DNA of 34,721 nucleotides. It comes from Candidatus Hydrogenedentota bacterium (lineage in GTDB: Bacteria > Hydrogenedentota > Hydrogenedentia > Hydrogenedentales > CAIZGN01). The DNA is taken from contig CAIZGN010000355.1 of assembly GCA_903932505.1 (NCBI GenBank), forward strand, positions 1-34,721, read 5' to 3'. A model generated the notes under the pieces. It had not been told where the DNA came from, made no database searches, and saw nothing but the letters and a program-made list of their open reading frames with translations. The position numbers and the translations under genes are program-made. Position 1 is the first letter of the stretch, and each line of letters begins with the position of its first letter. This document shows, piece after piece, positions 1-34,721 of this stretch.

Positions 1-770
1 GACTCGGTAATCGGTGCGCCCATGCTCAACGGCGGGGCAATGTCAGCATTGAAAGGCCGCCATGGGGCGGGGCCAAGCCACATATCCCAGTCCAGCCCTT
101 CAGGCACCGGCTGCGGCGGCAAATAGCACTCGGTCGGCGGCCCGCCGACACTGATGTACACTTCCTTTACCTCGCCGATTCGGCCGCTTTGCACCATTTC
201 ACAGGCGTGGCGAAAGCCTTCCTCGGAGCGCTGCTGACTGCCGGTCTGGAAAACCCGGTTGTAGCGTCGTACGGTTTCCACGAGCGCCTTGCCCTCATTG
301 ATGGTGAGGGTCATTGGCTTCTCGCAATACACGTCCTTTCGATTGCGCAACATCTCGATGGAGACAAGGGTGTGCCAGTGGTCGGGGGTGGCAATGATGA
401 CGGCATCAATATCCGGCCGCGCGGCGACCTCCCGAAAATCCTTGCAAGTGTCGATGCACTTGTACGTGCCCTTGCCGAACTGTTCAGCATAAGACATCTC
501 AGCCCGGCGTTTCTGGAGATCAAGACGGATTGATTCCACGTCGCACATAGCGACGATTTGAACCTCGCGCTGGGGAAGGAATGTCCCGGCGTGACCGTTC
601 ATCATCTTGCCCATACCCACCATGCCCAGCGTCAATCGATTGCTCGGCGCGTTCTGTCCCCACGCCGTCGACGGAAGCAAATTGGGGAACAGGGCAACGC
701 CTGCGCCCGCTGCCACCGTCTTGAGGAAATCTCTCCGGCCTTGGCCGGTCTTTCGGGTTCCACTTTTCAT
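1..770 (-). CDS. Tat-exported Gfo/Idh/MocA-family NAD(P)-dependent oxidoreductase (3' end outside window)
   Basis: About 256 residues are present; the C-terminal part lies left of position 1. Seen: the protein starts with a twin-arginine signal (RRDFLK about residues 12-17, then an Ala/Gly-rich hydrophobic stretch ending near STAWGQ), followed by a Rossmann fold (LGMVGMGKM near 47-55) and the family motifs ATPDHWH and CEKPM, the latter holding the conserved Lys of this family. Family knowledge: these enzymes oxidise or reduce sugars and sugar derivatives with NAD(P); Tat export means folding with cofactor before secretion. The ATG at 768-770 follows an AGGAG ribosome site with about 8 nt spacing. 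Substrate cannot be told from sequence. It stands alone, divergent from the flagellar operon. Secreted members of this family are abundant in Planctomycetes-like and Hydrogenedentes-like genomes. Confidence 0.9.
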   Translation of the reverse strand, partial: MKSGTRKTGQGRRDFLKTVAAGAGVALFPNLLPSTAWGQNAPSNRLTLGMVGMGKMMNGHAGTFLPQREVQIVAMCDVESIRLDLQKRRAEMSYAEQFGKGTYKCIDTCKDFREVAARPDIDAVIIATPDHWHTLVSIEMLRNRKDVYCEKPMTLTINEGKALVETVRRYNRVFQTGSQQRSEEGFRHACEMVQSGRIGEVKEVYISVGGPPTECYLPPQPVPEGLDWDMWLGPAPWRPFNADIAPPLSMGAPITE

Positions 771-880
771 TGACCACACTCCTGTGCGCAATACGGTTGG
801 CGCACTTTCGAATGAATCTGCCGGTCAGCCTGTTTTCCACATCGAAAACGAACGCCGCGCTCCGGCCAAATAACCTTATA

Positions 881-909
881 AGGCTACACCACTCAGCTTC
901 TCCCGTCAA
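881..909 (-). promoter_or_regulatory. Possible promoter for the Tat oxidoreductase
   Basis: On the minus strand TTGACG (904-909) is followed after 17 nt by TAGCCT (881-886). The -35 is good (5/6), the -10 poor (3/6). A 10-bp palindrome CCTTATAAGG (874-883) overlaps the -10 region and could instead supply a shifted -10. The rest of the 771-1197 intergenic stretch holds only this and the fliQ promoter; I see no gene in it. Confidence 0.3.
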
Positions 910-1079
910 ATGCGTGTTGACCTTGGTACGAGACGCTTCACGCCCTTGGATGTGCCACCCCAACCTGTGGGGGTGTCACATCGGGCCTAGGAAGCCGATG
1001 CTGGACTCCGCTCCCACATTTTTCTCATTTTCAACCCTTAAGAATCGGGTTTTCACCCGCTTTCTCATGACAATTATTA

Positions 1080-1108
1080 TTGACACGGCATACATGTTGT
1101 GGTATCCT
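1080..1108 (+). promoter_or_regulatory. Sigma70-type promoter of the flagellar export operon
   Basis: A perfect TTGACA (1080-1085) and TATCCT (1103-1108) are separated by exactly 17 nt, placing transcription start near 1115 and leaving a leader of about 80 nt before fliQ. The neighbouring AT-rich sequence supports it. No sigma54 (GG-N10-GC) or sigma28-type element is evident here, so this operon looks driven by the housekeeping sigma factor. Confidence 0.65.
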
Positions 1109-1197
1109 AAACTTGCGGCGGATTATATTGTGCCTACTGTCAAGTATTTTTGTACTTGATTGGGGGCGATCTGGGTCACGAACAGGCAGACCAAGTT

Positions 1198-1467
1198 ATG
1201 ACGATCGACTACGTATTGGAAGTCGGGCGGCAAGCGCTCATTGTGACGCTGTTGGCGTCAGCACCGATGCTATTGTCGGGGATGGTCATCGGTCTGCTGA
1301 TCAGCATTTTCCAATCCGTGACTCAGATACAGGAAATCACGCTCACCTTTGTCCCGAAAATCGTCGTGGTGATGGGTGCTTTTGTGATATGTCTGCCGTG
1401 GATCGCGGACATAGTGCTTATTTTCGTTCGGGAATTGTTCAGCAGCATTGATACCTTGACGTTGTAG
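1198..1467 (+). CDS. fliQ: Flagellar export apparatus protein FliQ
   Basis: 89 residues, the standard FliQ length. Two hydrophobic hairpin helices (about residues 15-40 and 52-78) flank the conserved SIFQSVTQIQE loop, diagnostic for FliQ and its type III secretion homologues. FliQ packs around the FliP/FliR core to form the export gate of the flagellar type III system in the inner membrane. I chose the ATG at 1198 (MTIDYV) because it gives the family N-terminus; an upstream in-frame start at 1150 would add an unrelated leader. It is the first gene of a fliQ-fliR-flhB-flhA-flhF-flhG run. The usual upstream partner fliP is absent: the next gene to the left is an unrelated oxidoreductase on the other strand. 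Confidence 0.93.
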   Translation: MTIDYVLEVGRQALIVTLLASAPMLLSGMVIGLLISIFQSVTQIQEITLTFVPKIVVVMGAFVICLPWIADIVLIFVRELFSSIDTLTL

Positions 1468-1488
1468 CGTCGGAGAAGAGGAAGGGTC

Positions 1489-1491
1489 ATG
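1489..1491 (+). other. fliR start codon context
   Basis: The ATG at 1489 is preceded by a purine-rich GAAGAGGAAGGG stretch that serves as a strong ribosome binding site and fixes the fliR start; it sits only 21 nt after the fliQ stop, consistent with one transcript. Confidence 0.6.
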
Positions 1492-2256
1492 GCGGAAATC
1501 GCGATCTTCAAGCTGTACATGCTGGTCGTGGCCCGTTTTGGCGGCATGATGGTATCGGCCCCGCTTCTTGGTGCGCGGAATTTCCCGACGGTGGCCAAAA
1601 TCGGAGTGACGGCATTAACGGCCCTCTTGTTGACGCCGGTATTGGCACCTTTGAAGGCGGACTTGCCGGATGACGCGGTTTCGTACGCGCTGATGGCTTC
1701 GGGCGAGCTGCTCGTGGGTATCGCGATCGGGTTTGTAATGACGCTGTTATTCGCGGCGGTGCAGCTTGGCGGTCAGATTATGGATTTGCAGACAGGCTTC
1801 GGGATGATGAACGTATTCAACCCGGCCTTTGAATCGCAATTCCCCATTTTCGGTTTTTTTCTGTTCATCGTCGCCGTGCTGTATTTGCTGGTGTCGGGTG
1901 GGCATCGGGACATGATTCGCGCGCTTGCCGCGACGTATGACCACATCCCTCCGGGCGGTTTCGTGGTGCGTCGCGAGCTGATGTGGGAGGTGGCGACGTG
2001 GGGCCGACACATGTTCGTGGACGGGTTGATGATATCGGCCCCGGTGGCTACGGCAATGGTGCTGGCGTATGCGACGCTGGGTTTGTTGAACAGGGCCATT
2101 CCCCAGATGCATTTGTTCGTCATTGGGTTTCCGATTACGATTGCCTCCGGTTTGTTTGTGACAGCCTTGAGTTTGGGGGTATATGCGGATCTGCTCGACG
2201 GCATGTTTGTACATATGTTTGAAGACGTGGGCACGCTGATACGCGGCCTGGGATAG
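1489..2256 (+). CDS. fliR: Flagellar export apparatus protein FliR
   Basis: 255 residues, normal for FliR, with five to six hydrophobic segments spread over the whole protein. The pattern VARFGGMMVSAPLLG near the N-terminus and the LQTGFGMMNVFNP segment in the middle are typical FliR signatures. FliR forms the export gate core with FliP and FliQ; proteins destined for the hook and filament pass through it. It lies 21 nt after fliQ and 6 nt before flhB, so the three are surely co-transcribed. Nothing is truncated. The only oddity is the missing fliP neighbour. Confidence 0.94.
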   Translation: MAEIAIFKLYMLVVARFGGMMVSAPLLGARNFPTVAKIGVTALTALLLTPVLAPLKADLPDDAVSYALMASGELLVGIAIGFVMTLLFAAVQLGGQIMDLQTGFGMMNVFNPAFESQFPIFGFFLFIVAVLYLLVSGGHRDMIRALAATYDHIPPGGFVVRRELMWEVATWGRHMFVDGLMISAPVATAMVLAYATLGLLNRAIPQMHLFVIGFPITIASGLFVTALSLGVYADLLDGMFVHMFEDVGTLIRGLG

Positions 2257-2262
2257 CGGTAA

Positions 2263-3369
2263 ATGGCGGAAGACTCCGGCGGAGACAAATCACTCCCGGC
2301 AAGTGCGCAGAAGAAAAGCAAAGCGCGCAATGAAGGGAATGTGGCGCGCAGCCAAGACCTGAGCGCGGGCGCGGTGCTTGCGCTCGCCTTGCTGGCGCTG
2401 GTTCTTTTCGGCCGCACCTCGATGGAGTCGATGGTGGACGCCGGCCGATTTTTCCTCGGCAACGTCGGCGACATGAAGCTGGACGATACCTCGCCCCAGA
2501 CGCTGGCCATCCAGGTTTGCTCTTGGACGGCGCAAGGTTGCTGGAAGATTATTTTGGTGCTGCTGGTCGGCGGGGTTGCAATGAATATCCTGCAGGTGGG
2601 CGTGATGTTCACCGGCACGCCCCTGCAGCCCAAACTTGAGCGCCTGAACCCTCTGACGGGGATGGGACGGTTCTTCTCGATGCGGTCGGGAATGGAGCTA
2701 GTGAAATCGGTGGCGAAGCTGCTGGTGGTGATGGCGGTAGTCTATTTTGCGTTGCGGACGCGGGTGCGCGAGCTGCCGTACTTGATGGAATTGACGCCGT
2801 GGGCACTGGTGGTGGAGGTTTCGCAGCTTGTGGTGGCGCTTTGGTGGCGCATTGCGCTGATGATGTTGATGATCGGGATTGTGGATTACGGCTACCAATG
2901 GTGGCAGCATGAACAGGACTTGCGCATGACGCACCGCGAGGCGCGCGAGGAAGCCAAGGAACTCGAAGGTGACCCGCACATCAAGCGCCGGATTCGGCAG
3001 TTGCAGCGACAGGCGGCAACGCAACGGATGATGAAGGATGTGCCGCTCGCGGACGTGATCATCACGAACCCGACGCATTATGCGGTGGCATTGCGCTATG
3101 ACCAGAAAGCGATGTTGGTTCCCCGCGTGACAGCGAAGGGTGCGCGGCTGATCGCACAGCGCATCCGTGATATCGCCGTGGAGCATGATGTGCCGATCAT
3201 CCAGAAACCGGAATTGGCGCGGGCAATATTCCGCACGGTCGAAGTCGGGCATCCGATTCCGGAGAATCTCTTCGTGGCAGTGGCTGAAGTTTTGTCGTAT
3301 GTGTATCGCATTGACCGTCGCGAACAAAAGCGTCGCGAACGGGACATGCCGATGCGTAAAACCGGATAA
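2263..3369 (+). CDS. flhB: Flagellar export switch protein FlhB
   Basis: 368 residues. The N-terminus carries the lysine/glutamate-rich lead-in (KKSKARNEGNVARSQDLS, about 17-34), followed by four membrane segments (about 37-50, 94-113, 145-165, 186-208). The cytoplasmic domain holds the autocleavage motif N269-P270-T271-H272, the same numbering as in Salmonella FlhB. Cleavage between Asn and Pro switches export from rod/hook to filament substrates. It begins 6 nt after fliR. The key catalytic residues are intact, so a functional switch is expected. Confidence 0.96.
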   Translation: MAEDSGGDKSLPASAQKKSKARNEGNVARSQDLSAGAVLALALLALVLFGRTSMESMVDAGRFFLGNVGDMKLDDTSPQTLAIQVCSWTAQGCWKIILVLLVGGVAMNILQVGVMFTGTPLQPKLERLNPLTGMGRFFSMRSGMELVKSVAKLLVVMAVVYFALRTRVRELPYLMELTPWALVVEVSQLVVALWWRIALMMLMIGIVDYGYQWWQHEQDLRMTHREAREEAKELEGDPHIKRRIRQLQRQAATQRMMKDVPLADVIITNPTHYAVALRYDQKAMLVPRVTAKGARLIAQRIRDIAVEHDVPIIQKPELARAIFRTVEVGHPIPENLFVAVAEVLSYVYRIDRREQKRRERDMPMRKTG

Positions 3370-3384
3370 TAGGGAATCGAGCAG

Positions 3385-5475
3385 TTGGCAGTACCGGCCC
3401 AACAGATGCTGAAGCGCGGACAACGGTTGCTGGCGAAAAACCAGGATCTGGTGCCCTCTTTGGCCGTTGTAGGCGTGATGGTGATCATGCTGATCCCGCT
3501 TCCAACCGCGATTCTGGATCTCTTGCTCACCGTCAATATCTCGCTTTCCGTGGTGGTGTTGCTGGCCACGCTGTATATGCTGCGGCCCGTCGAATTTGCT
3601 GTTTTTCCATCGCTATTGCTCGTATTGACGCTGTTCCGTCTGGGCCTGAACGTGGCGTCGACGAAGCTGATCCTGGGGCAAGCCTATGCGGGCGAGGTCA
3701 TCAACACGTTTGGCAGTTTCGTCACCAGCGGGAACATTTTTGTAGGGGTGGTGATATTCTCGATCCTCGTGGTGATCCAGTTCGTGGTGATCACACGAGG
3801 CGCGACCCGCATCTCGGAAGTGGCCGCACGGTTCACGTTGGACGCTATGCCCGGAAAGCAGATGGGGGTGGATTCGGATTTGAACGCCGGACTTATCAAT
3901 GAAGAGGAAGCACGGCAGCGGCGACGGGACATCGAGCGCGAAGCAGATTTTTACGGGGCCATGGATGGAGCGACGAAGTTCGTGCGCGGGGACGCCATCG
4001 CCGGGCTGATCATCACGATCATCAACATCGTCGTGGGCTTTATCATCGGCGTTGCGATGTTAGGCCTTGATTTCGCGGAATCAGCGGCGGTGTACACGCG
4101 ACTGACCATCGGGGATGGTCTGGTGAGCCAGATTCCGTCGCTGGCTGTTTCGGTAGCGGCTGGCATGGTGGTGACGCGGACCGCATCGGAAAGCAATCTC
4201 GGTGCCGACCTAACCACACAATTTATGCGCTACCCACGGGCGCTGGGTGTGAGCGCGTTCATGCTGGCGCTCTTTGGCGTGGTGCCCGGGATGCCCACGG
4301 TGCCCTTCCTCATGGTGGGCTCGGTGTTGGGCTTCGCCGCGTACTTGAGCCATGAAGCGAAGGAGCAGGAGAAAACACGTTCCTCCGAGGAGAAGGAAAT
4401 CGCGCGGGAGGCGGCCTCTGAAGAGAAACCTGAACGCACAGAAGATTTGTTGCGGGTGGATCCGCTGAAGATTGAACTGGGCTATGGACTGATTGCCTTG
4501 GCCGATCCCAAACAGGGTGGAGATTTGTTAACGCGTATCCAGATCATCCGTCAGCAGGCGGCCACCAAGATGGGGTTCGTCGTGCCCGTGATTCGCATCG
4601 TGGACAATATGCGCCTGAGACCCAATGAATACCGGATCAAACTTCGGGAATCGGTGCTTGCCTCGTATGAATTACTGCCGGATCATTTCCTGGCGATGAA
4701 CCCGGGGCTTGTGGAGGAAGACATCGATGGGCATCCCACGGAGGAGCCGGCCTTCGGACTGCAGGCCTTGTGGGTGGCGCGCACAAACCGTGATCGCGCC
4801 GAACGGGTGGGCTACACGATTGTGGAACCGTCGGCCGTGCTCGCCACGCATCTGACGGAACTGCTTTACGCACACGCCGATGAACTGGTGACCCGCGAGG
4901 ATGTGCAAACCCTGCTGAAGCATCTGAAGGAAACCGCGCCGACGGTCGCGGATGAACTGGTGCCGAACATCCTGACACTGGGCGAAGTCCAGAAGGTGCT
5001 GCACAATCTGTTGCGCGAGCGCGTGAGTGTGCGCAATCTCGAGACGATATTCGAGGTGCTCTGCGATTATGGGCCGCGCACAAAGGATATTGAAGTGCTG
5101 ACAGAATATGCGCGGCACTCCCTGGGGCGCGAGATCTGTGCGAGTTATGTGGATGAACGAAATGCCCTGTATGTGGTAACGCTGGATCCGGCACTCGAGC
5201 GCGAGGTGCTGGACGCGGTTGCCCGGGGTGATTCCAGTGAGTTTCTTCCAGTTTCCCCGGAGCGTGCCGACCAGATTGCGGATCGGACCGCGCGGGCGGT
5301 GCAGCCCCTGGTATTGGCTGGACAAGATCCGGTGGTATTGACGTCAGCACCGGTTCGCCGTCATTTCCGACGCATTGTTGAGCGCCGCATCCCAAAGGTG
5401 GTGGTGCTTTCGTATCATGAACTCGATCCAGCGGTACATTTGCAGAGTGAGGGGCAAGTCCGGATGGATAACTAG
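3385..5475 (+). CDS. flhA: Flagellar export pore protein FlhA
   Basis: 696 residues from a TTG start at 3385, behind an AGGGA site 9 nt upstream; an in-frame ATG at 3406 (MLKRGQ) is an alternative that shortens it by seven residues. The N-terminal half has about eight membrane helices. The FHIPEP family signature is clear at about 142-165 (RISEVAARF then PGKQMGVDSD), followed by RGDAIAGLI. The C-terminal half is the soluble domain that docks chaperone-substrate complexes. An acidic/basic linker (about 330-350, EKTRSSEEKE) joins the two. FlhA forms the nonameric export ring and couples proton flow to export. It lies 15 nt after flhB. Confidence 0.96.
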   Translation: MAVPAQQMLKRGQRLLAKNQDLVPSLAVVGVMVIMLIPLPTAILDLLLTVNISLSVVVLLATLYMLRPVEFAVFPSLLLVLTLFRLGLNVASTKLILGQAYAGEVINTFGSFVTSGNIFVGVVIFSILVVIQFVVITRGATRISEVAARFTLDAMPGKQMGVDSDLNAGLINEEEARQRRRDIEREADFYGAMDGATKFVRGDAIAGLIITIINIVVGFIIGVAMLGLDFAESAAVYTRLTIGDGLVSQIPSLAVSVAAGMVVTRTASESNLGADLTTQFMRYPRALGVSAFMLALFGVVPGMPTVPFLMVGSVLGFAAYLSHEAKEQEKTRSSEEKEIAREAASEEKPERTEDLLRVDPLKIELGYGLIALADPKQGGDLLTRIQIIRQQAATKMGFVVPVIRIVDNMRLRPNEYRIKLRESVLASYELLPDHFLAMNPGLVEEDIDGHPTEEPAFGLQALWVARTNRDRAERVGYTIVEPSAVLATHLTELLYAHADELVTREDVQTLLKHLKETAPTVADELVPNILTLGEVQKVLHNLLRERVSVRNLETIFEVLCDYGPRTKDIEVLTEYARHSLGREICASYVDERNALYVVTLDPALEREVLDAVARGDSSEFLPVSPERADQIADRTARAVQPLVLAGQDPVVLTSAPVRRHFRRIVERRIPKVVVLSYHELDPAVHLQSEGQVRMDN

Positions 5476-5566
5476 CTCCGACATAGCGGTGAAATGAGTG
5501 AGTGAACAGACGGTGGCAAGAGCCCCGCGGTTCGTCAGGGTAAGAAGCAGCATTGGGAAAACGCCC

Positions 5567-6898
5567 ATGGGACAACAGCTAAAAAAAGTCTACGGACTTA
5601 CAATGAACGAAGCGTACGAGACGGCGCGCAAGAAATACGGCCCCAACGCCATTTTTCTGGGCACCCACGTCGTGCGAGATCGCGGGCTGCTCGGCTTACT
5701 CGGGTTGAAGAAAAAGGTTGAACTTACGGTATCGGTGGAAGAACCTGCGGGTGCGTCTCCGCAAAGAAAGCCCAGTGCTGTGGAAAAAAAATACGTTGCC
5801 AACAGCCGCCCCAGCACCACCCCGGAAATGCCGGACACCGTGCAGTTCTTTGAAAAGCTGGTGCGCGATGCGCAGGAGCGCATGCAGGGGCAGAGCGTGC
5901 CGCCCGCAAAGGGACGGTCGCAACAACAGACCCGGCCCGTGGCCGCCGGGGCGATGGACGGCACCGATGCCTCCCCGCTCATCCCGTTCCCACGGCGCAA
6001 GGAACAGGAGGAGGCCGCACCCACGGATCTGCAGCGTGAGCTGAGTGAGATCCGGCAGATGGTGCAGGTCATCTACGCGGAGAGCCCGGGCGCGGGGCTT
6101 CCTGCGGAATTTGCGCCACACTATCGGACTCTGGTGAGCCGAGGCGTGTCTCGCAAAGTGGCGGCGGGTCTGATCGGCGCGGTGCTGCGCGATAGCGACC
6201 TGTCGGTTTTGCGTGATGCGCGGATCTTCTCTGAGCGTCTCCACGTGGAGATGCGTCGTCTGCTGTACACGACCGGGGGGCTGCAACTGCAACAGGGTCA
6301 GTGCCGTGTGGTGGCGCTGTGCGGCCCCACGGGTGTGGGAAAGACAACGAATCTGGCGAAGCTGGCCGCACATTTCAGCGTGTCCGGTCTGGCCAGTGTG
6401 GGATTGATCACGGCAGACACCTACCGGGTGGGCGCGGCAGAGCAGCTCCGGGTCTACGCAAACATCATCGGCCTGCCGTTGCGCGTGGTGCACAACCCCA
6501 AGGAGGTGCGCGCCGCGCTCGCGGAATTTCGGGATTTCGATCTCGTACTGATGGACACGGCGGGCAGCAGCCAGTTTAACCTGGAACAAATCAATGAACT
6601 GAAAGGGATTCTGCACGCGGCACGTCCCGATGATGTGCTATTGGTGATGAGCGCGAGCACGCAGCTGGATGACTTGCGCAATGTCACGGCCAATTACAAG
6701 TGCCTTAATCCCACTTCCATTCTATTCGGAAAACTTGACGAAACACGGCAGTATGGGGCGCTCTTCAGTGTGCTGATGGAGGCCGGACTGCCGTTGTCCT
6801 ATGTCAGCGTGGGCCAGAACGTCCCCGACGACCTTCGGGTCGCCGCGCCGGGCATGGTGGCCAACCTGATTTTGGGAGGGAGTGAACACCATGGCTGA
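5567..6898 (+). CDS. flhF: Flagellar biosynthesis SRP-like GTPase FlhF
   Basis: 443 residues. The G domain has the P-loop GPTGVGKTT (253-261), followed by ITADTYRVGAAEQLR and DTAGS, all hallmarks of the SRP-GTPase subfamily. FlhF sets flagellar position and number, typically at the cell pole, in partnership with FlhG. I chose ATG 5567 because the product then begins MGQQLKKVYGLTM, matching the family N-terminus (basic strand, then helix and the GPNAIFLGT segment). A GTG at 5498 is in frame and would add 23 residues without family resemblance; both have only modest ribosome sites. A low-complexity Pro/Gln-rich linker lies between the N-terminal and GTPase parts. It follows flhA by 91 nt and overlaps flhG by 8 nt. 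Confidence 0.93.
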   Translation: MGQQLKKVYGLTMNEAYETARKKYGPNAIFLGTHVVRDRGLLGLLGLKKKVELTVSVEEPAGASPQRKPSAVEKKYVANSRPSTTPEMPDTVQFFEKLVRDAQERMQGQSVPPAKGRSQQQTRPVAAGAMDGTDASPLIPFPRRKEQEEAAPTDLQRELSEIRQMVQVIYAESPGAGLPAEFAPHYRTLVSRGVSRKVAAGLIGAVLRDSDLSVLRDARIFSERLHVEMRRLLYTTGGLQLQQGQCRVVALCGPTGVGKTTNLAKLAAHFSVSGLASVGLITADTYRVGAAEQLRVYANIIGLPLRVVHNPKEVRAALAEFRDFDLVLMDTAGSSQFNLEQINELKGILHAARPDDVLLVMSASTQLDDLRNVTANYKCLNPTSILFGKLDETRQYGALFSVLMEAGLPLSYVSVGQNVPDDLRVAAPGMVANLILGGSEHHG

Positions 6899-7754
6899 CC
6901 AAGCACAAAGACTTCGAGAGATGATGTGGAATGCGCGAAACACGGCGCGTGTGATTGCTGTGACGAGCGGTAAAGGGGGCGTAGGAAAGACGAGCACCAG
7001 CGTGAACCTCGCCATCACCCTTGCCGCGATGGGGCGGCGGGTGATCGTGATTGATGCGGATCTCGGCCTCGCCAATGTCGAGGTACTGATGGGGCTTGGC
7101 TCCATGTACAACCTCGAGCAGGTGATCGAGGGTGAGCGTCGCATGAAGGACATCCTTGTGCGCGCCCCCGGCGGCATACAAGTGGTTCCCGGATCTTCTG
7201 GACTCGCGAAGATTGCGGATCTGACTGCGGCAGGCCGGGACAATGTCCTGGCGGGCCTGCGGGACATCCAAGGCGAGGCGGATTTCATCATCATCGACAC
7301 AATGGCCGGTATTGGACGCAACGCCGTGGCCTTTGCGACGGCTGCGGACGAGGTCGTGCTGGTCACGACGCCCGAGCCTTCCTCAATCGTCGATGCGTAT
7401 GCAATGCTCAAGACCATCCACGCGAACCGCGAAAATGCGGTGATACGGCTCTTAGTGAATATGACGGCGAGTCAGGAGCAGGCCAAGGCGGTAGCCAGCA
7501 AGCTTTCGGGCGTGTCGCAAAATTATCTGGGCAAGAATTTGGCGTTTCTCGGATTTCTCCCCCGCGACCCGCATGTGTCCCAGGCGGTGATGCAGAGCCA
7601 GCCGTTTACGCTCGCGTACCCGAACTGCCCGGCCGCAAAGTTCATGCAGGTGGTGGCCAATCGCCTGGCCCATCAGCCGGTGGCCGCAGAACCGTCTCAG
7701 GGCGGCTTCCTCAAGCGTTTTGCCCGCAATTTCGGGCTGGCCAGCAACGGTTAG
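6891..7754 (+). CDS. flhG: Flagellar number regulator FlhG (FleN/MinD-like ATPase)
   Basis: 287 residues. Residues 3-9 read DQAQRLR, the DQAxxLR motif by which FlhG stimulates the FlhF GTPase. The deviant Walker A KGGVGKT (28-34), the strand VIVIDADLGLANV and the IIIDTMAGIG segment define a MinD/ParA-type ATPase. FlhG limits flagellar number and counteracts FlhF. ATG 6891 lies behind a GGGAGGGAG ribosome site; the GTG at 6882 is less likely because it would bury that site. The gene overlaps the end of flhF by 8 nt, so translation is coupled. It ends the operon, 22 nt from a convergent gene, and no obvious terminator hairpin fits that gap. Confidence 0.94.
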   Translation: MADQAQRLREMMWNARNTARVIAVTSGKGGVGKTSTSVNLAITLAAMGRRVIVIDADLGLANVEVLMGLGSMYNLEQVIEGERRMKDILVRAPGGIQVVPGSSGLAKIADLTAAGRDNVLAGLRDIQGEADFIIIDTMAGIGRNAVAFATAADEVVLVTTPEPSSIVDAYAMLKTIHANRENAVIRLLVNMTASQEQAKAVASKLSGVSQNYLGKNLAFLGFLPRDPHVSQAVMQSQPFTLAYPNCPAAKFMQVVANRLAHQPVAAEPSQGGFLKRFARNFGLASNG

Positions 7755-7776
7755 GGAACAAACCCGCAAGACATTT

Positions 7777-8367
7777 CTAGTCGCGTTTCCGCTTTGCGAT
7801 GAGTCCGTTGATGACGGCGATTCGGAGGCGTGCGCCACCGATTCGGCCCGTGTTGGCGTCAAGCACTTTGAAATCAACGCGGGTGCCAAAATGGCGCGGC
7901 CGATAGCACACCCAGACGGGGTACCAGAAAAGGTCGACTTCTTCGACCGCCTGCACGATGGGCTTGAACAGGCGGCGTTGACGGAGGGTGTAGTAGAGAA
8001 GTCCCTTGCGGCCGAGGTCACAGGCTGCCGACTCTTCGATGGTGGGCTCGAAGGTTTCTTCCTCGATATCACGAAGGGCAAAGTGGCTGGTGGCCTCCAA
8101 CACGTGGACGTGTCCACCGCAACCATCGACCGACACCCAGATATCGTCACTCGGCTTGCCCCGCAACTGGGTGCTCAGTCGAACTGCATAGGCGGGCATC
8201 CAGAGCGTCTCGACAAAGGGCGGGATCCGGCTGGCGGGGTCACCTGGTTGGGCGACACCAATGGAACGGCAAATCAGTCCATATAGATTTAAAAGGCGGG
8301 GGCGGTTAAAGATCGAAACCGCCTCCCCGCCGGTGTAGCGCAAAGGAAGAGCAAGCAGACGTTTCAC
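7777..8367 (-). CDS. Uncharacterised 196-residue protein, last gene of the symporter operon
   Basis: I do not recognise the family. The protein has no signal peptide or membrane helix and looks cytoplasmic. Visible features: VDGCGGHVHVLEATSHFALRD in the first half, an acidic EEETFEPTIEES stretch, then the aromatic segment FWYPVWVCYRP followed by RVDFKVLDANTG and a basic C-terminus (AKRKRD). The YPxWV-then-DFKVLD pattern resembles a small domain seen at the end of some uncharacterised proteins, but I cannot name it. Start is GTG at 8367, 6 nt after the preceding stop, so it is probably translationally coupled to the 81-residue gene upstream. Its position as fourth gene suggests a role with the symporter, which is inference only. 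Confidence 0.75.
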   Translation of the reverse strand: MKRLLALPLRYTGGEAVSIFNRPRLLNLYGLICRSIGVAQPGDPASRIPPFVETLWMPAYAVRLSTQLRGKPSDDIWVSVDGCGGHVHVLEATSHFALRDIEEETFEPTIEESAACDLGRKGLLYYTLRQRRLFKPIVQAVEEVDLFWYPVWVCYRPRHFGTRVDFKVLDANTGRIGGARLRIAVINGLIAKRKRD

Positions 8368-8373
8368 AACCAG

Positions 8374-8619
8374 TTATTTCTTGGCCGCGCTGCGTCGCTT
8401 GAGCAATTGGCCGTAGAACATGCCGATGCAACCACCGCCGACCAGCGTTACCCCGGCGCAGAAATTCACGACCGCTGCGTGTATGTTGGAGAGGGAAAAG
8501 AACGTGCCGAATACGACAGGAATCCCAATCACGAAGATATACAGACCGATGGCAAAATAGGTCTCACCATCCCGTTTCTGGATGTCAACAGGTTCTTCTT
8601 TGGCATCAAGGAGATCCAT
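8374..8619 (-). CDS. Small two-helix membrane protein, third gene of the symporter operon
   Basis: 81 residues with a short charged N-terminus (about 1-20), a helix at about 22-43 (IGLYIFVIGIPVVFGTFF), a second helix at about 49-70 rich in Gly (VTLVGGGCIGMFYG), and a basic tail KRRSAAKK that should stay in the cytoplasm. ATG at 8617-8619 follows GGAG with about 9 nt spacing, a convincing start. It lies 12 nt after the stop of the signal-peptide protein. Small membrane subunits accompany some secondary transporters, so an accessory role for the symporter is plausible, but no family was recognised. Confidence 0.75.
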   Translation of the reverse strand: MDLLDAKEEPVDIQKRDGETYFAIGLYIFVIGIPVVFGTFFSLSNIHAAVVNFCAGVTLVGGGCIGMFYGQLLKRRSAAKK

Positions 8620-8631
8620 GAATATCAGCTC

Positions 8632-9537
8632 CTATCGGTTGAAATAGAAATAGACAAGCACGTGGGGCATCATCGAGATGACGGTCCACAGACGCAAGTC
8701 GGTGTACCACGCAACGAAGGGACGCCCTTTATTCACGTAGTCTTTCTTTAGAATGAGGTTGACCCATAGCATGGCACCAAGGAACAAACTGAGGGCGCAG
8801 ATCATGGCATACGGCTTGTAGAATCGGTTCCAGAAGTCGTTGATGGGCGTGAAAACGAATTTCAGGGGCCGGGCAAAAATCGGTTCAAAAGAGGATTCCA
8901 CCCACGCTTTGAAACGTTCATAATCATTGTAGCCGACGAAGGGGAAGCATTGGTCTTTGCCCATGGTCACTGCGAGGAAGCCGATGTCGACAATGGTCAG
9001 ACCGGTGCTGTCCGCCAAGCCCACCCAATACAGCTTGGGTTCTTTTTCTACGGGCTGAAGGAGGTCCGGTATGATCCACCCGATACGTGAATCAAAGTAG
9101 CTGCCAAGTTTCTTCGCGCCGGGCCCGGTATCACTCCCTTCGTTCACCGTCACATCGCCCGTCAGTACGGCGGGTGAAAACCGGGTGATTGATAAGGCGG
9201 AGAGGTCAAAGTCGCCCTTGATGTAGAAGCCTTGAATACCGGGGAGATTGGCCTTGATATCGGCCTTACCCACCAGATACTGCTTCTGCAGGGGATCACC
9301 AATCGGCAAGGCCTTCGCGCCACCCTTAATCTTCAGAGCAGGCTCGGGCTTGTTTGTCGTGTATTGAAACGGTTTGGCGGCCTTCAATTCGATCAGCTCG
9401 CCAGATTTCATCTTGATATAGACCCCGGGGGCCGTTGGCAATTCGTCGGCGGCACGGGCCACGCTGGCACCCAGCATCAGCAGGGCAACAAGCAGAGCCC
9501 CAAAGACCCTCATGGAACGTCCGGCTGCGGTAATCAT
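8632..9537 (-). CDS. Exported protein with C-terminal membrane anchor, second gene of the symporter operon
   Basis: 301 residues from ATG 9537, which follows AAGAAGGAA with good spacing; an ATG at 9612 would add 25 polar residues in front of the signal peptide and is less likely. Seen: a signal peptide (GALLVALLMLGASVARA, cleavage near residue 29), a beta-rich extracytoplasmic part of about 185 residues beginning PGVYIKMKSGELIEL, then two membrane helices near 235-256 (ICALSLFLGAMLWVNLIL) and 280-298. No known domain recognised. Context: 77 nt downstream of the symporter gene and 12 nt upstream of the small membrane protein. It might be a substrate-binding or sensing partner of the symporter; that is inference. 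Confidence 0.8.
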   Translation of the reverse strand: MITAAGRSMRVFGALLVALLMLGASVARAADELPTAPGVYIKMKSGELIELKAAKPFQYTTNKPEPALKIKGGAKALPIGDPLQKQYLVGKADIKANLPGIQGFYIKGDFDLSALSITRFSPAVLTGDVTVNEGSDTGPGAKKLGSYFDSRIGWIIPDLLQPVEKEPKLYWVGLADSTGLTIVDIGFLAVTMGKDQCFPFVGYNDYERFKAWVESSFEPIFARPLKFVFTPINDFWNRFYKPYAMICALSLFLGAMLWVNLILKKDYVNKGRPFVAWYTDLRLWTVISMMPHVLVYFYFNR

Positions 9538-9614
9538 GGATTGTTCCTTCTTCAAGCGTTCAGGAAACGCGCTTTCGTGACGCGCTTTTTGACTGTTCAT
9601 TAGACGAGACATGC

Positions 9615-11177
9615 CTACCGTTCTCCGATCTGGTCGTTGAGCGCGGCTTGGGCCTCGGCGCTAAGCACCACGGAACCCCAAGTAAGCCCGCGGATCTTGT
9701 CCGCAGGTTCGGGCTTGGTGAGCAGACTCACGACCACGGTGACGACCAGACTCAGCAGGAAGGAGTACATGGCAACATAAAGGAACGGATCGCTGATGGT
9801 GAAGACACCGGGCGTGAAATTGAGAATGAAGCAGAAGGGCACCCCGATGCACAAGGCAGCGAGCGCACCGGCGCTATTGGCGCGGGGCCACATGATGCCG
9901 AGCAGCAGAATGGCGAAAATGGGTCCTTGGAAGAGCGATAGCAGCATCTGGGAGAACACGTAGATGGACTCCTGATCGCCAATCGGCTTGGCCAAGGCGG
10001 CGGACACGATGATGAAAAAGACGGTTGCCGAGCGCCCCCAGAGCACCGCGACCTTCTCGGTCATGGCGGGCTTTCCGAACCATTTCCGGATCTGACCGAC
10101 AATGTCGGTGATGGTAATGGTGGCGGTGGAGTTGAGCTGAGCGGATATGTGCGACATCAGCGCGGCAAAGAGGGCGGCGAACATGAGTCCCCGCAACCCC
10201 GCCGGCATGAGCAGACGAATCATCTCGGGAACGGCGCGATCGGGATTGTCCAGATGCGGCACAAGCACCACGGCGCAGAGGCCGGGAAGGGCGACCATGA
10301 GGGGAATCATGGATTTCAAGAGTCCGGCAAAGAGCATGCCGCCCTTGGCGTCCCACTCGCTGCGGGCACCAAGCGTACGCTGCACAACCACCTGATTTCC
10401 GCTCATATACGCGATGGCCATGACCACGCCCAGCCCGAAGACAATACCGGTCCAGGGGAAAGGCGTTGTCGTGTCATTGGGCAGCAGCAGCGTGAAGTGG
10501 TTGGCGTACTCCGGGCCTTTGGCGAGCACTTGGGTCGTCAAGGAACCCCAGCCGCCCACTTCCCAGACGGTAAGTGCGAGCAGACCGAATCCACCGACGT
10601 ACATCACGATAAGCTGAACAACGTCCGTGAAGACCACAGCGGTCAAACCACCGGTGGTGGTATAGAACCCGGTGATGAGGGCGGTCATCCAGACCACCGC
10701 ATAGCGATCCCAGCCCAGAATAGTGAAAATGAGCTTGTCCGCCGTAATCCACAGCATCATGGCCAGGCCGATGAAGAGCAGCCACGCCCAGATCAAGCCG
10801 TTGATGAATTGGACAGCCGAATTGTAGCGACGACCGAGGAATTCAGGAATGGTAAACACGCCAGAGCGCCAGAAATAGGGCACAAAGACGAAGGCGGCCA
10901 CCACCATGGCTGGCATGGAACCCATCCAGTCGAAGTTGGCGGCTGCAACGCCGTACTTATAGGCCGCACCTGAGACGGCCACAAAGTCGGTGGCCCCGAT
11001 GTCCGAGGTCACGATGGAAAAACCGATGGCCCAGAAGGGCAACGATTTTCCGGCTGTAAAGAAGTCTTCCGCACTATCCACATATCGGGTACAGTACGAG
11101 CCAAGCACCAACGAACCGACCATATATATGACAATGATCAGCACGTCGATCCAGTGCAGTCCAATCACGCTTTCCAT
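9615..11177 (-). CDS. Sodium:solute symporter (SSS/SLC5 family)
   Basis: 520 residues with about 13-14 membrane helices. The start reads VIGLHWIDVLIIVIYMVGSLVLG, then DFFTAGKSLPFWAIGFS and TDIGATDFVAVSG, typical of SGLT-type symporters, followed by GFYTTTGGLTAVVFTDVVQ, the most conserved stretch of the family. Such proteins import sugars, myo-inositol or similar solutes with sodium. ATG 11177 follows TTGGAG with 7 nt spacing; a TTG at 11189 lies inside that ribosome site and is rejected. The substrate cannot be inferred. It is the first of four minus-strand genes, with partners that are not the usual SSS neighbours. Confidence 0.92.
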   Translation of the reverse strand: MESVIGLHWIDVLIIVIYMVGSLVLGSYCTRYVDSAEDFFTAGKSLPFWAIGFSIVTSDIGATDFVAVSGAAYKYGVAAANFDWMGSMPAMVVAAFVFVPYFWRSGVFTIPEFLGRRYNSAVQFINGLIWAWLLFIGLAMMLWITADKLIFTILGWDRYAVVWMTALITGFYTTTGGLTAVVFTDVVQLIVMYVGGFGLLALTVWEVGGWGSLTTQVLAKGPEYANHFTLLLPNDTTTPFPWTGIVFGLGVVMAIAYMSGNQVVVQRTLGARSEWDAKGGMLFAGLLKSMIPLMVALPGLCAVVLVPHLDNPDRAVPEMIRLLMPAGLRGLMFAALFAALMSHISAQLNSTATITITDIVGQIRKWFGKPAMTEKVAVLWGRSATVFFIIVSAALAKPIGDQESIYVFSQMLLSLFQGPIFAILLLGIMWPRANSAGALAALCIGVPFCFILNFTPGVFTISDPFLYVAMYSFLLSLVVTVVVSLLTKPEPADKIRGLTWGSVVLSAEAQAALNDQIGER

Positions 11178-11244
11178 GGACAACTCCAAATCGAGGGTTA
11201 AGTAGCTGCGGTTTCGGTGCTCGAAAGCACCCTAGGAATTTGAA

Positions 11245-11274
11245 ATCTTAGCAAGAGACCATCCGCATAAACAA
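11245..11274 (-). promoter_or_regulatory. Candidate promoter of the symporter operon
   Basis: Minus strand TTGTTT (11269-11274) and TAAGAT (11245-11250) with 18 nt spacing, about 60 nt before the symporter start. Moderate match; it shares the intergenic region with the divergent cytochrome promoter. Confidence 0.4.
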
Positions 11275-11298
11275 GTTTTTGAAATTCTGGGATATACT

Positions 11299-11326
11299 TT
11301 GATTTGGCGCGATGGAATGATATAAA
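11299..11326 (+). promoter_or_regulatory. Candidate promoter of the multiheme cytochrome pair
   Basis: TTGATT (11299-11304) and TATAAA (11321-11326) with 16 nt spacing. It leaves a leader of about 145 nt before the cytochrome start at 11476. The stretch between holds no convincing gene or hairpin that I can see. Confidence 0.5.
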
Positions 11327-11475
11327 ATCAGGTGTTTGTGACTGGGCAGAGTGTGTTTGGGGCTGTAAGGTGCTGCGGTGCAACGGTTGTCCCTGCGTGA
11401 ACCATGAGTGCAGGGTGCGTGTTCATGTCGGCCAATGGTCGACATCGTTCGAAAAAAAATCTTAGGAATGACGGA

Positions 11476-14241
11476 ATGAAATTCAGGCTTGCGGTTGTTG
11501 TTTGTTGTGTGATGGTGTGGATGGTGTCACCGTGGTGCGCGGCCGTGGAAGACACGGAGTGCTTCGCCTGTCACGGAGAAAAAGATTTCACCATCCAAAA
11601 GCCCGATGGTAAAACGATTTCCCTCTACATCGACAAAGAGATCGTGGACACGTCCATGCACGGTCCCTTGGGTTGCACCGCGTGTCATAGCGACATCGCC
11701 GAAGTTCCTCACCCCGAAGGCCTGAAGAAGGTCGATTGCGCGGAATGCCACAAGGAGCAGGGGGATGTCTACGTCCAGAGTACCCATGGAAAAAAACAGG
11801 CCGAGGGCGATCCGCTCGCGCCCGCCTGCGCTGATTGCCATGGCAAGCACGACATCAAGCCGCTGGACGATCCGAACTCCTCCGTAAACGCCATCCATGT
11901 ACCGCAGACCTGCGGCAAGTGCCACGCGGACAACGCGCCCGTGGGACAATCCCGGAATATCGAGCAGAAAGATATCATCCAGCACTACACCGAGAGTATT
12001 CACGGTGAGGGTCTGCTGAAAAAGGGGTTGAAGGTAACCGCCGTCTGTAATAGCTGCCACACGGCGCACTCGGTACTCCCCCACACCGACCCCAAATCAA
12101 CAATTAACCGCGACAATGTGGTGGCCACATGCGAAAAGTGCCACACCCTGATCGAGCAGGTCCATCGCAAGGTCATCAACGGCGAGCTTTGGGAGAAAGA
12201 CCCGAACAAAGTCCCCATATGCATTGATTGCCATCAGCCCCACGCCGCGCGCAAGGTCTATTACGACACCGGCGTGAGTGATAAGGACTGTATGGCCTGC
12301 CACGACAAGGTGATTCAGGGTGCCAAGCGGGAGATTCCCGTAGTGGATGTCGCCCAAATTGGCGGTTCGATGCACAAGGAGAAGCGCTGCGCGCAATGCC
12401 ATACGGGTGCCGATCCCGCAAAGTCGCGCCCCTGCGAAACGGTGCCGACCAAGGTGGACTGCTCCATCTGCCACCAAGACCAAGTAACGCAGCACGCCAG
12501 CGGTATCCACGGCCAACTGCTGGCCAAGGGTGACCCGGATGCACCAGAATGCCTGGACTGCCATAGCGGTCACGGCACCCAATCAAAGAATGACCCGGCC
12601 TCTCCGTCCTTCCCAAAGAACGTGCCCGCGCTTTGCGGCAAGTGCCACCGCGATGGCGAACAGGCTGCCAAACGGCTGCATAGCACCCAGATTGACATCA
12701 TCGGGAACTATACCTCGAGTATTCACGGTAAGGGCCTTCTGGATAGTGGATTGCTGGTCACGGCGACCTGCACACGCTGCCATACGGCGCACCGCCCGCT
12801 TCCAGCGAGCGATCCCGAATCGAGCGTCAATCCGGCGAACCTGCCCAAGACCTGCGGGGCATGCCATGAGGGCGTGGAAAAAGCCTTCGAGAAGAGCATC
12901 CATTCACCCTTGGTGACCAAGACCGACAAGCCGCTGCCCGTGTGCAGCACCTGCCACACCGCGCACACTATTGCACGCACTGACCAAGACAAGTTCCGTC
13001 AGGACATTCTTGGCACCTGCGGCAAGTGCCACGCAGAGATTGCTGAAACCTATTTCGACACGTATCACGGCAAAGTCTCAAAACTGGGCGCAGGTGCAAC
13101 GGCGAAATGCCATGATTGCCATGGCGCACACGACATTCTGGCCGTGACAAATCCGAATTCGCATGTGAGCCGCGACAACATCGTGGCAACATGCAGCAAA
13201 TGCCATGAGGGTTCGAACCGTCGCTTTGCGGGGTATCTCACTCACGCGACCCACCACGATCCCAAGAAGTACCCGATCCTCTTTTACACATTCTGGGCGA
13301 TGACGGCACTTCTGGCAGGTACGTTCGCCTTCTTCGGCTTGCACACGCTGGCCTGGTTGCCCCGTTCCTTCCGGGAACTGCGACGCAAACGTGAGGGTGT
13401 GGGCGAAGGGGATCAGCGCCTCTTCATGCGGTTTGACCCCATCATCCGGCAGATGCACTTTGTGTTGATTTGCTGTTTCCTGGGCTTGGCCGTGACGGGT
13501 ATGGCCCTTAAATTTTCCTATATGCCTTGGGCCATGTGGCTATCCCGAATGATGGGCGGATTCCACACGATGGGCGGCATTCACCGAGCGTGCGCGGTCG
13601 TCATGATAATTCTGTTCGTCGTGCATTTGGTGGTCGTTGTCGAGCACAAGCGCCGGGGCGGTTTGACGTGGTTCCAGATGTTTTTGGGTTCGAAGTCGCT
13701 GGTACCCAACCTGACTGACCTCAAGGAATTCATCCAGACCATGAAGTGGTTCATGCACCTCGATCCGCGCCCGGCGTACGGACAGTGGACCTATTGGGAG
13801 AAATTCGACTACTTTGCGGTGTTCTGGGGTGTGGCCATCATCGGCTCCACCGGGCTCATGCTTTGGTTCCCTGAACAAATGACCAAGCTGTTCCCCGGAT
13901 GGTTCATCAACGTGGCAACCATCATCCACAGTGACGAAGCTTTGCTGGCTTGCGGGTTCATTTTCACGATCCACTTCTTCAACACCCATTTCCGTCCGGA
14001 AAAGTTCCCGATGGACATGGCGATGTTCACCAGCCGCATGACCGTCGAGGAGCTCATGCATGAGCGTCCCCGGCAGTATCAGGAACTGGTGGAGAGTGGT
14101 GAGCTTGAGAAGCACATCGTTCCCGAAGACGCACCAAAAGAATTCCAATTCTGGGCGATCCTGTTCGGCAATCTTGCCCTGCTGATCGGATTCTCCATGG
14201 TGATATTCATCCTGTACTCCATGATCTTTGGTTATCAGTGA
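11476..14241 (+). CDS. Fusion of a 19-heme cytochrome c with a b-type cytochrome membrane domain
   Basis: 921 residues. ATG 11476 follows AGGA and opens a signal peptide (LAVVVCCVMVWMVSPWCAA); an in-frame start at 11404 is less likely. I count 19 CXXCH sites between about residues 30 and 577, many in the pattern SIHG...CxxCHxxH, which supplies distal His ligands. From about 596 on there are six or so membrane helices with conserved His (MHFVLICC, GGIHRACAV, VHLVVVVEH, IIHSDEALL, FTIHFFNTH), resembling cytochrome b561/formate-dehydrogenase-gamma-type domains. The protein would link the quinone pool to a periplasmic heme wire. No catalytic reductase motif is visible. It is followed 137 nt later by a smaller paralogue. 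The c-type region contains an internal duplication. Confidence 0.88.
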   Translation: MKFRLAVVVCCVMVWMVSPWCAAVEDTECFACHGEKDFTIQKPDGKTISLYIDKEIVDTSMHGPLGCTACHSDIAEVPHPEGLKKVDCAECHKEQGDVYVQSTHGKKQAEGDPLAPACADCHGKHDIKPLDDPNSSVNAIHVPQTCGKCHADNAPVGQSRNIEQKDIIQHYTESIHGEGLLKKGLKVTAVCNSCHTAHSVLPHTDPKSTINRDNVVATCEKCHTLIEQVHRKVINGELWEKDPNKVPICIDCHQPHAARKVYYDTGVSDKDCMACHDKVIQGAKREIPVVDVAQIGGSMHKEKRCAQCHTGADPAKSRPCETVPTKVDCSICHQDQVTQHASGIHGQLLAKGDPDAPECLDCHSGHGTQSKNDPASPSFPKNVPALCGKCHRDGEQAAKRLHSTQIDIIGNYTSSIHGKGLLDSGLLVTATCTRCHTAHRPLPASDPESSVNPANLPKTCGACHEGVEKAFEKSIHSPLVTKTDKPLPVCSTCHTAHTIARTDQDKFRQDILGTCGKCHAEIAETYFDTYHGKVSKLGAGATAKCHDCHGAHDILAVTNPNSHVSRDNIVATCSKCHEGSNRRFAGYLTHATHHDPKKYPILFYTFWAMTALLAGTFAFFGLHTLAWLPRSFRELRRKREGVGEGDQRLFMRFDPIIRQMHFVLICCFLGLAVTGMALKFSYMPWAMWLSRMMGGFHTMGGIHRACAVVMIILFVVHLVVVVEHKRRGGLTWFQMFLGSKSLVPNLTDLKEFIQTMKWFMHLDPRPAYGQWTYWEKFDYFAVFWGVAIIGSTGLMLWFPEQMTKLFPGWFINVATIIHSDEALLACGFIFTIHFFNTHFRPEKFPMDMAMFTSRMTVEELMHERPRQYQELVESGELEKHIVPEDAPKEFQFWAILFGNLALLIGFSMVIFILYSMIFGYQ

Positions 14242-14378
14242 TTATCGGTGGCGGGGATTCCCCCGCGCCCGAGAGCAATCGATAGCGCGTTTTTGTTTGC
14301 CTCAGCGTCCGCCTCTCTGGCGACGGAACGTTGGGCTGGTGATAGGTCGTAACCTTGGATGACGGAAAGAAGAAGCGC

Positions 14379-16316
14379 ATGAATCGGTTTAGTGGATGGA
14401 TGGTCGGGATATGTTGCGCGGTTGTGTTGGGATGCTTTGCTATACCGGAGATGGTGTGGGCGGTGGAAGACGCCGACTGTTTTCAGTGCCACGGCGAAGC
14501 GGACATCAAAAACGATGCCGGGCGTTCGCTGTATGTGGATGCCAAGGTCTTTGCGGCATCGGTGCACAAGGACAATGGCTGCGTTTCGTGCCATGCTGAC
14601 ATCACCGAAGTGCCGCACAATCCCAAGCTCAAGACCGTGAACTGCGGCGAATGCCATGCCGAGCAGGAAGAGTACGCGAAGAGCCTGCACGGGTTGGCTC
14701 TGGCGAAGGGCGACAAGGATGTGGCAAGTTGCGACGACTGCCACGGCAAGCATGACATTCGTGCGGCGAAAGATCCCCTGTCCTCCATGTCTCCGGTGAA
14801 CCAGCCCGCCACCTGCGGCAAGTGCCACTCGAATCCAGAACTTGTGGCCCGCCACATGATTTCTGTGCAGCATCCCTCGGATGCGTATATGCAGAGCACG
14901 CACGCGAAGGCCATTCTCGCAGGAAACCTGAAAGCGGCCTCCTGCTCCAGTTGCCATGGCACGCACTCCATGCATTCCTCCCAAGATACGGACTCCAGTG
15001 TGAATCGCATGAATCTGCCCAAGACCTGCGGTGTCTGTCACCCCGCCGTGGTTGAGGAATACGCCAAGAGTATCCACGGCAAAGCACTGGCAGAAGGCAT
15101 TCCAGACGCGCCCACCTGCTATGATTGCCACGGTGAGCACGATATCGAAGCATCGGAAAACACGGGATCCTCGGTGAGCCGTGAAAACGTTTCGCGCTCG
15201 ACCTGCCCGCGCTGCCACGACGACGAGCGCGTCATGAAGCGTTATGGCATTGAGACGATGCGTTCCGCGAGTTACATGGACAGTTACCACGGCATGGCGA
15301 GTGCCGCTGGCTCCAAGGTTGTGGCCAGTTGCACGAGCTGCCACGGGGTGCACAGCATCCTTCCCTCCCGGGATTCTGCCTCTTCGACCAACATGGCCAA
15401 TCTGGTCAAGACCTGCGGAAAATGCCACGAAAATGCAAACGAAAACTTTACCACCGGCCAGGTGCACGTGCTGCCCTCGGATCCGAAGCAAAAAGCGCTC
15501 GGCATCGTCCGCCTCATCTATATTGTGCTGATCGTGCTGACCATCGGCGGCATGACCTTCCATAATTCCCTCATCATGGGTCGCCATATGCTGGGTAAGT
15601 TCTTCCAGGAACTTCGCGGGAAGGATACCTACAAGCGTTTCTCGCTCGGACAGACCATGGGCCACATGGTGCTAACCGTGTCGTTTATTACTTTGACCAT
15701 CACCGGTTTCGCCCTTCGTTACCCGGATACCTGGTGGGCTCAAGCAATCTTTGTGGGCGACTATGGTCTGGCCATGCGCGGCGTCATCCACCGCGCCGCA
15801 GCCATCGCGCTGGTCGCCCTCTCCTTGGTCAACGGGATTTACCTCGTTTTCACCAAGAGCGGGCGCGAGGAATTCCGGGCGCTTATGATGTGGCCGAAAG
15901 ACTTCTTCGACGTCCTGCGCAACATGCTCTATGTCGTCGGTCTCTCGAAAACCCAGCCGCGCTTCGGTCGATATAGCTACGTCGAGAAATTTGAGTACTG
16001 GGGCATGTGGTGGGGCACTTTCGTAATGGTGGTCACCGGCTTCTGCATGTGGTTCGTCAACATATTCCTCAAGTTCCTACCCAAAATCGTGCTGGATATC
16101 ATGGCACTTATCCACTTCTACGAAGCATGGTTGGCGATGCTGACCATTGTCGTGTGGCACCTTTACTACATGATTTTCGACCCGCACACCTACCCCATGA
16201 ACTGGTCGTGGATCACAGGTCGAATCACCGAGGAAGACTTCAAGGCGCGTCATCCGCTTGAATTCGAGCGGGTAACCGGAAAAGACGCGGGTGACGACCC
16301 ACACCACGGCGCATAG
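14379..16316 (+). CDS. Fusion of an 11-heme cytochrome c with a b-type cytochrome membrane domain
   Basis: 645 residues from ATG 14379; a TTG at 14355 would add eight residues. A signal peptide (GICCAVVLGCFAIPEMVWA) is followed by 11 CXXCH sites (about 35-350), then about five membrane helices from residue 375 with His-bearing segments (GHMVLTVSFI, GVIHRAAAIAL, IHFYEAWLAML, VVWHLYYMIF). Start and end closely parallel the 19-heme protein: both begin mature sequence with VED-xx-CFxCHGE and share a second-heme region ending in CHADI/CHSDI. Ends with KDAGDDPHHGA. The pair probably arose by duplication with gain or loss of heme modules. A strong terminator follows immediately, so the two form a bicistronic unit. 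Role: quinone-linked periplasmic electron transfer, direction unknown. Confidence 0.88.
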   Translation: MNRFSGWMVGICCAVVLGCFAIPEMVWAVEDADCFQCHGEADIKNDAGRSLYVDAKVFAASVHKDNGCVSCHADITEVPHNPKLKTVNCGECHAEQEEYAKSLHGLALAKGDKDVASCDDCHGKHDIRAAKDPLSSMSPVNQPATCGKCHSNPELVARHMISVQHPSDAYMQSTHAKAILAGNLKAASCSSCHGTHSMHSSQDTDSSVNRMNLPKTCGVCHPAVVEEYAKSIHGKALAEGIPDAPTCYDCHGEHDIEASENTGSSVSRENVSRSTCPRCHDDERVMKRYGIETMRSASYMDSYHGMASAAGSKVVASCTSCHGVHSILPSRDSASSTNMANLVKTCGKCHENANENFTTGQVHVLPSDPKQKALGIVRLIYIVLIVLTIGGMTFHNSLIMGRHMLGKFFQELRGKDTYKRFSLGQTMGHMVLTVSFITLTITGFALRYPDTWWAQAIFVGDYGLAMRGVIHRAAAIALVALSLVNGIYLVFTKSGREEFRALMMWPKDFFDVLRNMLYVVGLSKTQPRFGRYSYVEKFEYWGMWWGTFVMVVTGFCMWFVNIFLKFLPKIVLDIMALIHFYEAWLAMLTIVVWHLYYMIFDPHTYPMNWSWITGRITEEDFKARHPLEFERVTGKDAGDDPHHGA

Positions 16317-16338
16317 AGAACCTTCCCGTTAGCCATTC

Positions 16339-16380
16339 AACCGGGTCCGCTACCTTCGGGTATCGGGCCCGGTTCTTTTC
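16339..16380 (+). terminator. Rho-independent terminator after the cytochrome pair
   Basis: A stem of about 16 bp (AACCGGGTCCGCTACC pairing with GGTATCGGGCCCGGTT, two mismatches) closed by a TTCG tetraloop and followed by CTTTTC. It starts 22 nt after the 11-heme gene stop. Confidence 0.85.
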
Positions 16381-16440
16381 ACCGGGCATCGGCAATATGC
16401 GCAAAATGATAAAATAAAAAATCCGGCTTTACCAAACTGC

Positions 16441-16470
16441 TTGAAACTTTTTGGCGCGAGCGGACATAGT
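16441..16470 (+). promoter_or_regulatory. Candidate promoter of the orphan four-helix membrane protein
   Basis: TTGAAA (16441-16446) and CATAGT (16465-16470) with 18 nt spacing, preceded by an AT-rich run (16405-16430). The upstream terminator means this gene needs its own promoter. Confidence 0.4.
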
Positions 16471-16506
16471 ATACGGGTGTCTATTCTACTACTTGGGAGT
16501 TATATC

Positions 16507-17604
16507 ATGGGCATCATTGTGCGGTCTCTTTTTGTGCTTGCCGTTGTTCTGCTGGGCATAGTGTCGATGTGGACCACCTATACGAGCCTCCACGATTCGA
16601 TCCTTCCGGAACCGACGGTGGGAATCCCCTTGCCCAATGGCGTGGTGTGGCAATGTTCGGTGATGGCACTGGGAATGTCTGTGGCGATTGGCATCATGCT
16701 GTTCGCGCTCAAAGTCGCGGTCATCCAGGGCGAAAAGCGGCTGAGCATCCCCGGCGTCGCAGGTATGACAATCGTGGCCTTTATCTCGATTGCCTTCAAT
16801 CTTGACGTCTTGTACCGCACAGCCGACCGGGACTTTTTCCTTCGGTATTCGAACGACCGGATGCGCTCGGTTTACGAAGAATTCCTATCGAAGGCCACGG
16901 CGGATTTGAGCAAAAAAAAGACGGGTTTGCTTCAGGATATTGCGAAACAGCAGGGCGAACTCGCCGCTGAGGTGAAAGGTTTGCGCAGAGCCCCGTCTGG
17001 TTATGGAAACCTCGCCAAAAACGAGGATTACAAGCTGACCGTGCTGGAAAAGACCGCGCAGGTGGAATTGGACGCTGTCGACGCCGCCCTGAGCACCAAG
17101 GAGAAGGCGGACGTCATTCTGCGTGGCACCCCCCCCGCCACCCTTGATGAGGTCGACGCCATGCAGGGGCAATTGCGGGTCGAATGCAAAGATCTGGCCT
17201 CAGCCTCGGGCGTTCGGCTGCCCGATGTGGTTCGGTTGGAAAACCCGCTCTTTGCGGTGTTCGCGAAGCTCTTTGACTGGCATACCGTTGGTTTCAAAGA
17301 GATTTTCCTAATGATCATCGCGTTTCTTATGGACTTGGGCGATATTATCGGCTACGCGTTGGTGCCCAATCGCCAGAAACGGCAGGATGAGCGCGAGTAT
17401 GACGCCCCTCTTCCCAAACGGGCCCTGCGGCCCTTGCCTGCGCCTTCGGACAATCTGCTGCCCATCTTGGAACCCTCGACACCCCAGGAGCACGAGGATG
17501 AAGGTGGTAAAGACGGGGACGAGGAATCCTTCCCCATGCCTGCGGAGAACATCGCGCCACTGGCCGCCTCCGCCGCCCGTCGCCAACGCCTTCGCATCTG
17601 GTAG
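16507..17604 (+). CDS. Uncharacterised four-helix membrane protein with a charged helical domain
   Basis: 365 residues from ATG 16507, preceded by GGGAG; a TTG at 16441 in frame is less likely because it lies in the promoter. Seen: three N-terminal membrane helices (about 5-24, 46-72, 79-98), a soluble, highly charged, probably coiled-coil region of about 150 residues (about 105-255), a fourth helix (about 264-288, IFLMIIAFLMDLGDIIGYALV), and a Pro/acid-rich tail (EHEDEGGKDGDEE) ending in basic residues. The topology recalls DUF4407-like proteins, but I cannot confirm homology. The gene stands alone between two terminators. Function unknown. Confidence 0.8.
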   Translation: MGIIVRSLFVLAVVLLGIVSMWTTYTSLHDSILPEPTVGIPLPNGVVWQCSVMALGMSVAIGIMLFALKVAVIQGEKRLSIPGVAGMTIVAFISIAFNLDVLYRTADRDFFLRYSNDRMRSVYEEFLSKATADLSKKKTGLLQDIAKQQGELAAEVKGLRRAPSGYGNLAKNEDYKLTVLEKTAQVELDAVDAALSTKEKADVILRGTPPATLDEVDAMQGQLRVECKDLASASGVRLPDVVRLENPLFAVFAKLFDWHTVGFKEIFLMIIAFLMDLGDIIGYALVPNRQKRQDEREYDAPLPKRALRPLPAPSDNLLPILEPSTPQEHEDEGGKDGDEESFPMPAENIAPLAASAARRQRLRIW

Positions 17605-17620
17605 GTGCGTTGCCACAAAT

Positions 17621-17663
17621 CAAAATCGCGGGGAGAGGCTGACCTCTCCCCGCGATTGTTTTC
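17621..17663. terminator. Bidirectional terminator between convergent genes
   Basis: A perfect 15-bp stem (AATCGCGGGGAGAGG with its complement, loop CTGA) flanked by AAAA on the left and TTTT on the right, so it works on both strands. It lies between the membrane protein ending at 17604 and the minus-strand TIM-barrel gene ending at 17678. Confidence 0.9.
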
Positions 17664-17677
17664 AGTATCGCGCGGGC

Positions 17678-18592
17678 TTATTTCTTGCTAAGTTCAGCAG
17701 CCACGCCATTGACGTACTTGACGCCTTCGGCGATTTCGGGAACGGAGTTCATCCAGTTGTACTCGTATTCCGCGCTGAACACGCCTTTGAAACCCTGGCG
17801 GTGCAATTCGGTGAGAATCGCGTGCATGTCAGCCTTGCCTGAACCCCACGGCACATCATGAGCGTCTTTGGAGGCTTCATTGAGGTCTTTGATGTGCAGC
17901 GAAATGATGTGCCCTTCAAGCGCCTTGATGGCTTCGACGGGATTGATGCCGGAGCGCATCCAGTGGCCGGTGTCGGCGCAGGATCCCAGCCGCTTGCTGT
18001 GTCCCTTGCAGGCTTCCAGCACCGCTTTATAGTCGTAATACTTGCTGGGCTTGGGGTGGTTGTGGAAGGCGACGTTGATTTTGTACTCGTTCGCCAGCTT
18101 GTCCACCAAGTCCAAGGCTTCCATGGGAGGCTCAGAAACAATGGTCTCGATGCCCATGGCCTTGGCGAATTCAAAAACCTTGCGATTCGCTGCTTCATCG
18201 TTGGACAGACCAACCACGCCGTAATTGCGGAGGGTGACGTTCGCCTGTTTGAGCTTGTCCAGCACCAGCGCGTAGTTTTCTTTCGCCATGTCATGGCTGA
18301 GCTGGATTTCGGGATGCTCCTTGCTCAGCGCCTGTCCAGGATAGGCCTCAATGGTGTGCAGCCCCATGGAAGCCGTCTTGTCCACCGCCTCGAAGAAGGT
18401 GAACTTGTTGAAACTGTAGGCTTGACAGCCAATCTGCCATCCGATGGCCTCCGCAGCAGGTGCGCCACCCGTGTAGAAGGCACCACCTTCGGCCGGTTTG
18501 GCTTCGGGTGCCTTGTCCGCAGCCATACACACCCCGGATACCAGCGTCAGTGCCAGCGCGAGAATCGCCATACCTGTCCAATGCCGTTTCAT
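17678..18592 (-). CDS. Secreted sugar phosphate isomerase/epimerase-like TIM-barrel protein
   Basis: 304 residues with a signal peptide (ILALALTLVSGVCMA, cleavage near 24). The mature part is an AP-endonuclease-2/xylose-isomerase-like barrel. Metal-site residues expected of the family are present: Glu in VSEPP, His in AFHNHP, Asp and His in CADTGHW, His in SLHIKD, and Glu in SAEYEYN. Family members isomerise or epimerise sugars and polyols using a divalent metal. Export is unusual for the classical cytoplasmic enzymes but common for this subgroup in Planctomycetes-like bacteria. ATG 18592 follows AAAGGAG with 11 nt spacing. The substrate is not predictable; a role together with secreted Gfo/Idh/MocA enzymes is plausible. 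Confidence 0.88.
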   Translation of the reverse strand: MKRHWTGMAILALALTLVSGVCMAADKAPEAKPAEGGAFYTGGAPAAEAIGWQIGCQAYSFNKFTFFEAVDKTASMGLHTIEAYPGQALSKEHPEIQLSHDMAKENYALVLDKLKQANVTLRNYGVVGLSNDEAANRKVFEFAKAMGIETIVSEPPMEALDLVDKLANEYKINVAFHNHPKPSKYYDYKAVLEACKGHSKRLGSCADTGHWMRSGINPVEAIKALEGHIISLHIKDLNEASKDAHDVPWGSGKADMHAILTELHRQGFKGVFSAEYEYNWMNSVPEIAEGVKYVNGVAAELSKK

Positions 18593-18727
18593 CGTTCGAT
18601 AGTCTCCTTTGCCGTTAATTCCACGGTCTCAGAACAGCCCCCATACGCATGCGGAGACCGTCCCGGACATTTCCATCATAGTCCCACATAAACACGGGTG
18701 AGTGCAAACGCAAAAGGCGGGTGAGGG

Positions 18728-18745
18728 TTCAGGCTGAAGCCTGAA
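18728..18745. terminator. Weak hairpin between the thioesterase and TIM-barrel genes
   Basis: TTCAGGC and GCCTGAA pair across a 4-nt loop. There is no clear T-run on either side, so termination is uncertain. The remaining sequence of the 193-nt gap (18593-18785) shows nothing else convincing. Confidence 0.3.
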
Positions 18746-18785
18746 GAATGTACTTATTAGGAGCAAGAAATTGCTGGATTCTTTT

Positions 18786-19220
18786 TCAGGCTTCGTGATT
18801 TTGGGCCTGAAAGCGGTCGAGGAGTTCGCGGGGGAAGCGGGCGGCCTTGCTGGTTCCGATTTGGACGAGCATGGCGCGTTGGGTGGCTTGCGCGTGACAT
18901 ACGCCGTTAACCACGAATTCCGCCTCCAGGGTGAGGGTGGCGCGTCCGATTTTACTGGCCCACATGCGGCCCAGCGGTTCATCGAAAAGGCGAAGGGCCC
19001 TATGATACACGATATAGGTGGAGTGCAGAACCGCCATGACACCTTGCGCCACGAGGAGTTCTGGCGGGTAGTGCATGCGCAAAACTTCGTAGCGCAGGTC
19101 CTCGAGCCAGCGGACATAGACCCCGTTGTTCACATGGTTGTGCATGTCGATATCGTAGGTGCCAATGCGGATGGGCATTTCCGCAAACAGGGGGCGAGCC
19201 CCGGGATGGGCGTCAAACAC
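18786..19220 (-). CDS. Hotdog-fold acyl-CoA thioesterase (4HBT family)
   Basis: 144 residues from a GTG at 19220 that overlaps the last 8 nt of smpB, so the two are translationally coupled. The core motif DIDMHNHVNNGVYVRWLED is the classic 4HBT active-site helix (Asp then HxNN, Glu/Asp further on). An internal ATG near 19178 (MPIRIG) is an alternative start. Such enzymes hydrolyse acyl-CoA or acyl-ACP thioesters. A related thioesterase, YbgC, sits at the head of the tol-pal operon in Proteobacteria, and here the gene is in a cluster with tolB, although the motif looks closer to FatA/B-like members than to YbgC. Substrate unknown. Confidence 0.85.
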   Translation of the reverse strand: MFDAHPGARPLFAEMPIRIGTYDIDMHNHVNNGVYVRWLEDLRYEVLRMHYPPELLVAQGVMAVLHSTYIVYHRALRLFDEPLGRMWASKIGRATLTLEAEFVVNGVCHAQATQRAMLVQIGTSKAARFPRELLDRFQAQNHEA

Positions 19221-19686
19221 TGGACGACCCTTTGCGCACGGTCTTGAGTGCGCGATCCATATCCCGCTTGCTCTCCCGCTCCTTGATGGTCGCGCGCTTG
19301 TCGACGGTCTGCTTGCCTTGGCAGAGGCCCAATTCAACCTTCACCAATCCGTTCTTGAAATACACGCTCAAGGGGATAATGGTAAAGCCCTTTTCGGCAG
19401 CGCGTTGGCCCAGCTTGAGGATTTCCCGCTTGTGCATGAGCAGTTTACGCGGCCGCTCGGGGTCGTGGTTGTAAATGTTGCCCTGCTCATAGGGATTGAT
19501 GTGCGCCCCGACAAGCACGAGCCCGCCCCTCGCCAGATCGGCGTAGGAATCCTTGAGTGTCATGCTGCCGTTCACCCGTAGGGATTTGACCTCGGTGCCG
19601 ACAAGTGCGATACCCGCCTCGAAGGTCTCAAGGACGTGGTAGTCGTGCCGCGCGCGGCGATTGGTAACGATGGTCTTTTCGCCCAT
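19213..19686 (-). CDS. smpB: SsrA-binding protein SmpB
   Basis: 157 residues, normal length. Clear family features: NRRARHDYHVLETFEAGI at the N-terminus, GTEVKSLR, LVGAHINPYEQGN, the DPERPRKLLMHKREI segment, and the basic C-terminal tail (KRATIKERESKRDMDRALK) that inserts into the ribosome. SmpB binds tmRNA and is essential for rescue of stalled ribosomes by trans-translation. It lies between tolB and the thioesterase on the same strand. No tmRNA gene is visible in this window. Confidence 0.97.
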   Translation of the reverse strand: MGEKTIVTNRRARHDYHVLETFEAGIALVGTEVKSLRVNGSMTLKDSYADLARGGLVLVGAHINPYEQGNIYNHDPERPRKLLMHKREILKLGQRAAEKGFTIIPLSVYFKNGLVKVELGLCQGKQTVDKRATIKERESKRDMDRALKTVRKGSSSV

Positions 19687-19702
19687 AAATCCAGTTCCGT
19701 AC

Positions 19703-19739
19703 CCGGCGCGTCATTCCCCTCACGGGAATGACGCGCCGG
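19703..19739. repeat. Perfect 16-bp hairpin between tolB and smpB
   Basis: CCGGCGCGTCATTCCC pairs perfectly with GGGAATGACGCGCCGG across a 5-nt loop. No T-run follows on the minus strand, so it is not a standard terminator; it may be a REP-like element or an RNA processing/stability site within the transcript. Its core GGGAATGACGC recurs inside the inverted repeat at 32990-33103. Confidence 0.75.
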
Positions 19740-19770
19740 TAAATGTTGCTCTGTCCGTAGTTCCCGTGGG

Positions 19771-21093
19771 CTACTGCCGACGAGGTCCCCAGCACGGGCC
19801 TTCGCAGGCTTGGCTGATGCGGGGTACTTGGCGCTGTTCAAAGGTTGTCGCATTCACGGTCCACAGGACGCTTGAACGCGCGAAAATGACGTGACGGTTA
19901 TCGGGGGACCAGGAGGGCGACTCATTGGTGCCGGTCTCGGTTAATTGGGTGGCCTTCGATCCATCCGGTGCCATGGACCAAATCTGGAACCCCTGTCCTT
20001 TGCGTTCCACCGCATAGGCGATCTTCTGCCCGTCCGGCGACCACGAGGGGTCATACGAATTCCCGCCCTGGGTCGATATCCGGGTCTGGCCACTGCCGTC
20101 TACACCCATGACATATATCTGCGGATTGCCGCCCCGGTCGCTGACGAAAGCAATACGGCTGCCATCGGGCGAGAAGCAGGGCGAGGTGTCCCCGTCTTTG
20201 TTCCGAGTCAGGCGCACAGGGTTCTTGCCGTCAGGATCACGCAAGTATATCTCGGTGTTGCCATCCTTACTCAACGTCATGGCCAAACGGTCAGCCTTGG
20301 GGGACCAAGTGGGCGAGGAATTCAGGCCGACTTCTTTGGAGAGCGGCACTGAGGCTCCGGTGCGACGGTCATACACGTACAGGAACGAATAGCGATCTTT
20401 GTACGACAGGTAGGCGACTTTGTTTCCGTCGGGGGACAGTTTGGGGCGGATGGAGATCGAGCCGTGCTTGGTGAGGGCTTTCACGTTCGCACCGTCATAA
20501 TCTGACACATAGATTTCCTTCTTACCAGTGGCTCCGGAACTGAAGACAATCTCAGAGGTGCCGATACCGGGCGTACCGTTCAGCACACGGATGATTTCTT
20601 CTGAAAAACGGTGCGCGGCCAGACGCGGGTGCGTTTTTTCCACCCGCAGTTCCTGACCCAAGGCCTGCTCCTTGCCCTTCACATCAAAAAGCCGGAACTG
20701 GCAAACCAGCACCCCGCCCTCTTCCTGGGTCACCCCATAGACAAGGTTTTCTGCGGCCCCTTTCCAGGCATCCAAATTGATTTGGTTGGGATCAGCTGGA
20801 AGTCCAGCGAATCCCGGAGGGAATTGATTGGGCGCAAGAACCTTAAAAAGGCCCGTGAAGACCAAGTCATCCGCCACAACTTGGGCCAGCTCCGTGGCAA
20901 CGGTCAGCAGCCCGGCATCCAGCGTGGCACAAGGCGGCACGGCAATGGGAATACGGTTGTCCCCGCCTGCCTGCCTTGAATCCAAGCGTACGGCCTCCGG
21001 AGAACCCGTCGCAGAATCGGCGGTCTGCGCCACTGCACTCCAAGCCATACTGGCACAAAGAAGGCCCACAAGAATCGTCTTATTGCGTTTCAC
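19771..21093 (-). CDS. tolB: Tol-Pal system beta-propeller protein TolB
   Basis: 440 residues from a GTG at 21093 with AAAGGAG 6 nt upstream; a farther in-frame ATG at 21135 is rejected because the signal peptide (TILVGLLCASMAWSAVAQ) then starts late. The N-terminal domain (about 40-170) is TolB-like. The rest is a beta-propeller with repeated WSPDG/LSPDG/FSPDG-type blades (for example SPDGNKVAYLS, SPDGSRIAFVSDRGG, SPDGQKIAYAVERKG). TolB is periplasmic and helps the Tol-Pal complex maintain the outer membrane and constrict it in division. It follows the TolA/TonB-like gene by 38 nt. No tolQ, tolR or pal gene is adjacent. Confidence 0.93.
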   Translation of the reverse strand: MKRNKTILVGLLCASMAWSAVAQTADSATGSPEAVRLDSRQAGGDNRIPIAVPPCATLDAGLLTVATELAQVVADDLVFTGLFKVLAPNQFPPGFAGLPADPNQINLDAWKGAAENLVYGVTQEEGGVLVCQFRLFDVKGKEQALGQELRVEKTHPRLAAHRFSEEIIRVLNGTPGIGTSEIVFSSGATGKKEIYVSDYDGANVKALTKHGSISIRPKLSPDGNKVAYLSYKDRYSFLYVYDRRTGASVPLSKEVGLNSSPTWSPKADRLAMTLSKDGNTEIYLRDPDGKNPVRLTRNKDGDTSPCFSPDGSRIAFVSDRGGNPQIYVMGVDGSGQTRISTQGGNSYDPSWSPDGQKIAYAVERKGQGFQIWSMAPDGSKATQLTETGTNESPSWSPDNRHVIFARSSVLWTVNATTFEQRQVPRISQACEGPCWGPRRQ

Positions 21094-21131
21094 ATCAAAC
21101 TCCTTTCCTCTATCGGTTAACTGACGCGGCA

Positions 21132-22061
21132 TCACTCCACGCCGAACACATAAACAATGGTCAGACTCGTGCGTTCATACGCTTCCGGCAAGGGCGGGAA
21201 CGGTGCCGCCATCATGATAGCATTAACACCCGATTGACCCAAGCCCGGGTCGGCAGCTTCCTTCACGACCCGAGGGGTATCCATTAGATTTCCCGCTCGG
21301 TCCACCGAGAAAGCCACCTCCGCCAACTGATTGTCCGGTGGCAGAATCATCCCCTCCGGCATCACCCACACGCCTTCCACCTTGCGCTGCAAATTGCGGC
21401 ACCAACCGTCCAGTACCGATGGCATGCCTTCACTGCGGACCCCAGGTTTGGCGGGCCCTGTTTGGGACGGCAACCCTGTGGGCGAACCCGCCTTACCCGG
21501 CGCTGTCTTCGTGGGATTCGCGGTCGATTTCGGGTCGGTGGAAGTCGCCTTCGGGTCTTTCTTCCCGGACGAATTAGCTTCAGCCTTCTTCGGATCCTTC
21601 TTGGGCGGCTCGGTTTTCTTTTCCGGCTTCACCGGTTTCTCTGGCTCGGGCTTTTTCTCCGGCTTCTCAGGTTCCGGTTTCTTTTCCGGCTTCTCGGGTT
21701 TCGGTGGATCAGGCTTTGGCGGATCCGGCTTGGGCGGATCAGGTTTTGGGGGATCCGGCTTGGGCGGGTCTGGCTTCGGTGGATCGGGCTTTGGCGGATC
21801 CGGTTTCGGCGGGTCTGGCTTCGGCTTCTCCGCCGGTGGAGGTGGTTTGGGTACTCCCAGTCCGGGTGCCTTGTCGGACTCCGCAGCCCCGGGATCCCCG
21901 ATCTCTCCCATCTGAATGGTCACGGGATTCAAACGGGTACTCCACTGAAACAAAATGACCGCACTGCACAACAGCGACACGTGCAAACCCACCGACACCA
22001 TCACTGACCTGCGCAATGGCCCACGGCGTGTTTCTCGGTAGTATCGAAGCAGGTTGAGCAT
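21132..22061 (-). CDS. TolA/TonB-like energy-transducing protein
   Basis: 309 residues from ATG 22061 (MLNLLRYYRET); starts at 22088 or 22106 are also possible because the ribosome site is weak. A single N-terminal membrane helix (about 21-40) is followed by a long Pro/Lys-rich spacer with eight KPDPP units and then PEKPEKK units, and a C-terminal domain of about 90 residues (WCRNLQRKVEGVW, then VAFSVDRAGNL) like the TonB/TolA C-terminus. Such proteins span the periplasm and deliver proton-motive energy from the ExbBD/TolQR motor to the outer membrane. With tolB directly downstream, a TolA role is favoured over TonB. The motor genes are missing here. Confidence 0.85.
   Translation of the reverse strand: MLNLLRYYRETRRGPLRRSVMVSVGLHVSLLCSAVILFQWSTRLNPVTIQMGEIGDPGAAESDKAPGLGVPKPPPPAEKPKPDPPKPDPPKPDPPKPDPPKPDPPKPDPPKPDPPKPDPPKPEKPEKKPEPEKPEKKPEPEKPVKPEKKTEPPKKDPKKAEANSSGKKDPKATSTDPKSTANPTKTAPGKAGSPTGLPSQTGPAKPGVRSEGMPSVLDGWCRNLQRKVEGVWVMPEGMILPPDNQLAEVAFSVDRAGNLMDTPRVVKEAADPGLGQSGVNAIMMAAPFPPLPEAYERTSLTIVYVFGVE
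21706..21825 (-). repeat. Tandem 15-bp coding repeat (eight KPDPP units)
   Basis: Eight consecutive 15-bp units such as GGATCCGGCTTGGGC (plus-strand form), differing mostly at synonymous positions, encode KPDPP on the minus strand. A second, shorter repeat encoding PEPEKPEKK follows at about 21640-21700. Such arrays expand and contract by slippage, so spacer length may vary among strains. Confidence 0.9.
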
Positions 22062-22126
22062 AGTTCCACGAAGCGCTGCCGGCGCCATACGGTCGTCTAA
22101 GGCCAAATTTCAGAAAAACCAATTAT

Positions 22127-22155
22127 ATTGTATCAATTATGGCAGCAAACCACAA
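22127..22155 (-). promoter_or_regulatory. Promoter of the tolA-like/tolB/smpB operon
   Basis: Minus strand TTGTGG (22150-22155) and TACAAT (22127-22132) with 17 nt spacing; a perfect TATAAT overlaps 5 nt further on. Start of transcription would be near 22118. The remaining 22156-22370 sequence contains no gene I can support. Confidence 0.55.
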
Positions 22156-22370
22156 TATATAGGATACCCCAACTGAGGCCCCATCAAGCAAGAGGTCTGT
22201 GATTCCTGTCTCATTCAATACCGGGATTGCTAAAAGGGTTCCACCAGCTCCCATGTGCGGCGTGGTTGAGGAGGGCGACCTTTCGCTCATCCAAGCGCAC
22301 CAAGCACTGGACAGGAGAACATCTCCAGTGGGTCGTCGCACGACCGGGTGCGCTTTCCAGGGAATTTAGC

Positions 22371-22398
22371 TTTCTCGGGAACCGTTCCCTGCTATAAT
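22371..22398 (+). promoter_or_regulatory. Promoter of the heme-sensor diguanylate cyclase
   Basis: A perfect TATAAT (22393-22398) with a weak -35 (TTTCTC at 22371-22376, 16 nt spacing). The poor -35 suggests an activator may be needed. Transcription would begin near 22405, ahead of a strong GGGAGGAG ribosome site at 22417-22424. Confidence 0.5.
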
Positions 22399-22432
22399 GC
22401 TTTGTTTAATACCAGTGGGAGGAGTACGTTTG

Positions 22433-22492
22433 ATGTTCAACGGCCCGACATACGCTCATACCCTCTCCTCCCTATTGGGGATCGGTCGGTGA
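22433..22492 (+). CDS. Possible 19-residue leader peptide upstream of the diguanylate cyclase
   Basis: An ATG at 22433 lies behind the strong ribosome site GGGAGGAG (22417-22424), but its frame ends after 19 codons (MFNGPTYAHTLSS...). Its TGA overlaps the GTG of the diguanylate cyclase as GTGA, the arrangement typical of coupled translation. Either a real coupling leader, or a sign that the cyclase starts elsewhere. The peptide has no recognisable features. Confidence 0.35.
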   Translation: MFNGPTYAHTLSSLLGIGR

Positions 22493-24087
22493 GAGCACGT
22501 ATTCAGGCTTCCATCTACCCTTGGCTCCAAGCCGTAAAGAATCGCACCCGATTGGGCATGGTCGGGGTGTTTCTCGTCTCGGTTTTCTTCATGGAGGCCC
22601 TTTTTTCTTATCAGTTCCTGCTGTACAGCCGTTACGAGACGGAGGAACTTAGCGCGGCAATCAGCGTGAGTCTGCGGCCTCTCATGATGGACCGGGACAA
22701 GGGAAAGATTACTGCGGCCTTGGAGGACATCCAGCGCGAAAGTCCGTCAATGACGCAGATTTTTCTGTTGGACCGCTCCGGAAAGGTGACCATGAGCTCC
22801 AACCCGGGTCATGTGGGAAAGAGGTTCGACCGCAACACGGATCCGTCCTGCCTGGCTTGCCACGGAGACAACCAACACCACTTGAATCAGTCCAATACAA
22901 TCCTCATGGAGGATGGCAGACTGATTCTACGCAGCATCGCCGCCGAGGAAAACAAGCCCGAATGCAGCACATGCCATGACCAGGCAAGCACACACAACGG
23001 GAAGCTGATTATTGACCGGTCAGCGGTCGCCGTGCTGGCCCCCGTCTTCCGCGTGGGTCTGGTTTTGCTGGTTGGCGGACTCATAATCACCCTGCTCGCT
23101 TCGAGGGGTGTGCAGCACAGCTTTGACCGTCACCTCAAAAACTATGTGCGTCAGGAGCGGCAATTGCAGAGCCTGTACGAGTTGCTGACGCATCTGAGCA
23201 ACACAATCAACGTGGATGAGCTTCGTTCCGTCTCCGCGCAAATATTACGGAACACCTTTGGTCTGCTGTCGGTCGATGTCATCCTGCCCGGACCCAACGA
23301 TGAGTTTAGGTGGGTGTCCTACGGTGAAGGCGCGACCGAGGTGGAACGCCGAAAATTCCCGGTGCCGGATTCTTGGGCCGGGTTATTGGCCGCCTGGAAA
23401 TCCTCAAAAGAATCCGGGGTGTACGCCTCCGCCGATTCTAGAGAGCTATTTCTCTTCACCGCCTTTGAGGACGCACCGCTCGCGATGTTTGTGGTGCGCA
23501 AGGCTGAGGGTGCGTTCGACGCCTCTGAGCAGATGCTGGCCCTTATGATGACGGAGCATATCGCAGCCTCCCTTAAAAACGCCTACCTATATCATCTGGC
23601 GGTAACGGATGACCTTACGCTGCTCTTTGCACGCCGTCATTTTGATCAATGCTTGGCACGTGACCTGCAGCGTGCCGAGGTTCAGGGACAGCAGGTAGGG
23701 CTGTGTCTGCTCGACATCGATCATTTCAAGCAGGTCAATGATCTCCACGGGCATTCGGTGGGCGACCAGGTGTTGCGCGAGATGGCCATGCGCCTTACAC
23801 TCAATCTTCGAAGCACGGATCAGGCGTTTCGGTTTGGTGGCGAGGAAATTGCAGTCATTTCCCTCCAGAGTTCCATGCAAAATGCCGTAGAACTTGCCGA
23901 GCGCATCCGCGAGACCATAGAAAAAGAATCCTTCACGGAACTGGGGCTGAAACTCACCGTCAGCATCGGGGTCGCCTGTTCGAACAATCGAAGCGACTTG
24001 CCACCCCGGGTTTTGTTTGAGGAGGCCGATGCCGCACTATATCGCGCGAAGAATGGCGGTCGAAACAGTGTGGTGGCGAGCGCATAG
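22489..24087 (+). CDS. Diguanylate cyclase with periplasmic di-heme c sensor, GAF-like and GGDEF domains
   Basis: 532 residues from GTG 22489; a GTG at 22348 is in frame but lies upstream of the promoter. Order: membrane helix (about 23-46), periplasmic sensor with two heme c sites CLACH (121-125) and CSTCH (159-163), second helix (about 183-205), GAF-like region (about 235-370), GGDEF domain (about 380-530). The active site reads RFGGEEI (448-454) and the inhibitory I-site RxxD is present at R441-D444, so an active, feedback-inhibited cyclase is expected. The product c-di-GMP usually promotes sessile growth and represses motility. The hemes suggest sensing of redox state or a gas. The gene is divergent from the tol operon and has its own promoter. 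Confidence 0.9.
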   Translation: MRARIQASIYPWLQAVKNRTRLGMVGVFLVSVFFMEALFSYQFLLYSRYETEELSAAISVSLRPLMMDRDKGKITAALEDIQRESPSMTQIFLLDRSGKVTMSSNPGHVGKRFDRNTDPSCLACHGDNQHHLNQSNTILMEDGRLILRSIAAEENKPECSTCHDQASTHNGKLIIDRSAVAVLAPVFRVGLVLLVGGLIITLLASRGVQHSFDRHLKNYVRQERQLQSLYELLTHLSNTINVDELRSVSAQILRNTFGLLSVDVILPGPNDEFRWVSYGEGATEVERRKFPVPDSWAGLLAAWKSSKESGVYASADSRELFLFTAFEDAPLAMFVVRKAEGAFDASEQMLALMMTEHIAASLKNAYLYHLAVTDDLTLLFARRHFDQCLARDLQRAEVQGQQVGLCLLDIDHFKQVNDLHGHSVGDQVLREMAMRLTLNLRSTDQAFRFGGEEIAVISLQSSMQNAVELAERIRETIEKESFTELGLKLTVSIGVACSNNRSDLPPRVLFEEADAALYRAKNGGRNSVVASA

Positions 24088-24124
24088 CCTGCGAACCCCG
24101 TGGTTGGCGAATCCAGCAGGAAAG

Positions 24125-24153
24125 TTGACTTAACCGCTTTTCTTTGCTATCAT
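24125..24153 (+). promoter_or_regulatory. Promoter of the metY gene
   Basis: TTGACT (24125-24130) and TATCAT (24148-24153), each one base off consensus, with exactly 17 nt between them. Transcription from about 24160 gives an unusually long leader of about 155 nt. Confidence 0.7.
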
Positions 24154-24159
24154 TAAGCG

Positions 24160-24316
24160 TAATCTTGGTTGCCTTAATCGGAATTAAGTTGTTTGGTGCT
24201 GTTTTCTTCATCAGGCAGGGAATGTATTACTTGAATAGGCGGTTTTTAAACAGGCACGAATTTCAAAGTGGAAATTCGAGCGTCGGTTCCAGCGGAATCG
24301 ATAGAAAGGGAAGAAC
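24160..24316 (+). promoter_or_regulatory. Long structured leader of metY, possible regulatory RNA
   Basis: Two hairpins can be drawn by eye: CTTAAT-CGGA-ATTAAG near 24172-24187, and CGAATTTC-AAAGTG-GAAATTCG at 24257-24278. I looked for SAM-I and SAM-II conserved blocks and did not find them. The leader also contains a 32-codon open frame (ATG 24222 to TGA 24320) preceded by AGGCAGGGA, whose stop overlaps the metY start as ATGA. Sulfur-amino-acid genes are often controlled by leader RNAs, so control here is plausible but not shown. Confidence 0.35.
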
Positions 24317-25615
24317 ATGAGTCAGCAAGAACTGGGAACCTTGGCGTTACATGCGGGGCAAGTGCCCGATCCGACCACCACGGCGCGTGCGGTGCCGATT
24401 TATGCGACCACAAGTTACGTGTTCAACGACACGGATCATGCCTCGAATCTTTTTGCGCTCAAAGAATTTGGAAACATTTATTCCCGCCTCATGAACCCGA
24501 CCAACGATGTCCTCGAGAAGCGGCTTGCCGCGCTTGATGGTGGTGTGGGAGGGCTAGCCTTTGCCAGCGGACAGGCTGCGATTACAGCGGCTTTGTTGAC
24601 CATCGTGCATTCAGGGCAGAACTTCGTTTCGGCCACGAGCCTCTACGGTGGCACATGGACCCTTTTCACCCAGACCCTCAAGAAGCTCGGCATCGAAGTT
24701 CGTTTTTTCAATCCCGACCATCCGGAGGAAATCTCCAAACTCGTGGACGAAAACACCCGTTGCGTCTATTTGGAAAGCTTGGGCAATCCGAAAAACGATG
24801 TGCCCGATTTCCGAAAAATCTCCGACATCGCCCACGGACACGGGATTCCGGTGCTTTGCGACAACACGGTCATGACGCCCTATCTGCTGCGCCCGATTGA
24901 GCATGGAATCGATATCGTGATTTATTCCACCACCAAGTTCCTCGGTGGCCACGGCGTGCATGTGGGCGGTGCCATCGTGGACGGCGGCACGTTCCAGTGG
25001 GACAAAGAACCGGCGAAGTGGCCGGAATTCTGCGCGCCGGACGATGCGTATCATGGCGTTGTTTTCACTGAGGCCCTTAAGCCGATTGGCAATATCGCCT
25101 ATATCATTCACATTCGTACGCACTGGCTGCGCGATACTGGTGGCTGCATGAGCCCCTTTGCCGGCTTCCTGTTCCTGCTGGGTGTTGAAACCCTTCATGT
25201 GCGCATGCAGCGGCATTGCGAGAACGCGCTGGCTGTGGCGCAGTGGCTGGAGAAGCACCCCGCTGTGGCTTGGGTGAATTATCCGGGCCTGCCGACGCAT
25301 CCGCATCACGCCAATGCGAACAAGTACCTGAAGAGCGGCTACGGCGCGATTGTTGGATTCGGAATCAAGGGCGGACGCGATGCCGGAATCAAGTTTATTA
25401 ACAGCGTGAAGCTGTGCAGCCACCTTGCGAACATTGGTGATGCGAAGACCCTGGTGATTCATCCCGCCAGCACGACGCACTCCCAATTGTCCGAACAAGA
25501 CCAAGTGGCGACCGGCGTCAGCCCGGAATACATCCGGCTCAGCGTCGGGATTGAAGCTCTGGCAGATATCCAAGACGACCTCGACCAAGCGCTCCGTACG
25601 GCTGCGGGTTTGTAA
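24317..25615 (+). CDS. metY: O-acetylhomoserine sulfhydrylase / aminocarboxypropyltransferase (Cys/Met metabolism PLP enzyme)
   Basis: 432 residues, the length expected for MetY-type enzymes rather than the shorter MetB/MetC/MGL group of about 380-400. Family features: [26 protein letters not shown] at the start (split in the usual way), [18 protein letters not shown], the segment VLCDNTV, and the PLP-binding Lys207 in [11 protein letters not shown]. The C-terminus has [10 protein letters not shown] and [10 protein letters not shown]. It combines O-acetylhomoserine with sulfide to give homocysteine. ATG 24317 follows AAAGGGAAG. It appears monocistronic with its own promoter and terminator. 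A methionine gamma-lyase activity cannot be excluded by eye. Confidence 0.9.
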
Positions 25616-25633
25616 TTCCCGCGCCTTCTCGTT

Positions 25634-25686
25634 GAGTCAGGGCGGTTTCTTTTTGCCGAGAAAGATGCCGCCCTGGCTCTTTTTTG
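25634..25686 (+). terminator. Rho-independent terminator of metY
   Basis: GAGTCAGGGCGG pairs with CCGCCCTGGCTC (one G-T pair) around a 22-nt loop and is followed by a run of seven T. It begins 19 nt after the metY stop. The remaining sequence up to 25903 holds a promoter and no gene. Confidence 0.85.
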
Positions 25687-25780
25687 TTTCGCTCCCCAGC
25701 CTTTCTTTTTTTCTCACGCCGATTGAATGAACGCCCCGCTTTTTCGTCAGATTCTTTGGCGGAAATAGGGAGTCAAGAAA

Positions 25781-25810
25781 TTGCCTTGAGGCCCGGAAAA
25801 GACTTATACT
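25781..25810 (+). promoter_or_regulatory. Promoter of the c554-like cytochrome gene
   Basis: TTGCCT (25781-25786) and TATACT (25805-25810) with 18 nt spacing; leader of about 85 nt before the start codon. Confidence 0.45.
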
Positions 25811-25903
25811 CTGCGTCGGTTTACTGGCTGGATTCCGCCTGCGCGACCGGACGGTCTGGTGGCGCGTGGCGTTGCGGAATAAACGATCGAAAGGAAGTGT
25901 TCT

Positions 25904-26458
25904 ATGAAGCGTAGCAGTCTGTGTGGGTTGGTTGCGGTGTTGGCCTTGGTCGCCTGCGTGGCACTCGTCGGATCGGTGAGCGCGCAAGAGGCAAAGTATG
26001 TCGGCAACGCCAAGTGCAAGGTGTGTCATAACAAAGCAGATAAGGGCAAAGCGTGGGATACTTGGAAAGCCAGCAAGCATGCTGGAGCTCTGGCCACGTT
26101 GAAGACCGATGCGGCGAAGGAATCGGCAAAGAAGATGGGCGTCACTGGCGACCCCTCCACCGCGCCGCAGTGCCTTGAATGCCATCAGACGGGCTACGAT
26201 GCGGCAACAAAGGCCGCTCCGGCTGAGTTGGTGGCCGATGACGGCGTGCAGTGCGAGAGTTGCCACGGCAAAGCCTCCATTCATACCGAAGACGCCAAAA
26301 AGAAGATGAAGGGCGAAGCGGTTGAGATGGGCGCTCACATCAAGAAGGCCGTTGTGGAAGCTGATTGCAAAAAGTGCCACAACGAAAAGAGCCCGAACTA
26401 CAAGCCCTTCGACTTCAAGGCTGCGTACGAGAAGATCAAACACAGCGCCGCGAAGTAA
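25904..26458 (+). CDS. Tetraheme cytochrome c554-like periplasmic protein
   Basis: 184 residues with a signal peptide (GLVAVLALVACVALVGSVSAQ, split here at about residue 28). Four heme sites: CKVCH, CLECH, CESCH, CKKCH. The opening YVGNAKCKVCH followed by W...SKHAGALATL, and the CLECHQTGYD and CESCHG segments, match the cytochrome c554 family. In nitrifiers c554 carries electrons from hydroxylamine oxidoreductase; elsewhere relatives are general periplasmic carriers or multiheme reductase modules. The mature protein is lysine-rich. ATG 25904 follows AAAGGAAG. It precedes the cytochrome c maturation genes by 191 nt and is a likely client of them and a possible partner of the NapC-like protein. 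Confidence 0.9.
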   Translation: MKRSSLCGLVAVLALVACVALVGSVSAQEAKYVGNAKCKVCHNKADKGKAWDTWKASKHAGALATLKTDAAKESAKKMGVTGDPSTAPQCLECHQTGYDAATKAAPAELVADDGVQCESCHGKASIHTEDAKKKMKGEAVEMGAHIKKAVVEADCKKCHNEKSPNYKPFDFKAAYEKIKHSAAK

Positions 26459-26480
26459 TATTTCGTAACGAGCGATTCGA

Positions 26481-26520
26481 CATGCCGGACGATCCGGAAA
26501 CGGGCGTCCGGCATGCCTTT
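26481..26520 (+). terminator. Hairpin after the c554-like gene
   Basis: CATGCCGGACG (26481-26491) pairs perfectly with CGTCCGGCATG (26505-26515), followed by CCTTTAA. The T-run is short, so termination is probably partial, perhaps allowing some read-through into the maturation genes. I see no clear promoter in 26521-26649. Confidence 0.6.
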
Positions 26521-26649
26521 AACGCTCTAGGTGGCGGAACAGATTTTATTGCTATGACAGTGTTGCGCGGCGGGCAAACTAACAGTCGAGCGCGTGCTGA
26601 TTGGGTTCGAGTGGTGGGGTAGCTAATCGGGCAAGTGGAGCAAAGTTTG

Positions 26650-27807
26650 ATGCAAGCATTGAAGAAAACTTTTAATTTTCTGGCTTCCTATGGTTTGGCG
26701 TGCGTGCTGTTTATTTTGTTGTTTTTGCTGACTTTTCTGGGCACGCTCTATCAGGTGGATCACGGGCTGTTCGCTGCCCAAAAAAAATATTTTGAATCCA
26801 TTGTGCTGGTTCACCAGGCCTTTGGATTTCTGCCGATACCCCTGCCGGGCGGCTATCTGGTGATGTCGCTGCTTTTCATTAACCTGCTTCTCGGCGGGTT
26901 TCTGCGTTTGCGCGAGGGCTGGGTGAAGATGGGCGTTGCCATTACGCACTTCGGCATGTGCATGCTCATAGCAGGTTCTTACATTACCTTCCGCGAATCC
27001 TTTGGTGGGCATCTCACCATCAACGAGGGGGAGACCCAAAGTGAATTCGTCAGCTATCATGAGTGGGAGGTTGTGGTCACCGATGTGTCTCGTCCGGATG
27101 CAGCCCTAGAATACCTGATTCAGGAGGCCTCTTTTGCCCGCTTTACCGGGGAGTCGGAAGGCACATTCAATTTTGGTGATCTGCCCTTTACGCTCAAGCT
27201 TTCACGATTTTCCCGTAATACCGCGCTGAAGAAATCGTCCGGCACCGGTGGCCCGCCGACCGTGGACGGATACTATCTGGAACCACAGCCGGAAGAGCGC
27301 GACGACGAGTCCAACGATGCGGGTGCCTATATTCAGGTCTTGCCCACCCAAGGCGAGGCGAAGCCCGGATTGCTGTGGGGCCAGGCGCGTAAGCCCTTTT
27401 CGGTCGTGCTGGATGGCCGCACCTTTACCTTCGAACTTCGTAAGCGCCGTTTTCCGCTTTCCTTTGCGCTGCGTTTGGACAAGTTCACCTTTGAACGCCA
27501 TCCGGGCACAATGATGGCCAAGGTATACCGTAGCAGTGTGACCAAGATCGAGGGTGGTGTGGAAGAGGCCATCGAAATTACCATGAATGAGCCGTTGCGC
27601 CATCTGGGTTATACCTTTTATCAGTCCTCCTATGGGCCGCCGAATGCCAAGCCGGGTGACCGCATGTATTCCGTGCTTGCGGTTGTGCGCAATCCCGCCG
27701 ACCAAGTACCGCTTTACTCCTGCTTGGTCATTGCGCTTGGTATGGTAGCTCATTTCCTGTTGGCTTTGTTCCGTTATTTGAAGCGGGAAACGAGGAAATC
27801 CTCATGA
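26650..27807 (+). CDS. resB: Cytochrome c biogenesis protein ResB (System II, Ccs1/CcsB-like)
   Basis: 385 residues from ATG 26650, with GGAG 9 nt upstream; an in-frame GTG at 26635 would add five residues and would overlap that site. Three N-terminal membrane helices (about 12-35, 62-82, 93-115), a large periplasmic domain (about 120-350) with the segments GGHLTINEGE and YTFYQSSYGPP, and a last helix (about 353-375) form the ResB family topology. Together with CcsA it exports heme and attaches it to CXXCH motifs of apocytochromes. It overlaps ccsA by 4 nt (ATGA). The neighbouring cytochrome genes are obvious clients. Confidence 0.9.
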   Translation: MQALKKTFNFLASYGLACVLFILLFLLTFLGTLYQVDHGLFAAQKKYFESIVLVHQAFGFLPIPLPGGYLVMSLLFINLLLGGFLRLREGWVKMGVAITHFGMCMLIAGSYITFRESFGGHLTINEGETQSEFVSYHEWEVVVTDVSRPDAALEYLIQEASFARFTGESEGTFNFGDLPFTLKLSRFSRNTALKKSSGTGGPPTVDGYYLEPQPEERDDESNDAGAYIQVLPTQGEAKPGLLWGQARKPFSVVLDGRTFTFELRKRRFPLSFALRLDKFTFERHPGTMMAKVYRSSVTKIEGGVEEAIEITMNEPLRHLGYTFYQSSYGPPNAKPGDRMYSVLAVVRNPADQVPLYSCLVIALGMVAHFLLALFRYLKRETRKSS

Positions 27808-29786
27808 AAACACTACGAACCCTTTCGATATCCATTTTGCTCACTATCTTTGTGCTGACCTCGCTGTCCGCGTTGGCCCAAGATGCACCAGCCGCCGCAT
27901 CGGCTCCCGCGAAGCTGTTGCGCACCCAAGCTTGGGACAAGGAAGCGGTCGGGCTTTTTGAATCTCTGGCCATTCAAGAGGGCGGTCGCATCAAACCGCT
28001 CAAGACCTATGCCGACGTGTTGCTGCTCAAGCTCAACGGTCGTCGCAGCTGCCGGGATGCTCAGGAGGCAAAACTGGACGGCACGCAGTGGTTGATGGAT
28101 TGCCTTTTCTTTCCGGATTCTGCGCGCCAGTACAAGATGTTCCTGATCGAGAATTCCGATGTGCTTGTGGATCTAGGCCTTTCCTACACCAAGCGCCGCG
28201 ACCGTTATTCCTACGACGACCTTGTTGCTGCTCGCACCCTGTTGATGGATCGCGCTCGCACCTATTCCTCAATTGAAGCGCCCCTGCGCCGTCTCGGACA
28301 AACCCAGCTGATTAACTTGGCCACGAACATGATGGATTTTGAGTCACTGACCCACGCACTGGACGTGGTGCGCATGCGGCTGGATTTGCGCGACACGGGA
28401 CCTTTCTCGGCACTTGCTGCCGGAACCGGGCCACAACCGGTATCCGCGCTCTTTCCGAAGGCGGCTGAGTTCTCGGTTGCCTTGCAGGCATTACGGCAGG
28501 GGCAAGCGCAGGATCCGGGCCATGCCGCCGCCATGCGGGCCCTCAATCCATTGGGCGAAGCTGTGGACTCTGCGAGTACGCTGAGCTTCATAGCGCCCCC
28601 GGCGACGGACGCCACCTCTGAGTGGCGCTCCTTGGGTTCGTTGGCTGGACAACTCTTCGGAGGACAAACCCCGCCCGCCGATGAGGCTGCGGTTTTTTCG
28701 ACCTTCGAGGCTTTAGCGGATGCCGCCCCCACCCCCGCTGTGTTCACAGAAAAAGCCCGCGCATTGCACACCGCACTCGCGGTTCGCGCGCAGGTTCGAG
28801 GCGAATATCGCGCCATTGGCTTGGAGGTTCTTTACCACAAAGCGGACTTGGTCTATTACAGCCTGTGTTTCTATGTGCTGTGCTTCCTCGGCGTGGCGGC
28901 CTCCTGGGTGCGTCCCAAGAGCCTTCTCCTATACCGCAGCGACCTGTTTCTGCTTGCGCTTCCTACCGTGCTGCTGGCGATCGCGATCGCCATGCGGTGC
29001 ACCATCCGGCTGCGGCCCCCGGTGACCACCCTGTATGAAACCATTCTGTTTGTAGTGTGGAGCGCCATCGTGGTGTGCTTGTTTATTGAATGGATTCAGC
29101 GCAACAAACTGGGGTTGTCGATGGGTGCGATCCTCGGTATGATCGGCCTGTTCCTTGCCAACAAGTATGAAGTGATGGAAGGCGAAGATACCATGCCCAG
29201 CATGGTGGCGGTGCTCAACACCAATTTCTGGCTTGGCACGCATGTGACCACGATCACGATAGGCTATGCGGCGGGTTTGTTGGCGGGCGCACTTTCGCAT
29301 GCCTTCGTTTTTGGCAAGTTGTTCCGGGTCGACAAGAAAGTGGCGGGCTATTACCGTCCCTTGGATCGCGTTGTGTATGGGGTGCTTTGCTTTTCGCTGT
29401 TGTTCTCCATTGTGGGCACCATTCTCGGCGGCATCTGGGCGAATGAAAGTTGGGGCCGTTTCTGGGGTTGGGATCCCAAAGAAAACGGAGCCCTTCTGAT
29501 CTGTCTCTGGCAGTTGACCATCCTTCACGCGGTGCGCGGGCGATATATCCGGGATTACGGATTGCACCTCGCCTCGGTCTTTGGAGCGGTCGTTGTGGCC
29601 TTTTCATGGTTCGGCGTTAACCAACTCGGCGTTGGTTTGCATTCCTACGGCTTTACCAGCGGCATATCCAAAGCCCTGCTGATCTTCTATTCCATAGAAT
29701 GTGTGGTAATGGCATTGGGTGTGTTGGCTTGGGGTCTTGATCGAGGCCCCAGAGCTGAGAATCCAACCGAGGGTAACTTGGCCTGA
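27804..29786 (+). CDS. ccsA: Cytochrome c heme ligation protein CcsA/ResC with long N-terminal extracytoplasmic region
   Basis: 660 residues. A signal-like N-terminus (ISILLTIFVLTSLSALAQ) is followed by about 320 residues of extracytoplasmic sequence without a domain I recognise, then from about residue 350 a CcsA/ResC domain of roughly eight helices. The heme-handling WWD motif is seen as WGRFWGWDPKENG (550-562). Conserved His residues occur in LGTHVTTI and near the C-terminus (GLHSYGF). Family CcsA proteins are often only about 300-400 residues; the extra N-terminal part is like that of the fused or extended CcsA proteins of Bacteroidetes- and Epsilonproteobacteria-like systems. Start overlaps resB by 4 nt; they probably act as a heterodimer. 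Confidence 0.9.
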   Translation: MKTLRTLSISILLTIFVLTSLSALAQDAPAAASAPAKLLRTQAWDKEAVGLFESLAIQEGGRIKPLKTYADVLLLKLNGRRSCRDAQEAKLDGTQWLMDCLFFPDSARQYKMFLIENSDVLVDLGLSYTKRRDRYSYDDLVAARTLLMDRARTYSSIEAPLRRLGQTQLINLATNMMDFESLTHALDVVRMRLDLRDTGPFSALAAGTGPQPVSALFPKAAEFSVALQALRQGQAQDPGHAAAMRALNPLGEAVDSASTLSFIAPPATDATSEWRSLGSLAGQLFGGQTPPADEAAVFSTFEALADAAPTPAVFTEKARALHTALAVRAQVRGEYRAIGLEVLYHKADLVYYSLCFYVLCFLGVAASWVRPKSLLLYRSDLFLLALPTVLLAIAIAMRCTIRLRPPVTTLYETILFVVWSAIVVCLFIEWIQRNKLGLSMGAILGMIGLFLANKYEVMEGEDTMPSMVAVLNTNFWLGTHVTTITIGYAAGLLAGALSHAFVFGKLFRVDKKVAGYYRPLDRVVYGVLCFSLLFSIVGTILGGIWANESWGRFWGWDPKENGALLICLWQLTILHAVRGRYIRDYGLHLASVFGAVVVAFSWFGVNQLGVGLHSYGFTSGISKALLIFYSIECVVMALGVLAWGLDRGPRAENPTEGNLA

Positions 29787-29853
29787 GTCGGTGGAGCGGA
29801 TCGGAGACGCACGGGGTGTGTGTCCCAACTTATTACTCATTTGGAGAATGAAA

Positions 29854-31296
29854 ATGCCTAACGAACAACGTGGAATTAAAGCTTGGATGGCTGCGGCCCT
29901 GCTCCTTTTTGGCCGCAATTGGATTACGATGTTTGGCGCGGCACTGGCGACCGCCGGAGCGGTGCTGACCATCGGGATTATGGGCTTTATGCTCCTCATG
30001 GCACCCGAATCGCCCTACGCAGGCGTCATGGCCTTCATGGTACTGCCCCCGGTCTTCATCGGTGGATTGGTGCTTATTCCCTTGGGTGCGCTGTGGGAGC
30101 GCTGGCGCATATCAAAGCGCCCCGCTGAGACGAACGAGGGTTTCCTGCCGGTGCTCGACTTCACGAACCGACGTGTTCTGCGCGCGGTTATCCTAGTCGG
30201 CATTCTCACCTTCTTCAACATACTGATTCTTTCCTCCGTAAGTTACGGCGGCTTGCTGTTCATGGATTCGGTCACCTTCTGCGGTCGTGTTTGTCACTCC
30301 GTCATGAATCCCGAATATACCGTCTACATGCGCTCCCCCCACTCCCGGGTGGCCTGCGTGCAATGTCATATCGGCCCGGGTGCCTCTTGGTTCGTCAAGT
30401 CCAAATTGTCCGGCGCGCGTCAGGTCATTGCCACCATGCTGAACAGCTATGAACGCCCAATTCCCACCCCGGTCGCGAATCTTCGGCCCTCGCAAGATAC
30501 CTGCGAACAATGCCACTGGCCAGAACGCTTTTCGGGTGACCGCATGAAAGTGATCACCAAGTTTGACGAGGACGAAACCAACACCTCGAAGAAAACCGTC
30601 CTGCTGATGCACATTGGCGGCGGTGGAACCAACAACGGCATCCACAGCTGGCATGTGGCCCCCGACAAGAAGACCACCTATATCGCCTCAGACGACAAAC
30701 GCCAGAAAATGGCCGCCGTGCGCGTACACCGCGCCGATGGCACCGTTACCGAATTCCGCCGTGAAGGCGTGGAAATTCCGGCGGGTGCGGAAGAGCGTCG
30801 TATGGACTGCGTGGATTGCCACAACCGTCCCACCCACATCTACCGCCATCCGGACGAAGAGCTGGATGCCTCGCTGGAAGCCAAGCGCATCGACCCGGCC
30901 CTTCCCTTCATCAAGAAAGCGGGTATGGCGGCGCTGAATAGCGTGGAAGCCAAGGACGCAGCGGCGGACAAGGAGAAGATTGCCTCCAGCATTCGTGCGT
31001 TCTACGAGAAGGAAAAGCCCGAGGTTCTCAAGTCGCAGGGTGACGCGATCAACGCGGCCATCGCCGAAATGCAGACCATTTACAGCAACAATGTCTTCCC
31101 GGAGATGGACGTCAAATGGGGTTCTTACATTAACAACCTCGGCCACGTGCGTTCCGATGGATGTTTCCGTTGCCATGATGACTCCATGAAGAGTGCGGAT
31201 GGCAAGGTGATCCCGCAGGACTGTAACGCTTGCCACGCCGTATTGGCGATGGACGAAAACGACCCCGAAATCCTGAAACAACTGCAAGGGGGATGA
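29854..31296 (+). CDS. NapC/NirT-like membrane-anchored multiheme cytochrome c
   Basis: 480 residues from ATG 29854, with TTGGAG 7 nt upstream; the ATG at 29848 is too close to that site. Three membrane helices (about 25-52, 60-82, 108-136) precede a periplasmic domain with one unusual CX3CH site (CGRVCH, 143-148) and five standard sites: CVQCH (168), CEQCH (217), CVDCH (319), CFRCH (437), CNACH (457). The CHSVMNPEY and HSRVACVQCHIGPGA segments mark the NapC/NirT/NrfH superfamily, which takes electrons from quinol and passes them to periplasmic reductases. It is longer than NapC (about 200) and has three helices rather than one. It follows ccsA by 67 nt and is followed by a carbamoyltransferase after 7 nt. 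Confidence 0.88.
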   Translation: MPNEQRGIKAWMAAALLLFGRNWITMFGAALATAGAVLTIGIMGFMLLMAPESPYAGVMAFMVLPPVFIGGLVLIPLGALWERWRISKRPAETNEGFLPVLDFTNRRVLRAVILVGILTFFNILILSSVSYGGLLFMDSVTFCGRVCHSVMNPEYTVYMRSPHSRVACVQCHIGPGASWFVKSKLSGARQVIATMLNSYERPIPTPVANLRPSQDTCEQCHWPERFSGDRMKVITKFDEDETNTSKKTVLLMHIGGGGTNNGIHSWHVAPDKKTTYIASDDKRQKMAAVRVHRADGTVTEFRREGVEIPAGAEERRMDCVDCHNRPTHIYRHPDEELDASLEAKRIDPALPFIKKAGMAALNSVEAKDAAADKEKIASSIRAFYEKEKPEVLKSQGDAINAAIAEMQTIYSNNVFPEMDVKWGSYINNLGHVRSDGCFRCHDDSMKSADGKVIPQDCNACHAVLAMDENDPEILKQLQGG

Positions 31297-31303
31297 CCTC
31301 TGC

Positions 31304-32989
31304 ATGAACATCCTGGGCATCGGCGGATACTCACACGATTCTGCTGCGGCACTGGTGGTGGATGGTGTGTTGGTGGCGGCGGTGGCGGAAGAACGCCTGA
31401 CGCGAATAAAGCATCAGGGCGGGGTTCCGTATGAGGCGGTGCGATATTGCTTGGAAACCGCTGGGCTAAAGCCCCGGGATGTTGACCATATTGGCTGTTA
31501 CATGCGCCCTGGATTACGTCTGGCGCGGCGTCTGCCGTACCGACTGATCCAGGGCGTTCTTCATCCGTTCTACTCGGCTGGATTCATGGCGTATGAAGTG
31601 GCGCATAACGCTGAATACCTTTGGAAAATGAAACACCTCGGCGCAGGAAAGGCTCAGGTGCACTTCATGGATCACCATCCTGCGCATGCCGCCAGCGCGT
31701 TCCTCGTCAGCCCCTTTGATTCTGCCGCCCTCTTCACCATTGACTACATTGGCGAATTTGCCGCCACTTGGACCGGGGTCGGCTATGGTACGCAGATACA
31801 GCCGCTCCGCCACAAGAATTACCCGCATTCCCTCGGCGTATTCTACTCGGCCATCACGGACTATCTTGGATTTCTTCGCGCGAGCGACGAATACAAGGTG
31901 ATGGGCCTCGCCAGTTACGGCGAACCCGAATTCTACGACGAGTTCCTAAAATTCATTCGCCCCCGCGAAGATGGATGGTACGACATTGACCTGTCGTGGG
32001 CTGCTTGGCCGCATGCACCGGGTTCACGGGTGGGGTATTTCAGCGAAAAATTCCTCAACCGATTTGGCCCGGCGCGTGAAAAAGGCGCACCCCTTGAAGC
32101 CCGGCACAGGAACATCGCTGCATCCGCGCAAAAGGTGCTGGAGGAGACGGTGCTGAGGCTAGCACGCACCCTTCGCAAAACCACCGGAGAGAAGCACCTG
32201 TGCATGGCGGGGGGTGTCGCACTCAACTGCTCGATGAATGGTCGCCTCCGCCGGGAATCCGGCTTCGAGGACATTTTTGTCCAACCGGCCGCAGGGGACG
32301 ACGGCATTGCCATTGGTGCGGCCTTCCAGCTTCATCACCGGTACACCTCCGCCCCACGCGCCTTCCAGATGGATCACGCGTATTGGGGTCCCGAGTATTC
32401 GAATGCAGCCATAAAGCGGTTTCTCGTTGACGCGAAGTTGCCCTACGAAGAATGCCAAGATATCGAAGACAGGGTTGCCCAACTGCTTGCAGCAGGGAAA
32501 ATCGTGGGTTGGTTTCAGGGGCGCATGGAGTTTGGCCCCCGCGCGCTGGGTTCGCGCAGCATTCTCGCAGATCCCACGCGACCCGACATGAAGGATCTGC
32601 TCAACCGGTACGTCAAACACCGGGAAGACTTCCGACCCTTTGCGCCGAGTGTGCTTGCCGATCGTGCGGCCGATTATTTCGAAAGTAGCACACCGTCGCC
32701 GTTTATGCTCTTTGTTGACCGTGTTCGACCTGAAAAGATGGCGGAAGTCCCCGCCATCACACACGTCAACGGCACAGCCCGCGTACAGACGGTTAGCAAA
32801 GCATCCAACCCCCGCTACCATGCGCTTATCCAGCGTTTTGAACGGATCACGAAGACGCCGATGATCCTCAACACCAGTTTCAACGTCATGGGCGAGCCTA
32901 TCGTGAATACCCCGAGCGATGCGATCCGATGCTTCTACAGTACCGGTATCGATGCCCTTGCTATTGGCGATTTTTTGCTTATAAAGTAG
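31304..32989 (+). CDS. NodU/CmcH-family O-carbamoyltransferase
   Basis: 561 residues, normal for the family. The N-terminal Kae1-like domain begins MNILGIGGYSHDSAAALV (His11, Asp12) and carries the metal-binding HHPAHA motif (124-129); the ASDEYKVMGLASYG segment and CMAGGVALNCSMNG follow. The C-terminal domain has the signature GRMEFGPRALGSRSILADP. These enzymes transfer a carbamoyl group from carbamoyl phosphate, via carbamoyl-AMP, to hydroxyl groups of sugars or antibiotics. The start lies 7 nt after the NapC-like gene, so both share a transcript, although no functional link is obvious. Related enzymes are frequent in polysaccharide clusters, but no glycosyltransferase is nearby. Confidence 0.93.
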   Translation: MNILGIGGYSHDSAAALVVDGVLVAAVAEERLTRIKHQGGVPYEAVRYCLETAGLKPRDVDHIGCYMRPGLRLARRLPYRLIQGVLHPFYSAGFMAYEVAHNAEYLWKMKHLGAGKAQVHFMDHHPAHAASAFLVSPFDSAALFTIDYIGEFAATWTGVGYGTQIQPLRHKNYPHSLGVFYSAITDYLGFLRASDEYKVMGLASYGEPEFYDEFLKFIRPREDGWYDIDLSWAAWPHAPGSRVGYFSEKFLNRFGPAREKGAPLEARHRNIAASAQKVLEETVLRLARTLRKTTGEKHLCMAGGVALNCSMNGRLRRESGFEDIFVQPAAGDDGIAIGAAFQLHHRYTSAPRAFQMDHAYWGPEYSNAAIKRFLVDAKLPYEECQDIEDRVAQLLAAGKIVGWFQGRMEFGPRALGSRSILADPTRPDMKDLLNRYVKHREDFRPFAPSVLADRAADYFESSTPSPFMLFVDRVRPEKMAEVPAITHVNGTARVQTVSKASNPRYHALIQRFERITKTPMILNTSFNVMGEPIVNTPSDAIRCFYSTGIDALAIGDFLLIK

Positions 32990-33103
32990 GGTGATCAAGA
33001 TTTCTCGCTGCGCTCGAAATGACCCTTGGGCTGGGGAATGACGCTTGCACCGATCTTGCCGATTCCATTGTCATTTCGAGCGCAGCGAGAAATATTGATC
33101 ACC
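32990..33103. repeat. Long inverted repeat, REP/MITE-like element
   Basis: The 34-nt arms at 32990-33023 and 33070-33103 are reverse complements except at one position (33/34). They contain TTTCTCGCTGCGCTCGAAAT and the palindrome TGATCA, and flank a 46-nt spacer with GGGAATGACGC. The element begins directly after the TAG of the carbamoyltransferase. It encodes nothing, and could fold into a long stem that ends or protects the transcript. The TCGAGCGCAGCGAGA-type core is of the kind seen dispersed in many genomes. Confidence 0.85.
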
Positions 33104-33110
33104 ACCACAC

Positions 33111-33139
33111 TTTACGCGTTCCGCCAATTATTGTATCCT
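33111..33139 (+). promoter_or_regulatory. Promoter of the sensor histidine kinase
   Basis: TTTACG (33111-33116) and TATCCT (33134-33139) with 17 nt spacing, just after the inverted repeat. The -10 is identical to that of the fliQ promoter. Confidence 0.45.
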
Positions 33140-33182
33140 TGGGAGGTCATGCCTTCTGAAGCGAAGAATAAAGGACTGTCCC

Positions 33183-34721
33183 ATGTCGATACGCTGGAAA
33201 ATGGCGACCATTGGAATTGCGGCCGTGCTGATGTATGCCTTGGCTGATCTCACGGTACAGTACACGGTTATAGGTCCCAGCTTTGAGGAGCTTGAGCGCA
33301 CTCAGGCTTCTTCCGAACTCGACTGGGTTCGCTCGGAGTTCAACGATGAGTGTGGGCGCGTCCGAGGCTTGGCGCAATCTTTGGGAAAGGGTTCTCCGGA
33401 GGGAATTCCGGTAAATCTGGAAACATGCGCTGCGCATAATCTGAATCTGATGGTGTGGCTGGATCGAAGTGGGAAGACTTTGCGGTACACATCGTTGGAT
33501 TTGGCGGACAAGACGCCGCTACTTTCCCCCGAGCTGCCTGAAGGGGTCTGGACGCAACCCCACCCCCTTTTGACCGGCGCTGCGGTGGCGGGGGTTTTTC
33601 CCACGGGGCTTGGTGCCCTGATTGTGGCCGCCAGTCCGGTTGACGAATACAGTGCTGGCGCATCGGGCACATTGATTGTGGGGCTTCTCGTCACGCCTGC
33701 CTTCATTCAGGAAATTGGGGCGCAGCTGCATGTGGAAACTTTCTTTTCCTCCAGGGACGGGGGGAACGTGGAAGGCACGGACTACACCTTCTCTCCGGAG
33801 GCCGGGGGGAAACTTCGGGGCGCCTTCGTTGTCAATGATCTCTTCGGTCACCCGAGTTTCGAACTCGGGGTTCGGCTTCCAAGAACCATCACCCATCGCG
33901 GGGAAATTGCACAGCGCCTCGACGGGATGGGTGGCATGGCGGTCGGTTTGGTGTCGATGGTCTTTTTGCTCATCATGTTGCAACACGCGGTGACGGAACC
34001 TTTGGGGCGGCTGCTTCGCCATGTGCGCGGCATTCGGGAGAGTGGCAGTCTCGCCTTTGTGGACATGGGCTCGCGGCAGGATGATTTCGGGGCGCTCGCC
34101 AATGAGTTCAACCAGATGGTCGCCAAACTGGAGGCCGATGCCATCCAGCGAAAGCGCATGCAGGGTGAAATAGAGGAGGGGCGTCGTCTTGCCGAACTGG
34201 GCGAGTTGGGTGCGTCGATGGCGCACGAGATCCGAAATCCACTCGCAGGAATCAGCGGGGCTTTGCAGGTGCTGCGGGGAGCATTCTCCGCCAAAGACGA
34301 GCGCAGCGCGATCATAGAGGAGACTTTGGCTCAGATCATGCGCGTGGAAAACACCGTACGACGCTTGCTGGACTACGCAAAGCCGTGGAATCCATCCAAG
34401 CAAGGAGGAGATATTCGCGACTTTGCCCGAAAGTGTTGCGAGGCCTTTGCACGGCAGGCGCTGCCGGAGGAGTGCCGGTGCGCGGTGCAGGACGGCTCCC
34501 CGATTAAAACCTGTTTCGATTCCTCGTTGATTCAGCAGGTGCTGGAGAACGTGGTGTATAACGCAGCGCAGGCCATGCCCGGGGGTGGAATCATAAACGT
34601 GTCCTTTTTCGAGACGAGCGGTGAGGTGGACGTGCGAGTGCGCGATGAAGGTTCGGGCCTGTCCGACGAGGTCTTGTCCAAGGCCTTCGACCCGTTCTTC
34701 ACCACCAAGTCCCAAGGGGCC
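33183..34721 (+). CDS. Membrane sensor histidine kinase with CHASE4-like sensor (3' end outside window)
   Basis: 513 residues are present and the frame is open at the right edge. Order: first helix (about 7-27), extracytoplasmic CHASE4-like sensor (about 30-245; FEELERTQASSELDWVRSEF at its start), second helix (about 248-270), HAMP (about 272-325), HisKA with the phospho-acceptor His348 in MAHEIRNPLAG, and the ATPase domain with N-box Asn460 (NAAQAMP), G1 box D488-E-G-S-G492 and F-box DPFFTTKS at the end of the window. The domain style (HEIRNPL, NAAQAMP) is that of NtrB-like kinases that usually partner sigma54-dependent activators; the next gene is not visible. ATG 33183 follows AAAGGA with 7 nt spacing. 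The ligand is unknown. Confidence 0.92.
   Translation, partial: MSIRWKMATIGIAAVLMYALADLTVQYTVIGPSFEELERTQASSELDWVRSEFNDECGRVRGLAQSLGKGSPEGIPVNLETCAAHNLNLMVWLDRSGKTLRYTSLDLADKTPLLSPELPEGVWTQPHPLLTGAAVAGVFPTGLGALIVAASPVDEYSAGASGTLIVGLLVTPAFIQEIGAQLHVETFFSSRDGGNVEGTDYTFSPEAGGKLRGAFVVNDLFGHPSFELGVRLPRTITHRGEIAQRLDGMGGMAVGLVSMVFLLIMLQHAVTEPLGRLLRHVRGIRESGSLAFVDMGSRQDDFGALANEFNQMVAKLEADAIQRKRMQGEIEEGRRLAELGELGASMAHEIRNPLAGISGALQVLRGAFSAKDERSAIIEETLAQIMRVENTVRRLLDYAKPWNPSKQGGDIRDFARKCCEAFARQALPEECRCAVQDGSPIKTCFDSSLIQQVLENVVYNAAQAMPGGGIINVSFFETSGEVDVRVRDEGSGLSDEVLSKAFDPFFTTKSQGA

Follow-up and report, generated by a model that had tools for sequence, protein, structure and literature searches.

Known periplasmic heme sensors

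Among described proteins, the closest to the one reported here are GSU0582 and GSU0935 of Geobacter, for which a redox-linked methionine switch is reported: methionine is bound to the reduced heme and lost on oxidation (PMC8396549). In GSU0935, Met60 and His144 are reported as the ligands of a low-spin heme (PMC8396549). Reports of diheme periplasmic c-heme sensors exist for Geobacter and Anaeromyxobacter (PMC8396549, PMC3831638); a 2026 preprint lists fusions of the single-heme sCache_heme domain to GGDEF (PMC12889525). The terms “c-type heme” and “cytochrome” are nowhere mentioned in a census of c-di-GMP sensors (PMC8846402), and our search of the open-access literature turned up no description of a diheme c-type cyclase. 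In Shewanella and Geobacter, both the expression of cytochromes and extracellular electron transfer are known to change with the level of c-di-GMP (PMC7533324, PMC12285248). Feedback of the periplasmic redox state on c-di-GMP is poorly known, and the conserved clade of diheme c cyclases described below is a candidate sensor for it.

The cyclase gene and its topology

The window, i.e. the whole stretch of DNA analysed, is 34,721 nucleotides long and comes from a Candidatus Hydrogenedentota bacterium. It carries an open frame from 22270 to 24087, in which a GTG at 22489 gives a protein of 532 residues. An alternative, longer start is the GTG at 22348. The start at 22489 fits better, since GGGGA lies upstream of it and since the orthologues begin just before the tryptophan of the first transmembrane helix (TM1). 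The gene and its predicted membrane helices are as follows.

22489..24087, + strand: putative diheme c-type Cache sensor diguanylate cyclase, 532 aa (open reading frame; orthologues L006-L009)
22546..22623, + strand: TM1, residues about 20-45, continuing into a long periplasmic signalling helix (hydropathy; models)
23017..23109, + strand: TM2, residues about 177-207, followed by a coiled coil without a HAMP domain (hydropathy; models; alignment)

The order of domains is TM1, periplasmic diheme domain, TM2, coiled coil, GAF-like region and GGDEF. Full-length orthologues are found in five of 68 Hydrogenedentota genomes, from four families, and the four orthologues are 30-33% identical to the window protein (the same 68 genomes make up the set for the order, the class and the phylum). 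The first-pass annotation had described a diheme c sensor joined to a diguanylate cyclase, and this reading stands: both CxxCH motifs lie between the two hydrophobic helices, in the predicted periplasmic loop, and both are kept in all five genomes that carry the cyclase (hereafter, carriers).

Identity of the sensor domain

As judged by profile comparison and modelling, the periplasmic part of the cyclase is a heme-c Cache domain of the GSU0582/GSU0935 type. A profile of 17 sensor domains finds 3b47/GSU0582 (7.7e-11) and 3b42/GSU0935 (2.8e-10) over about 120 residues, nearly the whole length; a search with just the window protein gets no further than 0.065. In the profile alignment, the CSTCH at residues 159-163 falls on the CQSCH of the GSU sensor, before the last strand. 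The AlphaFold model of the sensor domain (pLDDT 90) leads Foldseek to GSU0935 first and then to the Cache sensors WalK, DctB, DcuS and CitA, and has a single Cache fold with a CxxCH inserted before the last strand. At about 0.5 the TM-scores to the GSU domains are modest, in line with what domain-swapped crystals would give. Against PF11845 the window protein scores 16.5 bits, under the cut-off of 24.1; at E<0.1 the family is hit by 12 of the 17 relatives, the best of them at 2.3e-5.

Heme motifs and the invariant methionine

Three sites in the sensor are of particular relevance to heme binding.

22684..22686, + strand: Met66, counterpart of Met60 of GSU0935, an axial heme ligand (alignments; PMC8396549)
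22849..22863, + strand: CLACH, putative heme 1 motif, residues 121-125, beginning with C121 (alignment)
22963..22977, + strand: CSTCH, putative heme 2 motif, residues 159-163, beginning with C159, equivalent to the single heme site of GSU0582/GSU0935 (profile alignment)

Across the sensor part of the five-way orthologue alignment there are 18 invariant columns, six of which belong to the two CxxCH motifs and one to a methionine. The comparison was widened to 83 distinct sensor domains, in essentially all of which the second motif is present, although for some loci this conservation follows in part from the retrieval pattern, which includes that motif; in many of the kinases the second motif takes the form CX4CH. 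The methionine was in none of the retrieval patterns, and the Met66 column is invariant in 83 of 83. Conservation thus singles out one invariant residue, Met66.

The first motif occurs in about 70 domains; it is missing in about 13-15 of the 83 relatives, as it is in GSU0582 and GSU0935. Since the single-heme relatives without it still keep the methionine, Met66 appears to pair with heme 2. In chain 3b42 the aligned methionine has the number 26 and the histidine of the heme motif 110; this spacing of 84 equals that of Met60 and His144 in GSU0935, so that Met66 is the counterpart of the known axial ligand. By homology at about 20% identity, Met66 is therefore predicted to ligate heme 2. The first CxxCH is an extra putative heme site relative to the Geobacter sensors, and we infer that it is loaded with heme. 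Over the 83 domains, no column of His, Met, Lys, Tyr, Cys, Asn or Gln tracks the first motif closely enough to be proposed as a distal ligand for heme 1.

Output domains

The cytoplasmic part is divided into two regions.

23212..23559, + strand: GAF-like region, residues about 242-357 (profile match, models, relatives)
23599..24066, + strand: GGDEF domain, with GGEE at 450-453 and the I-site R441xxD444 (PF00990; alignment)

In the search of the genome, the window cyclase matches PF00990 with 147 bits against a cut-off of 23.8. Alignment with eight cyclase relatives shows that D409, N417, D418, G450, G451 and E453, which include the metal-binding aspartate, substrate residues and positions of the GGEE motif, are invariant in 8/8, as are R441 and D444 of the RSTD I-site (441-444), five residues ahead of GGEE. 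The active site and inhibitory site noted at first reading are thus both intact, and with these motifs the protein should synthesise c-di-GMP.

The assignment of residues about 242-357 as GAF is weak. Pfam gives no GAF match for the window protein, and the relatives stay below threshold for GAF_2 and GAF, at 6e-5 at best. Such backing as there is for the initial GAF-like call comes from these hits of the relatives, from the match of profile positions 253-359 to the PDB sensor-protein chain 3o5y, from GAF-containing cyclases that rank high in the structural search, and from the secondary structure of the model. The full-length model has a pTM of 0.46 and was left out of the reading of domain arrangement.

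Distribution and evolution

A three-row alignment scan of the named genome collection returned two orthologues, both from Candidatus Hydrogenedentota. The sensor type as such is common to several bacterial phyla: it is present in 56 of 386 genomes, which together with other loci give the 83 distinct domains. Their outputs are mainly histidine kinases, with nine cyclases and a small number of HD-GYP and MCP proteins (outputs were assigned by regular expression, and ten diheme rows are partial or carry no output call). A widely used diheme Cache module thus extends beyond histidine kinases. The window genome itself also encodes two histidine kinases with a CxxCH motif. One (L002; G000:C90, 370-2058, - strand) has the same sensor type, with CVICH and a CX4CH second motif (CYTANCH); the other (L003; G000:C609, 370-1974, - strand) has one periplasmic CxxCH (CFRCH) and is weakly similar to the window sensor.

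In a tree of the 83 sensor domains, built with the columns of the first motif removed, all nine diheme cyclases group into one cross-phylum clade (94/95 support), which also takes in two other rows. Within it the five Hydrogenedentota cyclases form a clade (99/95), beside proteins from Desulfobulbales, from a deltaproteobacterium placed in Myxococcota and from one further genome. Three named relatives in this group carry about 50 additional residues between TM2 and the GAF-like region, HAMP-like by place and sequence, and the Hydrogenedentota cyclases are without this stretch. The simplest reading is that the ancestor was a diheme-Cache, HAMP, GAF-like, GGDEF protein, and that HAMP was lost in Hydrogenedentota.

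Genomic context

The cyclase gene is solitary and divergent from the tonB-like and tolB genes; the TonB-like protein (21132-22106, - strand), adjoining tolB, has a long PDPPKP / KPEPEKPEK repeat. Other genes of the window concern cytochromes c.

11404..14241, + strand: 19-heme c / b561-like membrane cytochrome, not adjacent to the cyclase (co-occurs with it across the phylum)
26635..27807, + strand: ResB-like cytochrome c maturation protein (System II), the sole ResB found in the genome
27804..29786, + strand: cytochrome c assembly protein of CcsA/ResC type (context)

Periplasmic heme attachment should be possible in this organism, because ResB- and CcsA-type genes are present in the window. 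Right after them, 29719-31296 encodes a NapC/NirT-like cytochrome with five CxxCH and one CX3CH. The neighbour of the 19-heme cytochrome (14355-16316) is a membrane protein with 11 CxxCH and a cytochrome b-like membrane domain. The count of 40 other heme sites in the window given at first was slightly high, as we find 19 + 11 + 5 CxxCH plus one CX3CH, i.e. 36.

The first-pass annotation had further proposed that the cyclase controls motility or attachment in response to electron-acceptor supply, and suggested a search for homologues beside multiheme cytochromes. Seven orthologous loci (L057-L060, L046, L050, L052) have no common neighbours, and at none of them do flagellar or multiheme genes lie beside the cyclase. 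Since these loci share no neighbours, proximity within the window is discounted as evidence. Control of motility finds no specific backing: the flagellar export genes of the window (1489-7754) are about 15 kb from the cyclase gene, and such genes are common in the phylum, FlhA being present in 48 of 68 genomes and in 5/5 carriers (p 0.16). FlhA is missing from most of family f10. The window genome has 15 GGDEF and six PilZ matches.

For electron transfer, the neighbours likewise give nothing, and modest support for a link of the cyclase to multiheme electron transfer comes from co-occurrence. An orthologue of the 19-heme cytochrome is present in all five carriers versus 15 of the 68 genomes overall. 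With kinship left out of account p is 3e-4; restricting the test to good genomes gives 9e-4, and to those of at least 5 Mb 0.01. Stratified by family the association is weak (p 0.04), with just five carriers. Genome G021, congeneric with the carrier G015, has neither the cyclase nor the 19-heme cytochrome. In 14 other Hydrogenedentota genomes this cytochrome keeps about 62-72% identity, a much higher conservation than that of the cyclase. Cytochrome c maturation is ruled out as the cause of the co-occurrence, with ResB in 62 of 68 genomes. The nitrite reductase NrfA, considered as a pointer to NO, was also discarded, being if anything depleted (1/5 carriers versus 42/63 others, p 0.06); it is widespread in Hydrogenedentota (43/68 genomes).

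Proposed mechanism and alternative signals

Redox or gas was initially named as the most likely input, and this is upheld by the homology to c-heme Cache/PAS sensors whose biochemistry has been studied and by retention of the redox-switching methionine. The reading that we favour, at somewhat better than even probability, is that of a one-component c-di-GMP synthase of the inner membrane that senses periplasmic redox by way of a diheme c-type Cache domain with a Met switch at heme 2. Two hemes c would be attached in the periplasm. Heme 2 would have His163 as proximal and Met66, on the N-terminal helix, as distal ligand, holding the methionine in the reduced state and letting go of it on oxidation. 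Because the helix of Met66 is continuous with TM1, gain or loss of this bond would shift the helix pair, and the shift could pass through TM2 and the coiled coil, with no HAMP between, to the GAF-like domain, so aligning or separating the two GGEE domains of a dimer. Cyclase activity would be subject to product inhibition at the RxxD site. Heme loading and ligation, the redox response, the direction in which the cyclase responds and the behaviour controlled are all predictions from sequence.

Heme 1, for which no conserved distal ligand is seen, would most likely be the relay by which heme 2 and periplasmic carriers exchange electrons, or else an open site for a small ligand. A division of labour in which heme 1 is the inlet for electrons from periplasmic multiheme cytochromes and heme 2 the Met switch is a tentative proposal, to which we give a rather low probability. 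If it were true, the cyclase would read the redox poise of the multiheme respiratory chain and not a free chemical, and c-di-GMP would be wired to electron flow in a cyclase clade that spans phyla. A suggestive parallel is the Geobacter diheme kinase GSU0599, which we take to be encoded near the cbcBA genes for quinone-oxidising cytochromes.

A gas could be the physiological signal instead, and nitric oxide is the strongest rival to redox. NO would bind one of the periplasmic hemes, break the bond to the trans ligand and so alter cyclase activity. Signalling-fused sCache_heme proteins, a family in which GSU0582 and GSU0935 are placed, are assigned to NO sensing (PMC12889525), GSU0582 binds NO too (PMC8396549), and heme 1 could accept a gas. 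However, the sensor tested lacks a distal Cys and was read as water-ligated (PMC12889525), whereas heme 2 here is accompanied by an invariant methionine; in addition, four of five carriers are without the ammonifying nitrite reductase NrfA, and therefore nitrite ammonification is no shared trait of carriers. We regard NO sensing as possible yet unlikely. Oxygen, which might bind a reduced open heme or oxidise it and so report aeration, is a poor candidate: the c-heme chemoreceptor DcrA is described as a sensor of redox potential and oxygen (PMC8396549), but oxygen gives no stable complex with the sCache_heme protein of signalling type that was tested (PMC12889525), and a response via autoxidation would be hard to distinguish from redox sensing.

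Equally improbable is that the hemes are structural or plain electron carriers, the true signal being either a small molecule that occupies the Cache pocket or one perceived by the GAF domain. The carboxylate-binding Cache folds of DctB, CitA and DcuS are indeed among the structural neighbours, but across phyla nothing in the domain is better conserved than the heme motifs and the methionine, which is unexpected for passengers. Short motifs such as CxxCH can also arise at random in a heme-free sensor. This last explanation is refuted at the sequence level and retains a negligible probability: in 20,000 shuffles of the window protein one CxxCH appeared in 0.2% and two in none, both motifs are present in 8/8 cyclase relatives, and the domain is homologous to heme-c proteins of solved structure.

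Comparison with known systems

Periplasmic c-heme sensors being already known, the window protein is a diheme version of the Geobacter-type sensor. With GSU0582 and GSU0935 of Geobacter sulfurreducens (PDB 3B47, 3B42) it shares the Cache/PAS-like fold, the position of heme 2, the axial methionine and the two TM helices flanking the periplasmic domain (PMC8396549). Those proteins have a single heme, HAMP and a chemotaxis (MCP) output, unlike the window protein with its two predicted hemes, no HAMP, and GAF-like and GGDEF regions. The sCache_heme family (DUF3365/Tll0287-like, PF11845; PMC12889525) is alike in its covalent heme c in a Cache domain, with the CxxCH before the last strand corresponding to heme 2; it is described with one CxxCH, whereas the window sensor adds a first heme site and has Met, not Cys, as the predicted sixth ligand.

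Closer in heme number are the c-heme sensors GSU0599, GSU0591, Adeh_2011 and Adeh_3383, which have two heme motifs and are likened here by their descriptions alone (PMC8396549, PMC3831638). None of the four is described as a diguanylate cyclase; the annotation of GSU0591 reads cytochrome, and GSU0599 is a two-component protein. In DosC/DgcO, heme-based sensing of gas or redox also controls a GGDEF domain, but there the sensor is a cytoplasmic globin with non-covalent heme b, whereas the window cyclase would carry heme c in the periplasm.
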